From: Hydrogenophaga sp.
GTDB lineage: Bacteria > Pseudomonadota > Gammaproteobacteria > Burkholderiales > Burkholderiaceae_C
Reading direction: 5' to 3'
NCBI GenBank assembly: GCA_016790705.1
Contig: JAEUOT010000019.1
Location: 1 to 64,000, forward strand
Length of the DNA: 64,000 bases
Part shown: positions 1-64,000 of the stretch, in pieces
Layout of the letters: the number at the start of each line of letters is the position of its first letter
Position numbering within the stretch: position 1 is the first letter of the stretch
Program-made: the position numbers and the translations under genes
The notes under the pieces: generated by a model
Databases searched by the model: none
Seen by the model: only the letters and a program-made list of their open reading frames with translations
Told to the model about the DNA's origin: nothing

Positions 1-772
1 CGGCGATGTCGTCGATCATGGTGGAACTGAAGATGCGCACGTCCTTGCGCACCTTGGCCAGCATGTCGGTGGCGGCCTTGTAGTCGTCGGCGCTGGTCGA
101 GTAGGCGTCCTTGCCGATGTAGTGCAGCGCCACCGGGATGATCTCGGTCGGCGAATCCAGGTAAGCGATGCCACAGCTCTTGAGCTTGCTGGTGTACTCC
201 GGCTTGAAGACCAGATCCCAGGCGTTTTCGGGCATGGCCATGCCGCCCAGGGCCTTCTCGACCTTGGTCTTGTTGATGCCCACGGTGGTGAAGCCCCAGG
301 CCCAAGGCACCAGGTGCGCGTTGTCCGGATCGGCGCCGGTCAGCACCTTCATGATTTCCGGGTCCATGTTGGCCAGGTTGGGGATCTGGTCCTTCTTGAG
401 CGGCTGCAACAGCCCGCCCTGGATCTGCGTCGGCGCGAACACGGTGCCGGGCACCACGATGTCGTAACCGGTGTTGCCGGCCACCAGCTTGGCGTGCAGG
501 GCTTCGTTGGTTTCGAAGGTGTCGTAGTTGACCTTGATGCCGGTTTCCTTCTCGAAGGCGGCGATCATGCCTTCGGGGATGTAGTCGGGCCAGTTGTAGA
601 TGTTCAGGACCTTCTCGTCATCGAACTTCGGACCTGCCGGCTTGGCAGGTTCGGCGGCCGGTGCCGGGGCAGCGGCGACCGGGGCGGCCGGTGCCGCAGG
701 GGCCTCTTCCTTCTTGCCGCAGGCGGCGAGCAGGATCGCCGAGATGGCCAAGGCCAGAACTTGCTTCTTCAT
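1..772 (-). CDS. potF: Putrescine/spermidine ABC transporter substrate-binding lipoprotein (3' end outside window)
   Basis: This is a periplasmic polyamine-binding protein of the PotD/PotF family that would deliver putrescine or spermidine to an ABC importer. The N-terminus is a lipoprotein signal ending in a LLAAC-type lipobox, followed by an Ala/Pro-rich linker. The mature part then starts with the family signature LNIYNWPDYIP and continues with FEKETGIKVNYDTFETNE. The C-terminus runs off the left edge, so about 257 residues are visible. It lies downstream of, and in the same direction as, the putrescine catabolic genes, which supports putrescine as ligand. The ATPase and permease genes are not in view. 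The start is the ATG with a GAGG-containing leader. Confidence 0.9.
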   Translation of the reverse strand, partial: MKKQVLALAISAILLAACGKKEEAPAAPAAPVAAAPAPAAEPAKPAGPKFDDEKVLNIYNWPDYIPEGMIAAFEKETGIKVNYDTFETNEALHAKLVAGNTGYDIVVPGTVFAPTQIQGGLLQPLKKDQIPNLANMDPEIMKVLTGADPDNAHLVPWAWGFTTVGINKTKVEKALGGMAMPENAWDLVFKPEYTSKLKSCGIAYLDSPTEIIPVALHYIGKDAYSTSADDYKAATDMLAKVRKDVRIFSSTMIDDIA

Positions 773-903
773 GGTGAGGATCGCTCCAGGTTTGAGGGAC
801 TTAACCCAACGGTTGATGCACAGACCTTGCTGCAATGCTGATGGCAAAACCAAGCAAATAGCAGACCAACTTCATCCCCAAACTGGGGCATCTTTTACTG
901 TAT

Positions 904-932
904 CAAACAAACACCCCCGCGCCGCCACGGGG
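904..932 (-). terminator. Probable intrinsic terminator after the putrescine aminotransferase gene
   Basis: Read leftward, just after the aminotransferase stop codon, a CCCCG/CGGGG hairpin with a GC-rich loop is followed by a T-rich tract (TGTTTGTTT). It would separate the aminotransferase transcript from the binding-protein gene. A second small hairpin (CCCCA-aac-TGGGG) lies about 30 bp further on. No other feature was recognised between 773 and 939. Confidence 0.5.
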
Positions 933-939
933 TAAGCAC

Positions 940-2379
940 TCAGGCCATCAATCCCTGGGCCGTCAGATCGGCCAGGGTCGCATCCAGACACTGCCGGATC
1001 AGCGCCATCATTTCGTCGATCTGCGCCCGGGTCATGACCAGCGGCGGCGCGATGATCATGCGGTCGCCCACGGCGCGCATGATCAGGCCGTTCCTGAAGC
1101 AGTGGCCGCGGCAGATCATGCCCACCGCCAGGTCGGGGTCGAACATCCTGCGCTGCACCTTGTCCTTGACCAGCACCAGACCGGCGACGAAGCCGCAGGT
1201 CTCGGCCTCGCCCACCAGCGGGTGGCTCTTGAGTTCTGCGAAGCGTTCGGCCAGGTAGGGGCCGGTGTCGTTCTTCACCCGGTCCACCAGGCCCTCGCGC
1301 TCCATCAGCTCCAGGTTGGCCAGCGCCACCGCGCAGGCCACCGGGTGGCCGCTGTAGGTGTAGCCGTGGTTGAACTCGCCGCCCTTGGCGATCAGCACGT
1401 CCGCCACGCGGTTGCCCACCATCACGCCGCCCAGCGGGATGTAGCCGCTGGTCACGCCCTTGGCGAAGGTCACCAGGTCGGGCTTCATGCCGAACTTCTC
1501 GTAGGCGAACCAGTGGCCCAGGCGGCCAAAGGCGCAGATCACCTCGTCGGCGATCAGCAGGATGCCGTACTTGTCGACGATGCGCTGGATCTCGGGCCAG
1601 TAGGTCTCGGGCGGGATGATCACGCCGCCCGCGCCCTGCACCGGCTCGCCGATGAAGGCCGCCACCTTGTCCGGACCGATGGCCAGGATCTTCTCTTCCA
1701 GCCAGCGCGCGGCGCGCAGGCCGAACTCGGCCGGGGTCTCACCGCCTCGGGCGTTTTCCCAGTAGTGCGGCTGGTCGATGTGGGTGATGTTGGGGATCGG
1801 CAGGTCGCCCTGGGCGTGCATGCCGCTCATGCCGCCCAGCGAAGCGCCGGCCATGGTGGAGCCGTGGTACGCGTTGTTCCGGCTGATGATGACCTTGCGC
1901 TGCGGCTGGCCCATCAGGTCCCAGTAGCGGCGCGCCATGCGCACGTTGGTGTCGTTGCTCTCGCTGCCGCTGCTGCTGAAAAACACGTGGTTGAAGCTGC
2001 GGTCGCCAACCTTGGGCGCCAGCGCCGCCAGCTTGGCCGCCAGCTGCACCGCCGGCACGTTGGTGGTCTGGAAGAAGCTGTTGTAGAACGGCAGCGTCAT
2101 CATCTGCTGGTAGGCCGCGTCCGCCAGTTCCTTGCGGCCGTAGCCGGCGTTGACGCACCACAACCCGCTCATGCCGTCGAGCACCTTCTTGCCCTCGGAG
2201 TCCCAGACGTAGATGTTGTCGGCGTGGGTCATCACGCGCGCGCCGCGCGTGGCCAGGTCACCGTGGTCGGTGAACGGGTGGATGTAGTGCGCGCTGTCCA
2301 GCGCCTGAATGGCCTTGGTGTCCTGCTGCTCGGCGCGACGGACCAGGGCGGGAGGGGCGATGAGGGTGGAGGTGTTCAT
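940..2379 (-). CDS. spuC: Putrescine--pyruvate/2-oxoglutarate aminotransferase (class III, SpuC-like)
   Basis: This PLP-dependent class III aminotransferase (479 aa) probably moves the amino group of putrescine (or another omega-amine) to pyruvate, giving 4-aminobutanal. Visible signatures are SSSGSESNDTNVRMARRYW, the EPVQGAGGVI segment, the LIADEVICAFGR strand carrying the PLP-pyridine Asp, and the Schiff-base lysine at about residue 307 in TFAKGVTSGYIPLGG. The length is typical of SpuC. It lies 21 bp downstream of the glutamine-synthetase-like gene in the same direction, so the two are probably co-transcribed. Beta-alanine or taurine aminotransferase activity is possible for this subfamily, but the neighbours favour putrescine. 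Confidence 0.9.
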   Translation of the reverse strand: MNTSTLIAPPALVRRAEQQDTKAIQALDSAHYIHPFTDHGDLATRGARVMTHADNIYVWDSEGKKVLDGMSGLWCVNAGYGRKELADAAYQQMMTLPFYNSFFQTTNVPAVQLAAKLAALAPKVGDRSFNHVFFSSSGSESNDTNVRMARRYWDLMGQPQRKVIISRNNAYHGSTMAGASLGGMSGMHAQGDLPIPNITHIDQPHYWENARGGETPAEFGLRAARWLEEKILAIGPDKVAAFIGEPVQGAGGVIIPPETYWPEIQRIVDKYGILLIADEVICAFGRLGHWFAYEKFGMKPDLVTFAKGVTSGYIPLGGVMVGNRVADVLIAKGGEFNHGYTYSGHPVACAVALANLELMEREGLVDRVKNDTGPYLAERFAELKSHPLVGEAETCGFVAGLVLVKDKVQRRMFDPDLAVGMICRGHCFRNGLIMRAVGDRMIIAPPLVMTRAQIDEMMALIRQCLDATLADLTAQGLMA

Positions 2380-2400
2380 GGCGTTTCGCTTTCGGACAAA

Positions 2401-3774
2401 TCAGACATGCAGCAGCAGGTGCTCGCGTTCCCAGGGAGAGATGACTTTCATGAACTCTTCGAACTCCAGCTCCTTGATCTCGGTGTAGATGGTCACGAAC
2501 TCCTGGCCCAGCACCTCGTGCAGGTCACTTTCGCGGCGCAGCCAGTCCAGCGCCTCGCCCAGGCTGCGCGGCAGCGCGTAGGGCGAGAGGTAGGCGTCGC
2601 CCTTCATCTCGGGCTTGGGCTTGATCTGGTTCTTCATGCCGAGATACCCGCAGGCCAGCGTCATCGCCATCGCCACATACGGGTTGGCGTCGGCGCCGAT
2701 CACGCGGTTCTCCACGCGCCGCGCCTGCGGGCTGGAGATCGGCGAGCGGATGCCCACCGTGCGGTTGTCGTGGCCCCATTCGATGTTGATCGGCGCGGCC
2801 GTGTGGCGCGAGAGGCGCCGGTAGCTGTTGACGTAGGGCGCCACCAGCGCCATCGCCGCCGGGATGTAGCGCTGCAGGCCGCCGATGTAGTGATAGAACG
2901 CGTCGGAGGGTGACCCGTCCTCCTTGCTGAAGATGTTGCGCCCGGTGGTCTTGTCGACCACGCTCTGGTGGATGTGCATCGCGCTGCCCGGCTCACCGGC
3001 GATCGGCTTGGCCATGAAGGTCGCGTACATGTCGTGGCGCAGCGCCGCCTCGCGCACCGTGCGCTTGAAGAAAAACACCTCGTCGGCCAGCCCCAGCGGG
3101 TGGTCGTGGAAGAAGTTGATCTCCATCTGGCCGGCGCCGATCTCGTGGATCAGCGTGTCCACGTTCAACTGCATCTTGTCGCAGTAGTCGTAGATCTCCT
3201 CGAACAGCGGGTCGAACTCGTTCACCGCGTCGATGGAATAGGCCTGGCGCGAGGTCTCGGCGCGGCCGCTGCGTCCCACCGGCGGCTTGAGCAGGGTGTT
3301 CGGGTCGGTGTTGCGCGCCGTCAGGTAGAACTCCAGTTCGGGCGCGAGCACCGGGTCCCAGCCCTCGGCGGCGTAGAGGTCGCAGATGTGGCGCAGCACC
3401 GAGCGCGGCGCGAACGGCACCAGCTTGCCGGTGTGGTCGAAGCAGTCGTGGATCACCTGCGCGGTCGGGTCGGTGGCCCAGGGCACGATCCGCACCGTGG
3501 CCGGATCGGGCCGCAACTGCATGTCGCGGTCGGTCGGCTCGATCACGTCGTAGTACGGGCCGCTGGCCGGAAACTCACCGGTCACGCCCATCGCCACGAT
3601 GCCCTGGGGCAGGCGCATGCCGCGGTCTTCGGTGAATTTCTCGCGCGGCAGGATCTTGCCGCGGGCCACACCGGTCAGGTCGGGCACCAGGCACTCGACC
3701 TCGGTCACGCGGTGCTGGTTGAGCCACTGCTCCAGGTCGTTGAAGGTCTGCGGGGAGGTCATCGGCTGATTCAT
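2401..3774 (-). CDS. puuA: Gamma-glutamylputrescine synthetase (glutamine synthetase family)
   Basis: A type-I glutamine-synthetase-fold ligase (457 aa) that is expected to join glutamate to putrescine with ATP, the first step of the Puu pathway. The catalytic-domain signatures include the metal-binding HEIGAGQMEINF segment, the ATP-site GSAMHIHQS motif, and a NRTVGIRSPISS/RRVENRVIGADANPY block corresponding to the arginine-rich substrate region. The N-terminal domain is short and divergent, as in PuuA/SpuI rather than GlnA. It lies between the gamma-glutamyl-GABA hydrolase (42 bp upstream) and the aminotransferase, all leftward. Another gamma-glutamyl-polyamine synthetase specificity cannot be excluded. 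Confidence 0.88.
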   Translation of the reverse strand: MNQPMTSPQTFNDLEQWLNQHRVTEVECLVPDLTGVARGKILPREKFTEDRGMRLPQGIVAMGVTGEFPASGPYYDVIEPTDRDMQLRPDPATVRIVPWATDPTAQVIHDCFDHTGKLVPFAPRSVLRHICDLYAAEGWDPVLAPELEFYLTARNTDPNTLLKPPVGRSGRAETSRQAYSIDAVNEFDPLFEEIYDYCDKMQLNVDTLIHEIGAGQMEINFFHDHPLGLADEVFFFKRTVREAALRHDMYATFMAKPIAGEPGSAMHIHQSVVDKTTGRNIFSKEDGSPSDAFYHYIGGLQRYIPAAMALVAPYVNSYRRLSRHTAAPINIEWGHDNRTVGIRSPISSPQARRVENRVIGADANPYVAMAMTLACGYLGMKNQIKPKPEMKGDAYLSPYALPRSLGEALDWLRRESDLHEVLGQEFVTIYTEIKELEFEEFMKVISPWEREHLLLHV

Positions 3775-3816
3775 GAATGCTGTCTCGTCTGTGTGTTCTG
3801 GCCGGACCCTCGGGGA

Positions 3817-4617
3817 TCAGGCCGGCGTGTGTCGCGCCAGGTCGGCGGCCTGCAGGCGCAGGCTGCGCCGCTGGCGGCAGGCCTTGCCGAAGGCCTGGAA
3901 GATGGCGTTGTAGAAGGGGTTCTCCCAGCAGCGCCACTCGGGATGGAATTGCACAGCGTACGCGAAAGTGCGCGCGCCCTGCACCGCCACCGCCTCGATC
4001 TGGCCGTCGGGCGCGTGCGCCATCGCGTCCAGCCCGGGGGCGAGCGTGTTGATGCCCTGGCCGTGCAGCGAGTTGACCATCACCTCGGGGCCGCCGGCCC
4101 AGGTCTCGAAGACGCTGCCCGGCGCCAGCCGGACCGGGTGGCTGGGGGCGTACTGGACCTCGAACGGCGCGGTCTTGGCCTCGCGGTGGTCCATCCGCCC
4201 CGGCACCTCGTGCACCCGCTGGTGCAGCGTGCCGCCCAGGGCGACGTTGATTTCCTGGAAGCCGCGGCAGATGCCCAGCAGCGGGATACCCTCGCGCACG
4301 CAGGCCTGCACCAGGCCCAGCGTCAGCGCATCACGCACCGGGTCCAGCGGCAGGCTGGGGTCGGCCACCTCCTCGGCAAAATGCGAGGGGTGCACATTGG
4401 ACGGGGAGCCGGTCAGCATCACGCCGTCGACCAGCGGCAGCAGTTCCGGGATCTGCCCCGCGTCGGCCAGCGGGAACATCACCGGCTGACATTCGGCCCC
4501 GACCTTGACGGCGCGGGCGTACTTGTCACCGAGCACCAGAAAGGGCATCTGGTGGCCGTGATCCCCCATGAGGCGGTGGTCGGCCGGCAGCCAGACCATG
4601 CAAGGCGCAGTGTTCAT
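3817..4617 (-). CDS. puuD: Gamma-glutamyl-gamma-aminobutyrate hydrolase (class I glutamine amidotransferase-like)
   Basis: This cytosolic cysteine hydrolase (266 aa) of the peptidase C26/PuuD family would release GABA and glutamate from gamma-glutamyl-GABA. The nucleophile Cys is at about residue 117 in LLGICRGFQEINVALGG. The triad partners are in the VQFHPEW motif. The early GVMLTGSPSNVHP segment is also typical. It is the first gene of the leftward operon, and its start lies about 110 bp from the divergent MocR regulator, so the intervening region should carry the operon promoter and operator. Confidence 0.9.
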   Translation of the reverse strand: MNTAPCMVWLPADHRLMGDHGHQMPFLVLGDKYARAVKVGAECQPVMFPLADAGQIPELLPLVDGVMLTGSPSNVHPSHFAEEVADPSLPLDPVRDALTLGLVQACVREGIPLLGICRGFQEINVALGGTLHQRVHEVPGRMDHREAKTAPFEVQYAPSHPVRLAPGSVFETWAGGPEVMVNSLHGQGINTLAPGLDAMAHAPDGQIEAVAVQGARTFAYAVQFHPEWRCWENPFYNAIFQAFGKACRQRRSLRLQAADLARHTPA

Positions 4618-4636
4618 GTAGCAACGCTCCAGACTT

Positions 4637-4699
4637 GATTGTGGCGAGGCAATTGGATCACAATCGGGGCCATTTGAAGCAACTCAATGGTGCCAATTG
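4637..4699. promoter_or_regulatory. Candidate operator region for the divergent MocR-type regulator
   Basis: The 113-bp divergent intergenic region holds nested inverted repeats. A perfect 7-bp pair GATTGTG (4637-4643) and CACAATC (4659-4665) is separated by 15 bp. A second pair, CAATTGG (4650-4656) and CCAATTG (4693-4699), has starts 43 bp apart, close to four helical turns. MocR regulators generally bind repeated short sites next to their own promoter. The sequence shows the repeats; binding is inferred. Confidence 0.5.
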
Positions 4700-4730
4700 A
4701 CCTTGGTCATGGCCATCATCACCGCCACGC

Positions 4731-6206
4731 ATGCTGTCCGAATTCCTTCTTGCCGAGATGCACCGCCTGGGCGCGCAGGATGCCCTTCCCCTGCACCGCC
4801 AGCTCTACGAAGCGTTGCGTCGCGCCATGTTGGACGGCAAGCTCGGTCCGGGTGAGCGGCTGCCGTCCAGCCGTGACCTGGCGCAGGACCTGCAACTCTC
4901 GCGCAATACCGTGGTCGCGGCGATCAACCAGCTCTCGGTCGAGGGCTATCTGGTCAGCCGGGTCGGCAGCGGCACCTATGTCAACGACAGCGTGCCGCGC
5001 ACCCCGCCGGGGCGCCAGGCCGGCATTCCGCGCACGCCCGCCGCGGCGCCGCGCATGTCCACGCGCGGCGAGGCCCTGGCCAGCCAGTTCTGTGCCACCG
5101 ACCTCGAGGTCCAGCCCTTCACACCCGGCATCGCCGACTTCAGCGCCTTCCCGCTGACGCTGTGGCAGCGGCTGCAGAACAAACACTGGCGCATGACCTA
5201 CCCGGACATGCTGGACTACGCCAGCTCGGGCGGCTACGCGCCGCTGCGCCGGGCGGTCGCCGACTACCTGCGCGTGTTCCGCAGCGTGCAGCTCGACGCC
5301 GACCAGGTCATCGTCACCACCGGCACCCAGCAGTCGCTGGAGCTCTGCGCCCGGCTGCTGGCCGACCACGGCGACACCGTCTGGGTCGAGGACCCGGCCT
5401 ACTGGGGCGCCGCCAAGGCCTTCATGGCCAGCGGCCTGAACCTGCACCCGGTCGCCGTCGACGACGAGGGCATCCGCCCGACCTCAGCCGACGACGCGAA
5501 GCCCCCGCGCCTGATCTACCTCACGCCCTCGCACCAGTACCCGACCGGCGCCGTGATGAGCCTGCCGCGGCGCCACCAGTTGCTCTCGACCGCGCGCGCC
5601 CACAACGCCTGGGTGCTCGAAGACGACTACGACAGCGAGTACCGCTTCTCCGGCCCGCCGATCTCCAGCCTCGAAGGCCTGGACGCCGACGGCCGCGTGC
5701 TCTACATGGGCACCTTCTCCAAGGTGCTCTACCCCGGCATCAAGCTGGGCTACCTGGTGGTGCCCAAGCCGCTGGTGGCCGCGTTCCGCCAGGCCCACTA
5801 CGACCTCAACCGCCCCGGCCAGATGCCGCTGCAGGCCGCCCTGGCCGAGTTCATGGAAATGGGCCACTTCAGCAGTGCCCTGCGCCGCGCCCGCCAGGGC
5901 TACGGCGAGCGCCGCCAGTGCCTGCTCGAAGCGCTCAGGCCGGTGCTGTCCTCCGAGGTCTTCATCAGCGGCGCCGAGCAGGGACTGCACCTGTGCCTGC
6001 GGTTGCCCGCCAGGGCCGACGACCGCGCCCTGGCCCAGCGCCTGGCGCAACAGGGCCTGACGGTTCGCCCGCTGTCGTCCTATTGCCTGGCGCGCCAGGA
6101 CCTCAAGGGCCTGGTGATCGGCTACGGCTACGCGCCCTTGTCGGGCATCCAGCGCTGCGGGCCGCTGATCGCGGCCGCCGTGCGGCAACTGTCGGCGCGG
6201 GGTTGA
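4731..6206 (+). CDS. MocR-family transcriptional regulator (GntR HTH fused to aminotransferase-like domain)
   Basis: A 491-aa fusion of an N-terminal GntR winged helix (about residues 15-80; RLPSSRDLAQDLQLSRNTV) with a fold-type I aminotransferase-like domain. The PLP-binding lysine is at about residue 331 in MGTFSKVLYPG, and the YLTPSHQYPTG and EDDYDSEYR motifs are typical of MocR proteins. Such proteins use PLP adducts of amines as effectors. The gene lies between two polyamine gene clusters and diverges from one of them, so I infer that it senses putrescine, GABA or a related amine and controls both. It ends directly against the convergent oxidase gene with no gap. Confidence 0.88.
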   Translation: MLSEFLLAEMHRLGAQDALPLHRQLYEALRRAMLDGKLGPGERLPSSRDLAQDLQLSRNTVVAAINQLSVEGYLVSRVGSGTYVNDSVPRTPPGRQAGIPRTPAAAPRMSTRGEALASQFCATDLEVQPFTPGIADFSAFPLTLWQRLQNKHWRMTYPDMLDYASSGGYAPLRRAVADYLRVFRSVQLDADQVIVTTGTQQSLELCARLLADHGDTVWVEDPAYWGAAKAFMASGLNLHPVAVDDEGIRPTSADDAKPPRLIYLTPSHQYPTGAVMSLPRRHQLLSTARAHNAWVLEDDYDSEYRFSGPPISSLEGLDADGRVLYMGTFSKVLYPGIKLGYLVVPKPLVAAFRQAHYDLNRPGQMPLQAALAEFMEMGHFSSALRRARQGYGERRQCLLEALRPVLSSEVFISGAEQGLHLCLRLPARADDRALAQRLAQQGLTVRPLSSYCLARQDLKGLVIGYGYAPLSGIQRCGPLIAAAVRQLSARG

Positions 6207-7520
6207 TCAGCCGATCGCGTCCCTCATCCGGTGCCACAGCATGCCCAGCGCCAGCGTCGGCGTGCGCAGCAGCGGCCCGCCGGGAAACGCGTGGTGCTTC
6301 AGGCGCGCGAACAGGTCGAAGCGCCCGGCCTGCCCGGCCACCGCCTCGGCCACCATCTGGCCGGCCAGGCCGGTCAGCGCCACGCCGTGGCCGCTGAAGC
6401 CCTGCAGGTAATAGAGGTTCTCGCCCAGCCGCCCGAAGTCGGGCGCGCGGTTCATGCTGATGTCGACGAAGCCGCCCCATACGTACTCGACCGGCACGTC
6501 CTTCAGCTCGGGAAACACATCGCCCATGCGCCGCGCCATCACGCCCTTGAGGTCGGGCGGCGTCATGGTGGTGTAGCTGACGCGGCCGCCGAACAGCATC
6601 CGGTGGTCGGCGCTGAAGCGGAAATAGTCGAGCACGAAATTGTTGTCGCAGACCGCCGCGTTGCCCGGGATCAGGCGCTCGCACAGCGCCGGATCGAGCG
6701 GCGCCGTGCCGATGATATAGGTGCCGACCGGCATGACGCGCGGCGCGATCTCCGGCGCCACCCGCGGGCCGTACTCGGGCAGCATGCAGTTGCCCGCCAG
6801 CACGCCGAAGCGCGCCGTCACCTGGCCGCGGGCGGTGCGCGCGACCAGGGTTCGGCCCCGGTCCAGCCCGGTCACCGGCGAGTGTTCGTGCATCTGCACG
6901 CCCGCCGCCTGGGCCGCCTGCGCGAGGCCCAGCGCGTACTTGAGCGGGTGCAGGTGGCCCGAGGTGTTTTCGCGGAACGCCGCCACATAGCGCGGGCTGC
7001 GGATGAAGCGCGCGACATCGGCGCCCTCGGCCCACTCGCTGGCAATGCCCCGGGCATTGTGGTCGTCGCATTCGGCCCGCAGCGTGCGCGCCTTCTTCGG
7101 CGAATCGGCGACGTAGCTGTAGCCGCGCTGCCAGTCGCAATCGATGCCGTGCACCGCGATGCGCTGTTCGATCAGGTTCACTGCCTCGATCGACAGCTCC
7201 CAGGCCCGCTGCGCGTCGGCGGCACCGAGCTGGTCCTCGAACGGTCCCTGGCCGCTGGCGTAGCCGACGATGGCCTGGCCGCCGTTGCGCCCGCTGGCGC
7301 CGGAGCCGATGCGGTCGGCCTCCAGCAGCACCACGCTCAGGCCCTTCTGCCGCAGCTCCAGCGCCGCCGACAGTCCGGCGAAGCCGCCGCCGACCACCAC
7401 CACATCGGCCTGGACCGCACCGGCCAGCGGCGCACACGCGGCCGGCCGGACCACGCTGGCCTCGTAGTAGCTCTTCTGGTTGAGCTGGGTGTCGGAACCG
7501 GTGAGCGAGCGGTTGAACAT
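6207..7520 (-). CDS. puuB: FAD-dependent oxidoreductase, gamma-glutamylputrescine oxidase-like
   Basis: A DAO-family flavoenzyme (437 aa) expected to oxidise gamma-glutamylputrescine to the aldehyde with release of ammonia and H2O2. The N-terminus has the dinucleotide-binding motif VVVGGGFAGLSAALEL and the GRNGGQ loop. The C-terminus has the GFSGHGVALTGLAG segment seen in PuuB-like proteins. The chosen ATG (MFNRSL) lies 2 bp after the agmatinase stop, so the two genes should be translationally coupled. The longer upstream reading frame is overlap with agmatinase. The gene supplies the PuuB step missing from the leftward puu operon on the other side of the regulator. Confidence 0.85.
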   Translation of the reverse strand: MFNRSLTGSDTQLNQKSYYEASVVRPAACAPLAGAVQADVVVVGGGFAGLSAALELRQKGLSVVLLEADRIGSGASGRNGGQAIVGYASGQGPFEDQLGAADAQRAWELSIEAVNLIEQRIAVHGIDCDWQRGYSYVADSPKKARTLRAECDDHNARGIASEWAEGADVARFIRSPRYVAAFRENTSGHLHPLKYALGLAQAAQAAGVQMHEHSPVTGLDRGRTLVARTARGQVTARFGVLAGNCMLPEYGPRVAPEIAPRVMPVGTYIIGTAPLDPALCERLIPGNAAVCDNNFVLDYFRFSADHRMLFGGRVSYTTMTPPDLKGVMARRMGDVFPELKDVPVEYVWGGFVDISMNRAPDFGRLGENLYYLQGFSGHGVALTGLAGQMVAEAVAGQAGRFDLFARLKHHAFPGGPLLRTPTLALGMLWHRMRDAIG

Positions 7521-7522
7521 GC

Positions 7523-8449
7523 TCAGGCTCCCGCGCGCTGAGAGACCCGCCCGCACAGGTAGGTCCAGACGAAGGTCGCCGCCGCGTTGCTGGTCAGCTC
7601 GGCGTGGTCGTAGGCCGGCGCCACCTCGACGCAGTCCATGCCGACCCAGTTCAGGTCGGCCAGCTCCTCGATGAAGGTCAGCACCTGGGCGCTGGTCAGG
7701 CCGCCAGGCTCGGGCGTGCCGGTGCCGGGCGCGAACGCCGGGTCGAGCACGTCGATGTCCAGCGAGAGGTAACACGGCCGATCGCCGATGCGCTCGCGGA
7801 TCGCCGCCAGCACCGGGGCCAGCGCCGCGCCGTCCAGGCCGCGCAACGCGCGCGCGGTGAAGATCTGGCCGCCCTGGTCGGCCACGTACTCGCGCGCGGC
7901 GCGTTCGCCGCTGGAGCGGATGCCGATCTGCACCGTGTGCGCGGCGCTGATCAGGCCTTCCTGGATCGCTTCGTAGGTCCAGGTGCCGTGGCCCGAGGGC
8001 TCGCCGAAGTGGTCGACCCAGGTGTCGCAGTGGGCGTCGAAATGCACGCAGGCCAGTGCCTGACCGTGGCGCGCCTTCGCCGCGCGCAGCAGCGACAGCG
8101 TGACCGAATGGTCACCGCCGAGGAACACGCAATGGTGCTTCGCCATCAGCGCCGCGGCCTGCGCCTCGATCTGCGCGCGGACCTCGGGCAGTGGCGAGGC
8201 GTTGGGCAGGCGCATGTCCAGCGCGTCGCCCAGCAGACCGACCGGTGTGGTGTCGAAAAACGGGTGAATGCCGTCGCAGAGCATCAGGCTGGCGGCGCGG
8301 ATCGCCTGCGGCCCGAAGCGCGCGCCCGGCCGGTTCGTCACCACGCCGTCGTAGGGCACGCCGGCGATGGCGAACGGCTGGTCGGCCAGCGGGTCGCAGG
8401 CGAGAAATCGGTTGGTGTTGCTGGCGAAGGCGAAGTGACCGGTGGCCAT
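7523..8449 (-). CDS. speB: Agmatinase / ureohydrolase family protein
   Basis: A binuclear-manganese ureohydrolase (308 aa) that probably splits agmatine into putrescine and urea. The metal-ligand motifs are all visible: GGDHSVTL, ACVHFDAHCDTW and SLDIDVLDPAFAPGTGTPEPGG. The start is the ATG behind a GGGAGCG ribosome site. It is the first gene of a two-gene leftward unit with the oxidase, linking arginine/agmatine to the putrescine route of this region. Guanidinobutyrase or guanidinopropionase activity is an alternative, because the family cannot be assigned by motifs alone; the polyamine context favours agmatinase. Confidence 0.85.
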   Translation of the reverse strand: MATGHFAFASNTNRFLACDPLADQPFAIAGVPYDGVVTNRPGARFGPQAIRAASLMLCDGIHPFFDTTPVGLLGDALDMRLPNASPLPEVRAQIEAQAAALMAKHHCVFLGGDHSVTLSLLRAAKARHGQALACVHFDAHCDTWVDHFGEPSGHGTWTYEAIQEGLISAAHTVQIGIRSSGERAAREYVADQGGQIFTARALRGLDGAALAPVLAAIRERIGDRPCYLSLDIDVLDPAFAPGTGTPEPGGLTSAQVLTFIEELADLNWVGMDCVEVAPAYDHAELTSNAAATFVWTYLCGRVSQRAGA

Positions 8450-8637
8450 GGGAACGCTCCCGAACGCAGGGGGATGCCCCTTAGTGGCTCCAGACGATAC
8501 GACAAAAATGGCGATCTCATGAGGCCAATCATCGACGGTGCCGGTGGTCCGGCAGCCGGCTTGTCCCGCCCCCGGCAGACATCCGCGCAGACGGATAGCA
8601 TGGTCGCCGGCAACCCTTCCCACAACCAGGAGACCCC

Positions 8638-9249
8638 ATGCTCAAGCTCTTCTATTCCCCCGGCGCCTGCTCCCTGTCCCCGCACATCGTGCTGCACGAA
8701 TCCGGTCTGCCCTTCGAGGCCATTCCGGCACCCACCAAGACCCACCAGCTCCCTGACGGCACCGACTACTACACCATCAACCCGCTGGGCTATGTGCCGC
8801 TGCTGGTGATGAACGACGGCCAGAAGCTGCGCGAAGGCCCGGCCATCGTCCAGTACATCGCCGACCAGGCGCCCGACAAGCAGCTCGCCCCGGCCTATGG
8901 CACCCTGGGCCGCTACCGCCTGATGGAGTGGCTGACCTTCATCGGCACCGAGCTGCACAAGGGCTTCTCGCCGCTGTTCACCCCCAACATGCCCGACGCG
9001 GCCAAGGCCATGGCCAAGGAACGCCTGCAAGGTCGCCTGAAGTGGGTCGACGGCGAACTGGCCGGCAAACAGTACCTGCTGGGCGACGCCTTCAGCGTGG
9101 CCGACGCCTACCTGTTCACCGTCACCAACTGGGCCGCCTTTGTCGGCGTGGACATCAGCGAACTGGCCAACCTCAACGCCTACCGCGCCCGAGTGGGTGC
9201 GCGCCCGGCCGTGCAGGCGGCGCTCAAGGCCGAAGGCCTGGCCAAGTAA
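8638..9249 (+). CDS. Glutathione S-transferase (beta-class, GstA-like)
   Basis: A 203-aa cytosolic glutathione transferase. The N-terminal thioredoxin-like domain begins LKLFYSPGACSLSPHIVLHESG, placing the beta-class cysteine at residue 11 next to a serine, and continues to the conserved LREGPAIVQYIAD segment. The C-terminal helical domain includes YLLGDAFSVADAYLF. A CAGGAG ribosome site precedes the ATG. It is probably monocistronic: it diverges from agmatinase and is followed by a repeat-rich intergenic stretch. The substrate cannot be read from the sequence. Confidence 0.9.
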   Translation: MLKLFYSPGACSLSPHIVLHESGLPFEAIPAPTKTHQLPDGTDYYTINPLGYVPLLVMNDGQKLREGPAIVQYIADQAPDKQLAPAYGTLGRYRLMEWLTFIGTELHKGFSPLFTPNMPDAAKAMAKERLQGRLKWVDGELAGKQYLLGDAFSVADAYLFTVTNWAAFVGVDISELANLNAYRARVGARPAVQAALKAEGLAK

Positions 9250-9255
9250 GGTCGG

Positions 9256-9337
9256 CCCCCACGCTCAACCGCTGCGCGGGTCGCAGCCCCCCGAGGGGGT
9301 GCGAATCCGCCTTGGGGCGGCCCGGCGCCGGATTCAC
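9256..9337. repeat. GC-rich dispersed repeat, copy 1 (intergenic)
   Basis: This roughly 82-bp segment begins CCCCCACGCTC, contains GCTGCGCGGGTCGC and CTTGGGGCGGCCCGGCGC, and ends GATTCAC. It matches, in the same orientation and with few differences, a segment inside the copA coding region (12317-12397). It contains short C-run/G-run dyads that can form hairpins. It looks like a small non-coding repeat family; I see no transposase or target duplication. Confidence 0.75.
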
Positions 9338-9478
9338 TGGCCCCCACGCTCCACCGAAGCGCGTGCCCGATCCAGGGCACCCGTGGAACCGGCTTCGCCG
9401 GGCCACAGGGTGCGTCCCCCTCCCAGCGCCGCAGGCGCGCCAGAGAGGGGGAAGCCGCGCAGCGGCGCAGGGGGTGTT
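9338..9478. repeat. Further GC-rich repeat-like intergenic sequence
   Basis: A second CCCCCACGCTCC start occurs at 9341, as if a truncated copy of the neighbouring repeat. It is followed by C-run/G-run dyads (GTCCCCCTC near 9414 against GAGAGGGGGA near 9443) and GCGCAGCGGCGCAGGGGGTG. It fills the space between the GST gene and the convergent MFS gene and may act as a bidirectional terminator. No gene is supported here. Confidence 0.45.
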
Positions 9479-10699
9479 TCAGTCCAGCGCCCGCTGCCGC
9501 AGTGCCAGCCCCGCGCCCAGCCACAGCGCGCCGGCCGAAAACACCAGGCCGCGCGCCAGCCCGCCGGGACCGTCGGCGATGAAGCCGACCACCGTCGGGC
9601 CGACGATCTGCCCGGCCGCGAAGGTCACGGTAAAGGCGCTGATGCCGGCCGCCCATTGCGAGGGCGGCAGGTTGTGGCGCACCAGCGCCGTGGTGCTGGC
9701 CACCACCGAGAGGAACACCGCCCCGAACAGCAGGCCCGAGGCCAGCAGCAGCGGCCCGGCGCTGGTCAGTGCCGGCACGATCGCGGCCACGCCCAGCAGC
9801 GCGTTCAGCCGCGCCAGCGCCTGGCCATCACGGTGCCGGTCCAGCAGCCCGGCCCAGATGCGCGAGGACGCCACCACCGCCAGGCCGAGCAGGGCGTAGA
9901 AGCCCGTCACCGCGCCGGCACTGGCGCCTTGCTCACGCAGCAGCGCGATCACGAAGGTCATGTAGCCGATGTAGCCCATGCCAAACCCCAGGTAGCCCAG
10001 CAGGCCGAAGGAAAAATCGCGCCAGCGGAACACCCGTCCCGCTGCGACGGGCGCGGCGCCAGCCACTGCCGAGACCGGCGGCGTCGCCTCCAGCCGCGCC
10101 AGCACCCGCGCCGGCCAGACCATCAGCGCCGTCGCCACGGCGCACAGCCCGGCCATCACCCACCAGCCCCATGACCAGCCGTGGGACCGCCCGCCGGCCG
10201 CCGCCAGCACCGGCGGAATCAGCAGGGCCGAGAGCGTGATGCCGATGCCGGTGCCACCGTAGTACAGCCCGAGCAGCAAGCCGCTGCGCCGGGGCTGCCG
10301 CGCTCCCAGCCGCGCGGCCAGCAGGCCGCCGGTGCTGAACACCAGCCCGCTGGCCAGGCCGGCCAGCAGGCGTTGCAGCATCAGCGCACCCGCGTCGGTA
10401 AAAAAGCCGCTGGCGGCCATGAACAGCGTCGCCAGCACGGCGCCGGTGAGGAACAGGCGGGTGGCCGCCATGCGCCCCAGCAGCCAGGACATGGCCATCG
10501 CGCCGATCAGGTAACCCGCCGCGTTGGCGGTGTTCATCGCGCCGGCCAGCGTGTAGCTCCAGCCCAGATCCTGGCGCATCGGCGGCAGCAGCAGGCCGTA
10601 GGCGAAGCGCGTGATGCCCAGCGAAACGGCCGCCCCCAGGGAAAGAGCCAGCGCCAGGCGCAGATAGGGCGGTTCAGCGGTCGGGGCGCGATCGGTCAT
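9479..10699 (-). CDS. MFS transporter, YbfB/YjiJ family
   Basis: A 406-aa polytopic membrane protein with about 12 hydrophobic segments. The N-terminus (LGAAVSLGITRFAYGLLLPPMRQDLGWSYTLAGAMNTANAAGYL, quoted only in part as LGITRFAYGLLLPPM) matches the YbfB/YjiJ branch of the major facilitator superfamily. No substrate is known for most of this branch. It converges on the GST gene and lies downstream of the hemerythrin gene in the same direction, with a 31-bp gap, so it could share that gene's FNR-type promoter. Confidence 0.8.
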   Translation of the reverse strand: MTDRAPTAEPPYLRLALALSLGAAVSLGITRFAYGLLLPPMRQDLGWSYTLAGAMNTANAAGYLIGAMAMSWLLGRMAATRLFLTGAVLATLFMAASGFFTDAGALMLQRLLAGLASGLVFSTGGLLAARLGARQPRRSGLLLGLYYGGTGIGITLSALLIPPVLAAAGGRSHGWSWGWWVMAGLCAVATALMVWPARVLARLEATPPVSAVAGAAPVAAGRVFRWRDFSFGLLGYLGFGMGYIGYMTFVIALLREQGASAGAVTGFYALLGLAVVASSRIWAGLLDRHRDGQALARLNALLGVAAIVPALTSAGPLLLASGLLFGAVFLSVVASTTALVRHNLPPSQWAAGISAFTVTFAAGQIVGPTVVGFIADGPGGLARGLVFSAGALWLGAGLALRQRALD

Positions 10700-10730
10700 G
10701 CGCCCATTGTGGCGCCGACCCCGGGCCCGG

Positions 10731-11327
10731 TCAGCCCTGTCCGAGACCCACGGGCGCCGGTGCCTTCATCACGATCCGCGTGAACAGGCGATCGAACTGC
10801 GGATCGCGCGGAATGCGCCCGTTGAGCGGGTCCTGGTTGGTCGCGAAAGCCGCATTCAGCGCGTGCCAGTCGGCCTCGGTGAGGTGGCGTTCGGCCTCGG
10901 GCAACACGACGGTCTCCTCCAGCCGCATGTGCTCCAGATAGAAGTCGATGTAGCGCGTGATCTCGTCCATGAAAGCCTGCCGGCGGCTGTCGCCCAGCAG
11001 CTCCCAGGCCAGCAGCAGGTGCATCAGCTCACGCACGCGCGGCTCGCCACGCATGTGGTCCCGCTCCAACTGGTCGATGGTCGCCATGGTGTGCGGCGCC
11101 GCCTTGACCACCCGCGGGAACAGCAGGTCCGACTCCTTGGGGTGATGGTGCCGCTCGGGAAACTCGTCGATGTAGAACAACATGGCCCGCAGCACGTCGA
11201 AGAAGCGCTCGGAGTCGTCCCGCCCGTCGGCCTCGGGGCCGCGACGGACCATCTGTGTCAGCGACTGCAGCATCGCTGCCAGGGTGGCATGTTCTTCACG
11301 AATGACGCGCAGGGCTTCATGGGTCAT
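10731..11327 (-). CDS. Hemerythrin domain-containing protein
   Basis: A 198-aa four-helix hemerythrin-like protein. Likely di-iron ligands are visible: an early His in REEHATL, a HHHPKESDLLFP motif, ERDHMRGE, and a late DFYLEHMRLEETVVLPEAER block. Such proteins bind O2 or NO, or handle iron. The start is the ATG behind a GGAG site; a longer frame upstream has no ribosome site. A class-II-like FNR promoter lies 50-95 bp upstream, which fits a role at low oxygen or under nitrosative stress. Confidence 0.85.
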   Translation of the reverse strand: MTHEALRVIREEHATLAAMLQSLTQMVRRGPEADGRDDSERFFDVLRAMLFYIDEFPERHHHPKESDLLFPRVVKAAPHTMATIDQLERDHMRGEPRVRELMHLLLAWELLGDSRRQAFMDEITRYIDFYLEHMRLEETVVLPEAERHLTEADWHALNAAFATNQDPLNGRIPRDPQFDRLFTRIVMKAPAPVGLGQG

Positions 11328-11350
11328 GACTTGTCTCCGGGCAAAGCAAA

Positions 11351-11368
11351 GCCGACCGAGCGGTCGGC
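11351..11368. promoter_or_regulatory. 18-bp palindrome in the hemerythrin leader
   Basis: GCCGACCGAGCGGTCGGC has perfect 8-bp arms around a 2-bp centre. It lies 24 bp before the hemerythrin start codon, inside the predicted 5' leader. It could be a repressor operator or an RNA hairpin. No family-specific consensus is recognised with confidence. Confidence 0.4.
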
Positions 11369-11379
11369 GAATGTCATGG

Positions 11380-11421
11380 ACTATGGCGGAGCGCTGCCTG
11401 AACCGGGTTGACACATGTCAA
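11380..11421 (-). promoter_or_regulatory. FNR/CRP-family box with -10 element for the hemerythrin gene
   Basis: TTGACACATGTCAA (11408-11421) is an inverted repeat of the FNR/ANR/FixK form TTGAC-N4-GTCAA. If it is centred at -41.5, transcription starts near 11373. A -10-like CATAGT (leftward strand, 11380-11385, 4 of 6 matches) lies where a class II site requires it. The resulting leader is about 46 nt. Dnr/NnrR-type NO regulators use the same half-sites, so the regulator is not resolved. Confidence 0.55.
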
Positions 11422-11562
11422 GAGCGTGGCCCGGACCGCCCCCGGCGCGGGGTCCACGGTTACAGGCGGTTGCAAACCAAAGTGCTAGGATTTTTGGCGA
11501 CCCGGCCTGTCACCCGGACACCTTCCCGCTGTCACACCCTCACACCATGAACCCCATCCGAA

Positions 11563-11916
11563 GTGCTTCCTTCGTTGAAGCAGCTCGGCAGCCAGCGCTA
11601 TGAACAGTGCCACAGTAGGGCAAACGGGCGACTGGAGCAGGCCTCATGCATCAAAAAAGAACTGGCGTCGCAGAGAGTGCGGCTCAGCTTGGCTTATGAA
11701 GCGCTGGAAAAGCAGCTGAATGACTCACAACGCGCGGAGCTGACCAAGTCTCAGGAAGCATGGAAGGCATTCATGGAGCGGGAAGGCGCTTTGGCTCAAA
11801 GCGTATATGACCCCCAAGGACTGGACTTCGGTGTCGATGACAATGAAATCCGTTGGACCGCGCAACGGCGTCAGCAACTTCTACGTCATCTTTCCATTGC
11901 AAAGTTGACTCGATAG
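11563..11916 (+). pseudogene. LprI/DUF1311-like lysozyme-inhibitor domain, probably 5'-truncated
   Basis: The frame encodes about 117 residues from a GTG, resembling the LprI/DUF1311 domain: a QCHSRA...CIKKEL cysteine pair, then LSLAYEALEKQLNDSQRAEL and SQEAWKAFMEREGA. Proteins of this family are normally secreted or lipoproteins, but no signal peptide precedes the domain. An in-frame stop occurs just upstream (11548-11550), and the ATG at 11547 is in another frame. Base composition is lower in GC than its neighbours. I read it as a remnant of a transferred or decayed gene, although expression from the GTG cannot be excluded. Confidence 0.45.
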
Positions 11917-11958
11917 GCAACGCGTTGCGGTCGACCTCAGGTCTTCAGAAATACCTCT

Positions 11959-14322
11959 CTATCGCCCCGGCTTCCAGCGCTTGAGCAGCAGCGCGTTGCT
12001 CATCACGCTGACCGAACTCATCGCCATCGCCGCCCCCGCCAGCACCGGGCTGAGGTAGCCCAGCGCCGCCAGCGGGATGCCGGCGGCGTTGTAGGCGAAG
12101 GCCCAGAACAGGTTCTGGCGGATCTTGCTGACCGTGCGCCGCGAAATGTCCAGCGCAGCCTCGACCAGCATCGGATCGCCACGCATCAGCGTGATGCCGG
12201 CCGCGTGCATCGCCACATCGGAACCGCCTTCGCGTCCGCCCATCGCAACGCCCACGTCGGCCGCGGCCAGTGCGGGCGCGTCGTTGACGCCATCGCCCAC
12301 CATGGCAACGGTATGACCCCCACGCTCCGCCGCTGCGCGGGTCGCTGCCCCCCCAGGGGGAGCGAATTCAGCTTGGGGCGGCCCGGCGCTGAATTCCCGA
12401 CCTCCCCCGCGCAGCCGCTGCACCACCGCCGCCTTGTCGCCCGGCAGCACCTCGGCAATCACCGCACCACCGTCGACATCCATGCCCAACTGGCGGGCCA
12501 TCGCCTCGGCCGCGCCCTTGTTGTCGCCCGAGACCATGAACAGTCGCAGGCCCCGCTGCTTCAGCCGCGCCAGCGCCTCCCGCGCGCCGGGCTTGGCCTC
12601 GTCGCCGAACGCAAACAGCGCCAGCGGCGACCAGACCTGGCCTTCGCCCGCCCGACTGGCCAGCAGCGACACCGTGGCGCCTTCGGCCTGTTGCCGGCGA
12701 ACCGTCGCGGCCAGCGGCCCCAGCGCCGCCAGCGGCAGACCCAGTTCCTCCATCCAGCGCAAGCTGCCCAGCGCCAGTTGCGCACCCTGCACCGTTCCCC
12801 TGGTGCCCTTGCCGGTCACGGCCTGAACGTCCTGCGCCGCATCGGGCAGGACAGCAATGCCACGCGAGCGTGCCGCCTCGGTCACCGCGTGCGCCAGCGG
12901 GTGCGCACTCTGCGCCTGTAGCGCCGCCGCCGCGCCCAGCACCGCCGTCTCGTCGGCGCCGGGTAACGCCTCGACCAGGCGCAAGGTCGGCCGGCCCACG
13001 GTCAGGGTGCCGGTCTTGTCGAACGCGACCGTGTCGACCTTGTGCGCAATCTCCAGCGCCTCCGCGTCCTTGATCAGAATGCCGTGGCGGGCGGCAACGC
13101 CGGTGCCCGCCATGATCGCGGCCGGTGTCGCCAGGCCGAGCGCGCAGGGACAGGCGATCACCAACACCGCCACCGCGTGCAACAGCGCCACCTCCATCGG
13201 CACACCCTTCCAGAGCCAGGCGCCCAGCGTGATCAGCGCGATCACCAGCACCACCGGCACGAACACCGCCGCCACCTGGTCGACCATGCGCTGCACCGGC
13301 GCCTTGCCGGCCTGCGCGTCCTGCACCAGCGCAATGATGTGCGCCAGCACGCTCTGCGCCCCGACCGCCTTGACGCGGATCTCGACCGAGCCTTCGCCAT
13401 TGAGGGACCCGCCCGTGACCCTGTCGCCGGGCTGCTTGGGCACCGGCATCGCCTCACCGGTCAGCATGGACTCGTCGGCCTGCGTCTCGCCCAGCAGCAT
13501 CTCCCCGTCGGCCGGGAAACGCTCGCCGGGCAACACGCGCACGATGTCGCCCGCCAGCAGCTCGTCCACCGGCACATCGCTCATCTCCGTGCGCTTCACC
13601 CCGTCAGGCACCAGATGCGCCCGTTCGGGGCGCAGCGCGTGCAGGGCGCGGATCGCGGCGGTGGTCTGGCGCTTGGCCCGCGCCTCCAGCCACTTGCCCA
13701 GCAACACCAGCGTGATCACCACCGCCGAGCCCTCGTAATAGAGATGCACCATCTCGCCCGGCTCGGCCCTGAGCCACAGCCAGGTCGACAGCGCCCAGCC
13801 CGCCGTGGTGCCGATCGCCACCAGCAGTTCCATGTTGCCGGTCAGCGCCTTGAGCGCGTGCCAGCCGGCCTTGTAGAAGCGCGCCCCCAGCCAGAACTGC
13901 ACCGGCGTCGCGAGCAGGAACTGCGCCCAGGCTGGCAGCATCCAGTGCTTGCCCAGCAGGTCGCCGATCATCGGCAGCGCCAGCGGCGCCGACAGCAGCG
14001 CGCCGAACACGACCGGCAACGCATCGACCGGCACACCCAGCCAGCGTTCGGTGAGCTCCTGGTCCATCGCGTCGGCCGCGCGCGGTTCGTAGCCCGCGTC
14101 GCGCACCGCGCGCCTGAGCACCGCCAGTGCCGCCGCATCCTGCGGGCCCGAGAGGGTGATGCGCGCCGACTCGGTCGCCAGATTGACGGTCGCCGCGCTC
14201 ACGCCGGGCTGCTTGCGCAGCACCTTCTCGACCCGCGACACACACGAGGCGCAGGTCATGCCACCAATGCCCAGATCGATCTGGCAGCTGTCGTTGTTCA
14301 CATCCATCGTCGCGGTGTTCAT
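11959..14322 (-). CDS. copA: Copper-exporting P1B-type ATPase with an in-frame repeat insertion
   Basis: A 787-aa P1B ATPase that would pump Cu(I) from the cytosol. In order it has one N-terminal metal-binding domain ([16 protein letters not shown]), membrane segments, the actuator TGEAMP motif, the ion-path [13 protein letters not shown] (CPC), the phosphorylation site DKTGTLT with Asp at about residue 435, and the hinge [10 protein letters not shown]. Between [11 protein letters not shown] and [14 protein letters not shown] about 27 extra residues (642-669) correspond exactly to a dispersed DNA repeat. The promoter is of the CueR type and diverges from copZ-cueR. The predicted transcript starts at or next to the ATG, which lacks a ribosome site. 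Confidence 0.93.
12317..12397. repeat. GC-rich dispersed repeat, copy 2, inside copA
   Basis: An 81-bp segment starting CCCCCACGCTCCGCC and ending GCTGAATTCC closely matches the intergenic copy at 9256-9337, in the same orientation. Being 27 codons long and without a stop on the copA strand, it keeps the reading frame open. It encodes a Gly/Ala/Pro/Arg-rich peptide just before the conserved [10 protein letters not shown] strand. Confidence 0.85.
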
Positions 14323-14328
14323 GGGCGG

Positions 14329-14359
14329 AGAATAAGCTTTACCCCCATGGGAAGGTCAA
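14329..14359 (-). promoter_or_regulatory. CueR-type promoter of copA
   Basis: Read leftward: -35 TTGACC (14354-14359), a spacer of exactly 19 bp, and -10 TATTCT (14329-14334). The spacer begins TTCCCATGGGGG, which contains the palindrome CCCATGGG. A 19-bp spacer with a dyad between the elements is the hallmark of MerR-family activation, and TTGACCTTCCC recalls the E. coli copA promoter. The -10 lies 6 bp from the start codon, so the mRNA may be leaderless. Confidence 0.7.
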
Positions 14360-14391
14360 GCCACAAGGTGTATCGTCTGCTCACCAAAAGC

Positions 14392-14422
14392 TTGACCTTG
14401 ACACGATGTCAAGCCTGATGAT
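14392..14422 (+). promoter_or_regulatory. MerR/CueR-type promoter of copZ-cueR
   Basis: -35 TTGACC (14392-14397), a 19-bp spacer, and a -10-like GATGAT (14417-14422, 4 of 6 matches). The spacer overlaps the dyad CTTGACA-CGA-TGTCAAG (14397-14413). This mirrors the divergent copA promoter and implies CueR autoregulation with copper induction of copZ. Confidence 0.6.
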
Positions 14423-14449
14423 CGGCATTTTCCCCACCGGAGTCCATCC

Positions 14450-14650
14450 ATGAGCCAACAGACCTTCACCGTGCAGGGCATGACCTGCGGCCACTGCGAA
14501 CGCGCCGTCCAGACCGCCATCAAGACCCTGGACCCGCAGGCCGAGGTCCGGATCGACCGGGCACAGAACCTGGTCGAAGTGAACACCGCCCAGCCGCGCG
14601 ACGCCATCGCCTCCGCGATCCGCGAAGAGGGCTACGCGGTCGCCGAATGA
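14450..14650 (+). CDS. copZ: Copper chaperone (HMA domain)
   Basis: A 66-aa single heavy-metal-associated domain. The Cu(I)-binding motif is MTCGHCE near residue 11-17, and the fold is the usual beta-alpha-beta-beta-alpha-beta length. It would carry Cu(I) to CopA or to the CueR regulator. A CCGGAG ribosome site precedes the ATG. Its stop overlaps the start of cueR by 4 bp (ATGA), so the two are translationally coupled. Confidence 0.93.
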   Translation: MSQQTFTVQGMTCGHCERAVQTAIKTLDPQAEVRIDRAQNLVEVNTAQPRDAIASAIREEGYAVAE

Positions 14651-15090
14651 CCCGCGTGCAGGCGACCGAACCCGGACTGGACGCCGTCGCCCGCTGGCCG
14701 GTGGCCATCGGCGTGGCGGCCCAGCTCTCGGGCATCTCGCCCAAGATGCTGCGCCACTACGAATCCCTGGGGCTGCTGGGGGAGGTCCAGCGCACCGGCA
14801 GCAACTACCGCCAGTACAGCCTGGCCGACGTGCACACCCTGCGTTTCATCCGCCGCGCCCGCGACATGGGGTTCGGGCTGGAGGCCATCACCGAACTGGT
14901 GGGCCTGTGGCACAACCGGCGCCGCAGCAGCGCCAGCGTCAAGCGCATCGCCCAGAAACACCACGACGAGCTGACACAGCGCATCGAGGCGCTGCAGGCC
15001 ATGCAGCGCAGCCTGCACACGCTGCTGTGCCACTGTCCGGGCAACGACCGGCCGGACTGCCCGATCCTCGACGACCTGGCGCATCCCTGA
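14647..15090 (+). CDS. cueR: MerR-family copper-responsive regulator (CueR-like)
   Basis: A 147-aa MerR-family activator. The N-terminal winged helix contains GVAAQLSGISPKMLRHYESLGLL, and a dimerisation helix follows. The C-terminal metal loop is CHCPGNDRPDCPIL, with the paired cysteines expected of Cu(I) sensors. Its neighbours copZ and copA both have promoters with the 19-bp spacer that MerR proteins require. Cobalt, cadmium or lead sensors of this family differ mainly in the loop; the copper genes make CueR the best call. Confidence 0.88.
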   Translation: MTRVQATEPGLDAVARWPVAIGVAAQLSGISPKMLRHYESLGLLGEVQRTGSNYRQYSLADVHTLRFIRRARDMGFGLEAITELVGLWHNRRRSSASVKRIAQKHHDELTQRIEALQAMQRSLHTLLCHCPGNDRPDCPILDDLAHP

Positions 15091-15216
15091 TCGGAACAAA
15101 ACTTTACAAAGCGGCATCACAACACCGCAATCGCGAAACACGGGTTGCCGACACTGAATCCACTCCGGAACACCTCAGCAGGGCTCCGGAAACGATGTCA
15201 ACCCAAGGAGTTTCAC

Positions 15217-15777
15217 ATGCACCCGATCGTCAAACGCAGCCTCATCGTCGCCGCCATCCTCGCCGGCATTGCCGGTGTCTCGGCCACCGCCATCGCCCAG
15301 GGCGCCGGACCGCAAGCCGGCCCCAGCGGTCCGCGCGTCGAGGCCATGCAGAAGCGCCACGCCGACCACCAGGCCAAGCTCAAGGCCGCCCTGAAGATCA
15401 CCGCCGCCCAGGAAGCCGCATGGACGGCCTTCGACACGGCCACCACACCCAACCCCGCCGCCATGCCGGCCCCGATGGCCCGCGAAGACTGGGCCAAGCT
15501 GACCACGCCGCAACGCATGGAGAAGATGCAGGCCTTCCGCGCCGAACGTGACGCCGTGATGGCCAAGCGCATGGAAGCGGTCAAGACCTTCTACGCTGCA
15601 CTGACCCCCGAACAGCAGAAAGTGTTCGACGCCCAGTCCTTCGGTCCGTTCGAGGGCCGTGGCATGCCCGGTGGCCGCCATGGCCACGGCGAACACCGCG
15701 GCATGGGCCCGATGGGCGGCCCGGACGGCCACATGGGTGGCAAGGGCTGCGACGGCCCTGGCCCCAAGAAAGGCTGA
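15217..15777 (+). CDS. Spy/CpxP-family periplasmic protein
   Basis: A 186-aa secreted protein with an N-terminal signal peptide (MHPIVKRSLIVAAILAGIAG...AIAQG). The body is helical and charged, with LTTPQRMEKMQAFR and the LTPEQQKVFD motif of the Spy/CpxP (LTXXQ) group. The C-terminus is rich in Gly, His and Met (GGRHGHGEHRGMGP) and could bind copper. The ATG follows an AAGGAG site; a longer frame upstream lacks one. It sits 126 bp behind cueR in the same direction and is closed by a strong terminator. I infer a periplasmic chaperone or metal-buffering role in copper stress. Confidence 0.8.
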   Translation: MHPIVKRSLIVAAILAGIAGVSATAIAQGAGPQAGPSGPRVEAMQKRHADHQAKLKAALKITAAQEAAWTAFDTATTPNPAAMPAPMAREDWAKLTTPQRMEKMQAFRAERDAVMAKRMEAVKTFYAALTPEQQKVFDAQSFGPFEGRGMPGGRHGHGEHRGMGPMGGPDGHMGGKGCDGPGPKKG

Positions 15778-15821
15778 TCGCCTGTTCCCCGGTTTTCACT
15801 GAAGGTCTCCTCAGCCCTCTT

Positions 15822-15847
15822 GGCCCCGGTCCTCCGGGGCCTTTTTT
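15822..15847 (+). terminator. Intrinsic terminator after the Spy-like gene
   Basis: GGCCCCGG (15822-15829) pairs with CCGGGGCC across a TCCT loop and is followed by six T residues. It ends the copZ-cueR-Spy unit. Confidence 0.85.
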
Positions 15848-15873
15848 CGTGCGCTCGCCCGGCACCCGGGTGA

Positions 15874-15887
15874 TTGACCTGAGTCAA
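15874..15887. promoter_or_regulatory. FNR/ANR-type box upstream of the UbiM-like gene
   Basis: TTGACCTGAGTCAA is a perfect TTGAC-N4-GTCAA dyad centred 43 bp before the start codon. As a class II activator site it would place the transcription start within a few bases of the ATG; no ribosome site is visible before that ATG. It could instead repress under aerobic conditions. Confidence 0.6.
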
Positions 15888-15923
15888 GCCCGGCCGGGCG
15901 AACGGCGCTTAAGCTGCGCCGCC

Positions 15924-17132
15924 ATGGAACTGGACCTCATCATCGTGGGCGCCGGGCCGGCTGGCCTGAGCCTGGCGCGGGCGTTGCGTGGCAGCGGCCT
16001 GCGGACAACCCTGATCGAACAGAACAGCCTGGCCTCGCTGGAGCAGCCCGCTTTCGACGGACGGGAGATCGCCCTGACCCAGCACAGCGCCGAGCTGATG
16101 CGCCAGCTCGGTCTCTGGCCGCTGCTGGGCGAGGCGAACATCGCGCCCCTGCGCGATGCACTGGTGCTGGACGGTGGCGTCGGCGTCGACCAGTCGCGCA
16201 TGCGCATCAGCCACCGCCTGAGCCCGCGCAGCGAACTGGGGTTTTTGGTCGCCAACCACCACATCCGCCGGGCCGCCTTCGAAGCCGCGATGGGGACGGG
16301 CGAGGGGGAAGTCCCAACGCTGATCTGCGGCGAGCAGGTCACCGGCATCCGCACCGACGCCGACTCGGCCCGCATCACGCTCTCCGGCGGCCGCACACTG
16401 GCCGCGCGCCTGGTCGTGGCCGCCGACAGCCGCCACTCCTCGACGCGGCGCGCCATGGGCATTGCCGCCGACATGCACGACTACGGCCGCACCATGCTGG
16501 TCTGCAACATGACCCACGAGCAGGCACACGAGGAGACCGCCTGGGAATGGTTCGACCACGGCCAGACCCTGGCCCTGCTGCCGATGAACCCCGATCCGGC
16601 CAGCGGCCTGCCGCGCTCGTCGGTGGTGCTCACCCTGCCGCACCAGGCCATCCAGCCGATGCTGGAGATGGACGAGACCGCTTTCAACCACGAGCTGACC
16701 CGGCGCTTCGGTGGCCAGCTCGGCGACATGCGTCTGGTGAGCACGCGCCACGCCTACCCGCTGGTCGGCGTCTGGGCGCGCCGCTTCGTGGCGCAGCGTT
16801 TTGCCGTGGTCGGCGACGCCGCAGTGGGCATGCACCCTGTCACCGCGCACGGCTTCAACCTCGGCCTGCGCAGCATCGACGCCCTCTCCCGGGCGCTGAT
16901 CCAGGCCCAGCAGGGCGGCCAGGACATCGCCTCGCCGCAACTGCTGGAGCGCTACCAGCAGGTCCACCAGCGGGCCGCCCGCGGCCTGTTCATGGCCACC
17001 CATGCCGTGGCCACGCTCTATACCCGCGAACACGTGCCGGCGCGCTGGCTGCGTCGCGGCATGGTCGAACTGGGCGAGCGATTCACGCCGTTCAAGCGCG
17101 CCGTCGCAGCGTCCCTGACGGGGCTGGGCTGA
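15924..17132 (+). CDS. ubiM: FAD-dependent ubiquinone-biosynthesis hydroxylase (UbiM/UbiH family)
   Basis: A 402-aa flavoprotein monooxygenase of the UbiH/Coq6 family, which hydroxylates the ring of ubiquinone precursors. The N-terminal FAD motif is LIIVGAGPAGLSLARAL. The DG fingerprint lies in LVVAADSRHSSTRR, and the C-terminal FAD-ribityl motif is FAVVGDAAVGMHPVTAHGFNLGL. The VGMHPVTAHGFN form is the one I associate with UbiM. It stands alone after a terminator and has an FNR-type box just upstream. A general UbiH/UbiF role is the alternative. Confidence 0.75.
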   Translation: MELDLIIVGAGPAGLSLARALRGSGLRTTLIEQNSLASLEQPAFDGREIALTQHSAELMRQLGLWPLLGEANIAPLRDALVLDGGVGVDQSRMRISHRLSPRSELGFLVANHHIRRAAFEAAMGTGEGEVPTLICGEQVTGIRTDADSARITLSGGRTLAARLVVAADSRHSSTRRAMGIAADMHDYGRTMLVCNMTHEQAHEETAWEWFDHGQTLALLPMNPDPASGLPRSSVVLTLPHQAIQPMLEMDETAFNHELTRRFGGQLGDMRLVSTRHAYPLVGVWARRFVAQRFAVVGDAAVGMHPVTAHGFNLGLRSIDALSRALIQAQQGGQDIASPQLLERYQQVHQRAARGLFMATHAVATLYTREHVPARWLRRGMVELGERFTPFKRAVAASLTGLG

Positions 17133-17195
17133 CCCCTTCCTCCTGGGGGGCTGGTTGCGTTTCATCAAGGCAGGCGTCAGGCTTCGGGTCTAGAT

Positions 17196-17209
17196 TGACG
17201 AAAGTCATG
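17196..17209. promoter_or_regulatory. FNR/ANR-type box upstream of the deacetylase-acetyltransferase pair
   Basis: TTGACGAAAGTCAT matches TTGAC-N4-GTCAA at 9 of 10 conserved bases. Its centre is about 61 bp before the ATG. A class II position would put the transcription start near 17244, leaving a 20-nt leader containing the GAGGAG ribosome site. No good -10 is visible, so confidence is moderate. Confidence 0.45.
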
Positions 17210-17263
17210 CTGCACGGATGCGAAGTCATCCGGCAGCCGTTTGTGCCCGAGGAGAAAACAAGC

Positions 17264-18190
17264 ATGCTGTCCGCCTTCATCAGCCACCCCGACTGTGCCC
17301 GTCACGACATGGGCCCGCACCATCCCGAGTGTCCCGAGCGCCTGGGCGCCATCAACGACCACCTGCTGGTCAAGGGTCTGCTGGACTACATGGTCCACCA
17401 CGACGCGCCGCTGGCCACCGAAGAACAGCTCGGCCGCGCCCACGCCTCGCTGTATGTCCGGGAAATCTTCGACGCCTCGCCCAAGGAAGGGCTGCACGCC
17501 GTCGATCCCGACACCAATATGTGCCCGCACACCCTGCAGGCTGCGCTGCGCGCCGCCGGAGCGGCGGTCCAGGCGACCGATCTGGTGCTGGCCGGCGAAG
17601 CGCCGACCGCCTTCTGCAGCATCCGCCCGCCGGGCCACCACGCCGAGCGCTCGGCCGCCATGGGCTTCTGTTTCTTCAACAACATCGCCGTCGGCATCCG
17701 CCACGCGCTGGACGTGCACAACCTCGAACGCGTCGCCCTGATCGACTTCGACGTGCACCACGGCAACGGCTCCGAGGACATCTTCCGCGGCGACGAGCGG
17801 GTGCTGATGTGCTCGATCTTCGAGAAGGGGCTCTACCCTTTCAACGGCGAAAACGCGACCGGACCCAACATGGTCAACGTCGGCCTGCCGACCCGCTCGG
17901 GCAGCGACGCCTTCCGCGCTGCCGTGACCGACCACTGGATGCCCGCGCTCGACGCCTTCCGGCCCCAGCTGATCTACATCTCCGCCGGCTTCGATGCGCA
18001 CCGCGAGGACGACATGGGCAACCTCGGTCTGGTCGAGGCCGACTACGCCTGGGTCACGCAACAGCTTCTGAACGTGGCCAACCGGCATTGCCAGGGCCGC
18101 GTGATTTCCTGCCTGGAGGGCGGCTACGTGCTCAGCCCCCTGGCCCGCAGCGTCGCTGCGCACGTCAAGGTCCTCATCGGGGCCGACTGA
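17264..18190 (+). CDS. Histone deacetylase-family (AcuC/acetylpolyamine amidohydrolase-like) hydrolase
   Basis: A 308-aa zinc hydrolase of the class II HDAC/AcuC family. Motifs in order: SHPDCARHDMGPHHPECPERL, the catalytic His pair in IRPPGHHAERSAAMGFCFFNN, the metal-binding IDFDVHHGNGSEDIF, SAGFDAHREDDMGNL for the third ligand, and EGGYVLSPLA near the end. It would remove acetyl or other acyl groups from lysines or polyamines. It lies 7 bp before a Pat-type acetyltransferase in the same direction, so the two probably make a reversible acylation switch. The ATG follows GAGGAG. Confidence 0.87.
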   Translation: MLSAFISHPDCARHDMGPHHPECPERLGAINDHLLVKGLLDYMVHHDAPLATEEQLGRAHASLYVREIFDASPKEGLHAVDPDTNMCPHTLQAALRAAGAAVQATDLVLAGEAPTAFCSIRPPGHHAERSAAMGFCFFNNIAVGIRHALDVHNLERVALIDFDVHHGNGSEDIFRGDERVLMCSIFEKGLYPFNGENATGPNMVNVGLPTRSGSDAFRAAVTDHWMPALDAFRPQLIYISAGFDAHREDDMGNLGLVEADYAWVTQQLLNVANRHCQGRVISCLEGGYVLSPLARSVAAHVKVLIGAD

Positions 18191-18197
18191 ACCACTT

Positions 18198-20876
18198 ATG
18201 GACAAACACTACCTCACCCCGCTTTTCCAGCCCGAATCCATCGCCGTCTTCGCCGGCAACCACGAAGACCCGGCCAGCCAGATTCCCCACGCGCGACAGC
18301 TCTGCGCCGCCCTGACCGCCCAGCGCTTCTCGGGCACCCTTGTTTTCCTGGACATCCACACCAGCGGCACGCTGGCCGACCTGGCCCAGACCCGGGCCGA
18401 TCTGGCCATCATTGCCCTGCCGCCCGACGAGGCGCTGGCCGCGCTCGAAGTGGCCGGCCGTATCAAGTGCAAGGCCGCCCTGGTGGTGGGCAGCGGCGCC
18501 AACGCCGACATCGCCGCCGACATGCACCAGGTCGCGCGCCGCCACGGCATGCACCTGCTCGGCCCCAACAGCCTGGGCTTCCAGCGCCCGCGCCTGGGCC
18601 TGAACGCCAGCGTGGCCGGTTCGATGGCGTCGGTCGGTCCGCTGGCCCTGGTCTCGCAGTCCGGCGCCCTGACCTCGTCCATCCTCGACTGGGCCAGCCA
18701 GAACGGCGTGGGCTTCTCGACCGTGGTCTCGCTGGGGCCCAAGACATCCGTCGACATCGCCCAGGTGCTCGATTTCCTGGCAGCCGACGGGCAAACACAC
18801 AGCATCGTCGTCTATCTTGAAGGCATCTCCAACTCCCGCCGCTTCATGAGCGCGCTGCGCGCTGCCGCCAACGCCAAGCCGGTGGTGGTGCTCAAGGCAG
18901 GTCGCAAACCCGCTGGCAACGAAGCCGCCCAGACCCACAGCGGCGCCATCGTCGGCAGCGACGACGTGTTCGACGCCGCACTGCGGCGCGCCGGTGCGGT
19001 GCGGGTGCGTTCCTTTGTCGAGCTGTTTTCGGCGTCCAAGTGTCTGGCCTCGCGCTATCGCCCGGTGGGCAAGCGCCTGGCGGTGATCACCAACGGGGGC
19101 GGCCCGGGCGTGCTGGCCGCCGACTGGATCAGCGAAATCGGGCTGCAACTGGCCAAGGTCGCTCCGGAAACCATGAACGACCTCAAGGCCAAGCTGCCGC
19201 CGCTGGCGTCGCTGACCGACCTGATCGACGTGTCCGAGGAAGCCAGCGCCGAGCACTACCGCGCCGCCATCGAGGCCGCCGGCCACGACCGTTCGGTCGA
19301 CGGCGTGCTGGTGGTGCATTCGCCCAAGGCCGGCATCGATGCCGCCGACGTCGCGCGCGTGATGGCCGAAGTCAAGGCGCGCATGAACAAGCCGCTGCTC
19401 TCGTGCTGGATGGGCGACGCCTCGGTGACCGAGGCGCGCGAGGTGCTGGGCAAGGCCGCGATCCCGAGCTTCCGCACGCCGGAAGCCGCCGTCGGCGCCT
19501 TCGGCAACATCGCCAGCTTCTACCAGAACCAGCAGTTGCTGCAGCAGACGCCGCCGCCACTCTCGACCCTGGCCAACCCGGACATCGAGGGCGCACGCCT
19601 GATCATCGAGAACGTGCTCACCGAGCGCCGCAAGGTGCTGACCGAGATGGAATCCAAGGCCCTGCTCTCGGCCTTCCACATCCCGGTCACGCAGACCATC
19701 CTGGCGCGTTCGGCCAACGAGGCCATGATGATCGCGACCCAGCTCGGGTACCCGGTGGCGCTCAAGATCGATTCGCCCGACATCAGCCACAAGAGCGATG
19801 TCAATGGCGTGGCGCTCAACGTGATGAACGCGACCGCCGTGCGCGACATCTACAACACCATGATCCAGAGCGTGTCCAAGCTGCAGCCCGGCGCCAGGAT
19901 CAACGGCGTGACGATCCAGCGCATGGCGCAGAGCAAGCGTGGCCGCGAGCTCTACATCGGCCTGGTGACCGACGACCCGTTCGGCCCGGTGATCGCCTTC
20001 GGTGCCGGCGGCACCATGATCGAGCTGATCGGCGACCGCGCGATGGAGCTGCCGCCGCTCAACCAGTTCCTGGCGCGCCGCCTGATCGAGCGCTCGCGCG
20101 TGGCCGACACCCTGGGCGAATGGCGCGGCGCATCGGCCATCGACATGGACATGCTTGAGCACGTGCTGTTGCGCGTCTCGGAAATGGTCTGCGAGCTGCC
20201 CCAACTGCGCGAGATGGACATCAACCCCATCATCGTGGACGAGAACGGCGCGGTGGCGGTCGACGCCCGCATCGTGATCGAGAGCGCACCCGCCACGGCC
20301 CGCAACTACGCCCACCTGGCGATCCTGCCCTACCCGGCGCGCTACGAGCAGGTCTGGCCGCTGCGCGGCGGTGGCGAATACACCATCCGCCCGATCCACC
20401 CGGACGATGCCCAGATGCTGCAGGACCTGGTGCAGAACCTCTCGCCCCAGAGCCGCTACTACCGCTTCGTCTCCAGCATGACCGAGCTGCCGGCGTCGAT
20501 GCTGTCTCGCCTGACCCTGATCGACTACGACCGCGAGATGGCCCTGGTGGCCATCCACCGCGAGCGCAAGGCGGCAGATGACGGCGAAATGGTCGAAACG
20601 GAGCGCATCGTCGGCGTTTCCCGCTACATCACCAACCCCGACAAATCGAGCTGCGAGTTCTCGCTGGTGGTGGCCGACGACTTCAACGGCAAGGGCCTGG
20701 GCTCGCGCCTGATGCTCAGCATCATGGAAGAGGCCCGCGACAAGGGCCTGGCCGAGATCGAGGGGCTGGTGCTGGCGAACAACCCCGGCATGCTCAAGCT
20801 GATGAAGGGCCTGGGCTTCCACATCAAGTCTTTTGCCGAAGATCCCGACTTCAAGCTGGTGACCCACGCCCTCTGA
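18198..20876 (+). CDS. Pat/YfiQ-type acetyltransferase: ADP-forming acyl-CoA synthetase-like domains plus GNAT
   Basis: An 892-aa multidomain protein. In order it has a CoA-binding domain (about 1-130), a succinyl-CoA-ligase-like domain (about 145-290; ALVSQSGALTSSILDWA), a linker, an ATP-grasp domain (about 500-700; VALKIDSPDISHKSDVNGVALN), and a C-terminal GNAT domain (about 725-890; VVADDFNGKGLGSRLM acetyl-CoA site). The domain order and length match E. coli Pat/YfiQ, a lysine acetyltransferase acting for example on acetyl-CoA synthetase. The neighbouring HDAC-like gene would reverse the reaction. No clear ribosome site lies in the 7-bp gap, suggesting coupling. Confidence 0.87.
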   Translation: MDKHYLTPLFQPESIAVFAGNHEDPASQIPHARQLCAALTAQRFSGTLVFLDIHTSGTLADLAQTRADLAIIALPPDEALAALEVAGRIKCKAALVVGSGANADIAADMHQVARRHGMHLLGPNSLGFQRPRLGLNASVAGSMASVGPLALVSQSGALTSSILDWASQNGVGFSTVVSLGPKTSVDIAQVLDFLAADGQTHSIVVYLEGISNSRRFMSALRAAANAKPVVVLKAGRKPAGNEAAQTHSGAIVGSDDVFDAALRRAGAVRVRSFVELFSASKCLASRYRPVGKRLAVITNGGGPGVLAADWISEIGLQLAKVAPETMNDLKAKLPPLASLTDLIDVSEEASAEHYRAAIEAAGHDRSVDGVLVVHSPKAGIDAADVARVMAEVKARMNKPLLSCWMGDASVTEAREVLGKAAIPSFRTPEAAVGAFGNIASFYQNQQLLQQTPPPLSTLANPDIEGARLIIENVLTERRKVLTEMESKALLSAFHIPVTQTILARSANEAMMIATQLGYPVALKIDSPDISHKSDVNGVALNVMNATAVRDIYNTMIQSVSKLQPGARINGVTIQRMAQSKRGRELYIGLVTDDPFGPVIAFGAGGTMIELIGDRAMELPPLNQFLARRLIERSRVADTLGEWRGASAIDMDMLEHVLLRVSEMVCELPQLREMDINPIIVDENGAVAVDARIVIESAPATARNYAHLAILPYPARYEQVWPLRGGGEYTIRPIHPDDAQMLQDLVQNLSPQSRYYRFVSSMTELPASMLSRLTLIDYDREMALVAIHRERKAADDGEMVETERIVGVSRYITNPDKSSCEFSLVVADDFNGKGLGSRLMLSIMEEARDKGLAEIEGLVLANNPGMLKLMKGLGFHIKSFAEDPDFKLVTHAL

Positions 20877-20898
20877 CACCGGCCGGCCGGTCTGGAAA

Positions 20899-20933
20899 AG
20901 CGCCCCCGGAGCCCTTCCGGCGGCGCTTTTTTT
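20899..20933 (+). terminator. Intrinsic terminator after the Pat-type gene
   Basis: AGCGCCCCCGGA pairs with TCCGGCGGCGCT (one mismatch) and is followed by seven T residues. Confidence 0.8.
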
Positions 20934-20940
20934 GTTCCTG

Positions 20941-21153
20941 TCTTGTTTATCTATTTCAATATTTATAAATCGTTGTAGTAGTAGAGGGCGCCTTCATCTG
21001 TGGACAAGCGAGTTTTTCCTTTTGGAATCAAGCAACTGAGGGCCTGAAAACGCTGTTTGAAACGGCCGGACGGCGTTCAGGCCCAACAGGGACAACTTGC
21101 CGAGGCGGCCTGAAAATGTGGATAACCAATGGGTTCTTAAAAAATTATCCACA
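20941..21153. other. Candidate replication origin (DnaA boxes, DnaA-trio-like repeat, AT-rich unwinding region)
   Basis: This 290-bp intergenic region contrasts sharply with its surroundings. It holds two perfect DnaA boxes, TGTGGATAA (21117-21125) and TTATCCACA (21145-21153), in opposite orientation. A one-mismatch box TGTGGACAA is at 20999-21007. Next to that box, read on the other strand, come a GC-rich spacer (GGCGCCCT), three CTA/ACT triplets (TAGTAGTAG on the top strand near 20977-20985), and an AT-rich tract of about 35 bp. Box, GC-rich spacer, trio and AT-rich DUE is the layout of the bacterial basal unwinding system. dnaA and dnaN are not adjacent, which is the main reservation. Confidence 0.6.
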
Positions 21154-21168
21154 GAGTTGTTGAAAACC

Positions 21169-22116
21169 TCAGTGGTTCCAGCCCATCCACGCGAAACCGG
21201 CCGCCATGCCGGTGCCGTGCAACAAGGTGGCGGCCACGGTCGCGGCCAGTGCGGGTCGCAGCCGCGCTGGCCGTTGCCGGTTCAGGAACAGCCAGGCGCT
21301 GGCGAACAGCGATAGCGGCAGGGACACCAGCCCCCAGAGCGCGGGCGTCGGCGGAATCAGCAGCCACCAGGACAGCAGCAACCAGGCGTGCGCGCCCAGG
21401 GTCAGCCCCGTGTACAGGGCCCAGGCCCCGGTGGGCCCCAGTTTCACCGCCAGCGTGCGCTTGCCCACCAGGCGGTCGGCCCCGGCATCGGGCACGCCGT
21501 TGATCAGCAGCAGCGCCGCCACCATGGCGGCAAAGCCCAGGGCCACGCTGGCGGGAATCACGAAGAACTGATGCCGCTGGACATAGTCGGCACCCACGAC
21601 CACCAGAAACCAGGCCAGCGCGACCGTCAACTCCCCCAGACCGCGGGACATCAGCTTGAGCGGTGGTGCCGAGTAGGCCCAGACCAGCAGCAGACCGGCC
21701 AGCCCGAGCACGATCACGCCGCCGCCGCCCCGCAGGCCCAGCAGCAGGCCGCCGGGCACCAGCAGCATCAGCAGCGCCTTCACCAGATCGGCGGTTTCGC
21801 GTTCGCTGGTTTCGCCGTTCTGAATCAGCCGCGACCCCCCGGTGAAGGGATAGATGCCTTCGCGGTTGGTGGCGTCGGCACCGTTGCGCGCGTCGTGCAG
21901 ATCGTTGAGCACATTGCCGGCGGCGTGGGCGATCACCGCCAGCACGGTGGCGCCCAGGGCGGCTGCCAGGTCCAGGCCGCAACCGCAGGCCGAGGCGGTG
22001 GCCGTGCCCAGCGCGCAGGCGACCACGGTGAGCAACAGGAAGGCCGGGCGCGTCATGCGCCACCAGAGACCGGGGCGCCAGCCGGTCGAACGGTGGGGGG
22101 TATCTCGGGGGCTCAT
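21169..22116 (-). CDS. UbiA/MenA-type prenyltransferase family protein
   Basis: A 315-aa membrane enzyme with about eight or nine hydrophobic segments. The first Asp-rich prenyl-diphosphate motif is NVLNDLHDARNGAD and the second is NGVPDAGADRLVGKRTLAVKLG, both characteristic of the UbiA superfamily and in the form seen in MenA-like proteins. It would attach a polyprenyl chain to an aromatic acceptor. No other menaquinone gene is in view, so the acceptor is open. The start chosen (MSPRDTPHRS) gives a normal family length. It is transcribed toward the putative origin. Confidence 0.78.
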   Translation of the reverse strand: MSPRDTPHRSTGWRPGLWWRMTRPAFLLLTVVACALGTATASACGCGLDLAAALGATVLAVIAHAAGNVLNDLHDARNGADATNREGIYPFTGGSRLIQNGETSERETADLVKALLMLLVPGGLLLGLRGGGGVIVLGLAGLLLVWAYSAPPLKLMSRGLGELTVALAWFLVVVGADYVQRHQFFVIPASVALGFAAMVAALLLINGVPDAGADRLVGKRTLAVKLGPTGAWALYTGLTLGAHAWLLLSWWLLIPPTPALWGLVSLPLSLFASAWLFLNRQRPARLRPALAATVAATLLHGTGMAAGFAWMGWNH

Positions 22117-22237
22117 GGCGCGCAGTGTGCCTGACACCGCTGGACACTGCACCGCCCCCGGGCAATGGGGGTCGGCTGGTACACTGCCCGCCGACCCTGC
22201 CGGCCCCTCGCCGGCGTGCCCGTTTCCTGCCGGATCC

Positions 22238-23029
22238 ATGTCCACCGTCCTCAGCGCCAGCGCCCCGACCACCTTCGAAATCAAGAGCGCCCAGCTGCCG
22301 CTGGTGGCCCTGCTGCTCAAATCGGCCGATCTCGACCGACTGGGTCAGGAGATGACCCAGCGCTACGGCGACATTCCCGATTTTTTCGACAACGACCCGC
22401 TGCTGGTCGACCTCACGCCGCTGCAGGCCGGTGACGAGGCCGACCGCCCGGTGGACTTTCCCGCGCTGGTCGCCCTGCTGCGACGATTCCGGTTGCGGCC
22501 GGTGGCGCTGCGTGGTGGCAGCGAGGCCCAGGTGGCCGCCGCCGAACTGGCCGGCCTGATGCGGGCCGACGACGCCACCGTGCAGCGCAGTGCCGCCGCC
22601 ACCACACCGGCTCCCCAGGCCCAGGCGCAGCAAGTGCAGGCCCCCGTGGCGGCACCGGCCCCTGCGGCAGCGCCGGTCGCCGTCGGCGCCATGGTGGTCG
22701 ACAAGCCCTTGCGCTCCGGCCAGCAGGTCTATGCCCGTGGCCGCGATCTGGTGGTGCTGGCGATGGTCAATCCGGGCGCCGAGGTGATCGCCGACGGCCA
22801 CATCCATGTCTACGCCCCGCTGCGCGGCAAGGCCATCGCCGGCGCGCGTGGCAACGCCGAGGCGCGCATCTTCGCGCTGTCGATGGACCCCGAGCTGATC
22901 TCGATCGCCGGCATCTACCGAACCAGCGACAACCCGCTGCCGGCGGACGTGCTGGGCAAGACGGCGCAGGTGCGTCTGATGTCCGGCCCCGAGGGCGACA
23001 AGCTCGTCATCGATCCCCTGAATCCCTGA
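22238..23029 (+). CDS. minC: Septum site-determining protein MinC
   Basis: A 263-aa inhibitor of FtsZ polymerisation. The N-terminal domain (about 1-110) contains FEIKSAQLPLVALLLKSADLD. A variable Ala/Pro/Gln-rich linker follows. The C-terminal beta-helix domain begins near residue 150 with KPLRSGQQVYARGRDLVVL and contains GNAEARIFALSMDPELISIAG, which binds MinD. It leads the minCDE operon, with 19 bp before minD. Confidence 0.95.
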   Translation: MSTVLSASAPTTFEIKSAQLPLVALLLKSADLDRLGQEMTQRYGDIPDFFDNDPLLVDLTPLQAGDEADRPVDFPALVALLRRFRLRPVALRGGSEAQVAAAELAGLMRADDATVQRSAAATTPAPQAQAQQVQAPVAAPAPAAAPVAVGAMVVDKPLRSGQQVYARGRDLVVLAMVNPGAEVIADGHIHVYAPLRGKAIAGARGNAEARIFALSMDPELISIAGIYRTSDNPLPADVLGKTAQVRLMSGPEGDKLVIDPLNP

Positions 23030-23048
23030 ACCCCGAGGACCCCTCACC

Positions 23049-23864
23049 ATGACCAAAATCGTTGTCGTCACTTCCGGCAAGGGCGGCGTGGGCAAGACCA
23101 CGACCAGCGCCAGCTTTGCCTCCGGCCTCGCGCTGCGCGGCCACAAGACCGCCGTCATCGACTTCGACGTCGGCCTGCGCAACCTGGACCTGATCATGGG
23201 CTGCGAGCGCCGCGTGGTCTACGACCTGATCAACGTGATCCACGGCGAGGCCAACCTCAACCAGGCCCTGATCAAGGACAAGAGCTGCGACAACCTGTTC
23301 GTGCTCGCCGCCAGCCAGACCCGCGACAAGGACGCGCTGACCCAGGAAGGCGTCGAGAAAGTGCTGGCCGATCTGGCCGGGATGGGTTTCGAATACATCG
23401 TCTGCGACTCGCCGGCCGGCATCGAGACCGGTGCGCTGATGGCCATGCACTACGCCGACGAGGCGCTGGTGGTGACCAATCCCGAGGTCTCCTCGGTGCG
23501 CGACTCCGACCGCATCCTGGGCATGCTGGGCAGCAAGACCAAACGCGCGATCGAAGGCAAGGAACCGATCAAGGAACACCTGCTGATCACGCGCTACAAC
23601 CCCAACCGCGTGGCCGACGGCCAGATGCTCTCGCTCGAAGACATCCAGGACATCCTGCGCATCAAGCTCATCGGCGTGATCCCCGAGAGCGAAAGCGTGC
23701 TGCAGGCCTCCAACCAGGGCACACCGGCGATCCACCTCAAGGGCAGCGACGTGGCCGAGGCCTATGCCGACGTGGTCGACCGTTTCCTGGGCGCCGAGAA
23801 GCCGCTGCGCTTCATCGACGCCGAGAAGCCGGGCTTCTTCAAACGCCTGTTCGGGAGCAAGTGA
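23049..23864 (+). CDS. minD: Septum site-determining ATPase MinD
   Basis: A 271-aa ParA/MinD-type ATPase that recruits MinC to the membrane and oscillates with MinE. The deviant Walker A is [13 protein letters not shown] near residue 10, and switch regions [11 protein letters not shown] and [14 protein letters not shown] are intact. The C-terminus (FFKRLFGSK) is the amphipathic membrane-targeting helix. It has 19 bp to minC and 2 bp to minE. Confidence 0.97.
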
Positions 23865-23866
23865 CC

Positions 23867-24127
23867 ATGTCCTTCCTCTCTTTCCTGCTGGGCGAGAAGA
23901 AGAAGACGGCCAGTGTCGCCAAGGAGCGGCTGCAGATCATCCTCGCCCACGAACGCGCCGGCCGCAATGCCGGCGAGCCGGACTACCTCCCTGCGCTGCA
24001 GAAGGAACTGGTCGCGGTGATCGGCAAGTACATCAAGATCAACCCCGACGACATCAAGGTCCATCTGGAGCGCCAGGACGACCTGGAAGTGCTGGAAGTC
24101 AAGATCGAACTGCCGGACCGCAAGTGA
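23867..24127 (+). CDS. minE: Cell division topological specificity factor MinE
   Basis: An 86-aa protein. The N-terminal membrane-targeting and MinD-activating region ([22 protein letters not shown]) and the C-terminal dimerisation domain match MinE. The ATG at 23867 is preferred over an in-frame GTG two codons earlier because family members begin MSFL. It lies 2 bp after minD. Confidence 0.95.
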
Positions 24128-24178
24128 CCGGTCGCGGGTGAACCAGGGCACCGTCGCCGCTGCCTTCAGGAGAACCGA

Positions 24179-25666
24179 ATGATCCGATCCCTCGTCGCCG
24201 CCGTGGCGCTGACGGCCGTGCTCAGCGGCTGCGGCACCACCGTGGTCAACCCCGTGACCGGCCAGGCCGAGCGCACGGTGATGGATGAACGTGCCGAGCT
24301 GGCCGAAGGCAAGAAGGCGCACGCCGAGGTCCTCAAGGAATACGGTGTCGTCAAGGACGAGCGCCTGCAGGCCTACGTCAACGGGATCGGACAGACCCTG
24401 GCGAAGCAGTCGCACCGCGCCAACATCCCCTGGACCTTCACCGTGCTCGACAGCCCCGAGGTCAACGCCTTTGCGCTGCCCGGAGGTTATGTCTACATCA
24501 CGCGCGGCATCCTGGCCTACATGGACAGCGAGGCCGACATGGCCGGCGTGATCGGTCACGAGATCGGCCACGTCACCGCCCGCCACGGTGCCCAGCGTGC
24601 GACCCGCCAGCAGACGGCGGGTCTGGGCGTTCTGGCCGCCACCGTGCTGGGCGCCGTGCTGGAGAGCAAGGCCGGGCTGTCGGGCGGCACCGAGATGTTC
24701 GGACAGATGGCCCAGGGCGTGGCTGCAGGCTATGTCGCGAAGTACAGCCGGGAGCAGGAGCTGCAGGCGGACAGCCTGGGTGCCGAGTACCTGGCGCGCA
24801 GCCACTATGACCCGCGCAACATGATCGACGTGATCCGCGTGCTCAAGCTGCAGGAAGCCTTCGCGGCCGACGAGGCGCGTGCCGAAGGACGGCCGGTGCC
24901 CGAGGGTGCGAACTGGCTGTCCTCCCACCCGAGCAACGACCAGCGCCTGCAGCAGATCAGTCAGAACGCCGCCAGGTACAGCGGCAGCTACGCATCCGAC
25001 GGGGCAGAGCGCTTCCACCAGGCGATCCAGGGCATGCGATTTGGCGAGAGCCCCGAACAGGGCCTCACGCGGGGCCGGAGCTTCTACCATGCCGGCCTGG
25101 GAATTGCCCTGACCGCTCCATCGGGCTGGCGCATCGACAACGAGGCCGAGGCGCTGACCATCGCCTCGCCCCAGGGCGACGCGGCCCTGCGCATGATCTC
25201 GGTGCCGCCCGATGCCGGCAGCAGCCACGAAGACATCATCCGCAACGCGCTCAAGCCCAGCGAGGGCAAGCTCACCCGGGGCACAATCAACGGCTTCGAC
25301 GCCACCCATTTCGTGGGTACCCTGCCCACCCGCAACGGCCAGGGCCAGCCGGTCGAGGTGACCGTCGTGACGGGCCCGAAGAACAACCGCTTCCTGCTGC
25401 TCTACCTCTCGCAGGACGCGGCCGCCCGCAACCGCGCCATGCCCGGTCTGCTGGCCACCGAGAAGTCCTTTCGCGCGATGACCCCGGCCGATCAGCAGGC
25501 GGCGCGTCCCTGGGCGATCCGCAGCGTGCCCATGCCGCGTGGCGGTTTCGCCGAGCTGGCGCGCCAGGCGCCGGTGCCCGAGAAGCGCCTGCAGTTGCTC
25601 AACGGCACCTGGGGCCGCAGCGATCCGCCGGCCGGGCAGATGGTCAAGACCGTGGTCGAACAATGA
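24179..25666 (+). CDS. M48-family metalloprotease lipoprotein
   Basis: A 495-aa periplasmic lipoprotein with lipobox VLSGC (Cys 18). The M48 zinc site is HEIGH at residues 127-131, and the third ligand is the Glu near residue 194 in SREQELQADSLGAEYL. After the protease domain (about to residue 280, ending with the SSHPSNDQRLQQI motif) is a roughly 200-residue C-terminal domain typical of the larger BepA/YfgC relatives without obvious TPR repeats. It probably takes part in outer-membrane protein quality control. An AGGAG site precedes the start. It is 51 bp downstream of minE. Confidence 0.87.
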   Translation: MIRSLVAAVALTAVLSGCGTTVVNPVTGQAERTVMDERAELAEGKKAHAEVLKEYGVVKDERLQAYVNGIGQTLAKQSHRANIPWTFTVLDSPEVNAFALPGGYVYITRGILAYMDSEADMAGVIGHEIGHVTARHGAQRATRQQTAGLGVLAATVLGAVLESKAGLSGGTEMFGQMAQGVAAGYVAKYSREQELQADSLGAEYLARSHYDPRNMIDVIRVLKLQEAFAADEARAEGRPVPEGANWLSSHPSNDQRLQQISQNAARYSGSYASDGAERFHQAIQGMRFGESPEQGLTRGRSFYHAGLGIALTAPSGWRIDNEAEALTIASPQGDAALRMISVPPDAGSSHEDIIRNALKPSEGKLTRGTINGFDATHFVGTLPTRNGQGQPVEVTVVTGPKNNRFLLLYLSQDAAARNRAMPGLLATEKSFRAMTPADQQAARPWAIRSVPMPRGGFAELARQAPVPEKRLQLLNGTWGRSDPPAGQMVKTVVEQ

Positions 25667-25681
25667 ATCGCTGAGGCACGC

Positions 25682-26521
25682 ATGGCCCCGAACGAACCCC
25701 AGGAACCGGTCCTTCCCCAAGGGGGCGTCGACCCCTACATCTTCATGCAGCCGACGCCGCGTGCGCCGGCCACCGAACCGCTGTTCCGGCCGCGCCAGAA
25801 GGAGGGCATCAGCGCGCTGACCGTCGGCCTGATCCTCGCGTCGGTGCTCGTCGGGCTGTTTGCGCTGGGCCAGTGGGCCTGGCTCAAGTGGATGCGACCG
25901 GCGGCAGCCGCAGAGACGGTGGCGGTGGCTGCGGCGCCTGCGCCAGCGCCCGCTGCGGTGAGCGTCCCCGCCGCCCCGGCGCCCGATGCGGCAGCGCCCG
26001 TCGCGGCCGAGGCGCCGCCGGCGGTCGTGCACCGTTGCGAGAACGCGGTCGGCGAGATCAGCTACACCGACGGCCCCTGCCCCAAGGGCACGCGCGAACA
26101 GGTGGTCAACACCGCCGAGGCGCTGCGTGTGGACGGTGAAGGCGGCGCGACCCTCTACCGCTGCAAGGGTGCGGGCCTGTTCTGGTCCGACGTGCACTGC
26201 CAGCACCGGGGCGCCTATGTGGTGAACAGCTTCACCGTGCCGGCCCGGCTGCCCCTGGCCGAGCAGATCGTGTTTGCGCAGAACCGCGAGGCCCTGCTCA
26301 AGCCGGCGCGCACCCGTGCGCCCCGCGCGGCCGAGGCGGGACCCCCGGCCCCGCCGGACGCCGCCGCCGTCAAGGCCGCCGAGTGCAAAGGACTCGGGGA
26401 GAAAGTCGCCGCGCTGGACGACTATGCGCGCCAGCCCCTGACGGGCCAGGAGCAGGACCGCGTCAGCCGCCAGCGGCGCGAGCTGCGCGACCAGCAGTTC
26501 CGGCGGGGCTGCGGTCGCTGA
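25682..26521 (+). CDS. Membrane-anchored DUF4124-like protein
   Basis: A 279-aa protein with one transmembrane helix near residues 40-60 (ALTVGLILASVLVGLFALGQW), an Ala/Pro-rich linker and a periplasmic C-terminal part. The HRCENAVGEISYTDGPCPKGT segment is the DUF4124 pattern, and a second Cys pair occurs in YRCKGAGLFWSDVHC. The tail is helical and charged. The function is unknown. It follows the protease gene by 15 bp and is likely co-transcribed. Confidence 0.7.
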   Translation: MAPNEPQEPVLPQGGVDPYIFMQPTPRAPATEPLFRPRQKEGISALTVGLILASVLVGLFALGQWAWLKWMRPAAAAETVAVAAAPAPAPAAVSVPAAPAPDAAAPVAAEAPPAVVHRCENAVGEISYTDGPCPKGTREQVVNTAEALRVDGEGGATLYRCKGAGLFWSDVHCQHRGAYVVNSFTVPARLPLAEQIVFAQNREALLKPARTRAPRAAEAGPPAPPDAAAVKAAECKGLGEKVAALDDYARQPLTGQEQDRVSRQRRELRDQQFRRGCGR

Positions 26522-26530
26522 GGCCCGGCC

Positions 26531-27334
26531 TCACATGCCCATGCCGCCGTCCACCGGCAGGCCGGCGCCGGTGATGAAACGCGCGGCGTCGGAACACAGG
26601 AACACCACCGCATCGGCCATGTCGGCCACCGTGCCCAGGCGCCCCAGCGGCGTCTGCGCCACGATCGCGCCGACGGCGGCCTCCGGCGTCGGGAACAGCC
26701 CGGCAGCGACCACATCGGCCGCCAGCTTCATGCCCATGTCGGTCGGCACCAGGCCCGGGTAGACGCAGTTCACGCGCACCCCGTGGCCGAGCTGGCCCGC
26801 TTCCATCGCCGCCACCCGGGTCAGGCGGTCGACCGCCGACTTGGTGGCCGAATAACCGGCGATCGCCGGGAAGGCGATGGTGGCGGCGACCGATGCGACG
26901 TTGACGACCGCGCCGCCCCGACCCGCCAGGCCCCCCGGCCGCATGGCGCGGAACGCGTGCTTGAGGCCCAGCGCGGTGCCGACGATGTTCACATCCAGCA
27001 TGCGCCGCAGCGCCAGCGGGTCGATCTCCGTGACCAGCGCCGTCTCCTCGACCCCGGCGTTGTTGATCAGGATGTCGAAGCCGCCGAAGCGGCTGTGGGT
27101 GGCGGACACGGCGGCCAGCCAGCCGGCCTCGTCGGTGACGTCCAGTTGCGCGAAGGCGGCCTGCGCGCCGGTCGCGGCGATGGCCTGTGCCGTCGCGCGC
27201 CCGGTGTCTTCGAGGATGTCGCCGATCATCACGGCCGCGCCGGCCGCCGCCAGGGCCTGCGCCATGCCGGCGCCCAGGCCGCGTGCGCCGCCGGTGACCA
27301 GGGCGGTGCGGCCCTGCAAAGAGAGTTCTGACAT
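26531..27334 (-). CDS. SDR-family NAD(P)-dependent oxidoreductase
   Basis: A 267-aa classical short-chain dehydrogenase. The cofactor motif is TGGARGLGAG near residue 15, followed by NNAGVEE, the catalytic Ser in VNVASVAATIAFP and the YSATK pair. The Asp after the second strand (GDILED) suggests NAD(H). The substrate is not evident. It converges on the DUF4124-like gene with a 9-bp gap and lies downstream of the DAHP synthase gene in the same direction. Confidence 0.85.
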   Translation of the reverse strand: MSELSLQGRTALVTGGARGLGAGMAQALAAAGAAVMIGDILEDTGRATAQAIAATGAQAAFAQLDVTDEAGWLAAVSATHSRFGGFDILINNAGVEETALVTEIDPLALRRMLDVNIVGTALGLKHAFRAMRPGGLAGRGGAVVNVASVAATIAFPAIAGYSATKSAVDRLTRVAAMEAGQLGHGVRVNCVYPGLVPTDMGMKLAADVVAAGLFPTPEAAVGAIVAQTPLGRLGTVADMADAVVFLCSDAARFITGAGLPVDGGMGM

Positions 27335-27394
27335 GTTGGGGCTCCAGTGAAATTCACGGCCTCCCTGGCCGCGGCCCCATTGTGAACCCGCCGC

Positions 27395-28492
<1,098 letters not shown>

Positions 28493-28525
28493 GGGGCGAT
28501 TGTCGCCGCCCGCTCCGGGCCGGGG

Positions 28526-28996
28526 TCAGAGCCGGCGGAAGCGCACCGGCTGGCGTGCCCAGTAGCGGTTGTCCAGCCGGTCCAGCCGCACCGTGCCGCC
28601 GGTCGACGGCGCGTGCACGAAGCGGCCCTCGCCGACGTAGATGCCGGCGTGCCAGGCCGGGTCGTCGCCAAAGATCACCAGGTCGCCGGTGCGCAGCTCG
28701 CCCGCATCCACCGGCTCGCCGAAGCCCGCGAGCTGGGCCACGGTGCGCGGCGGGGTCACGCCGGCGCGGTGCCGGTACACGTAGCCGATCAGCCCGCTGC
28801 AGTCGAAGCCGCTGTCGGGCGTATTGCCGCCCCAGCGGTAGGGGGTGCCGACCAGGCCCATGGCGTGGATGGCGATGTCGCTGCTTTGCCCGGACGAGAG
28901 CACGGACACGGAAGGGGCGCGGCCCGGCGGCGCGCTGCCGCAGGCGACCAGCAGCAGGGCGCTGGCCAGGCTCAGGATGAGCGCTTGGGTTCGCAT
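28526..28996 (-). CDS. NlpC/P60-family lipoprotein peptidase
   Basis: A 156-aa lipoprotein with lipobox LLVAC. The NlpC/P60 domain contains the catalytic Cys in GFDCSGLIGYVYRH, the His in WHAGIYVGEGRFVHAP and a supporting RTGDLVIF strand. It should cleave the peptide stems of murein (D-Glu--meso-DAP bonds) in the periplasm. The start chosen has GAGGA about 10 bp upstream; the longer frame adds no sensible sequence. It lies 31 bp after the P-type ATPase gene. Confidence 0.88.
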   Translation of the reverse strand: MRTQALILSLASALLLVACGSAPPGRAPSVSVLSSGQSSDIAIHAMGLVGTPYRWGGNTPDSGFDCSGLIGYVYRHRAGVTPPRTVAQLAGFGEPVDAGELRTGDLVIFGDDPAWHAGIYVGEGRFVHAPSTGGTVRLDRLDNRYWARQPVRFRRL

Positions 28997-29027
28997 CAGG
29001 GACAGATCCTCAACAGGTTCGCAAGGT

Positions 29028-31748
29028 TCACAGCCGGCGCACCCCCCCGCCGCGCAGCAGCGCCTTCTCCAGCTCCACCAGCAGGAAGGTGGCCGCACCC
29101 ATGGCCAGCACCATGCCCCAGGACGCGGCGTCCAGCGCCGTGGTCTGGAACAGGGCCTGCAGCGGCGGCGCGTAGGTGAAGGCCAGTTGCACCAGCAACA
29201 GCAGACCCGCCACCAGCAGCGTCACCGGGTTGCCGGTCAGCGTCTCCAGGCGCCAGGCGTGGCGGGTGAAGTGGCGCACGTTGAACAGGTAGAACAGCTC
29301 GCAGGCCACCAGCGCATTCACCGCTGCGGTGCGCGCGGTCTCCAGTGTCGAACCGCGCGCGAGTTCCCAGTGGAACACCCAGAACGTCGCCGCGATGATC
29401 AGTGCGATCACGAACAGCACGCGTGCGCCCAGCGCCCGGGTGACGACGGACTCGTCCGGCGGCCGCGGCGGGTGCTGCATCACATGCGGTTCGGCCGGCT
29501 CGAAGGCCAGCGCCAGGGCCAGCGTCACCGCCGTCACCGTGTTCACCCACAGGATCTGCCCTGCCGTCACCGGCAGCGGCAGGCCGGCGAAGATGGCCAG
29601 CAGGATCACACCCGCCTCGCCGCCGTTGGTGGGCAGCATGAACATCAGCGACTTCTTGATGTTGTCGTAGACCACCCGACCCTGGCGCACGGCGCGCGCG
29701 ATGGTGGCGAAGTTGTCGTCGGTCAGCACCAGGTCGGCCGCTTCGCGCGCCGCGTCCGTGCCCTTGCCGCCCATGGCGACGCCGACGTCGGCGGCCTTGA
29801 GCGCTGGCGCGTCGTTGACCCCGTCGCCGGTCATCGCCACGAGCTGGCCCTCGGCCTGCAGCGCGGCGATCAGCCGCAGCTTGTGTTCGGGGCTGGCGCG
29901 TGCGAACACGTCGGTGGCCATCACCGCGCGGCGCAGCGCCGCGTCGTTCAGCGTGTCGATGGTGTCGCCCGTCAGCGTGCCCTCGGCCCGCAGCCCCAGT
30001 TGGCGGCCGATGGCCGAGGCCGTCACCGCGTGGTCGCCGGTGATCATCTTCACGCGGATGCCGGCCCGCTGGCATTCGGCCACCGCGGCCACCGCCTCGT
30101 CGCGCGGCGGGTCGATGATGCCCACCAGGCCCAGCAGCTCGAAGCGCGGCCTGAGGTCGTCCAGCGTCACCTCATGGCGGTCGGCCGTGCCCTCGCCGCG
30201 CGCCAGGGCCAGCACGCGTTCCCCGGCCCCGGCCGCGCGTTCGATGGCGGCCAGCCATCGCGCCCGGTCCAGCGGGCGGCCGCCGGCTTCACAGGTGCAC
30301 AGCGCGAGCACACGCTCAGGCGCGCCCTTGAGCAGCAATTCGTGGTGACCGGCGTGGTCGTGGTGCAGCGTGACCATGAGCTGCCGTTCGGACTCGAAAG
30401 GAATCGCGTCCAGCCGCAGGAAGGTCCGGGCCGCGTCGGCCGCGTCCAGCCCGGCCTTGTGGGCCAGCGTCACCAGCGCCCCTTCCGTGGGATCACCCGT
30501 GAGCGTCCACTGGCCTCCGCGCTCTGTTGTCCCCGCCTCGCGGTGGATGCGCGCGTCGTTGCACAGCAGCGCGCAGTGCAGCAGGGCCTGCAGCGCCGGG
30601 TCGCTGTCGGGGTGCAGCACCGAACCGTCCTGCGCATGAAAGCCGCCCTCGGGCGCGTAGCCGGTACCGGTCACGCTCAGCTCGTGCGCCGGCAGCACCA
30701 CGCGCACCGCCGTCATCTCGTTGCGCGTGAGCGTGCCGGTCTTGTCGCTGCAGATCACCGTGACCGAGCCCAGCGACTCCACCGCCGGCAGGCGGCGCAC
30801 GATGGCCTGCTTGTGCGCCATCGCCCGTGTGCCGATCGCCAGCACGATGGTCACCACCGCCGGCATGCCTTCGGGAATGGCGGCCACCGCCAGCCCGACC
30901 ACCGCGAGGAAAACATCGAACAGCGGCAGGCCGGCCACGAGGTGGCCCCAGGCCAGGGTCAGCAGCGAGACGCCGAGGATGAAGACCGTGATCTGGCGCG
31001 CGAAACGGTCGAGCCGGCGCGTCAGCGGCGTGGCCAGTGTCTGCACGCCGCTGACGAGCTGGCCGATGTGGCCGATCTCGGTCGCGCTGCCGGTGGCCAC
31101 CACCACGCCGCAGCCGTTGCCGTACGCCACCAGCGTGCCCGAGAAGGCGATGCCTTGCCGGTCGGCGACGGGGGCGCTGGCGGCGGTCGCGCCGGTGTCC
31201 TTGTCGACCGCAGCCGATTCACCGGTCAGCGCGGCCTCCACCGTGCGCAGGTTGCGGGCCTGCAGCAGGCGCAGGTCGGCCGGCACGCGGTCGCCTGGCT
31301 CCAGCCAGACGATGTCGCCGGGCACCAGCTCGCCGGCGTCGATCTGGTGGCGCTCGCCCCCGCGCTGCACTGTGGCCCGCGCGGCCAGCATGCCGCGCAC
31401 CGCCGCCAGCGCCTGTTCCGCCTTGCCTTCCTGGATGTGGCCGATCAGCGCATTGATCAGCACCACACCCAGGATCACCCCCGCGTCCACATGGCTGCCC
31501 AGCAGCAGGGTGGCCAGTCCCGCGACCAGCAGCACGTAGATCAGCGGGTTGTGGAACTGGAGCAGGAACCGCAGCCATGGCGGCCGGCGCGGTGGATCGG
31601 GCAGGCGGTTGGCGCCGTGCCGGGCTCGTCGCCGTGCCACCTCGGCGGCATCCAGCCCGTCGGCCGGGTCGACCTGCAGCCGCTGCAGGACCTCTCCGCC
31701 ATCCAGCGCGTGCCAGTGCGGTGTCGAAGTCAGCAGGGATTCGCTCAT
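29028..31748 (-). CDS. P2-type cation-transporting ATPase (PacL/SERCA-like)
   Basis: A 906-aa P-type ATPase. In order it has an N-terminal cation-ATPase domain, the actuator LTGESAAVDKD, the M4 motif IPEGMPAVVTIVLAIGTRAMA that forms half of the Ca site in SERCA, DKTGTLTRNEMTA with phosphorylated Asp at about residue 335, MITGDHAVTA and [18 protein letters not shown]. In M6 the sequence is ILWVNTVTAVTLALAL; SERCA has Asp where Ala follows the VT pair, so the second Ca site looks incomplete and the ion is uncertain. It sits between the exonuclease and the NlpC/P60 gene in one direction. Confidence 0.85.
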   Translation of the reverse strand: MSESLLTSTPHWHALDGGEVLQRLQVDPADGLDAAEVARRRARHGANRLPDPPRRPPWLRFLLQFHNPLIYVLLVAGLATLLLGSHVDAGVILGVVLINALIGHIQEGKAEQALAAVRGMLAARATVQRGGERHQIDAGELVPGDIVWLEPGDRVPADLRLLQARNLRTVEAALTGESAAVDKDTGATAASAPVADRQGIAFSGTLVAYGNGCGVVVATGSATEIGHIGQLVSGVQTLATPLTRRLDRFARQITVFILGVSLLTLAWGHLVAGLPLFDVFLAVVGLAVAAIPEGMPAVVTIVLAIGTRAMAHKQAIVRRLPAVESLGSVTVICSDKTGTLTRNEMTAVRVVLPAHELSVTGTGYAPEGGFHAQDGSVLHPDSDPALQALLHCALLCNDARIHREAGTTERGGQWTLTGDPTEGALVTLAHKAGLDAADAARTFLRLDAIPFESERQLMVTLHHDHAGHHELLLKGAPERVLALCTCEAGGRPLDRARWLAAIERAAGAGERVLALARGEGTADRHEVTLDDLRPRFELLGLVGIIDPPRDEAVAAVAECQRAGIRVKMITGDHAVTASAIGRQLGLRAEGTLTGDTIDTLNDAALRRAVMATDVFARASPEHKLRLIAALQAEGQLVAMTGDGVNDAPALKAADVGVAMGGKGTDAAREAADLVLTDDNFATIARAVRQGRVVYDNIKKSLMFMLPTNGGEAGVILLAIFAGLPLPVTAGQILWVNTVTAVTLALALAFEPAEPHVMQHPPRPPDESVVTRALGARVLFVIALIIAATFWVFHWELARGSTLETARTAAVNALVACELFYLFNVRHFTRHAWRLETLTGNPVTLLVAGLLLLVQLAFTYAPPLQALFQTTALDAASWGMVLAMGAATFLLVELEKALLRGGGVRRL

Positions 31749-31754
31749 GCCGGT

Positions 31755-32366
31755 TCAGGAAGGACGGGCCGGTCCGAGCAGCCTCGGCAGCGCGGCCTTG
31801 CTGCATTTCTGCAGGCTGCACAGAAAGTCGTGGTCCGGCCGCGCCACGCCGTGGCGCAGCATCAGGTCGTGCCGGATGCGGCCCAGCAGCTCGGCCGCCA
31901 TCTCGGCGTCGGCCAGGGCGCGGTGGGCGCGGCCGGTGCGCGGCAGGCCCAGCCAGTCGACCAGCGCACCGAGCTTGTGGCTCGGCGCCTCGGGATAGAT
32001 CCGGCGCGAGAGCAGCACCGTGCAGGCGTAGCTGTGCAGGGCGGGCAGGCCGCAGCGCGCCAGCTCCGCCTGCCAGTAGCGGCGGTCGAACGAGGCGTTG
32101 TGCGCCACCATCGGCGCGTCGCCCACGAAGCGCGCCGCCTCCGCCATCACCTGCCCGGCCGGCGGCGCGGCCTGCACCATCGCGTTGGTGATGCCGGTCA
32201 GTTGCGTGATGAAGGCCGGGATGCGCACGCCCGCGTTCATCAGGCTCTGGAACCGGTCGACCACGCGCCCGCCCTCGGTCATCACGATCGCGACCTCGGT
32301 CGCGCGGTCGCCCAGGCCGGGTGAGGTGCCCGTGGTTTCGAAGTCGATGACGGCGATGCGGCTCAT
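31755..32366 (-). CDS. DEDDh 3'-5' exonuclease (DnaQ-like)
   Basis: A 203-aa exonuclease of the DnaQ/epsilon superfamily. Motif I is VIDFETTG (Asp8, Glu10), motif II is in MVAHNASFDRRYW, and motif III is GRAHRALADAEMA with the His of the DEDDh class. The C-terminal 40 residues contain several cysteines (FLCSLQKCSKA). Its start overlaps the stop of the histidine kinase gene by 4 bp (ATGA), so it is translationally coupled to a two-component system, which is unusual for an exonuclease. It could be a stand-alone repair or RNA-turnover enzyme. Confidence 0.85.
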   Translation of the reverse strand: MSRIAVIDFETTGTSPGLGDRATEVAIVMTEGGRVVDRFQSLMNAGVRIPAFITQLTGITNAMVQAAPPAGQVMAEAARFVGDAPMVAHNASFDRRYWQAELARCGLPALHSYACTVLLSRRIYPEAPSHKLGALVDWLGLPRTGRAHRALADAEMAAELLGRIRHDLMLRHGVARPDHDFLCSLQKCSKAALPRLLGPARPS

Positions 32367-34504
32367 GAAGCGGTGCGGGAAGTGGCGCGCGGCAGGCGCA
32401 GCGTGAAGCGCACGCCGTCCGCGGTGTTGGCGGCCGTGATGGTGCCACCCATCTTGGCCATGTAGGTGCGTGCGACGAACAGGCCCTGGCCCCGGCCTTC
32501 GCCCTGGGCGCCTGCGGTACCGTCGCTGACGCCGTATTCGAAGATCTTGTCCAGCATGTCATCGGCGATTGCCGGGCCGCGGTTGTGCACGCCAACCGCC
32601 ACCATGTTTTCATCGGGCGACAGCGTCAGCGTGATGGCCGAGCCCTCGGGGCGGTAGCGGTCGGCGTTGCGCAGCACGTGCGTCACCACGTCTTCCAGCG
32701 AATGCTCGTCGGCCTGCACCCAGACCGGCGCGCCGGCCGGGGCATAGCGGACGTCGGCGATGCCCGCGTACGGCGCGTTCTCGGCCACGTGGGTGAGGAA
32801 ATTGTCGATGTCCAGCGCGTCCGTCTCCACCGTGGCGGCCGTGATCGCCTCGCTCGGCGAGGCGGTGCCGTACAGCACGCGCACCGCCTGCTGCATGCGC
32901 TGCACATAGCGGTGGCTCGGGTCGGCCGCGTCGCCGTGCAGCACCATCAGCGACTGCAGCGGCGACATGATCTCGTGGCCCACGGCCTGCCACATGTCGC
33001 GCTCCTGCTCGTTGCGCAGGTGCTCGCGCCGCACGCCTTCCTTGACCCGCTGCAGCAGCGCCGCCAGCGAGCCGGCGAGGATGCCCATCTCGTCGCGGCC
33101 ACGCAGGTCGCTCACGTCCAGCTCGCCCAGGCGGCGCTCCACCTGCGGGTCCTGCATGTTGTAGTTCAGCGCCGCGGCGCGCTTGGTCAGCAGCGCGACC
33201 GGGCGGATCAGGCCCAGCTCGATCACCAGCCAGGCCAGGAAGATCGCGGCCAGCATGGCGCCCACGGTCCAGCTCATGCGCGTCGCGGTGGCGCTGAGCT
33301 GGCGGTCGATGCTGGCCAGGTCGCCGGTCAGGGTGAGCCGGTAGCGGCCGCTGGAACTGGTGAGGTTCTCGCTGGCCTGCACCTGCGTGCGGGTGTCGGC
33401 CGAGGGCAGGCGCAGGATCAGGCGCGTGAGCCACGGGGCCGCGCGCTCGTCCGCCGCCGACTGCCCGCGCAACTGGGTGACCAGTTGCGGCGCGCTGCTG
33501 TCGAGGCGTTCGATGCGCAACACCTCGCCGCCCGACAAAGACCCGGCCAGATGCTGCAGCGAAAAGGGCTGCACCGCGCCGGCCCGCGCGCTGTCGAACT
33601 GCACCACGCCGTCCGGGCCCAGCCATTGCAGGTGCAGCCGCGTGCGCTCCAGCCCGGCCGGCGGCCAGTTGCGCGACGGCGAGGCAAACAGGGCGCTGCG
33701 CCAGGCCTCGACCGGCACCCGCAGCGACAGCAGCGAGCGGCGCGCGCAATCGGGCAGCGCCTCGCCGGGCCGTGCGCAGGCCGCTTCCTGCCAGAGCCAG
33801 CCACGGAAGTCGCGCACCGGCAGCGCGCCCTTGAGCAGTGCTGCGCCCTCGCCGACAAAACCGGTGACGCGGCCGCGCAGCCCGCCGTCGGCGGCATCGA
33901 CCGGCGCGTCCGACGGCGCCTCGAAAGGCGCGACCCAGTGCTCGATGGCACCGTCGCCGGTCTCGGCGCTGACCACCGCATGGCTCACCGGCGCCAGGTC
34001 CAGCGTGCCCGGTTCGCGCGCCACCGCCGGTGGCAGCACCAGATCGGCCACCAGGTAGACCACGCCCCCCGCATACGCGCTGTTGCCCACGCCCGCACAG
34101 AGCTGGCCACCGTCGTCGGGCCAGTGCACCGCGCAGCCGCTCATTTCCACCGCCTGCCGGGCCTTGAACGGATCGGAATAGTCGAGCGCGGAAAACGGCA
34201 GCACCACCGGCACCAGACCGCCCTCGGCCGTGGGCGCAGCGCCCGCGTTCACCAGCGCCAGTTGACCGCTGGGGTGGCGCAACTGCGCGACCAGGGTCGA
34301 CAGCGTCTGGCGAAAACCCGCCTCGTAGCGTTCGCGGCTGCGCTGCTTTTCCTCGGCCAGCAGCGTCAGCGCCAGCCCCACCACCGCCAGGCCGAGCAGC
34401 AGGAACACGCCGTGGAACACGATGCGCCGCCGGAACGCCGCCAGCGGCAGCCGCGGCAGCGTCAGCGCCGGCAGCGAGGGCAGATCCAGCGGGCCGAACT
34501 TCAT
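32363..34504 (-). CDS. Sensor histidine kinase
   Basis: A 713-aa membrane histidine kinase. It has a transmembrane helix near residues 25-50, a large sensor region (about 50-410), a second helix near 415-435, a HAMP-like linker, a dimerisation/phosphoacceptor helix with VGHEIMSPLQS (His at about residue 510), and a C-terminal ATPase with NADRYRPEGSAITL (N box) and GRGQGLFVARTYMAKMGG (G box). It overlaps the response-regulator gene by 4 bp. The sensed signal is unknown; no recognised small-ligand domain was identified in the sensor region. Confidence 0.88.
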   Translation of the reverse strand: MKFGPLDLPSLPALTLPRLPLAAFRRRIVFHGVFLLLGLAVVGLALTLLAEEKQRSRERYEAGFRQTLSTLVAQLRHPSGQLALVNAGAAPTAEGGLVPVVLPFSALDYSDPFKARQAVEMSGCAVHWPDDGGQLCAGVGNSAYAGGVVYLVADLVLPPAVAREPGTLDLAPVSHAVVSAETGDGAIEHWVAPFEAPSDAPVDAADGGLRGRVTGFVGEGAALLKGALPVRDFRGWLWQEAACARPGEALPDCARRSLLSLRVPVEAWRSALFASPSRNWPPAGLERTRLHLQWLGPDGVVQFDSARAGAVQPFSLQHLAGSLSGGEVLRIERLDSSAPQLVTQLRGQSAADERAAPWLTRLILRLPSADTRTQVQASENLTSSSGRYRLTLTGDLASIDRQLSATATRMSWTVGAMLAAIFLAWLVIELGLIRPVALLTKRAAALNYNMQDPQVERRLGELDVSDLRGRDEMGILAGSLAALLQRVKEGVRREHLRNEQERDMWQAVGHEIMSPLQSLMVLHGDAADPSHRYVQRMQQAVRVLYGTASPSEAITAATVETDALDIDNFLTHVAENAPYAGIADVRYAPAGAPVWVQADEHSLEDVVTHVLRNADRYRPEGSAITLTLSPDENMVAVGVHNRGPAIADDMLDKIFEYGVSDGTAGAQGEGRGQGLFVARTYMAKMGGTITAANTADGVRFTLRLPRATSRTAS

Positions 34505-35190
34505 CGCGACCAGCGGAAGCCGCGCATCGGCACGTTTTCAATGGCGTCGAACGCCGGGTCCAGATCGCGGAAGGCGTCGCGGATCGCGCTCACGTGCTTG
34601 CGCACGTTGTCGCGGTTGCGCCCGCTCTTGACCACCTCGAACAGGTCTTCGTAGCTCACCGTCTGGCCCTTGTGCTGCACCAGCACCGCCAGGATGCGCT
34701 GCGCCGTCAGCGGCAGGTTGATGCGCTGGCCGCGCCAGGTCGGGCTGCGCTGCCACAGCGGGTCCAGGCTCAGTTCGTCGTCGTCCGGTGCGGGTTCCGC
34801 GCCGCGCTGCGCCCGCGCGCTGCGCAGGATGTCCAGGAAGGTCTCGACGAACTCGGGCTCGTCGAAGGTGGTCTTCTGCAGGTAGTCCCAGGCGTCCAGC
34901 GCCTTCATGATGCTGCGGTAGATCGCGGCCGGCATGGCCGAGACCACCAGCACCGGCGTGCCCTGGTGCAGCTTGTTGATGGTGTTGATGATCGCCACGC
35001 CGGCGTGCCGCTCGCGGCCCAGCTCGATGTCCAGCACCACCAGCGCATAGCGCTCGCGCGCCAGCGCGGCCTCGGCGCTGTCGCGGTCGTACCACTGGTG
35101 GATCTCCAGCTCGGGGCGGGCGGCCTTGATCCAGCCGGCCAACTGGTCGCTGGTCGGGCGGTCGTCCTCGATGACGGCAACTTTGTCCAT
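34501..35190 (-). CDS. OmpR-family-like response regulator
   Basis: A 229-aa response regulator. The receiver domain has the acidic pair IEDD, the phosphoacceptor Asp at residue 54 in LVVLDIELGRE, and the SAMP and QKT switch positions. The C-terminal domain (about 150-229) is a winged helix of the OmpR/PhoB kind, with LTAQRILAVLVQHKGQTVSYEDL and VRKHVSAIRDAF. It heads a leftward operon with the kinase, exonuclease and possibly the P-type ATPase. An alternative start three codons upstream gives MGAMDK. The 165-bp gap to the divergent SPFH gene holds the promoter. Confidence 0.87.
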   Translation of the reverse strand: MDKVAVIEDDRPTSDQLAGWIKAARPELEIHQWYDRDSAEAALARERYALVVLDIELGRERHAGVAIINTINKLHQGTPVLVVSAMPAAIYRSIMKALDAWDYLQKTTFDEPEFVETFLDILRSARAQRGAEPAPDDDELSLDPLWQRSPTWRGQRINLPLTAQRILAVLVQHKGQTVSYEDLFEVVKSGRNRDNVRKHVSAIRDAFRDLDPAFDAIENVPMRGFRWSR

Positions 35191-35355
35191 GGCGCCCATT
35201 ATCGAAGCGGGCCCGGACCGGGCCGTGTGAGTTTTTCTTCCGGGGCCGGCGGCATACCCGCCCGGCGGCCGCATTGAGACTTCCGCGCCACTCCGGAACG
35301 ATGCTGGACATGGCGAACCCGCAGTGGGAACGCCGGCAACGTCCCGGAGGACACC

Positions 35356-36579
35356 ATGATTCACCGCCTCAAGACCCTGACCCGTTCCACCCGCCTGGCC
35401 CTGGCCCGATGGCTGCGGGGATCTGCACGTCCCGTGCTGCTGACCCTGGGCACCGTCGCCATCGCTGGCGGCGCCGGCTGGACGCTGGTGAAGCACCCGC
35501 CGGTGCAGCTGCTGGAGCCCGGCCAACTGGCGCTGCGCACCAACAACCTGACCGGCGAGACCAGCGTCTGGCGCGAAGGCCCGGTCTGGGTACTTCCGGG
35601 CGTGCACCAGTTCACCACGCTCTCGTTGCAGGACCGCACCTGGACCGCCGCCGCCATGGCCACCGCCGACGGCGCGGCCCCGGCCCAGACGGTCGAGGGG
35701 CTGTCGATCGGCATGGACCTGCGGGTGCGCTACGCCATCGACCCCTCGCGCGTCGGCGGCGCCAAGGCGCTGAGCTACCCGAAGGACATCGACGGCCAGA
35801 TCGTCGAGCCCGCGGTGCAGGCCACGGTCTACAAGATCGTCGCCCGCCACACGGTCCGCGAAATTTTCTCCTCGCAGCGCGCCCAGATCGAACAGGACAT
35901 CGAAGCCCAGATCCGCGAGCGCCTGAAGACCGACGGCCTGCTGCTGCGCTCGGTGCACATCGGCAAGATCGACCTGCCCGAGGACTACCGCAAGGGCATG
36001 GAGGTGCTGCTGACCGAAGGCCTGTCGGCCGAGAAGATGCGCTACACGCTGGAGCTGCGCGAGAAGCAGGTCAAGGAAAGCGAGCTGACCGCCGAGGCCG
36101 ACAAGGCCCGCCGCGAAGTGGCGGCCGAAGCCGCCGCGCGCGAACAGGTGATCGCGGCCAAGGCGCAGGAAGAAGCGATGAAGCACGTGCTGCCGCTCAA
36201 GCAGCGCCAGATCGAACAGCGCCAGCTCGAAGCCGAGGCCACCCGCGTGGCCCGCGTCAAGCAGGCCGAGGGCGAGGCCCAGGCTCGCCGCATCGAGGCC
36301 GACGGTGAAGCCCAGGCCCGCCAGAAGTTGGCCGACGCCGAGGCCTACCGCCTCAAGAACATCGGCAAGGTCAACGCCGAACAGATGGCGCTCGAAGGTG
36401 CGCTCATCACCAAGCACCCGCTGCTGATCCAGAAGACCATGGCCGACCGCCTGAGCGACAAGGTTCAAGTCATCATCGCGCCGCCCCACACCAACGGCTT
36501 CATCGGCAACAACCTGCTGGGCAATGTCGCGGCCGCGCCGCGCAACACCGTACTGCCCGACGACAACGGGGAGCAATGA
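35356..36579 (+). CDS. SPFH/Band 7 domain membrane protein
   Basis: A 407-aa membrane-anchored SPFH protein. A single N-terminal helix (PVLLTLGTVAIAGGAGWTLV) is followed by the band 7 domain (about 55-260; LRVRYAIDPSRVGGAKALSY). After it comes a long charged coiled coil (about 250-340) rich in Glu, Ala, Arg and Lys. Such proteins form large membrane rings and scaffold proteases or lipid domains. A CGGAGG site precedes the ATG. The next gene starts 2 bp after the stop codon, which suggests the two products work together. Confidence 0.83.
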   Translation: MIHRLKTLTRSTRLALARWLRGSARPVLLTLGTVAIAGGAGWTLVKHPPVQLLEPGQLALRTNNLTGETSVWREGPVWVLPGVHQFTTLSLQDRTWTAAAMATADGAAPAQTVEGLSIGMDLRVRYAIDPSRVGGAKALSYPKDIDGQIVEPAVQATVYKIVARHTVREIFSSQRAQIEQDIEAQIRERLKTDGLLLRSVHIGKIDLPEDYRKGMEVLLTEGLSAEKMRYTLELREKQVKESELTAEADKARREVAAEAAAREQVIAAKAQEEAMKHVLPLKQRQIEQRQLEAEATRVARVKQAEGEAQARRIEADGEAQARQKLADAEAYRLKNIGKVNAEQMALEGALITKHPLLIQKTMADRLSDKVQVIIAPPHTNGFIGNNLLGNVAAAPRNTVLPDDNGEQ

Positions 36580-36580
36580 A

Positions 36581-38113
36581 ATGAGCATCAAGCCAAGAAC
36601 CCGCTGGGCCCGCTACCTCTGGGCCGGTACCCTGGCCATGGCACTGGCCGCCACGCTCTACACCGCCACGGTGCGCGCCGCGACCGCCCCTTCGCCGGCC
36701 ACCGCCGTCGGCCTGGTGACGCGCGACAAGGTGGCGCTGCGCGCCGCCCCGCGCGACAGCGCTGCCAGCCAGACCCTGCTCTGGCGCGGCGAGGCGCTGG
36801 AGATCCGGGGCGTCAAGGGCGACTTCCTGCAGGTCTGGGACCACCACCGCGAGCGCGGCGGCTATGTGCGCGCCACACAACTGATGCGCGTGGCCGGTGA
36901 TGCCGCTGAAGCGCCGCAGTTGCTGGCCCTGATGGGCTTCGTGAGCGAGCAGCCCGGCTCGGAGCCGCTCGGTCTGGCGCTGGCCGCCGCCGCCATCCAG
37001 GCCCTGCCCGCTGCCGCGCTGCAGGGGTCGCAAGGCGCGGCCGTGATGGACGCCATCGGCCGCCAGGCCGAGCGCCTGGCCGAACGCGCCACGGCCGGCG
37101 CCGGCCGCGCCGACGACCCCCTGCTGACCGCCCACCTGGACGTGGCGCGCCGTCATGGGGTGCAACTGGTGACGCGTGAACAGGACGGCCGCATGACCGT
37201 CTGCTACGAGGGCGATGCCTTCCGCCGTCTGCTCGCCATGCCCGCCGCCAGCGCCGAACAGAAGGCGCGGGCCGCGCTGGCGCTGACCCGCGCCGAGTGT
37301 CTGGAAGCGCCGGCCCGCCTCGCCGACCGCGAAGCGCTGGACGCAGGCCTGGCCGATCTGCTCGCTCGCGCCGACGCACCGACGCTCGCGCCCCACTGGC
37401 GCGCCCGCCTCGCCACGCGCCAGGCCGAGGTCTGGAGCCGCATCGCCTACGCCCGCGCCCAGCGCGACAGCGCCGACACCGTGCGCCGCGCCGCCCAGCA
37501 GGCCCTCGACGCCATCGGCCGTATCGAGAAAAGCGAGCTGGTCGACGACGACCTCGCGCGCTTCCACGCCGCCGCCGTGCGCGTCAACGCCGTGCGCTGG
37601 GCCGCCGCACCGGCCGTGCCCGCGACGGGCCGCCTGACCATCACCACCCGACGCGCCGACGACGGCCAGACCTGCGTGGCCCTGCGCGACCCGAAAGCCA
37701 AGGCCGACGCCTCCGCGCTGGCCGAGCGTTGCTCCTGGGGCCAGGTCTGGGCCGCCTCGGCCGCACCCAACCGCGAAGGCACGGCGCTGGCCTTGGCGGT
37801 GCAGCCGGTCGACGGCTGGCGCGAACTCTGGGTGTTCAGGAAGGACGCCGGCGGCTGGAGCGTGCAGGTGCTGCCGCCCGCCGCATTGCAACCGGGCACC
37901 GGCTACGCCGAATTCGCCGGCTGGGAACCCGGCGGCCAGCGCCTGCTGGTGGCGCGCGAGGCGATGGCCGAGGGCAAGACGATTCGCCGCTTCGAGGTGG
38001 TGAAGGTCGCGACGCTCACACCCGAACGCACCGCCTTCGACGCCGAAGCGCTGGGCCCGTTCAGCCGCTGGCCGGATGCGGCGTGGAAGCGCGATTCGCT
38101 GGCGTTGCGGTGA
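36581..38113 (+). CDS. Secreted protein with N-terminal SH3-like domain, function unknown
   Basis: A 510-aa protein with a signal peptide or membrane anchor (ARYLWAGTLAMALAATLYTATVRA). A bacterial SH3-like segment follows at about 40-100 (VTRDKVALRAAPRDSAASQTLLWRGEALEI...GGYVRATQLM). The middle is Ala-rich and helical, with Cys in RMTVCYEGDAF and RAECLEAP. The end resembles a beta-propeller-like or lipoprotein-type domain, without a recognised family. It is 2 bp behind the SPFH gene, with a GGGGAG site inside that gene, so it is probably a periplasmic partner. I do not recognise a named homologue. Confidence 0.7.
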   Translation: MSIKPRTRWARYLWAGTLAMALAATLYTATVRAATAPSPATAVGLVTRDKVALRAAPRDSAASQTLLWRGEALEIRGVKGDFLQVWDHHRERGGYVRATQLMRVAGDAAEAPQLLALMGFVSEQPGSEPLGLALAAAAIQALPAAALQGSQGAAVMDAIGRQAERLAERATAGAGRADDPLLTAHLDVARRHGVQLVTREQDGRMTVCYEGDAFRRLLAMPAASAEQKARAALALTRAECLEAPARLADREALDAGLADLLARADAPTLAPHWRARLATRQAEVWSRIAYARAQRDSADTVRRAAQQALDAIGRIEKSELVDDDLARFHAAAVRVNAVRWAAAPAVPATGRLTITTRRADDGQTCVALRDPKAKADASALAERCSWGQVWAASAAPNREGTALALAVQPVDGWRELWVFRKDAGGWSVQVLPPAALQPGTGYAEFAGWEPGGQRLLVAREAMAEGKTIRRFEVVKVATLTPERTAFDAEALGPFSRWPDAAWKRDSLALR

Positions 38114-38201
38114 GGGAGATGACAGTGAGAATTGAAAGAATCGCCATGAAGCCCTTGCGTGAGTACTCTGAATCCACTGACTTTCTGCCACGCCATTCCC
38201 A

Positions 38202-39524
38202 ATGAAGTCATCAACACTCAAACAAACGCTGCCAGTCCACGTGGCAACCACCGGCGCTTCAAAGCTTTTGCTGTGCAAGCACCTGGCGGTCTTCGCCATG
38301 TGCCTGGTGACCCAGGTCTTGTCTGTCACCCCGACCCATGCCCAGTCGTTGGAGGCCGTGCGTTTGGCGCCACTTCCTCAGGTGGTCGAGGCGACGTTTC
38401 ATCCTGCTGTTTCGCCTGAAGGGCGCAGCGCTTCGGATTTTCTTGAGCGTTCGATTGCGTTTCCGTCCGATCAGACAGAGCAGGATCGGCGCCAATCAAT
38501 GATTGGTCTTTTGGAAGGCATGCCCAAGCGCTCCCGTCAGCAGTTTGACCGTTGGCTCGGGTCGCTCGATCACGCGCTGAGCGACTATGAAGGCGCGGCG
38601 ATCTGGCGGCACGACAGACACAGCCGGTCGCTGGTGCGTCTCACTCTGTTCAATCACGGCAATCCGATCGACAGCTACTTCCTGTTGTCGCCCTCTGGTG
38701 TGGTGCCGATCACCGTGCCCGCGCGGTTTACCCGGCAGCCGAATCAGGACCTGGTCAAGGTGTCCGACCAGGACCAGGATGGTCAACTTGAGCAGTCGTG
38801 CAACCGCATGCTCATCGGAAGGGTGCTAGGGCCCACGTTGGGCATTGCCGATTGGAGCAGCGCCAGCGAGGACCCTCGTCGGGTGGTGAACCTCGTTTGC
38901 AAACGCCACCCCCTTCACGCTGACCAGATCCTGGTGGCCTTGTTTCATGAAATACCCGGTTCATATGGTCCCTATGACGTCCGTCCTTATGGTTTCACCT
39001 TCGCGGTGTTGGACATGAAGGACCATCGTGTGATCCGGCTTCACCAAAGCACACTCGAAGAGGATGGTGGCACCAGCATTTCGGGTGGGAATCTGAAAAT
39101 CGACACAGGACGGTATTGGCTGAAGAAGGGCATACGGGCGCTGGGAGTCCGCATGGACATTGCTCGTTTCTTACCGGCAGCCGACGGGCACACAAACCAC
39201 TTTCTGACGCTCTTTGTGGAAGAGGGTGCCACCCTTCGGCCGGTTCTGGAGGGATTCCCGATGTACCACTGGCGGATAGACAGGACCGGCGATTGTGTGG
39301 ACCGTCAATGGGCGAGTGAAGAGCGCGGCGACCAGGTTTGCGACGAAGACTCGGAGTATCTGAGCCTGGCCCTGGGTGCGACCCGCCCCAGTGGGTGGCG
39401 AGACCTGGTGGCTGTGGTCGCAGGAGAAGGCGAAGACAGGGGGAGCAGCTCTGCACGGCGCGCAACGTTGACCTACACCAATGGCCGTTACACGGGGTTC
39501 GCCTCGGACGGGTGGTGGCCGTAG
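38202..39524 (+). CDS. Hypothetical secreted protein, lower GC than surroundings
   Basis: A 440-aa protein with a signal peptide (KHLAVFAMCLVTQVLSVTPTHAQS) and no family I recognise. A QSMIGLLEGMPKRSRQQFDRWLGSL segment precedes a beta-rich body with DQDQDGQLEQSCNRM and FHEIPGSYGPYDVRPYGFTF. Several Cys residues suggest disulfides. Third-codon positions are visibly less GC-rich than in neighbouring genes, which suggests recent acquisition. It shows no ribosome site or coupling to the gene upstream; a 19-codon frame (38146-38205) ending on its start codon is probably chance. Confidence 0.7.
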   Translation: MKSSTLKQTLPVHVATTGASKLLLCKHLAVFAMCLVTQVLSVTPTHAQSLEAVRLAPLPQVVEATFHPAVSPEGRSASDFLERSIAFPSDQTEQDRRQSMIGLLEGMPKRSRQQFDRWLGSLDHALSDYEGAAIWRHDRHSRSLVRLTLFNHGNPIDSYFLLSPSGVVPITVPARFTRQPNQDLVKVSDQDQDGQLEQSCNRMLIGRVLGPTLGIADWSSASEDPRRVVNLVCKRHPLHADQILVALFHEIPGSYGPYDVRPYGFTFAVLDMKDHRVIRLHQSTLEEDGGTSISGGNLKIDTGRYWLKKGIRALGVRMDIARFLPAADGHTNHFLTLFVEEGATLRPVLEGFPMYHWRIDRTGDCVDRQWASEERGDQVCDEDSEYLSLALGATRPSGWRDLVAVVAGEGEDRGSSSARRATLTYTNGRYTGFASDGWWP

Positions 39525-39550
39525 TTTCAGGCCCGGCCTATGATGGCCGG

Positions 39551-41251
39551 ATGCTGATTGAAACGCTGGGTTCGGCCCGCGACATGGGCCGCCTCAACCA
39601 GATTCTGGGCGTGCTGATCCGCCACGGCTTTGGCGACAGCGTGCGCCGGCTGGGCCTGGCCGACCGGCTGGAGCGCGCCGGGCATGCCCTGCGCTGGGAC
39701 CACGCGGCCGACCTCGCGAAACTGGAACCCCCGGTCCAATTGCGGCTGGCGCTGGAGGAACTGGGGCCGACCTTCGTCAAGCTCGGCCAGATCCTCGCCG
39801 GCCGCGCCGACCTGTTCCCGCCCGAGTACATCGCCGAGTTCGAGAAGCTGCACAGCAATGTGCCCGGCCTGCCGCTGGACGAGCTGCGGCCGCAGTTGCG
39901 CGAGGACCTGGGCGGTGAGCCCGAGGCGGTGTTCGCGCGCTTCGGCACCGAGCCGCTGGCGGCGGCGTCCATCGCGCAGGTGCACCGCGCGGCGCTGCAC
40001 GACGGCACCGAGGTGGTGGTGAAGATCCGCCGCCCCGGCATCGACCGCACCATCGAGGCCGACCTGCGGCTGATGGGCCGCCTGGCCGCGCTGGCCGAGT
40101 CCGAGCTGCCCGCGCTCAAGCCCTACCGCCCGCAGCAGCTCGTGCGCGAGCTGGCGCAGTCGCTGCGCCGCGAGCTGGATCTGGCCAGCGAATGCCGCAA
40201 CGCCGAGCGCATCGCGGCCAACATGGCCGGGCTGCCCTGGATCGTGGTGCCGCGCGTGTACTGGGACTTCACGCACGCGCGCGTGAACGTGCAGGACCAC
40301 ATCGACGGCATCGCGGGCCACGAACTCGCGATGCTGGACCAACAGGGTCTGGACCGCACGCTGCTGGCCCGGCGCGGCGCGCAGGCGGTGCTCAAGCAGA
40401 TCGTGCAGGACGGCCTGTTCCACGCCGACCCGCACCCGGGCAACGTGATCTACCTGCCGGACAACCGCATCGCCTTCATCGACTTCGGCATGGTGGGCCG
40501 GCTCTCGGCGCGCCGCCGCGAAGAGCTGCTGCAACTGCTGATGGGTCTGGTCGAACGCGACCCGCAGACGGTGGCCGACGTGCTGCTGGACTGGGCCGGC
40601 GATGCGCACAGCGCCAACCTGTCGTCGCTGGAAACCGAGATCGAGACCTTCGTCGACCAGTACCACGGCGCTCCGCTGGCCGAGCTGCAGCTTGGCCAGA
40701 TGCTGGGCGACGTGACGGCGATCCTGCGCGGTCACCAGCTCGGCCTGCCGTCCGACCTGGCGCTGCTGATCAAGGCCTTCATCACGCTCGAAGGCATGGG
40801 ACGTGGCCTCGACCCGGCCTTCCACATGGCCGACGAGGCGCTGCCGCTGCTCAAACAGGTGGTGCGCGCGCGCTACCGGCCCAAGGCCATGGCCACGCGC
40901 GCCTGGAAGACGCTGCGGCGCGCGCTGTCGGTGGCCGAGCAGTTGCCCGACGACGTGACGCGGCTGCTGCGCAACGCGCGGCGCGGCAAGGTGCACGTGG
41001 GCATCGACATCGCGCACCTCAAGCGGGTGGGCGATCAGATCGACCGCGCGGCCAACCGGCTGGCGATGGCGCTGCTGATCGCGGCGCTGATCGTCGGCTC
41101 GTCCATCGTCATGACGGTGCAGGGCGGGCCGACCCTGTTCGGTCTGCCGGCCTTCGGTTTCCTGGGTTTCGCCGGGGCGTTTGCCGGCGCCCTCTGGCTG
41201 CTGCGCGCGATCTGGCGCAGCAACCACGGCAAGGACCTGGGCGACGACTGA
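39551..41251 (+). CDS. ubiB: ABC1/UbiB-family atypical kinase
   Basis: A 566-aa UbiB/COQ8-like protein with two C-terminal membrane helices (about 510-555). Family motifs are the KxGQ helix in PTFVKLGQILAGRADLFP, the Ala-rich nucleotide loop AAASIAQVHRA, VVVKIRRPGI with the invariant Lys, GLFHADPHPGNVIYL and FIDFGMVG. It supports ubiquinone biosynthesis as an ATPase of the Ubi complex. It is not next to ubiE/ubiJ, so it may be a second, paralogous member rather than the housekeeping copy. The start is the ATG giving MLIETLG. Confidence 0.82.
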   Translation: MLIETLGSARDMGRLNQILGVLIRHGFGDSVRRLGLADRLERAGHALRWDHAADLAKLEPPVQLRLALEELGPTFVKLGQILAGRADLFPPEYIAEFEKLHSNVPGLPLDELRPQLREDLGGEPEAVFARFGTEPLAAASIAQVHRAALHDGTEVVVKIRRPGIDRTIEADLRLMGRLAALAESELPALKPYRPQQLVRELAQSLRRELDLASECRNAERIAANMAGLPWIVVPRVYWDFTHARVNVQDHIDGIAGHELAMLDQQGLDRTLLARRGAQAVLKQIVQDGLFHADPHPGNVIYLPDNRIAFIDFGMVGRLSARRREELLQLLMGLVERDPQTVADVLLDWAGDAHSANLSSLETEIETFVDQYHGAPLAELQLGQMLGDVTAILRGHQLGLPSDLALLIKAFITLEGMGRGLDPAFHMADEALPLLKQVVRARYRPKAMATRAWKTLRRALSVAEQLPDDVTRLLRNARRGKVHVGIDIAHLKRVGDQIDRAANRLAMALLIAALIVGSSIVMTVQGGPTLFGLPAFGFLGFAGAFAGALWLLRAIWRSNHGKDLGDD

Positions 41252-41364
41252 GCGCCGCCTTGGCCCGGGGCCGGGCGCACCAAGTCTGTTCACCGCAATC
41301 ACCGCCACGCCCGTTTCTGGCGTGCTTTGGTGCATCGCCGTGCCCTGTCGGCCGCTTCGACCCC

Positions 41365-41380
41365 TGGCACGCTCCATGCA
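41365..41380 (+). promoter_or_regulatory. Sigma-54 (-24/-12) promoter upstream of riboswitch 1
   Basis: TGGCACGCTCCATGCA matches TGGCACG-N4-TTGCA with one mismatch and has the required GG-N10-GC spacing. Transcription would start near 41391, about 50 nt before the aptamer. GCACCA (41277) and TGGTGC (41328) half-sites upstream resemble NtrC half-sites, but a full site is not clear. The rest of 41252-41360 shows no gene. Confidence 0.65.
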
Positions 41381-41437
41381 TTGCCCCCACCAGCATGGAG
41401 AGCGGTCTGCACACAGGGGTGTCAGCGCTCGTGCGTA

Positions 41438-41551
41438 GGTCCACTAGGGTTCCGTCTGCGGCAACGCAGGGTCTGGTCCGAGAGTGGGCCGGCCTCATCG
41501 CAGGCTCCACGGAGGGACAAAAGCCCGGGAGAACGACGTCAGATCGTCTCT
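41438..41551 (+). ncRNA. ykkC/guanidine-I riboswitch 1 with expression-platform hairpin
   Basis: The conserved aptamer elements occur in order: CTAGGGTTCCG (41444-41454), GGTCCGAGAG (from 41475), and CACGGAGGGACAAAAGCCCG running into GGGAGAA (to 41532). Between the first two is a short GC hairpin (CTGCGGCAACGCAG). The aptamer's 3' GGAGA can pair with TCTCC at 41548-41552 (with ACGA/TCGT), an alternative hairpin suited to switching. No poly-U tract follows, so control may be translational or Rho-dependent. The downstream gene starts at 41586 behind GGAG. Guanidine-I is favoured over ykkC subtype 2 by sequence and by the transporter gene. Confidence 0.88.
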
Positions 41552-41585
41552 CCTGCGCCCATCCCTCATCAAACGGAGCTTTCCC

Positions 41586-42632
41586 ATGAAACTGGCTGGT
41601 CTCTTCTCCTCTCCCGCAGCGTCCACCGCCTCCTCCTCCTCGTCCCTGCTCGGCAAGCTGTTCAAGCCCGCGCTGGGCGCCGCGCTCTCGCTGGCCACGG
41701 CCGCCGCGATGGCCGCCCCCACCAACATGAAGATCGCCACCGTGGTGTGGATCGGCTACGGCCCGTTCTACGTCGCCGAGTCGCTGGACCTGTTCAAGAA
41801 ATACAACCTCAAGGTCTCGCTGCAGGTCTTCACCGACCCGGCCCTGATCCCGCCGGCCATTGCCTCGGGCGCGGTCGACGGCGGCATGCTGACCTACGAC
41901 CAGGTGGTCGGCCAGGTCGCCGCCGGCAAGAGCATGAAGGTGGTCATGCCCATCGACTACTCCAACGGCGGCGACGCCATCGTGGCCGACGCCTCGATCA
42001 AGTCGGTCAAGGACTTCAAGGGCAAGAAGATCGGCTACAACCCGCTCTCGCCCAGCGACTTCCTGCTGTCCTACGCGCTCAAGGTCAACGGCCTGACCGA
42101 GAAGGACATCAGCCCGGTCAGCATGACGCCCGAAGCCGTGCCGGCCGCCATGGCCTCCGGCCAACTCCCCATCGGCGTGACCTACGAGCCCAGCCTGTCG
42201 CAGGTGCTGGGCCAGGGCGGCGGCAAGAAGTTCAAGGTGGTGTTCTCGTCCAAGGACGCGCCCGGCCTGATCGCCGACGTGCTGGTGTTCGACGACAAGG
42301 CCATCAAGGCCAAGCCGACCGAGATCACCGGCATCATCAAGGCGTACCTCGACGGCATGGCCTACATGAAGGCCAAGCCCGACGACGCGGCCAAGATCAT
42401 CGGCAAGTTCATGGGCGTCTCCGCCAAGGAAGCCAAGGAACAGATGAGCGGCGTCTACAACATCCCGCTGGCCGAGATGCCCAAGGCCTTCCTGCCCGCC
42501 AAGGAAACCACCTCCTATTACGCCAGCGGCGACGTGATCGGCCAGTTGCTCAAGGCCAAGGGCCAGATCAGCGCCGTGCCCGCGACCGAGGCGACGATGG
42601 ACGCCTCGCTGGTCAAGGCCCTGGCCAAGTAA
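41586..42632 (+). CDS. NitT/TauT-family ABC transporter substrate-binding protein
   Basis: A 348-aa periplasmic binding protein with a signal peptide ending AAAMAAP. The mature start NMKIATVVWIGYGPFYVAESLDLFKKYNL is typical of the SsuA/TauA/NrtA group. The PIDYSNGGDAIVAD and GKKIGYNPLSPSDFLL segments line the ligand site in this family. No ATPase or permease gene follows here; an ABC permease of the same family lies behind a second copy of the riboswitch at 63678. Given the guanidine-I leader, guanidine or a guanidino/ureido compound is the likely ligand, an inference only. Confidence 0.88.
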   Translation: MKLAGLFSSPAASTASSSSSLLGKLFKPALGAALSLATAAAMAAPTNMKIATVVWIGYGPFYVAESLDLFKKYNLKVSLQVFTDPALIPPAIASGAVDGGMLTYDQVVGQVAAGKSMKVVMPIDYSNGGDAIVADASIKSVKDFKGKKIGYNPLSPSDFLLSYALKVNGLTEKDISPVSMTPEAVPAAMASGQLPIGVTYEPSLSQVLGQGGGKKFKVVFSSKDAPGLIADVLVFDDKAIKAKPTEITGIIKAYLDGMAYMKAKPDDAAKIIGKFMGVSAKEAKEQMSGVYNIPLAEMPKAFLPAKETTSYYASGDVIGQLLKAKGQISAVPATEATMDASLVKALAK

Positions 42633-42654
42633 GGCAGGAACGCCAGAAAGGTTC

Positions 42655-43671
42655 ATGGCCATGCCCGCCCTGTTCCGGCACGCCGACGGCGCGCTGCCCA
42701 ACACGCTCGCCCTCGCAGTGACCGTGCTGGGCTGGCCGGCCGGCATCTGGATGCTCGGCCAGAGCGCCTGGTGGCTCAACGCCGCCGGTGTGCTGCTGGT
42801 CGCGCTCACCCTCACCTGGTCGGCCTACTTCATCCACGAGTTCGCCCACCAGGCCATCTTCCGCACGCCGCAGGCCAACGAGCGCTGGGGCAAGCTGATG
42901 ACCTGGATCAACGGCAGTTGCTACGCCAGCCTCGACGACCTGCGGCGCAAGCACATGCGCCACCACATCGAGCGCGCCGACGTGATCACCTTCGACCACC
43001 AGGCCTTCCTGCGCGCGCACCCGCTGGTGCGCCGCGTGGTGCTGGCGCTGGAGTGGCTGCACATCCCGGCGGTCGAGTTCGTGATGCGCGGCTTCGTCGT
43101 CGCGCTGCCCTTCATGGACGAGCGCAAGAAGGCCGCGCGCGGTCGCATCATCGGCGTCGCCATCGTGCGGCTCTCGGCCTGGGCGTTGATTGCGTGGTGG
43201 TCGCCCAAGGCCTTCGCGCTCTACGCGCTGGCCTATCTGCTGTTCGTGCACCTGCTGCGGTTCGCCGACTGCTTCCAGCACACCTACGACGCGTACCCGA
43301 TCCTGGACGAGACGCCGATCCCGCAGGACAAGGTCCGCGACCGGGTCTACGAGCAGGCCAACACCTACAGCGATGTGGTCGGGCTGGACGCGAAATGGCT
43401 CAACCTGGTGTGGCTCAACTTCGGTTTCCACAACGCACACCACGAGCGGCCGGTCGCACCCTGGCACCAGTTGCCGGCGCTGCACCGCCAGCTCTACGCC
43501 GACCAGAGCCCGCAGGTGGTGACCGTGGGTGAACTGCTGCGCGCCTACCACCGCCACCGCGTCACCCGCGTGCTCGCCAAGGACTACGGCGAAGTGCTGC
43601 CACCGGGCACACCGCACCGGGCCGACGGCTTCATCGGGGCCGTGGGCGTGTCCTTCCTGACGGCGGTGTGA
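42655..43671 (+). CDS. Membrane fatty acid desaturase/hydroxylase-like di-iron enzyme
   Basis: A 338-aa membrane protein with the three His boxes of the FADS superfamily: HEFAH (61-65), HMRHH (100-104) and HNAHH (259-263), plus His209 in FADCFQHTYD. Four or more hydrophobic segments lie around them. Members desaturate or hydroxylate alkyl chains with O2. Its place in a guanidine-riboswitch operon is unusual. An N-alkyl hydroxylase acting on the imported compound is a reasonable inference; lipid desaturation is the alternative. It follows the binding-protein gene by 22 bp and overlaps the next gene by 4 bp (GTGA). Confidence 0.82.
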   Translation: MAMPALFRHADGALPNTLALAVTVLGWPAGIWMLGQSAWWLNAAGVLLVALTLTWSAYFIHEFAHQAIFRTPQANERWGKLMTWINGSCYASLDDLRRKHMRHHIERADVITFDHQAFLRAHPLVRRVVLALEWLHIPAVEFVMRGFVVALPFMDERKKAARGRIIGVAIVRLSAWALIAWWSPKAFALYALAYLLFVHLLRFADCFQHTYDAYPILDETPIPQDKVRDRVYEQANTYSDVVGLDAKWLNLVWLNFGFHNAHHERPVAPWHQLPALHRQLYADQSPQVVTVGELLRAYHRHRVTRVLAKDYGEVLPPGTPHRADGFIGAVGVSFLTAV

Positions 43672-44462
43672 GCGTGCTGCGGTATGGCCTGGAGGGCCGC
43701 ACGGTGCTCATCACCGGCGCGGCCGGAGGCATCGGGCAGGCGCTGTCGCGGGCCTTTGCTGCGCAGGGCGCTCGCCTGATGCTGCTGGACCGCACGGCCG
43801 CGCCGCTGCAGGCGCTGGCGGACCAGCTCCAGGCGCAAGGCGCCGAGGTGCAGGCCGTGGTCTGCGAGCTCGGCGACGACGCCAGCGTGGCCGCCGTCGC
43901 GACGCAGGTGGACGCGCGTTGGGGCCGGCTGGACGTGCTGCTGCACAACGCCGGCACCGAATACCCGACGCCCGTCGACGACCCGTCGGCCGACGCCAAC
44001 GTGCGTTGGGCCGGTCTGCTGGACAACAACGTCAGCGGCATGTGGCGGCTCACGCGCGCGCTGCTGCCGTATCTGCCGCGCGGCGCGAGCGTGATCCACC
44101 AGTCGTCGATCTGGGGCCGCATCGGCGTGGCGGGTTTCTCGGCCTACAGCGCGAGCAAACACGCGGTGGTCGGCCTCACGCGTTCGCTGGCGCTCGAACT
44201 CGGCCCACGCGGCATCCGCGTCAACGCGGTCTGCCCCGGCTGGGTGCGCACCGCCGCGGCGATGCGCTCGCTCGCCGCCATGGCGCAGGAACAAGGCAAA
44301 AGCGAAGCCGAGGTCGAGCGCGAGATCCTGTCGCGCCAGGCGGTGCCGGTGATGCTCACGCCCGAGGACCTGGCCGACACCTTTCTGTTCCTGGCCAGCG
44401 ACGGTTCGGCCGCACTCACCGGTCAGTGCCTGTCGCCCAGCCACGGCGAGGTGATGCTGTGA
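43668..44462 (+). CDS. SDR-family oxidoreductase 1 of the riboswitch operon
   Basis: A 264-aa short-chain dehydrogenase beginning at GTG, overlapping the previous stop. Motifs are TGAAGGIGQ, HNAGTE, the catalytic Ser in VIHQSSIWGRIG and YSASK. The C-terminus is normal. It could oxidise an alcohol produced by the preceding hydroxylase. The stop overlaps the GTG start of the second SDR. Confidence 0.87.
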   Translation: MSVLRYGLEGRTVLITGAAGGIGQALSRAFAAQGARLMLLDRTAAPLQALADQLQAQGAEVQAVVCELGDDASVAAVATQVDARWGRLDVLLHNAGTEYPTPVDDPSADANVRWAGLLDNNVSGMWRLTRALLPYLPRGASVIHQSSIWGRIGVAGFSAYSASKHAVVGLTRSLALELGPRGIRVNAVCPGWVRTAAAMRSLAAMAQEQGKSEAEVEREILSRQAVPVMLTPEDLADTFLFLASDGSAALTGQCLSPSHGEVML

Positions 44463-45208
44463 CGCCCGCGATGTCCCTGCAGGGCCGCACGACGCTCATC
44501 ACCGGCGCGGCCACCGGCATCGGCCGAGCGACGGCGCTGCTGTTCGCGCAGGCCGGCGCGCGTGTGGTGATCAACCACTGGCGGCAAAGCGCTGAGGCGC
44601 AGGCGCTGGTGGACCAGATCCGTGCGGCTGGCGGCGAGGCGCTGGCGGCTGAGGCCGACGTGAGCAACGCCGGCGCGGTGCAGGCCATGGCCGAGCAGAT
44701 CGGCCCGGTCGACGTGCTGGTCAACAACGCCGGCATCATCCAGGAGAAGTCGTTTCTGGAGACCACCGAGGCCGACTGGGACCGCATGCTGGGCGTCGAC
44801 CTCAAGGCCGTGTTCCTGGTCTGCCGCGCGTTCATCCCCGGCATGCTCGACAAGGGCCAGGGCGCCATCGTCAACATCGCCTCCGACCTCGGCATCCTCG
44901 GCCGCGAACGCTACGCGCCCTACTGCGCGGCCAAGGCCGGCGTGATCGGCCTGACCAAGTCGCTGGCGCGTGAATTCGCGCCGCAGCAGATCCGCGTCAA
45001 CGCCATCGCGCCCGGCCCGGTCGCCACCGCGATGGTCTCGCTCGAACACATGAGCGCCGAGTGGGTCGAGAAGGAGCTCGCGATCCCGCAGCACCGGCTC
45101 GGTGCGCCCGAAGACATCGCCGCCACCGCGCTGTTCCTGGCCAGCGACCTCTCGGGCTTCTACACCGGCCAGGTGCTCGGCCCCAACGGCGGCTCCGTCA
45201 TGCCCTGA
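44459..45208 (+). CDS. SDR-family oxidoreductase 2 of the riboswitch operon
   Basis: A 249-aa short-chain dehydrogenase of the FabG-like type. Motifs are TGAATGIGRA, NNAGIIQ, the catalytic Ser in VNIASDLGILG and YCAAK; the C-terminal GQVLGPNGGSVMP is usual for the family. The GTG start overlapping the previous stop is chosen because every other junction in this operon shows the same style; an ATG four codons later is possible. Two adjacent SDRs suggest two sequential oxidations or different stereochemistry. Confidence 0.86.
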   Translation: MTPAMSLQGRTTLITGAATGIGRATALLFAQAGARVVINHWRQSAEAQALVDQIRAAGGEALAAEADVSNAGAVQAMAEQIGPVDVLVNNAGIIQEKSFLETTEADWDRMLGVDLKAVFLVCRAFIPGMLDKGQGAIVNIASDLGILGRERYAPYCAAKAGVIGLTKSLAREFAPQQIRVNAIAPGPVATAMVSLEHMSAEWVEKELAIPQHRLGAPEDIAATALFLASDLSGFYTGQVLGPNGGSVMP

Positions 45209-45218
45209 ACGCTTCCCG

Positions 45219-46154
45219 ATGAACCTGCTGCCCGCGCAACCCACCGACCGCGTCGCCACCGGCGTGCTGCTGTTCTCCGCCTCGCTCTGGGGCCTGTCGT
45301 GGCTGCCGCTGAAGTGGTTCATCGCGCAGGGCCTGAGCGGTCCGCTGGTCTCGCTGTGCACCTACGGCGCCGTGGGGGTGCTGGCGGTGTGGTTGCTCTG
45401 GCGCGACCGCGCGTCCTGGCGCGCACAGTGGGCGCTGGTGCTGGCGCTCACGCTGGTGGGCGGCTGGGCCAACACCTCGTTCGTCAACGCCCTCATGCGG
45501 GGCGACGTCGTGCGGGTGATGTTCCTGTTCTACCTCTCGCCGGTGTGGTCGGTGCTGGGCGGCTGGCTGTTTCTGAAGGAGCGCATTCCGCCCACGCGCT
45601 GGGCTGCGGTGGTCGCGGCCATCGTCGGGCTGTGGCTGGTGCTCGGCGGGCCGGGGATGGCGGCCGGCGAGGCGCTGGCCTTCACCTGGGTCGACGCGCT
45701 CGCGCTCTCGGCCGGCTTCGCCTTCGCGGCCAATAACGTGATCGCCCGCGCGGCCCACGCGGTGCCGCTGCGCACCAAGACCTTCTGCGTCTTCATCGGC
45801 TGCGGCCTGCTCTCGGCGCTGGCCAGCGGGCTCACCGGCCAGACGCTGCCGGCGATGTCCGGCCTGGTGGTGCTGGCGCTGCTGGCCTATGGCTTTGTCT
45901 GGATGCTGCTGGCCACGGTGACCTGGCAGTACGGCGTGAGCCATCTGGAGAGCAGTCGCGCCGGCGTGATCCTGCTGGCCGAGCTGGTGGTGTCGGTGGG
46001 CACGGCGCTTGCATTCGGTGGCGAGCGTCTGACGCCCATGGGCTGGGCCGGCGGCGCGCTGATCGCGTTCGCCGCGCTGGCCGAAGCCCTGGCCAGTCCC
46101 GCAGAAGAGACAAGGTCCGCATCCGTTCCCGTCACCGGAGTCCGCACGCCATGA
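45219..46154 (+). CDS. DMT-superfamily (EamA) transporter
   Basis: A 311-aa membrane protein with about ten hydrophobic segments arranged as two EamA repeats; FLFYLSPVWSVLGGWLFLKERIPP marks the first and HLESSRAGVILLAELVVSVGTALAF the second. It may export a toxic intermediate or import substrate. Guanidine exporters under guanidine riboswitches are usually the small SMR type (SugE/Gdx), so this larger relative is notable. It overlaps the creatininase start by 4 bp. Confidence 0.82.
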   Translation: MNLLPAQPTDRVATGVLLFSASLWGLSWLPLKWFIAQGLSGPLVSLCTYGAVGVLAVWLLWRDRASWRAQWALVLALTLVGGWANTSFVNALMRGDVVRVMFLFYLSPVWSVLGGWLFLKERIPPTRWAAVVAAIVGLWLVLGGPGMAAGEALAFTWVDALALSAGFAFAANNVIARAAHAVPLRTKTFCVFIGCGLLSALASGLTGQTLPAMSGLVVLALLAYGFVWMLLATVTWQYGVSHLESSRAGVILLAELVVSVGTALAFGGERLTPMGWAGGALIAFAALAEALASPAEETRSASVPVTGVRTP

Positions 46155-46957
46155 ATTCCCCCGCCACCGCATCCGGCACCGTCTGGATGAACCAGTTGTC
46201 CTGGGTCGACTACCAGCGGCGCATCCGGACCGAAAAGCCGCCCGTGCTGCTGCCGGTCGGCGCGCTGGAGCAACACGGCCCGCACCTGCCGCTGGGCACC
46301 GACGGCCTGCTGGCCAGCGCCGTCGCCGCCGACACCGCCGCACGCGTCGGCGGCCTGGTCGCGCCCACGCTGAGCTACGGCTACAAGTCGCAGCCCAAGT
46401 GCGGCGGCGGGCAGCACTTCTGCGGCACCACCAGCGTCGACGCCGCCACGCTGATCGGCCAGGTGCGCGACGCGGTGCGCGAGTTCGCGCGCCACGGCGT
46501 GGACAAGCTGGTCGTCGTCAACGGCCACTACGAAAACCAGTGGTTCCTGATCGAAGGCATCGACCTCGGTTTGCGCGATGCGAAGGCGGTCGACCCGGCC
46601 TGCGCGTTGCAGGTGATGCGGCTGGAGTACTGGGACTTCATGACGCCCGAGACGCTGGGCGACGTGTTCCCCGACGGCTTCCCTGGCTTCGCGCTGGAGC
46701 ACGCGGCCGTGCTGGAGACCTCGATGATGCTGCACCACCACCCGTCGCTGGTGCGCATGGACCTGCTGCCCGACGACGGCCCGGCCGACTTCCCGCCCTA
46801 CGACATGTACCCGTCGCGCACCGACTGGGTGCCGCCCTCGGGCGTGCTCTCGTCGGCCAAGGGCTCCGACGCCGCCAAAGGCAAGCTGCTTGCCGACGAG
46901 GTCGCGCGTCGCATGGCCGAGGCCATCACCACCGGGTTCACCCGGCCAGTGGCATGA
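46151..46957 (+). CDS. Creatininase (creatinine amidohydrolase) family protein
   Basis: A 268-aa binuclear-metal amidohydrolase that closely resembles Pseudomonas creatininase along its length: GALEQHGPHLPLGTD, YGYKSQPKCGGGQHFCGTTS, VVNGHYEN, and SSAKGSDAAKG. Expected metal ligands are Glu40, His42, Asp51, His126 and Glu128; a likely catalytic His is 184. The position corresponding to a substrate-packing Trp in the Pseudomonas enzyme (from memory, Trp174) is Phe180. It should open a lactam ring, for example creatinine to creatine. No creatinase gene is in view. ATGA overlaps occur on both sides. Confidence 0.86.
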   Translation: MNSPATASGTVWMNQLSWVDYQRRIRTEKPPVLLPVGALEQHGPHLPLGTDGLLASAVAADTAARVGGLVAPTLSYGYKSQPKCGGGQHFCGTTSVDAATLIGQVRDAVREFARHGVDKLVVVNGHYENQWFLIEGIDLGLRDAKAVDPACALQVMRLEYWDFMTPETLGDVFPDGFPGFALEHAAVLETSMMLHHHPSLVRMDLLPDDGPADFPPYDMYPSRTDWVPPSGVLSSAKGSDAAKGKLLADEVARRMAEAITTGFTRPVA

Positions 46958-47622
46958 ACACGCTTCCCGTTTTCGACCCCGCGCTGACGGCGCTGATCGT
47001 CATCGACATGCAGCGCGACTTCTGCAGCCCCGGCGGCTACGCCCAGCAGGCCGGGCTGGACATCGGGCCGATGCAGGCCGTGGTGCCCAAGGTGCAGCGC
47101 CTGCTGGCCGCCGCGCGTGCCGCCGGCCTGATGGTGGTGCACACGCGCGAAGGCCATTTGCCCGACCTGTCGGACTGCCCGCCCGCCAAGCTCGCGCGCA
47201 GCGTCGCGGCCGGAGCACCCATCGGCAGCGCCGGCCCGCTGGGGCGCCTGCTGGTGCGCGGCGAACAGGGCCACGATTTCGTGCCCTCGCTGCGCCCGCT
47301 GGCGAGCGAACACGTGATCGACAAGCCCGGCTACGGCGCCTTCCACAAGACCACGCTCGGCCCGGTGATGGCCGCCTTCGGCATCCGCCAGCTCATCCTC
47401 TGCGGCGTGACCGCCGAGGTCTGTGTGCACTCCACGCTGCGCGAAGCGGTCGACCGCGGCTTCGTCTGCACCACGGTGAGCGACGCGACCGCTGCCAGCC
47501 AGCCCGAACTGCACGCGCCCGCGATGGCGATGATCGGTGTCGAAGGCGGCATCTTCGGCCGCGTCTGCTGCACCGACGAGGTCGTCGCCGCACTGCAACC
47601 GCCGCAGGCGCTGGCCGCATGA
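46954..47622 (+). CDS. Isochorismatase-family amidohydrolase, biuret-hydrolase (BiuH/RutB)-like
   Basis: A 222-aa cysteine hydrolase. The triad is Asp18 in VIDMQRDF, Lys124 in IDKPGYGAF and Cys157 in CGVTAEVCVHST, with the non-proline cis-peptide before the Cys. The KPGYGAF motif and the final GVEGGIFGRVCCTDEV strand resemble biuret amidohydrolase. N-carbamoylsarcosine amidase and ureidoacrylate hydrolase belong to the same family. It probably releases ammonia or carbamate from a ureido or carbamoyl intermediate, matching the nitrogen theme of the operon. Confidence 0.85.
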   Translation: MNTLPVFDPALTALIVIDMQRDFCSPGGYAQQAGLDIGPMQAVVPKVQRLLAAARAAGLMVVHTREGHLPDLSDCPPAKLARSVAAGAPIGSAGPLGRLLVRGEQGHDFVPSLRPLASEHVIDKPGYGAFHKTTLGPVMAAFGIRQLILCGVTAEVCVHSTLREAVDRGFVCTTVSDATAASQPELHAPAMAMIGVEGGIFGRVCCTDEVVAALQPPQALAA

Positions 47623-48362
47623 ACCCGGTGCCCGACCGCTACCACGGCGTGTGGATGCGCACGCTGCTGGAGACGCCCGAGGGCCGCGACACCACGACCT
47701 GGGTGCGCTGGCTGCAGACCGGCCTCTGGCACGGTGACCTGCGCGTGCCCGCCGACGCCGACCGCGACACCGCCCAGGGCCTCGCGCGGCAACAGGGCTT
47801 CGCCGGCACCACCGCCATCACCCGCCCGGACCCGGCGCAGCCCGAGGTCTGCGCCTGGCAGCGCACGATCGACTTCCAGCCGCCGCGCAGCACGCCCGAC
47901 GAAGGCCACATGGTGTTCGAGACGCCGGACCGCGTGATCGAGACCGGCCTCCACGGCCGCTATCTGGAGGTCTGGGAGCGCCTGCCGGGTTCGCTGGGCC
48001 GCCGCATCGCGCTCGCGGGCATGGACGCGGACGGCCAGCCCACGGACGAACGCCTGCTGGTGGCCGGGGACTGGCTGATGTACCTGCACCCGCGCACGGC
48101 CGCCTGGCCAGAAGGCACGGCGCCCGACCAGACCCTGTCCGAGGTGGTGCAGCGCCACCCCGAGGCGGCCGACGCCCTGCTGGATTTCCCGATCAGCTTC
48201 GGGCGTTTCGAACACGGTGTGTGGACGGTCGAGCGCGCGACCCGGCCCGCGCTCGAAGGCCAGACCCTGCCCTGCGCCCTGCACCGGCTCGATGCCCTGC
48301 GCGCCCGGATCGACCGGGGGCCGCTGGCGGGCGACTGGCTGGTGCTGGAGTGGAGCCATTGA
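47619..48362 (+). CDS. Last gene of the riboswitch operon; unknown, lipocalin-like all-beta protein
   Basis: A 247-aa cytosolic-looking protein with no signal peptide and no family I can name. The pattern of alternating short strands (HGVWMRTLLE..., TTWVRWLQTGLWHGDLRVP, EVCAWQRTIDFQPPR, HMVFETPDRVIETG, GDWLMYLHPR, SFGRFEHGVWTVERAT) suggests a beta-barrel or lipocalin-like fold with many Trp. It overlaps the hydrolase stop by 4 bp and ends the operon. Presence in a tightly coupled catabolic operon suggests an enzyme or a substrate-binding accessory. Confidence 0.7.
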   Translation: MNPVPDRYHGVWMRTLLETPEGRDTTTWVRWLQTGLWHGDLRVPADADRDTAQGLARQQGFAGTTAITRPDPAQPEVCAWQRTIDFQPPRSTPDEGHMVFETPDRVIETGLHGRYLEVWERLPGSLGRRIALAGMDADGQPTDERLLVAGDWLMYLHPRTAAWPEGTAPDQTLSEVVQRHPEAADALLDFPISFGRFEHGVWTVERATRPALEGQTLPCALHRLDALRARIDRGPLAGDWLVLEWSH

Positions 48363-48440
48363 CCCACCCCTGCCGCGCTGCGCGCGACCCCCTCAAGGGG
48401 GCGGCACAGGCCGTCCGGCAAAGCCGGACCGGCGGTGCCC
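48361..48440. repeat. Repeat-like hairpin sequence at the end of the riboswitch operon
   Basis: Two hairpins, CCCCC-TCAA-GGGGG (48388-48401) and GTCCGGC-AAA-GCCGGAC (48413-48429), follow the last stop codon. The segment shares GCTGCGCG and the C-run/G-run core with the dispersed repeat at 9256 and 12317. It lies between convergent genes and may act as a terminator. Confidence 0.45.
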
Positions 48441-48477
48441 TTGGCCGATAGCGCCGCGTGATGCAGATGAAGACAGA

Positions 48478-49158
48478 TCAGCGGATGTCGGTCGGCGTGG
48501 CGGAAAGCGAGAGCGCGAAGCGGCCGTGCACCGGCCCGGGCGCGGCGCCGAGGGCGGTCAGCGCGCCCTCCGACAGTTCCGCCGCCGCCAGCGCATCGAG
48601 CGCCGCCGCCTCGTAGCCGCACACCACCAGCACCCAGTCGGCCGCGCGGTCGCCGCCGCGGATCTTCTGCTCGGTGGTCTGGGCGATGGCCGGGGTTTCG
48701 TGGCGCAGCAGATGGGCGCCGGCGAGGCCGGGCCGGCGCACCCAGTCGGCCATGCGCTCGGCCAGTGCGGCACGCAGCGCGTCGGCCTGTCCGTCCGACG
48801 GCGACAGCCGCAGCGTGAGCGCCTGTCGCGCCACGCTGGAACCGCGACTCGCCAGCACATGGCATTGCGTGCGCACCATGTGCCGGTGGTGCGGCATCAG
48901 CTGGGTCGACCAGGGCGAGGGCGCGTTGAGCGACGCGAGGTAGGCGGGCGAGGACACGACCGCGTGCTCGGTCAGCTCGTACATCACGAAGACGCCTTCG
49001 CCGCCGTCCGCGCTGGTCCAGCGCGTGGCGCGCAGGAAGCCTGGGATGGCTAGGCGCTCGGGGAAATGTTCGTGCGAATGCCAGTGTTCGAACTCGGCCC
49101 GCATCTCGGGGGCCATGTCCCACCACATCGCCAGGCAGGCTGTGCCAAGAACCGACAT
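48478..49158 (-). CDS. Dimeric alpha/beta-barrel-like (EthD/DUF4286-type) protein
   Basis: A 226-aa protein with two likely ferredoxin-like halves. The first contains the EFEHWHSHEHFPERLAIPGFLRATRW pattern typical of EthD/Dabb-type proteins (only part quoted as HWHSHEHFPERL). The function is unknown; such domains bind small aromatic or carbonyl compounds. It converges on the riboswitch operon and lies downstream of eutBC in the same direction, 52 bp after eutC. Confidence 0.65.
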   Translation of the reverse strand: MSVLGTACLAMWWDMAPEMRAEFEHWHSHEHFPERLAIPGFLRATRWTSADGGEGVFVMYELTEHAVVSSPAYLASLNAPSPWSTQLMPHHRHMVRTQCHVLASRGSSVARQALTLRLSPSDGQADALRAALAERMADWVRRPGLAGAHLLRHETPAIAQTTEQKIRGGDRAADWVLVVCGYEAAALDALAAAELSEGALTALGAAPGPVHGRFALSLSATPTDIR

Positions 49159-49210
49159 GTTGCGCTCCGTGTTGTGTGCTCCGGCGCAGCATGCCAGAAC
49201 CGGCGGCGCA

Positions 49211-50053
49211 TCAGGGCCCGAGCAGGAAATTGCGCGACGGGTCGTTGCCGCTGCCGAGCGCTGCGGCCGCGTCGTCGGTGTCGTCCTTCAGGCCCACGCC
49301 GCTGATCCGCCCGGTGCGCGCCGCGCCCAGCAGGTGCACCAGCTTGGCCGCCGCCGCCTCGATCGCCAGACCCGCTGGCCGTACGTTGGAAATGCAGTTG
49401 CGGTTCGCGTCGGTCAGGCCCGGTTGCGGGTTCCAGGTCAGGTACAGGCCCAGGCTGTCGGGCGAACTCAGCCCCGGGCGTTCGCCGATCAGCACCACCA
49501 CGCAGCGCGCCTTCAACCCCGCGCCCGCCTCGTCGCCGACCGCGACGCGCGCCTGCTCCACGACCGCGACCGGCCCGATGGACCAGGGCTGTGCATCCGC
49601 CTGCAGGCGTTGCACCGTGGCGGCGATCAGCGGCACGGCGTTCTGGTGGATCGCCAGCGCCGACAGCCCGTCGCCGACCACGAAGACCAGGTCGACCTGT
49701 GCGCTGGGGCGTTGCTGCAACAGCGCGCGCGAGGCTTCGTCGAGCCTGCGCCCGAGGTCCGGTCGCTGCAGGTAGGTCGCGCGGTCGGCGGCGGCGCTGT
49801 GCAGCCGCACCGCGTCCAGGCCCAGCGCCTGCACGCCGGCCGCCACGCCATGCGCGTCGAACGGCAGGTGCACGGCGTCGCGGGCCATCGCGTGCGCGAG
49901 CTGGAACGCCAGGTGCGGCGCGGTGGGCAGGCTGTGGCCGGCGCGACCGAGGGCGATGCGCGCGTCGGTGAAGCGGCGCAGCGTGCCCCAGCCCGCCGGG
50001 GTGACGTGCGGGACGACGTCGGGATGGGTCAGCGGCTTCAGTGGGTCGCTCAT
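49211..50053 (-). CDS. eutC: Ethanolamine ammonia-lyase small subunit
   Basis: A 280-aa EutC subunit. Family segments are LRRFTDARIALGRAG, VDLVFVVGDGLSALAIHQNA, VVVLIGERPGLSSPDSLGLYLTW and CISNVRPAGL. Together with EutB it forms the adenosylcobalamin enzyme converting ethanolamine to acetaldehyde and ammonia. It overlaps eutB by 4 bp (ATGA). No eut microcompartment, aldehyde dehydrogenase or EutA reactivase gene is in view. Confidence 0.93.
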   Translation of the reverse strand: MSDPLKPLTHPDVVPHVTPAGWGTLRRFTDARIALGRAGHSLPTAPHLAFQLAHAMARDAVHLPFDAHGVAAGVQALGLDAVRLHSAAADRATYLQRPDLGRRLDEASRALLQQRPSAQVDLVFVVGDGLSALAIHQNAVPLIAATVQRLQADAQPWSIGPVAVVEQARVAVGDEAGAGLKARCVVVLIGERPGLSSPDSLGLYLTWNPQPGLTDANRNCISNVRPAGLAIEAAAAKLVHLLGAARTGRISGVGLKDDTDDAAAALGSGNDPSRNFLLGP

Positions 50054-51462
50054 GCCGACTCCAGCCGCGCCAGCACCGGCGCAAAACCGTCGGGCAGGGC
50101 GCGCGTCAGGCGCGAGCCTTCGCCCGGCTCGAACACGCCCATCTTCTGCAGCCAGGCCTCGAACTCGGGCGACGCCCGCAGGCCCAGCAGGTCGCGCAAC
50201 ACCATCGCGTCGTGGAACGAGGTGCTCTGGTAGTTCAGCATGATGTCGTCCGATCCGGGAACGCCCATGATGAAGTTGCAGCCCGCGGCGCCCAGCAGCG
50301 TCATCAGCGCGTCCATGTCGTCGCTGTCGGCCTCGGCGTGGTTGGTGTAGCAGATGTCGCAGCCCATGGGCACGCCCAGCAGCTTGCCGCAGAAGTGGTC
50401 TTCGAGGCCGGCGCGGATGATCTGCTTGCCGTCGTACAGGTACTCGGGGCCGATGAAGCCGACCACGGTGTTGACCAGCAGCGGCTTGAAGTGCCGCGCG
50501 ACGGCGTAGGCGCGGGCCTCGATGGTCTGCTGGTCGCAGCCTTCGTTGGCGCCGGCCGACAGCGCGCTGCCCTGGCCGGTCTCGAAATACATGACGTTGT
50601 CGCCGCGCGTTCCATCGTCGAACACCGCACCGCGTTTCAACGACAGCGCCGCCTCGCGCGCCTCGCCCAGCACCGCGAGGTCGATGCCGAAGCTCCTGTT
50701 GGTGCCTTCGGTGCCGCCGATGGACTGGAACACCAGATCGACCGGCGCGCCACGCTCGATCGCCTGGATCGTGTTGGTCACGTGGGTCAGCACGCAGCTT
50801 TGTGTCGGGATGCCGTAGCGGCTGATGACACCGTCGAGCATCTGCAGCAGCCGCACCACCTGCGGCACGTTGTCGGTCGCCGGGTTGATGCCGATCACCG
50901 CGTCGCCGCTGCCCATCAGCAGGCCGTCCAGCAGGCTGGCCGCGATGCCCGAGGCGGCGTCGGTCGGGTGGTTGGGCTGCAGGCGCGTCGCCAGCCGACC
51001 GGCCAGGCCGATGGTGCCGCGAAAGCGCGTGACCACGCGGCACTTGCGCGCGATCAGCGCCAGGTCCTGCAGCCGGCAGATCTTGCTGACCGCCGCCACC
51101 ATCTCGGGCGTGAGCCCGGGCGCCAGCGCCGCCAGCGCCTCGCTGGTCGCGGCCTCGGACAGCAGCCAGTTGCGGAAATCGCCGACCGTGAGGTGCGCCA
51201 CCGGCGCGAAGGCCGCGGCGTCGTGCGTGTCCACGATCAGCCGCGTCACCGCGTCGCCCTCGTAGGGCACCACCGCTTCGTTCAGGAAGCTGCGCAGCGG
51301 CAGCTCGGCCAGCGCCATCTGCGCCGCCATGCGTTCGGCCGCGCTGTTGGCCGCGACCCCCGCCAGCCGGTCGCCCGAGCGCAGCGGCGTGGCGCGCGCC
51401 ATCAGGTCGCGCAGATCGACGAAGGTGTGGCGGTGGCCGTTGACGGTGTGGGCGTGGCGCAT
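50050..51462 (-). CDS. eutB: Ethanolamine ammonia-lyase large subunit
   Basis: A 470-aa EutB subunit with GDAVIGINPATDNV, VDLVFQSIGGTEGTNRSFGI, MYFETGQGSALSAGAN and MGCDICYTNHAEADSDDMD, all characteristic of the radical TIM-barrel subunit. The length is normal. The start (MRHAHTVNGH) lies 100 bp from the divergent metallo-hydrolase. The gene supplies ammonia from ethanolamine, in keeping with the nitrogen-scavenging flavour of the flanks. I see no sigma-54 element for the leftward direction. Confidence 0.94.
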   Translation of the reverse strand: MRHAHTVNGHRHTFVDLRDLMARATPLRSGDRLAGVAANSAAERMAAQMALAELPLRSFLNEAVVPYEGDAVTRLIVDTHDAAAFAPVAHLTVGDFRNWLLSEAATSEALAALAPGLTPEMVAAVSKICRLQDLALIARKCRVVTRFRGTIGLAGRLATRLQPNHPTDAASGIAASLLDGLLMGSGDAVIGINPATDNVPQVVRLLQMLDGVISRYGIPTQSCVLTHVTNTIQAIERGAPVDLVFQSIGGTEGTNRSFGIDLAVLGEAREAALSLKRGAVFDDGTRGDNVMYFETGQGSALSAGANEGCDQQTIEARAYAVARHFKPLLVNTVVGFIGPEYLYDGKQIIRAGLEDHFCGKLLGVPMGCDICYTNHAEADSDDMDALMTLLGAAGCNFIMGVPGSDDIMLNYQSTSFHDAMVLRDLLGLRASPEFEAWLQKMGVFEPGEGSRLTRALPDGFAPVLARLESA

Positions 51463-51513
51463 GGCCGCAGTATCCGGTGACAGCCGAGCGCCTGTCCATG
51501 GGTTTGCACCATC

Positions 51514-51529
51514 GGGCACAAGGCTTGCA
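51514..51529 (+). promoter_or_regulatory. Sigma-54 (-24/-12) promoter of the metallo-hydrolase gene
   Basis: GGGCACAAGGCTTGCA matches TGGCAC-N5-TTGCA with one mismatch (first T) and has GG-N10-GC spacing. The start codon at 51563 lies about 23 nt after the predicted transcription start. A TGCACCA half-site (51505-51511) overlaps the upstream edge. Confidence 0.6.
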
Positions 51530-51562
51530 TGATCCGCGCATGCCCACCCTCCTGCCGTCGCC

Positions 51563-52336
51563 ATGAATTCCCTGCCCGTCCTGTCCGGAGACTGGTTCGA
51601 GTTCCGCTCGCTCGGCGACGGCCTGACGCTCATCACCGAGCCCCACGTCATCCCGCTGCTTCGCTGCAACATCTGGCACATCGCGGGCCGCGACATCGAT
51701 CTGGTGGTCGACACCGGCCTCGGCGTGAGCAGCCTCTACCAGGCCTCGCGCCACCTCTTCGGCCGCCGCGTCGCCGCGCTCGCGACCCATGTCCACCTCG
51801 ACCACGTCGGCGGCCACCACGAGTTCGGCGAATGCTGGTGCCACCGGCTCGAAGCGCCGGGCCTGCGCGGCGCCGACCCGGACTACACGCTGGCCGACTT
51901 CGACCTGCGCAAGGTCGAGATCGACGTGCCCGGCTACGAGACCGGCGGCCCCGCGCTCACCGCCCTGCCCGCGCCCGACTACGAGCTCTCGGCCTGGCAG
52001 ATCCGGCAGGCCACCGTCACGCGCGAACTCGACGACGGCGACACCATCGACCTGGGCAACCGCCACTTCGAGGTGCTGCACCTGCCCGGCCACTCGCCCG
52101 GCAGCATCGGCCTGTGGGAAGCGAAGACCGGCACGCTGTTCTCCGGCGACGCGATCTACGACGGCCCGCTGCTCGACAACCTGCACCACTCCGACCGTGC
52201 GGCCTACGCGCGCACCATGGAGCGGCTGCTGTCGCTGCCGGTGAACGTGGTGCACGCCGGCCACGACCCGAGCTTCGGGCGCGAGCGCCTGCGCGAGCTG
52301 GTGCGGGCCTATCTCGAACGCAACGCCAGCGCCTGA
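51563..52336 (+). CDS. Metallo-beta-lactamase-fold hydrolase
   Basis: A 257-aa MBL-fold protein. The zinc motif is THVHLDHVGGHHEF, and further ligands lie in LHLPGHSPGSIGLW, LFSGDAIYDG and the late HAGHDPSFG. The group includes hydrolases of thioesters, lactones and cyclic amides. It diverges from eutB and has its own sigma-54 promoter, so nitrogen limitation probably induces it. A role in the neighbouring guanidino/ureido pathway (opening a cyclic intermediate) is possible but unproven. Confidence 0.85.
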   Translation: MNSLPVLSGDWFEFRSLGDGLTLITEPHVIPLLRCNIWHIAGRDIDLVVDTGLGVSSLYQASRHLFGRRVAALATHVHLDHVGGHHEFGECWCHRLEAPGLRGADPDYTLADFDLRKVEIDVPGYETGGPALTALPAPDYELSAWQIRQATVTRELDDGDTIDLGNRHFEVLHLPGHSPGSIGLWEAKTGTLFSGDAIYDGPLLDNLHHSDRAAYARTMERLLSLPVNVVHAGHDPSFGRERLRELVRAYLERNASA

Positions 52337-52344
52337 ACGCGCGC

Positions 52345-52578
52345 TCAGGCGGCCGGCATCAACATCGTCTCGCGCGAGCGCAGCGCCTGGGCCAGCAGCG
52401 GGTGCAGCCCTTGTTCGCCGTGCTGGCGGACATGGGCCAGCAGCGTGCGGCGCATGCGCGGCTCCCAGAACTTGCGGATGTGCTGGGCCACACCCTCGAC
52501 CGCTTCCTCGCGGTCGGGCATGGCATCGAAAAAAGTGGCGATGCGGTTCGCCATCTGCACCAGGTGGTCAGCGTCCAT
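52345..52578 (-). CDS. fdsD: Formate dehydrogenase delta subunit
   Basis: A 77-aa protein with LVQMANRIATFFDAMPDREEAVEGVAQHIRKFWEPRMR (quoted here as key block MANRIATFF...KFWEPRMR), matching FdsD, a small subunit needed for assembly or stability of soluble NAD-dependent formate dehydrogenase. It overlaps the end of fdsC by 11 bp and is last in the operon. Confidence 0.9.
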   Translation of the reverse strand: MDADHLVQMANRIATFFDAMPDREEAVEGVAQHIRKFWEPRMRRTLLAHVRQHGEQGLHPLLAQALRSRETMLMPAA

Positions 52579-53413
52579 GGGGTTCCAGGCCGAAGCGTTC
52601 GGGAAAGGTGTAGGCGACGCCGTCGTTGCCGCGCACGAAACCGGCGAGCGCGAGGTTGAGCGATTGCGCCGTGCGCACCGCGAGATCGGTCGGCGCCGAG
52701 ACGGCGGCCAGCGCACCGATGCCCGCCGCCGCGGTCTTCTGGACCATTTCGAAACTGGCGCGGCTGGTGATGGCGACGAAGCCCTCGCGCGGGTTGTCGC
52801 CGCGACGGGTGAGCGCGCCGATCAGCTTGTCCAGCGCGTTGTGGCGCCCGACGTCCTCGCGCACCAGCCGCACCCGGCCCCCGGTGTCGCACCAGGCGGC
52901 GGCGTGGGTGGCCCCGGTCAGTTGCTGCAGGGTCTGGTGCTGCCAGAGGCCGCGCTGGGCCAGGCCGAGCGCGGCGGCGGCGAGCGCGACGGTGGGCGCA
53001 GGCGCCAGCGCGCGCTGCACCTGCGCCAGGCTGTCGGTGCCGCAGAGGCCGCAGCCGGTGCGCCCGGCGAGACTGCGCCGCCGCTGCCTGAGCCCCCATT
53101 CGCATTCCGCCGAGACCTCCAGCCGCAACTCGATCCCGCCGGCCACCGCCTGCTGTTCGATGCCGTAGAGGTCGCGTGGCGAGCCGACCAGGCCCTCGGT
53201 CAGCGCAAAGCCCAGCGCGAAGTCCTCCAGGTCGACCGGGCTGGCGAGCATCACGGCGTGCGAGACGCCGTTGAAGACCAGCGCGACCGGCAGCTCCTGC
53301 GCCAGCAGGTCGGCGCGCGACTGCACCCGTGCGCTGCGCCATTCGGTGACCTGCGCGCCCACGGTGCCCGGGGCGGCGACCGCGGCCTGAAGGGCGGTGT
53401 CCTGCGGGCTCAT
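52568..53413 (-). CDS. fdsC: Formate dehydrogenase sulfurtransferase FdsC/FdhD
   Basis: A 281-aa FdhD-family chaperone that inserts sulfur into the molybdenum-bis-guanine cofactor of formate dehydrogenase. The functional loop is GCGLCGTDSL, with the CXXC-type cysteines. Other family blocks are VEDFALGFALTEGLV (starting L-E-D-F) and VREDVGRHNALDKLIG. It overlaps the end of fdsA by 4 bp and fdsD follows, the order known for fdsGBACD in betaproteobacteria. Confidence 0.92.
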   Translation of the reverse strand: MSPQDTALQAAVAAPGTVGAQVTEWRSARVQSRADLLAQELPVALVFNGVSHAVMLASPVDLEDFALGFALTEGLVGSPRDLYGIEQQAVAGGIELRLEVSAECEWGLRQRRRSLAGRTGCGLCGTDSLAQVQRALAPAPTVALAAAALGLAQRGLWQHQTLQQLTGATHAAAWCDTGGRVRLVREDVGRHNALDKLIGALTRRGDNPREGFVAITSRASFEMVQKTAAAGIGALAAVSAPTDLAVRTAQSLNLALAGFVRGNDGVAYTFPERFGLEPHGR

Positions 53414-56289
53414 CGCGTCACCGCCGCCTCGTCGGCCCGCCCCTGCGCCAGCAGCGCCAACTGCTCGCGGTTGAATGCCTCGTAGCCGCCCTGCCAGTCC
53501 GAGCGCTGCATCACCTTGCTCACCTGCACCGCCGTGACCTTGTATTCGGGGCAGTTGGTGGCCCAGTCGGAGCTGTCGGTGGTGATCACGTTGGCGCCCG
53601 ATTCGGGAAAGTGGAAGGTGGTGTAGACCACGCCGGGCTGCATGCGCTCGCTGACGTCGGCGCGCAGCACGGTCTGGCCGGCGCGGCTCTCGATGCCGAC
53701 CCAGTCGCCATCGGCGATGCCGCGCTCCTGGGCGTCGTGCGGGTGGATCTCCAGCCGGTCCTCCTCGTGCCAACGGCTGTTGGGCGTGCGCCGCGTCTGC
53801 GCGCCGACGTTGTACTGGCTCAGGATGCGGCCGGTGGTCAGCAGGAGCGGGAACTTGCGCGTGACCTTCTCGTCGCTGGCGACGTACTGGGTGTTGAAGA
53901 AGCGGCCCTTGCCGCGCACGAAGCCCTGGGCGTGCATCAGCGCAGTCCCCGCCTCGTCCGTGCCCGCGTTGCAGGGCCACTGCACACTGCCCAGCCGCTC
54001 GATCTTCTCGTAGCTCACGCCGGCGAAGCTCGGCGTCAGCGCCGCGATCTCCTGCATCACCTGCTCGGGGTGCGTGTAGTGCATCGGGTAGCCCAGCGCG
54101 TTCGATAGCCTGACCGTCACCTCCCAGTCGGCCAGCCCCGCCAGCGGCGGCATCACCTGGCGCACCCGGCTGATGCGGCGCTCGGCGTTGGTGAAGGTGC
54201 CGTCCTTCTCCAGGAAGGAGCTGCCCGGCAGCAGCACGTGCGCGTACTTGGCGGTCTCGTTGAGGAAGATGTCCTGCACCACGATGCACTCCATCGCCGA
54301 CAGCGCCGCCGCGACGTGCTGCGTGTTGGGGTCGCTCTGCACGATGTCCTCGCCCTGGCAGTACAGGCCCTTGAAGCTGCCCGAGAGCGCGGCGTCGAAC
54401 ATGTTGGGGATGCGCAGCCCGGGCTCGGGGTCCAGCGTGACGCCCCAGGCGGCCTCGAACTGCGAACGCACCGTGGTGTCGCTGATGTGGCGGTAGCCGG
54501 GCAGCTCGTGCGGGAAGCTGCCCATGTCGCAACTGCCCTGCACATTGTTCTGGCCGCGCAGCGGGTTCACGCCCACGCCCTCGCGCCCGACCATGCCGCA
54601 GGCCATCGCGAGGTTGGCGATGCCGATCACCATGGTCGAGCCCTGCGCGTGTTCGGTCACGCCCAGGCCGTAGTAGATCGCCGAGTTGCCGCCCGTGGCG
54701 TACAGACGCGCGGCGGCGCGCAGCTCCCCGGCCGGCACGCCGGTCACCGCCTCGAAGGCCTCGGGCGAGTTCTCCGGTTTGGCGACGAAGGCGCGCCAGT
54801 CGGCGAAGCTGCTGGGGTCGCAGCGCTCGGTGACGAAGCCCTCGTCGACCAGACCCTCGGTCACGATCACATGCGCCATCGCGGTGATCACCGCGACGTT
54901 GGTGCCGGGCTTGAGCGCGAGGTGGTGCTCGGCGCGGATGTGCGGCGAATCGACCAGCTCGATGCGGCGCGGGTCGATCACGATCAGCTTCGCGCCCTCG
55001 CGCAGGCGCTTCTTCATGCGCGAGGCAAACACCGGGTGCGCGTCGGTCGGGTTGGCGCCGATCACCAGGATCACGTCCGCCTGCTCGACCGACTTGAAGG
55101 TCTGCGTGCCCGCCGAGGTGCCGTAGGTCTGGCCCAGGCCGTAGCCGGTGGGCGAGTGGCAGACGCGGGCGCAGGTGTCGACGTTGTTGGTGCCGAAGGC
55201 CGCGCGCACCAGCTTCTGCACCAGGTAGGTCTCCTCGTTGGTGCAGCGGCTGGAGGTGATGCCGCCGACCGCGTCCTTGCCGTGGCGGGCCTGGATGCGC
55301 TTGAACTCGGACGCGGCGTAGGCGATCGCCTCGTCCCAGCCGACCTCGCGCCAGGGGTCGGTGATGCTGGCGCGGATCATCGGCTTGGTGATGCGGTCCT
55401 TGTGCGTCGCGTAGCCCCAGGCGAAGCGGCCCTTGACGCAGGAGTGGCCCTCGTTGGCCTTGCCGTCCTTCCACGGGACCATGCGCACTACCGTGTTGCC
55501 CTTCATCTCCGCCTTGAAGCCGCAGCCGACACCGCAGTAGGCGCAGGTGGTGACCACGCTGTGCTCGGCCTGGCCCAGCTCGATCACGCTCTTTTCCTGC
55601 AGCGTCGCGGTCGGGCAGGCCTGCACGCAGGCGCCGCAGGAGACGCACTCGCTGTCCATGAAGGGCTGGTCCTGGCCGGGCGAGACGCGGCTGTCGAAGC
55701 CGCGGCCGGAGATCGTCAGCGCGAAAGTGCCCTGGGTCTCCTCGCAGGCGCGCACGCAGCGGTTGCAGACGATGCACTTGCTCGGGTCGTAGCTGAAGTA
55801 GGGGTTGGACTCGTCCTTCTTCGCGTCGCAGTGGTGGGCGCCGGCCGCCGCGCCGACCCCGTAGCGCACGTTGCGCAGCCCGGTGACGCCGGCCATGTCC
55901 TGCAGCTCGCAGTCGCCGTTGGCGCTGCAGGTCAGGCAGTCCAGCGGGTGGTCGCTGATGTAGAGCTCCATCACGCCCTTGCGCAACTGCTGCAGCTTCG
56001 GCGTCTGGGTGCGCACCACCATGCCGGCCTCGGCGGGCGTGGTGCAGCTTGCGGGAAAGCCCTTGCGGCCCTCGACCTCGACCAGGCACAGCCGGCAGGA
56101 GCCGAACGGTTCGAGACTGTCGGTGGCGCAGAGCTTGGGCACGCCGACGCCGGCCTCGGCGGCCGCCCGCATCAGCGAGGTGCCCTCGGGCACGGAGACG
56201 GCCACGCCGTCGATGGTCAGCGAGACCTCGCGCTCCGACACGCGCGCCGGCGTGCCGTAATCGGTTTCGGTGGGGTGGTGGTGGCGCAT
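53410..56289 (-). CDS. fdsA: NAD-dependent formate dehydrogenase alpha subunit (molybdenum)
   Basis: A 959-aa catalytic subunit. The N-terminal [2Fe-2S] domain includes FGSCRLCLVEVEG. NuoG-like cluster motifs follow (CLTCSANGDCELQ), then two [4Fe-4S] ferredoxin motifs (CIVCNRCVRACEE, CVSCGACVQACPT) and CAYCGVGCGF at the start of the molybdopterin domain. The Mo ligand is Cys377 in ARVCHSPTGYG, a cysteine rather than selenocysteine. It oxidises formate and passes electrons to FdsB/FdsG. It is adjacent to fdsB with a 2-bp gap. Confidence 0.95.
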   Translation of the reverse strand: MRHHHPTETDYGTPARVSEREVSLTIDGVAVSVPEGTSLMRAAAEAGVGVPKLCATDSLEPFGSCRLCLVEVEGRKGFPASCTTPAEAGMVVRTQTPKLQQLRKGVMELYISDHPLDCLTCSANGDCELQDMAGVTGLRNVRYGVGAAAGAHHCDAKKDESNPYFSYDPSKCIVCNRCVRACEETQGTFALTISGRGFDSRVSPGQDQPFMDSECVSCGACVQACPTATLQEKSVIELGQAEHSVVTTCAYCGVGCGFKAEMKGNTVVRMVPWKDGKANEGHSCVKGRFAWGYATHKDRITKPMIRASITDPWREVGWDEAIAYAASEFKRIQARHGKDAVGGITSSRCTNEETYLVQKLVRAAFGTNNVDTCARVCHSPTGYGLGQTYGTSAGTQTFKSVEQADVILVIGANPTDAHPVFASRMKKRLREGAKLIVIDPRRIELVDSPHIRAEHHLALKPGTNVAVITAMAHVIVTEGLVDEGFVTERCDPSSFADWRAFVAKPENSPEAFEAVTGVPAGELRAAARLYATGGNSAIYYGLGVTEHAQGSTMVIGIANLAMACGMVGREGVGVNPLRGQNNVQGSCDMGSFPHELPGYRHISDTTVRSQFEAAWGVTLDPEPGLRIPNMFDAALSGSFKGLYCQGEDIVQSDPNTQHVAAALSAMECIVVQDIFLNETAKYAHVLLPGSSFLEKDGTFTNAERRISRVRQVMPPLAGLADWEVTVRLSNALGYPMHYTHPEQVMQEIAALTPSFAGVSYEKIERLGSVQWPCNAGTDEAGTALMHAQGFVRGKGRFFNTQYVASDEKVTRKFPLLLTTGRILSQYNVGAQTRRTPNSRWHEEDRLEIHPHDAQERGIADGDWVGIESRAGQTVLRADVSERMQPGVVYTTFHFPESGANVITTDSSDWATNCPEYKVTAVQVSKVMQRSDWQGGYEAFNREQLALLAQGRADEAAVTR

Positions 56290-56291
56290 GT

Positions 56292-57854
56292 TCAGGCTCC
56301 TTGCGCGATCGGGGTGGCCGTGAGGCCGAAATCGTCGGGGTAGTGGTCCAGCGCCGAGAGCACCGGGTAGGGCGTCATGCCGCCCATCGCGCACAGGCTG
56401 CCGTGCAGCATGGTGTCGCACAGGTCGCGCAGCAGGACCACCTGCTCCTCGCGCCGCTCGTTGCGCACGATGCGGTCGATCACCTCGACGCCGCGCGTGC
56501 TGCCGATGCGGCAGGGCGTGCACTTGCCGCAGCTCTCCAGCGCGCAGAACTCCATCGCGTAGCGCGCGAGCTGCGCCATGTCGGCCGTGTCGTCGTGCAC
56601 CACGATGCCGCCGTGGCCGAGCACCGCGCCGAAGGCGGCGTAGGCCTCGTAGTCCAGCGGCGTGTCCCACTTCGATTCGGGCACATAGCTGCCCAGCGGG
56701 CCGCCGACCTGGATCGCCTTGACCGGGCGGCCGCTGCGGGTGCCGCCACCGAAGTCCTGCACCAGCTCGCGCAGGCTCAGGCCGAAGGCCTTCTCGACCA
56801 GACCGCCGCGCTTGACGTTGCCCGCGAGCTGGAAGGGCAGGGTGCCGCGCGAGCGGCCCACGCCGTAGTTTTTGTAGAAGTCCGCGCCGCGCGCCAGGAT
56901 CAGCGGCACGCTGGCCAGGCTGATCACGTTGTTGATCACCGTCGGCTGGCCGAACAGGCCTTCGATGGCCGGCAGCGGCGGCTTGGCGCGCACGATACCG
57001 CGCTTGCCCTCGATGCTCTCCAGCATCGCCGTCTCCTCGCCGCAGACGTAGGCGCCCGCGGCCTTGCGCACCTCCAGCCGGAAGGTGCGGCCGCTGCCGC
57101 AGACGCTGTCGCCGAGGAAGCCGGCGGCGGTGGCGCGGGCGATGGCCTCGCGCATGGTCGCGACCGCGTGCGGGTACTCGGAGCGGATGTAGACGTAGCC
57201 CATGGTGGCGCCGACGGCCAGCCCCGCGATCACCATGCCCTCGATCAGCATGTAGGGGTCGCCCTCCATCGTCATGCGGTCGGAGAAGGTCCCGGAGTCG
57301 CCCTCGTCGGCGTTGCAGACCACGTACTTCTGCGCCGCGCGCGTGCCGGCCACGGTCTTCCACTTGATGCCTGCCGGAAAGGCCGCGCCGCCCCGGCCGC
57401 GCAGCCCCGAGTCGAGCACGGTCTGCACGATGGCCGGACCGTCCATCGCCAGCGCACGGCGCAGGCCGGCCCAGCCCTCGTGGGCCTCGTAGTCGGCCAG
57501 CGAGAGCGGATCGGTCAGCCCCATACGGGCAAAGGTCAGGCGCTCCTGCTGCGCGAGGTAGGGGATCTGGTCGGTGGGGCCCAGGCAGAGCGGATGCGGG
57601 CCGCCCTGCAGGCAGCCGGCGTCCAGCAGCGACGGCACGTCCTCCGGCGCCACCGGCCCGTAGGCGATGCGGCCGGCCGGCGTCGCGACCTCGACCAGCG
57701 GCTCCAGCCAGAACAGACCGCGCGAACCGTTGCGCACGATCTGCAGCGACAGGCCACGGGAAGCCGCCTGCGATTGCAGCGCCGCCGCCACCTCGTCCGC
57801 CCCGACCGCCAGCGCGGCCGAGTCGCGGGGCACATAGACCGTCACGCCGCTCAT
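56292..57854 (-). CDS. fdsB: NAD-dependent formate dehydrogenase beta subunit (NuoF-like)
   Basis: A 520-aa flavoprotein carrying FMN and a [4Fe-4S] cluster, where NAD is reduced. The N-terminal part (about 1-100) is thioredoxin-like. The NuoF-like core has GLRGRGGAAFPAGIKW (NADH/FMN site), CNADEGDSGTFSDR, AYVCGEETAMLESIEG and the cluster motif ESCGKCTPCRIG. It overlaps fdsG by 4 bp. Confidence 0.95.
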   Translation of the reverse strand: MSGVTVYVPRDSAALAVGADEVAAALQSQAASRGLSLQIVRNGSRGLFWLEPLVEVATPAGRIAYGPVAPEDVPSLLDAGCLQGGPHPLCLGPTDQIPYLAQQERLTFARMGLTDPLSLADYEAHEGWAGLRRALAMDGPAIVQTVLDSGLRGRGGAAFPAGIKWKTVAGTRAAQKYVVCNADEGDSGTFSDRMTMEGDPYMLIEGMVIAGLAVGATMGYVYIRSEYPHAVATMREAIARATAAGFLGDSVCGSGRTFRLEVRKAAGAYVCGEETAMLESIEGKRGIVRAKPPLPAIEGLFGQPTVINNVISLASVPLILARGADFYKNYGVGRSRGTLPFQLAGNVKRGGLVEKAFGLSLRELVQDFGGGTRSGRPVKAIQVGGPLGSYVPESKWDTPLDYEAYAAFGAVLGHGGIVVHDDTADMAQLARYAMEFCALESCGKCTPCRIGSTRGVEVIDRIVRNERREEQVVLLRDLCDTMLHGSLCAMGGMTPYPVLSALDHYPDDFGLTATPIAQGA

Positions 57855-58345
57855 TGCGCCACCTCCGCCACACCCGCCTCACCGAGCAGACGCTGCAGCC
57901 GTTCGGGCGTCACCCGCGCGTGCAGCCTCTCGCCGATCTGGATCGCCGGCGACGACGCACACAGGCCCAGGCAGTACACCGGCTCCAGCGTCACCGCGCC
58001 GTCGGCGCGGGTGCTGTGGCGCTCGCAGCCCAGCACCCGCTCGGCCAGCGCCAGCAGGGCCTCGCCGCCGCAGGCCTGGCAGGCCTCGGCGCGGCAGACC
58101 TGCACCACCTGCCGCCCCGGCGCCTCGCGGCGGAAGAAGTGGTAGTAGGTGATGACGCCGTGCACCTCGGCGCGCGAGAGGTTGAGCGCGCGCGCGATCG
58201 CGGGCACCGCATCGTCGGGCACATGCCCCAGCGCCTCCTGCACTGCGTGCAGCAGCGGCAACAGGGCGCCGGGCCAGTCGCGGTGTTCGGCGATCAGCGC
58301 GGACACCGTGGCCAGGTCTTGGACGGAACTGGGAATGAGCTTCAT
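57851..58345 (-). CDS. fdsG: NAD-dependent formate dehydrogenase gamma subunit (NuoE-like)
   Basis: A 164-aa thioredoxin-like [2Fe-2S] subunit. Cluster cysteines are in QVCRAEACQACGG and VYCLGLCASSP, and the N-terminal helices (HAVQEALGHVPDDAVPAIA) are those of NuoE. It begins 34 bp after the OFA transporter stop. Confidence 0.94.
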   Translation of the reverse strand: MKLIPSSVQDLATVSALIAEHRDWPGALLPLLHAVQEALGHVPDDAVPAIARALNLSRAEVHGVITYYHFFRREAPGRQVVQVCRAEACQACGGEALLALAERVLGCERHSTRADGAVTLEPVYCLGLCASSPAIQIGERLHARVTPERLQRLLGEAGVAEVAQ

Positions 58346-58379
58346 GCGATGCGGGCCTCGTGGGGGGCGTTGGGGTCGG

Positions 58380-60053
58380 TCAGTGGAAGAACTTGGCGGC
58401 GCTCAGCAGCGTGCGGTAGACGCCCCAGGCCAGCGGAATGCCGACTGCGATCCAGGCCAGCCAGACCAGCGCCGGGGAGGTCGCGTGGAAGGCCTCGTGG
58501 CTCTCGCCGACGTCCTCGGCCGCGGCACGCTCCCGGGCAAGCCGCTTTTCCTCGGCCAGCTCGGCCTCGGTCATGAAATGGTGGTCGGCGACCGGGCGGA
58601 TCAGCAGGTTGCAGATCAGGCCGACCACCAGCATGCCGACCAGGATGTACATGGTCTGGTTGTAGACCTGTTCGCGGGGGATGCCCAGACCGAGTTGATA
58701 GTCGCGCATGTAGTTCACCACCACCGGACCCAGAATGCCCGCCGTGGCCCAGGCGGTCAACAGGCGGCCGTGGATAGCCCCCACCATCTGTGTGCCAAAG
58801 AGGTCGGCCAGGTAGGCCGGCACGGTGGCAAAGCCGCCGCCGTACATGCTCAGGATGACGCAGAAGGCGGCGACGAACATGAGCTGGCTGCCGGCGCCTG
58901 CGCTGGCCGGGATGCTGAAGTACAGCAGGCCGCCGAGGATGAAGAAGATCGAATAGGTCATCTTGCGGCCGAACGTGTCCGACAGGCTGGCCCAGAAGAA
59001 GCGGCCGCCGATGTTGAACAGGCTCAGCAGCGCGGTGAAGCCCGCCGCCACGCCGGCGATCGCGGTCAGTTGCGCCTTGTCGAGTTCACCGAATTTGGCG
59101 GGCACGCCGATCAGTCCGCCGCCGAACACCTCCTGCAGCATCGGGCTGGCCATGCCGATCACGCCGATGCCGGCCGAGACGTTCATGCACAGCACCATCC
59201 AGACCAGCCAGAACTGCGGGATGCCCCAGACCTTCTTCACGTGCACATGGCCGTGGGTGATCATGGCCTTGCTCTGGCCCTGGACCGGCGGCGTCCAGCC
59301 CGCAGGCTTCCAGCCGTGGCCGGGGATGCGGTAGCCGAAGGCGCCGATCAGCATCACCACGAAATAGAGGCAGCCCATGACCACGAAGGTCTCCCACACG
59401 CCGACGCTGGTGGGCGTGGCGAAGGTCTTCATCAGTTCGGCCGCCAGCGGCGAACCGATCATCGCGCCCCCGCCGAAGCCCATGATGGCCATGCCGGTGG
59501 CCATGCCGCGCTTGTCCGGGAACCACTTGATCAGCGTCGAGACCGGCGAGATGTAGCCCAGCCCGAGACCGATGCCACCGATGATCCCGGAGCCCAGGAT
59601 CATCATCCAGAACTGGTGCAGGTACACGCCCAGGGCGGAGAACAGCATGCCACCGCCCCAGCAGAACGCGGCCAGCACGCCGACCTTGCGCGGGCCGACG
59701 TGTTCGAGCCAGCCGCCCCAGATGGCGGCCGACAGGCCGAGGAAGACGAAGAACAGGGTGTACATCCAGCCCAGCGTTGAGATGGGCCAGTCGCAGCTGG
59801 TGGTGAACAGCTGTGCGACGAAGCCGACGTCGGGACCGCACTTGATGGACTCCTTGATGCCCAGCGCCTTGGACAGCGGCAGCCAGAACACGGAGAAGCC
59901 GTAGGCCATGCCGATGCACAGGTGGATCGCCAGGGCCGCGGGCGGCACCAGCCATCGGCTGAAGCCCGGCGCAGCGACAATGCGTTCCTTGGCGAGCAGG
60001 CCGCCTTCAGGTTGCGGGTGGCCCAAGGCCCCCGGACTGATCACTGATGACAT
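58380..60053 (-). CDS. OFA-family MFS transporter (oxalate/formate antiporter-like)
   Basis: A 557-aa membrane protein with about 12 transmembrane segments and a longer central loop (about 270-300). The N-terminus (IHLCIGMAYGFSVFWLPL) and the SPVSTLIKWFPDKRGMATG motif are typical of the OFA family, which exchanges or imports small organic acids. It is the first gene of the fds operon, so formate (or oxalate) uptake feeding the dehydrogenase is likely. Unlike classical fds operons, the transporter leads the unit. Confidence 0.85.
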   Translation of the reverse strand: MSSVISPGALGHPQPEGGLLAKERIVAAPGFSRWLVPPAALAIHLCIGMAYGFSVFWLPLSKALGIKESIKCGPDVGFVAQLFTTSCDWPISTLGWMYTLFFVFLGLSAAIWGGWLEHVGPRKVGVLAAFCWGGGMLFSALGVYLHQFWMMILGSGIIGGIGLGLGYISPVSTLIKWFPDKRGMATGMAIMGFGGGAMIGSPLAAELMKTFATPTSVGVWETFVVMGCLYFVVMLIGAFGYRIPGHGWKPAGWTPPVQGQSKAMITHGHVHVKKVWGIPQFWLVWMVLCMNVSAGIGVIGMASPMLQEVFGGGLIGVPAKFGELDKAQLTAIAGVAAGFTALLSLFNIGGRFFWASLSDTFGRKMTYSIFFILGGLLYFSIPASAGAGSQLMFVAAFCVILSMYGGGFATVPAYLADLFGTQMVGAIHGRLLTAWATAGILGPVVVNYMRDYQLGLGIPREQVYNQTMYILVGMLVVGLICNLLIRPVADHHFMTEAELAEEKRLARERAAAEDVGESHEAFHATSPALVWLAWIAVGIPLAWGVYRTLLSAAKFFH

Positions 60054-60253
60054 CGTGTCTCCTTTGTAGGTTCGTCATTCGCAGGGAATGCAGCCGATGG
60101 TGATCGGCGGGCGCATCTTTGCAGGGCCTGCGATCTTTCTCAATATGAAGCGGAGCAACCAGTGCATTGGCAGCGGGCTTCCTAAGTGAATACCCGGTGA
60201 CCCGCACCGCGTCGAGATGACAGCATCCACAGGTTTTTCCCTCTGAGCCCACG

Positions 60254-61357
60254 ATGAAGCAGGTTTCCATCCGCCCGGTCTGGACGATCCAGGAACCCGA
60301 GGGCCCCCCGCTGCCGGCCCGGCTCATCGAGCTGCTGGTGCAGGTGTCCGAGTCGGGCAGCCTGCTGCTGGCGGCGCGCGCGCTGGGTCTTTCCTACCGG
60401 CGCGCCTGGGACCTGGTGCGCGAGGGGGAAGGGCAATTCAAGGCGCCGCTGCTGATGATGGAGCGCGGCCGCGGCTCGACGCTGACCGAACTCGGCGCGC
60501 GCATTGTCTGGGCCGACAAGCGCATCAACGCGCGTCTGCGCCCGGTGCTCGAAACCCTGTCGTCCGAACTGGCCGAGGAACTGCGTGGCGTGCTCAGCGA
60601 AGCGCCGCCGGCCCTGCGTCTGCACGCCAGCCACGGCTTCGCCATCGAACGCCTGATCGAGCGACTGGCCGGCGACGGGCTGAAGCTGGCGCTGACCTAC
60701 GCGAGCTGCTCGGCGGCGGCGGCGGCGCTGCGCGAGGGCGAATGCGACGTCGCCGGCATGCACATCCCCATCGGCCCGATGGAGTCGATGGCGCTGCAGC
60801 ACTACCGGCCCTGGCTGCAGGGCATGGGACTGACGCTGGTGGACATCGCCACGCGGCGACAGGGACTGATGGTGCGCCCGGGCAACCCCAGGGAGCTGTT
60901 CTCGCTGGCCGACCTGACACGACCGAGCGTGCGCTTCATCAACCGCCAGTCGGGCTCGGGCACGCGCCTCCTGCTCGAAGGCCTGCTCAGGGCCGGCGGC
61001 ATCGAACCGATGCGCATCGCCGGCTACGAGCACGGCGAATACACCCACGCCGCCGTGGCCGCCTATGTCGCCAGCGGCATGGCCGACGTCGGCTTCGGAC
61101 TGGAGCCCCCGGCGCGGCATTTCAAGCTCGACTTCGTCCCGATCGCGACCGAGCGCTACTTCCTGTTGTGCCGCGACGATGTGATGCAGACCCCGGCGCT
61201 GCAGACCGTGCTGGCCGTGCTGCGCGACAAGGACTTCCGCTCCACGCTGGCGGACCTGCCCGGCTACGACCCGGCCGCCGCCGGGACCGCCACGCCGCTG
61301 GCGCAGGCCTATCCGGCGCTGGCCAAACCCTCCGACGCCGACCCGAACCCCCTGTGA
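60254..61357 (+). CDS. ModE-type HTH regulator with periplasmic-binding-protein-like effector domain
   Basis: A 367-aa one-component regulator. The N-terminal winged helix (about 20-110; LLVQVSESGSLLLAARALGLSYRRAWDLV) is ModE-like. The C-terminal 250 residues are a PBP-like domain (ALTYASCSAAAAALREGECDVAGMHIP; FINRQSGSGTRLLLE; GMADVGFGLEPPARHF), resembling molybdate-binding or LysR-type domains. It diverges from the OFA-fds operon across about 200 bp, so I infer that it controls formate dehydrogenase in response to molybdate or formate. Its stop overlaps the GTG of the next gene. Confidence 0.8.
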   Translation: MKQVSIRPVWTIQEPEGPPLPARLIELLVQVSESGSLLLAARALGLSYRRAWDLVREGEGQFKAPLLMMERGRGSTLTELGARIVWADKRINARLRPVLETLSSELAEELRGVLSEAPPALRLHASHGFAIERLIERLAGDGLKLALTYASCSAAAAALREGECDVAGMHIPIGPMESMALQHYRPWLQGMGLTLVDIATRRQGLMVRPGNPRELFSLADLTRPSVRFINRQSGSGTRLLLEGLLRAGGIEPMRIAGYEHGEYTHAAVAAYVASGMADVGFGLEPPARHFKLDFVPIATERYFLLCRDDVMQTPALQTVLAVLRDKDFRSTLADLPGYDPAAAGTATPLAQAYPALAKPSDADPNPL

Positions 61358-62067
61358 ATCCATCACCCCAACTGCGCAGCGAGCGCGAGGCCGGCGTGCT
61401 CACGCTCACGCTGAACCGCCCCGACAAACTCAACGCCATCGATAACCCGATGGCCGAAGCCCTGCTCGACGCGCTCCAAGCGGCCGAGGCCGACCCTGCC
61501 GTGCGCGCGATCCGCCTGCGCGGGGAAGGCCGCGCCTTCTGCGCCGGCCGCGACGTCAGCGCCGCGCCGACCGAGCGCGACCTCGAACTGGTGCAGGCGG
61601 TCTCACGCGCCATCGTCGCCCACCGCTGCCCGGTCATCGCCGCCGTGCACGGCTGGACCGTGGGCGCGGGCTTCGAATGGACGATGGACGCCGACATCGT
61701 GTTCGCCGCCATCGACGCGCGCTTCAAGCTGCCCGAGGCGTCGCTTGGTGTGTTCGTCACCGGCGGCCTGGTCGCCACCCTGCCCGCGGCCATCGGCCCG
61801 ATGCGCGCCAAGGCGCTGACCCTGCTCGGCGAGCCCTTCGACGCCGCGCAGGCGCTGGCCTGGGGCCTGGTCTACCGCTGCGTGCCGCCCGACGAACTCG
61901 ACGCGGTGTCGCTCGCGGCCGCGCGCCGCGTCGCCGACATGAAACCCGAGGTCGCGAGCACCTTCAAGCGCGTGCTCAACCAGATCGGGCTGGAGCGCTT
62001 CGAGCGGGCGGTGGAGGAAGAGTCGGCGGTGCAGCGGCGCTGGGGCGCGGGCGACGCGTCGGCCTGA
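61354..62067 (+). CDS. Enoyl-CoA hydratase/isomerase family protein
   Basis: A 237-aa crotonase-fold protein from a GTG start that overlaps the regulator stop (GTGA). Motifs are LTLNRPDKLNAIDNPM, the oxyanion-hole AVHGWTVGAGFEWTMDADIV and PEASLGVFVTGG. The family has many reactions, and the substrate is unknown. Coupling to a formate-dehydrogenase regulator is unusual. The fully conserved early hydratase Glu is not evident in the AGFEW region, so isomerase-type or other chemistry is possible. Confidence 0.82.
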   Translation: MNPSPQLRSEREAGVLTLTLNRPDKLNAIDNPMAEALLDALQAAEADPAVRAIRLRGEGRAFCAGRDVSAAPTERDLELVQAVSRAIVAHRCPVIAAVHGWTVGAGFEWTMDADIVFAAIDARFKLPEASLGVFVTGGLVATLPAAIGPMRAKALTLLGEPFDAAQALAWGLVYRCVPPDELDAVSLAAARRVADMKPEVASTFKRVLNQIGLERFERAVEEESAVQRRWGAGDASA

Positions 62068-62068
62068 A

Positions 62069-62494
62069 TCAGGGCGCCGGCGGGCGCTGCTTTTTCGCGA
62101 GACGGTCCCAGTCGCGCAGCGTCTGAAGCAAGCGGTTTTTCGCGTCGGTGTGGCTCTGGCCGAAGGTCTCGGCCATCTGGCGGCGCAGCGCCTCGTCCGG
62201 CGGCGGCGCGCCCAGCGCCTTGAGCCGGTCGATCACCAGCATCAGCACCTGAAAGCTGCCCGAGTCCACCGCCATGGTCAGCGGCGTCTGCCCGTCGGCC
62301 GCTGCGTCCAGCACGTTGGCGCCGTGTTCGAGCATGTGCTTGACCACACCCGGCTTGCCGCCCGCGCAGGCCCAGTGCAGCGGCACCAGCCCGCCCTCCA
62401 GCCGCGCGTTGAAGTCGGCGCCGGGCGCGAGATGCTCCGCGGCCAGGGGCCAGCCGGAGGCTTTGATCATTTGCTGGAGTTGCCAGGGGGTCAT
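62069..62494 (-). CDS. Ankyrin-repeat protein
   Basis: A 141-aa protein with two to three ankyrin repeats: ARLEGGLVPLHWACAGGKPGVVKHMLEHGANV and AAADGQTPLTMAVDSGSFQVLMLVID (each recognisable by G-x-T/V-P-L-x-x-A). A short basic C-terminus follows. It would mediate protein binding; partners are unknown. It converges on the enoyl-CoA hydratase gene with 1 bp between stops. Confidence 0.8.
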   Translation of the reverse strand: MTPWQLQQMIKASGWPLAAEHLAPGADFNARLEGGLVPLHWACAGGKPGVVKHMLEHGANVLDAAADGQTPLTMAVDSGSFQVLMLVIDRLKALGAPPPDEALRRQMAETFGQSHTDAKNRLLQTLRDWDRLAKKQRPPAP

Positions 62495-62639
62495 GGGGAC
62501 GGGCTTGTCAGTTGGGGTTGAATCGGCTGAGCGTATGCGATGTGGCAGGCGTTCAGTGGTCCTGTTGTGGCGTTTGTTGAACGTGTTTAACTGTTCGACT
62601 TGGTGTTTGTGGTGAGTGACTTGTAAGGGAGGATTCGTG

Positions 62640-63269
62640 ATGATGCGATGTGATCTGTCTGCGATTGGTACGGTGTGTGTCCTTGTGCTCGCTGGATGCG
62701 CCTATCCAGCGCCCCAGACTGACAGCAAAGGTCTTCCCGTTCCCGGACCGATTGCATTCGGCGAGACGCGACGGCCGGTCACCGGAAGCTGTGGCCAGGT
62801 CATGCCGTATTGGAACTACTGTGATTTGCTGTTCGAGGATTTGAACGGGCGGCGTGTGGATGGTCATCGCATTCGCTCCGAACTGGACCGGATCGCTTCA
62901 GCGCTCCCGCCACTGTCCCGATGGGTCAAACCCGTCGAAGGACACGATGACTCTGAATTACCCTACGACATGCATCTGCTGACGATCTCCCCGGCGGTCG
63001 TTCTGGTGGTTCCAAGGGAAGCCAAGAGACCCTTGAACTGTCCGTCGGTCTACCACGACGGGTGCATTCAGTCGGAGGCGTTTCGCGCCCATTCCTATTG
63101 GTACCGCTCATCCCCGGCCGTTCGCGCTGGCAGCTTTTGGTTCAGTCCAGCGCAACCCGGGATGAACCCCATCAATGAATCCGCTGCCGAGAACGTGATC
63201 GCGGTTGACCGAGCATTGTTGCGTCTCACCGCGATACGCGGCGAATGGCGGGTGATTCGGGACAAATAG
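62640..63269 (+). CDS. Hypothetical lipoprotein, lower GC than surroundings
   Basis: A 209-aa lipoprotein (signal VCVLVLAGC, lipobox LAGC) with no family I recognise. Four further Cys residues (GSCGQVMPYWNYC, LNCPSVYHDGC) suggest two disulfides. The ATG at 62640 follows a strong AAGGGAGGA site. Base composition is less GC-rich than its neighbours, resembling the orphan at 38202, so it may be laterally acquired. Confidence 0.7.
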   Translation: MMRCDLSAIGTVCVLVLAGCAYPAPQTDSKGLPVPGPIAFGETRRPVTGSCGQVMPYWNYCDLLFEDLNGRRVDGHRIRSELDRIASALPPLSRWVKPVEGHDDSELPYDMHLLTISPAVVLVVPREAKRPLNCPSVYHDGCIQSEAFRAHSYWYRSSPAVRAGSFWFSPAQPGMNPINESAAENVIAVDRALLRLTAIRGEWRVIRDK

Positions 63270-63306
63270 CGAAGTCGCTTTACACGCATCAGACCACGCA
63301 CGAAGT

Positions 63307-63321
63307 CGGATCATTGATCCG
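63307..63321. promoter_or_regulatory. 15-bp palindrome upstream of the second sigma-54 promoter
   Basis: CGGATCATTGATCCG has perfect 7-bp arms and lies about 100 bp before the -24 element, the usual distance for a sigma-54 enhancer site. It does not fit the NtrC consensus. The rest of 63270-63418 shows no convincing gene. Confidence 0.35.
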
Positions 63322-63418
63322 AGCACGAGTGCGCCACGGGAGATTTCCTTTCAGCGCCCTGGTGGATGTGTATCTGCTGACTGGGCCAGAGATTCTGGGC
63401 ATCACGTCGACCCAGTCC

Positions 63419-63434
63419 TGGCACCAAACCTGCT
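63419..63434 (+). promoter_or_regulatory. Sigma-54 (-24/-12) promoter upstream of riboswitch 2
   Basis: TGGCACCAAACCTGCT matches TGGCAC-N5-TTGCT with one mismatch and keeps GG-N10-GC spacing. The distance to the aptamer's CTAGGG (about 61 bp) nearly equals that of the first riboswitch (about 64 bp). A TGCACCA half-site follows near 63459. Confidence 0.65.
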
Positions 63435-63489
63435 AAGCCCTACCCACAGAGAGGCGAGTGCACCAAAACCGTGACTTGCCACCTTGAAT

Positions 63490-63611
63490 GACCGCTAGGG
63501 TTCCGGGCGCTGCAGACCGACACACATATATGTAGTCCGCAGCGCCGCCTGGTCCGAGAGCAGTCGGCCACGATCGTGTGGCTCCACGGAGGGACAAAAG
63601 CCCGGGAGAAG
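63490..63611 (+). ncRNA. ykkC/guanidine-I riboswitch 2
   Basis: Conserved aptamer elements are CTAGGGTTCCG (63495-63505), GGTCCGAGAG (from 63551), and CACGGAGGGACAAAAGCCCG followed by GGAGAA (to 63610). The first helical domain is longer than in copy 1, with GGCGCTGC and GCAGCGCC closing a loop of about 25 nt. GAGA near the aptamer's 3' end can pair with TCTC near 63640, an alternative hairpin. The permease gene starts at 63678 behind CAGGAG. Confidence 0.88.
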
Positions 63612-63677
63612 CTGGTACGCGCCGCGGCGTGTGCGCGAGCCTCTCTGGCCGTCGTCCCCCCGAACAGGAGCCCGCGC

Positions 63678-64000
63678 ATGTCCACATCGCCCCCTTCGCT
63701 GCCGCTGGTGGTCCCGCCGGCCGCCGCGTCTGCGCTGACCGCGCCGTCGCCGCGCCGTCCGCTGTCTTCGCTCTGGACGGTGCGCGCGCCGATCAACCGC
63801 CGCGCCTACTGGGTGCTCGCGCTGACCGGCCTTGTGCTGCCGCTGCTGGCCTGGGCCGCGCTGGCCGCCTGGGCTGGGCTGGACCCGACCTTCATGCCGT
63901 CGCCGCTGGCGGTGCTGGGCAAGAGCTGGGTCTGGCTGACCGAGAACGGTCTGGTGCACGACATGGCGATCAGCACCTACCGCGTGGTCGCTGGCTTTGT
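63678..64000 (+). CDS. NitT/TauT-family ABC transporter permease (3' end outside window)
   Basis: The visible 107 residues have a long Pro/Ser/Ala-rich N-terminus, one transmembrane helix (YWVLALTGLVLPLLAWAALAAW) and the PSPLAVLGKSWVWLTENGLVHDMAISTYRV segment (P-S-P at the start is the signature) of SsuC/TauC-like permeases. It follows the second guanidine-I riboswitch. An ATPase gene is expected beyond the edge. It may pair with the binding protein at 41586, which lacks its own permease. Confidence 0.87.
   Translation, partial: MSTSPPSLPLVVPPAAASALTAPSPRRPLSSLWTVRAPINRRAYWVLALTGLVLPLLAWAALAAWAGLDPTFMPSPLAVLGKSWVWLTENGLVHDMAISTYRVVAGF

Follow-up and report, generated by a model that had tools for sequence, protein, structure and literature searches.

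An eight-gene operon behind a guanidine-I riboswitch in Hydrogenophaga sp. (contig JAEUOT010000019.1) probably serves to release guanidine from a small N-alkylguanidine, with methylguanidine or a close relative as the likeliest substrate. The freed guanidine would enter a guanidine carboxylase pathway whose operon starts 15 kb downstream; a probability of about 0.68 is assigned to this reading. The window analysed is the whole 64,000-nucleotide stretch at positions 1–64,000 of that contig. A recent review regards the question of where guanidine comes from in nature as a major gap (PMC12186494). The operon family suggests that bacteria are widely equipped to draw nitrogen from alkylguanidines, and its candidate first enzyme comes from an unexpected superfamily. 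One testable pathway would also bring together a family of HRI1-like beta-barrels, a clade of the creatininase family and a hydrolase of the GuuH type.

Riboswitches and operon layout

By covariance score, the element at 41433–41533 is a true guanidine-I switch, for which a response to guanidine is predicted. Both this switch and a second one near the end of the window exceed the curated RF00442 cut-off (83.9 and 84.8 bits, respectively, against 63). The features of the window are as follows.

41433–41533, + strand: Guanidine-I (ykkC) riboswitch aptamer (RF00442, 83.9 bits, gathering 63, E = 1.7e-13 over the 64 kb window)
41523–41558, + strand: predicted hairpin, candidate expression platform (RNA fold of 41515–41600)
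41586–42632, + strand: NitT/TauT-type ABC substrate-binding protein (PF09084, 1e-25)
42655–43671, + strand: FADS-type membrane di-iron hydroxylase, proposed alkylguanidine hydroxylase (PF00487, 2.1e-32)
43668–44462, + strand: short-chain dehydrogenase SDR1, GTG start (PF13561, 2.6e-54)
44459–45208, + strand: short-chain dehydrogenase SDR2, GTG start (PF13561, 2.9e-61)
45219–46154, + strand: EamA/DMT-family transporter (PF00892, 1.1e-20)
46151–46957, + strand: creatininase-family amidohydrolase (PF02633, 6.8e-58; TIGR04448, 356.4 bits, cut-off 235)
46954–47622, + strand: isochorismatase-like cysteine hydrolase (PF00857, 1e-41; 59% identity to pMET-2 guanylurea hydrolase)
47619–48362, + strand: MgdL-like beta-barrel protein, proposed hemiaminal lyase, D40/R42 (synteny of relatives, motif, all-beta model)
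51563–52336, + strand: metallo-beta-lactamase-fold protein MBLb (operon membership uncertain)
63484–63610, + strand: second Guanidine-I riboswitch (RF00442, 84.8 bits)

The eight ORFs downstream of the first switch (41586–48362) are co-directional. At five of the seven junctions neighbouring genes overlap by 4 bp (GTGA twice, ATGA three times), and gaps of 22 and 10 bp separate them at the remaining two. An earlier note, made from the sequence alone, had described a ykkC/guanidine-I aptamer ahead of eight co-directional genes, most of them joined by such overlaps, and the covariance score and the ORF map confirm this. Its family names also agree with the Pfam/NCBIfam matches (NMT1, FA_desaturase, two SDRs, EamA, Creatininase, Isochorismatase and a sub-threshold HRI1), except for a biuret-hydrolase label and an "unknown" last protein. 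The predicted hairpin would absorb the 3′-end of the aptamer and is not followed by a U-tract; as an expression platform it is a candidate from the fold. Sequence similar to that of the hairpin also stands in the leaders of other loci (22 leaders listed, of 74 found).

The last gene and the FADS protein

The last gene, which the earlier note had left as an unknown beta-rich protein, probably encodes a homologue of MgdL, an N-(hydroxymethyl)guanidine lyase published in 2025 with a proven Asp-x-Arg catalytic pair (PMC12508155). Its HRI1 match is sub-threshold (20.6 bits, cut-off 27). All 49 aligned rows share residues H38, D40 and R42, and the structure model is all-beta (pLDDT 96.7). An MgdL-type Asp-x-Arg pair (D40/R42) is thus found in a predicted beta-barrel, and the synteny of relatives agrees with it. 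In two genomes, G518 and G711, MgdL-like genes lie directly behind a DIOX_N/2OG-FeII_Oxy dioxygenase gene and guanidine switches are present; the dioxygenase gene follows gca at once in G711 and after about 0.9 kb in G518, an arrangement that matches the published mgdH-mgdL gene order (PMC12508155). The G711 protein has D49 and R51, the same numbering as the proven pair. Kinship is called on synteny, motif and the fold class of the relatives, the Vreelandella boliviensis MgdL itself (UniProt A0A265DXW6) standing outside the alignment. One genome (G560) has an MgdL-like gene with no guanidine genes within 20 kb, and another (G432) has one without a recognised oxygenase. No MgdL-like protein was found on plasmids with the window protein and its L129 counterpart as queries.

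None of the eight operon proteins matches DIOX_N/2OG-FeII_Oxy, and the FADS protein stands in the place of MgdH. On the best reading, this putative di-iron protein replaces MgdH, with a substrate that we infer. The three histidine boxes of PF00487 membrane desaturases/hydroxylases are present (HEFAH at 61–65, HMRHH at 100–104 and HNAHH at 259–263) and, together with H209, are invariant in 15 aligned rows. Hydrogenophaga pseudoflava and H. flava also carry the FADS protein (93% identity). FADS enzymes mostly act on alkyl chains; we know of none that acts on a small guanidinium, and a small, water-soluble alkylguanidine would be, to our knowledge, a new type of substrate for the superfamily. A search of solved structures with the FADS protein returned chance matches only, and a plasmid search returned one distant FADS (36%, Gloeothece). 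Paralogous FADS copies at L036 and L037, which have no guanidine switch in 20 kb, lie with the second copies of L110 and L111 outside an 81-row tree group (99/94, midpoint root); the position of L130 is unsure, with long branches.

Guanidine carboxylation and recurrence of the gene set

The second switch leads genes for a permease, an ATPase, UAAP1 and UAAP2 (cgdA/cgdB), a carboxylase matching urea_carbox and an allophanate hydrolase. This operon starts approximately 15 kb downstream of the eight-gene operon and overruns the window end, spanning about 63678–72552 on contig C71, and a Guanidine-II match precedes the carboxylase gene (32.4 bits, cut-off 32). An Asp/Asn residue separates guanidine carboxylase from urea carboxylase. 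In the window genome, the guanidine carboxylase pathway is linked to the operon with the MgdL-like gene, the carboxylase being called by its urea_carbox match and context. The earlier statement that known guanidine enzymes are absent is not supported as worded, given the MgdL-like and GuuH-like proteins in the operon and the carboxylase operon beyond it. Since no binding-protein gene is found between the second switch and the permease, the binding protein encoded first in the eight-gene operon may serve the permease and ATPase of the second.

In sister Hydrogenophaga the MBLb gene is directly behind the MgdL-like gene; in the window it is displaced by eutB and neighbours on the opposite strand. 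Formate dehydrogenase and MFS genes (about 52.4–60 kb), considered as formaldehyde/formate consumers, are not counted in the system because FdsG, FdsB and MFS, like EutB, gave no tblastn match between MBLb and the permease in L141 and L142, the nearest sisters of the window locus, or in L046, L047 and L054.

The operon family is found in scores of betaproteobacterial genomes.

Among the 80 named FADS loci (the best 80 of 129), a guanidine-I match lies no more than 3.5 kb upstream of the FADS relative in 75; where over 1500 bases of upstream sequence are available, the count is 70 of 72. Two loci, L061 and L105, lack such a match despite ample sequence ahead of the gene. In a family sample of 349 genomes, 15 carry FADS and 39 a guanidine carboxylase match, the 39 including every one of the 15 (Fisher p = 3e-16, uncorrected for kinship). 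The expected co-occurrence of the gene set in other genomes is thereby borne out. At many loci the set directly adjoins cgdA-cgdB-gca-atzF, with Guanidine-II seen in 6 of 14. Across the 55 long loci, SDR2 and creatininase are always together or absent together (47 both, 8 neither), and a metallo-beta-lactamase-fold protein, MBLa, is present in 37; locus L097 has creatininase and SDR1, SDR2 being without a match. Two FADS genomes hold complementary halves of the set: G151 has SDR2, creatininase and gca and no MgdL-like or isochorismatase match, and G309 has the MgdL-like protein, isochorismatase and gca and no creatininase match genome-wide. In Tepidimonas sediminis the set is reduced to FADS, SDR2 and creatininase.

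Substrate, proposed pathway and known systems

In the proposed pathway, the substrate would be taken up by the ABC importer with the first operon gene product as its binding protein. The FADS enzyme, judged by its family and partner lyase, would hydroxylate the carbon next to the guanidine nitrogen, giving a fairly stable hemiaminal. This would be cleaved to guanidine and an aldehyde by the MgdL-like protein, as its kinship to a proven lyase suggests; alternatively, an SDR may oxidise it to an N-acylguanidine, which the creatininase-family and GuuH-like amidohydrolases would hydrolyse to guanidine and a carboxylate. The freed guanidine would serve as a nitrogen source. The switches, gene set, conservation, carboxylase co-occurrence and the kinships to MgdL and, probably, GuuH are computed results, and the enzyme activities are proposals. 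Of the earlier note, the oxidative/hydrolytic character of the gene set and a guanidino substrate are supported, as is the general scheme in which an N-alkyl group is hydroxylated, an SDR oxidises the product and an amide is then hydrolysed. At slightly worse than even odds, the operon family represents a second, independently evolved form of guanidine release, in which FADS hydroxylation is followed by an MgdL-type lyase or by dehydrogenase and hydrolases, lineages keeping either or both branches.

The isochorismatase-like protein shares 59% identity over 204 residues with the pMET-2 guanylurea hydrolase, which acts on guanylurea and has very low activity on biuret (PMC9800807). Its match to the BiuH model NF050097, at 248.2 bits, is under the cut-off of 370; the pMET-2 enzyme itself scores 271 on that model. 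Biuret was set aside as the substrate because the BiuH cut-off is missed and the nearest assayed relative acts on guanylurea, even though the solved biuret hydrolase 6xjm is matched, at 222 bits, nearly as well as the pMET-2 enzyme.

A creatinine/creatine pathway, in which the creatininase opens creatinine and the FADS, SDR and lyase proteins strip a creatine carbon or oxidise ring C5 (creatol-type chemistry) to reach methylguanidine and then guanidine, would give the operon's extra enzymes work. The operon creatininase is well over the TIGR04448 cut-off (356.4 against 235 bits) and keeps the metal-site motifs of the Pseudomonas putida enzyme. However, at the positions of two active-site residues of that enzyme, Ser78 and Trp174, the 60 aligned operon copies without exception carry something else, Cys (60/60) for the first and Phe (56/60) or Tyr (4/60) for the second, which makes creatinine less likely and does not uphold the earlier proposal of creatinine-lactam opening. 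Plasmid creatininases, by comparison, have Ser in six of six and Trp in five of six (six examined of 33 matched records), and the three beside a creatinase-type M24 gene have both. Moreover, creatininase is missing from 8 of the 55 long loci and from the whole of G309, and FADS, SDR2 and creatininase with gca alone, as in G151, would be a dead end on the C5 route. Creatinine is reported as an abiotic source of methylguanidine (PMC12508155); as the default substrate it was set aside on this residue and gene-content evidence, and the route is considered improbable.

The reading as methylguanidine release has difficulties of its own, in that MgdL is reported to have a narrow specificity and a methylguanidine-only route would need fewer enzymes than the operon encodes. 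A larger alkylguanidine or guanidino natural product would involve the same chemistry on another side chain, and the two readings overlap. The two SDRs and the usual alkyl-chain substrates of FADS enzymes are in its favour, as is MBLa, which matches AHL lactonase and 4-pyridoxolactonase models; a released aldehyde closing to a lactol/lactone would explain such a lactonase-like protein. These matches are nevertheless far under the cut-offs (133 against 375 and 130 against 325), and kinship to MgdL, whose reported specificity is for N-(hydroxymethyl)guanidine (PMC12508155), speaks for a hemiaminal of one carbon. A larger substrate appears rather unlikely. That the gene set is merely induced by guanidine and acts on something else, for example in membrane or osmotic stress, would suit the generic FADS, SDR and DMT families, but is very improbable in view of the kinships to MgdL and, probably, GuuH, the presence of the carboxylase in every one of the 15 FADS genomes and the adjacency to the carboxylase operon.

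Among the closest known systems is the methylguanidine demethylation operon of V. boliviensis (PMC12508155). Both are under guanidine-I control with guanidine-II before gca, both are linked to cgdA-cgdB-gca-atzF and an ABC importer, and in both the oxygenase gene precedes one for an MgdL-type beta-barrel protein that has the D-x-R pair. The V. boliviensis oxygenase is the 2-OG/Fe(II) dioxygenase MgdH, whereas the present one is a FADS membrane di-iron protein, accompanied by SDRs, creatininase-family and GuuH-like amidohydrolases, a DMT transporter and often an MBL protein; the hosts are halophiles and betaproteobacteria, respectively (PMC12508155). No description of the operon was found in the open-access literature on guanidine riboswitches with creatininase, desaturase or isochorismatase, or on mgdH/mgdL. 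As far as that literature goes, the FADS version of the pathway is undescribed.

In P. mendocina MET, the guanylurea hydrolase carried on plasmid pMET-2 is isochorismatase-like, as here, and works upstream of guanidine carboxylase (PMC9800807). Unlike the present operon, its gene cluster, which encodes an ABC transporter and a deaminase, showed no guanidine switch over the 6.6 kb searched. P. putida creatininase (1j2t) shares family and metal-site motifs with the operon copies, which differ in having Cys and Phe/Tyr for Ser78 and Trp174 and in lacking a creatinase-type gene in the operon. Deformylases are also known with the creatininase fold, for example BrbF (PMC9478397), the likeness to the operon protein being at the level of the family. 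For a plasmid cluster of Salipiger sp. CCB-MM3 (L134), a search of 8.7 kb gave no guanidine switch, and its oxygenase, unlike FADS, is an NtaA/DmoA FMN monooxygenase. Like the present operon, it combines an ABC importer, an oxygenase, a creatininase (52%) and a pair of SDRs, each with 44% identity to SDR1 and SDR2.

Two guanidine-I riboswitches and their operons

Two guanidine-I aptamers, and no third, were found in the draft genome (3.75 Mb, 84.75% complete). Both lie in the window, which is the first 64 kb of the 133.6 kb contig C71:

41433-41533, (+), guanidine-I aptamer 1, 83.9 bits
63484-63610, (+), guanidine-I aptamer 2, 84.8 bits

Aptamer 1 is followed on its 3′ side by the eight genes of the FADS operon, with 4-bp overlaps at five of the seven junctions. 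No published description of this operon was found in a literature search lying mostly outside subscription journals.

Genes of the FADS operon, in order, with their matches
Binding protein: NMT1 domain
Oxygenase (FADS): FA_desaturase domain
SDR1 and SDR2: SDR domains
Transporter (DMT): EamA domain
Creatininase: Creatininase; TIGR04448, 356 bits (cut-off 235)
Isochorismatase-like: Isochorismatase; BiuH model, 248 bits (below the cut-off of 370)
Last gene: HRI1, weak; no other domain match

Aptamer 2 is followed, past the window end, by a permease, an ATPase, UAAP1, UAAP2, a carboxylase and an allophanate hydrolase (atzF). In current naming, UAAP1 and UAAP2 are the subunits of carboxyguanidine deiminase (cgdA, cgdB). 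The carboxylase matches urea_carbox with 1898 bits; an Asp/Asn residue distinguishes guanidine carboxylase from urea carboxylase, and the protein is here called a guanidine carboxylase (gca) by its genomic context. A guanidine-II match precedes its gene at C71 67000-67046 (7000-7046 of stretch L003), with a score of 32.4 bits that is barely above the cut-off of 32.

Between the last gene of the FADS operon and the metallo-beta-lactamase-fold gene MBLb, an insert on the opposite strand (48478-51714, −) holds the ethanolamine ammonia-lyase EutB, a gene that by eye is likely EutC and a third with no NCBIfam match; the insert is missing from the nearest sisters. The stretch between the two guanidine operons of the window also holds a formate dehydrogenase cluster, whose gamma subunit scores above its cut-off, and an MFS transporter of lactate or oxalate/formate type (52359-60053, −); the corresponding stretch of five sister loci showed neither.

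Conservation of the FADS operon and its linkage to guanidine carboxylase

Hydrogenophaga flava and H. pseudoflava have the FADS proteins closest to that of the window (93%), in both search and tree. FADS is present at E ≤ 1e-30 in 15 of 349 family genomes, its own included. The fourteen other loci, taken as 8-20 kb stretches with the FADS paralogues L036 and L037 kept separate, carry orthologues of the window gene set, with losses: L025 holds only the binding protein, FADS, SDR2 and creatininase, L026 holds the binding protein, FADS, DMT, isochorismatase, MBL and MgdL-like genes, and neither the isochorismatase nor the MgdL-like gene is found in the L034 stretch. A guanidine-I aptamer lies directly 5′ of the binding protein in 13 of the fourteen, L025 being the exception, and guanidine-II matches occur in six. 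L025 also contains a 1296-residue frame (3172-7062) that by eye resembles a replicative helicase with inserted intein-like segments.

Two peptide patterns from the FADS alignment, run more widely against 84,980 species genomes, gave 129 relatives, of which the best 80 were kept; their titles are all betaproteobacterial or placed merely as Proteobacteria/Pseudomonadota. Several of these loci come from the genomes of the fourteen, and the sets therefore overlap rather than being independent. An aptamer model trained on 16 first-set aptamers gives a guanidine-I match within 3.5 kb upstream of FADS in 75 of these best 80 loci, counting a partial match at a contig edge (L111). Three of the others (L045, L049, L101) have less than 800 bases of upstream sequence, and L061 and L105 have no guanidine-I match despite sufficient sequence. 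Among the best 80 of 129, 55 loci include 6.8 kb or more of sequence downstream from the FADS start; here the binding protein occurs in 54, SDR2 and creatininase in 47 each, isochorismatase in 50, the MgdL-like gene in 52 (calls being restricted to 7 kb from FADS, which leaves out a farther hit in L111) and MBLa, another metallo-beta-lactamase-fold protein, in 37. SDR2 and creatininase occur together in 47 of these 55, and the other eight have neither; outside the 55, L097 has creatininase and SDR1 with no SDR2 hit. The 81 operon FADS proteins (window plus best 80) form one supported group in the tree against four paralogues (99/94).

Some copies show irregularities. L111 (1165-10059) has a second FADS gene and several additional binding-protein hits, a Curvibacter MAG (L092, from 15873) has an early in-frame stop in its MgdL-like gene, and a Polaromonas (L028, L073) has the isochorismatase-like gene split across two frames; the stop and the split reflect decay or sequencing error.

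With the window carboxylase as query (E ≤ 1e-300), 39 of the 349 family genomes have a match, including all 15 FADS genomes, which cover 11 genera (Fisher p 3e-16, relatedness uncorrected); the matches in G114 and G074 span about 60% of the query. Carboxylase-operon genes fall within the fetched stretch in 39 of the best 80 of 129 loci, by a loose tblastn criterion that admits weak hits. The order in several lineages is permease-ATPase-cgdA-cgdB-gca-atzF-(guanidine-I)-binding protein-FADS, and in others MgdL-like-(MBLb)-(guanidine-I)-permease-ATPase-cgdA. No binding-protein hit lies between the second switch and the permease in the window, L046, L047 or L054, so the binding protein of the FADS operon may serve the second-operon importer.

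The MgdL-like last gene

The last gene of the FADS operon is MgdL-like, as indicated by gene order in relatives, D-x-R residues and an all-beta model. Built from 26 copies, a profile of this protein hit 7 of the 369 class genomes, among them the window genome and one congener. In G518 and G711, the MgdL-like gene lies immediately behind a DIOX_N/2OG-FeII_Oxy dioxygenase gene, the order described for mgdH-mgdL (PMC12508155); the dioxygenase comes directly after gca in G711, and in G518 about 0.9 kb separates the two. Guanidine-II precedes gca in both genomes, and G711 also has guanidine-I. MgdL is described as a modelled beta-barrel that requires Asp49 and Arg51 to split N-(hydroxymethyl)guanidine (PMC12508155). 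Positions 49 and 51 of the G711 protein are likewise Asp and Arg, and the window protein has the pair as Asp40 and Arg42. An alignment of the window copy with those of 48 of 59 loci, excluding incomplete and short copies, keeps H38, D40 and R42 in all 49 rows and W37 in 48. The window protein aligns at 35% with that of G518 and at 28% with that of G711. Its AlphaFold2 model (pLDDT 96.7, pTM 0.92) is almost entirely beta, and among solved structures it matches just one at E ≤ 0.001, the yeast protein HRI1 (3rby, E 4.9e-6, TM 0.59).

An MgdL-like match occurs in 13 of the 14 other FADS genomes (G151 is the exception), and G587, from a different family, has the order (guanidine-I)-FADS-MBLa-MgdL-like-DMT. 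Kinship to MgdL is not always accompanied by guanidine context: G432 has the gene close to gca with no recognised oxygenase, and G560 has it with no guanidine genes within 20 kb. In L126 (10073-19901), no oxygenase is recognised; after the MgdL-like gene come, in order, genes for a DMT transporter, an ABC importer, a creatininase-like protein and a type III glutamine synthetase, then cgdA, cgdB and gca. A second MgdL-like gene of G711 (L131, 8557-10384) lies behind a 2-OG dioxygenase read in two frames that overlap; an ABC importer and, by eye, a ureohydrolase-like gene are nearby.

Amidohydrolases and the proposed pathway

Over 204 residues, the isochorismatase-like protein shares 59% identity with a cysteine hydrolase of P. 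mendocina plasmid pMET-2, whose gene adjoins a nucleoside deaminase. Plasmid and neighbour gene fit BB_00025, described as an assayed guanylurea hydrolase (PMC9800807). An uncharacterised Nitrosospira plasmid protein is slightly nearer (61%), and a biuret hydrolase of solved structure scores 222 bits. N-acylguanidines resemble guanylurea and could therefore be substrates of the isochorismatase-like enzyme. In the creatininase-family protein, the metal-site motifs are kept. Among 60 aligned operon copies (window plus 59 of 61 loci), Ser78 is replaced by Cys in all, and Trp174 by Phe in 56 and Tyr in four. Among six plasmid creatininases examined of 33 records matched, Ser is kept in six and Trp in five, the Salipiger protein having Ile; the three that adjoin an M24, creatinase-type gene have both. 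A formyl-removing member of the family is on record (PMC9478397).

In the simplest case, FADS would hydroxylate an N-alkyl carbon, and the product would fragment to guanidine and an aldehyde through the MgdL-like lyase, a route like that of MgdH plus MgdL apart from the oxygenase. SDR2 is strictly paired with creatininase, which suggests that a second branch runs through oxidation to an acylguanidine and then hydrolysis. G151 has FADS, SDR2, creatininase and gca, with no MgdL-like or isochorismatase match in the whole genome; G309 is the reverse, having both of these and no creatininase match, although elsewhere (L036) it carries a FADS paralogue beside an SDR2-like gene (40%). The halves can stand alone, which fits two routes leaving one shared intermediate. 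Methylguanidine as substrate is favoured by the narrow range reported for MgdL, while the surplus of enzymes favours a larger alkylguanidine. In V. boliviensis, the guanidine-I switch is described as binding guanidine, with no binding of methylguanidine at concentrations up to 1 mM (PMC12508155), and by analogy the window switch would report released guanidine.

A Salipiger plasmid (L134, 1-6233) encodes an ABC importer, an NtaA/DmoA FMN monooxygenase, a creatininase and two SDRs, with no guanidine switch found in L134. Its SDR1 and SDR2 homologues are each 44% identical to those of the window and its creatininase 52%. The SDR/creatininase module is the same but the oxygenase differs, so oxidation and hydrolysis by this module may not be tied to a FADS oxygenase.
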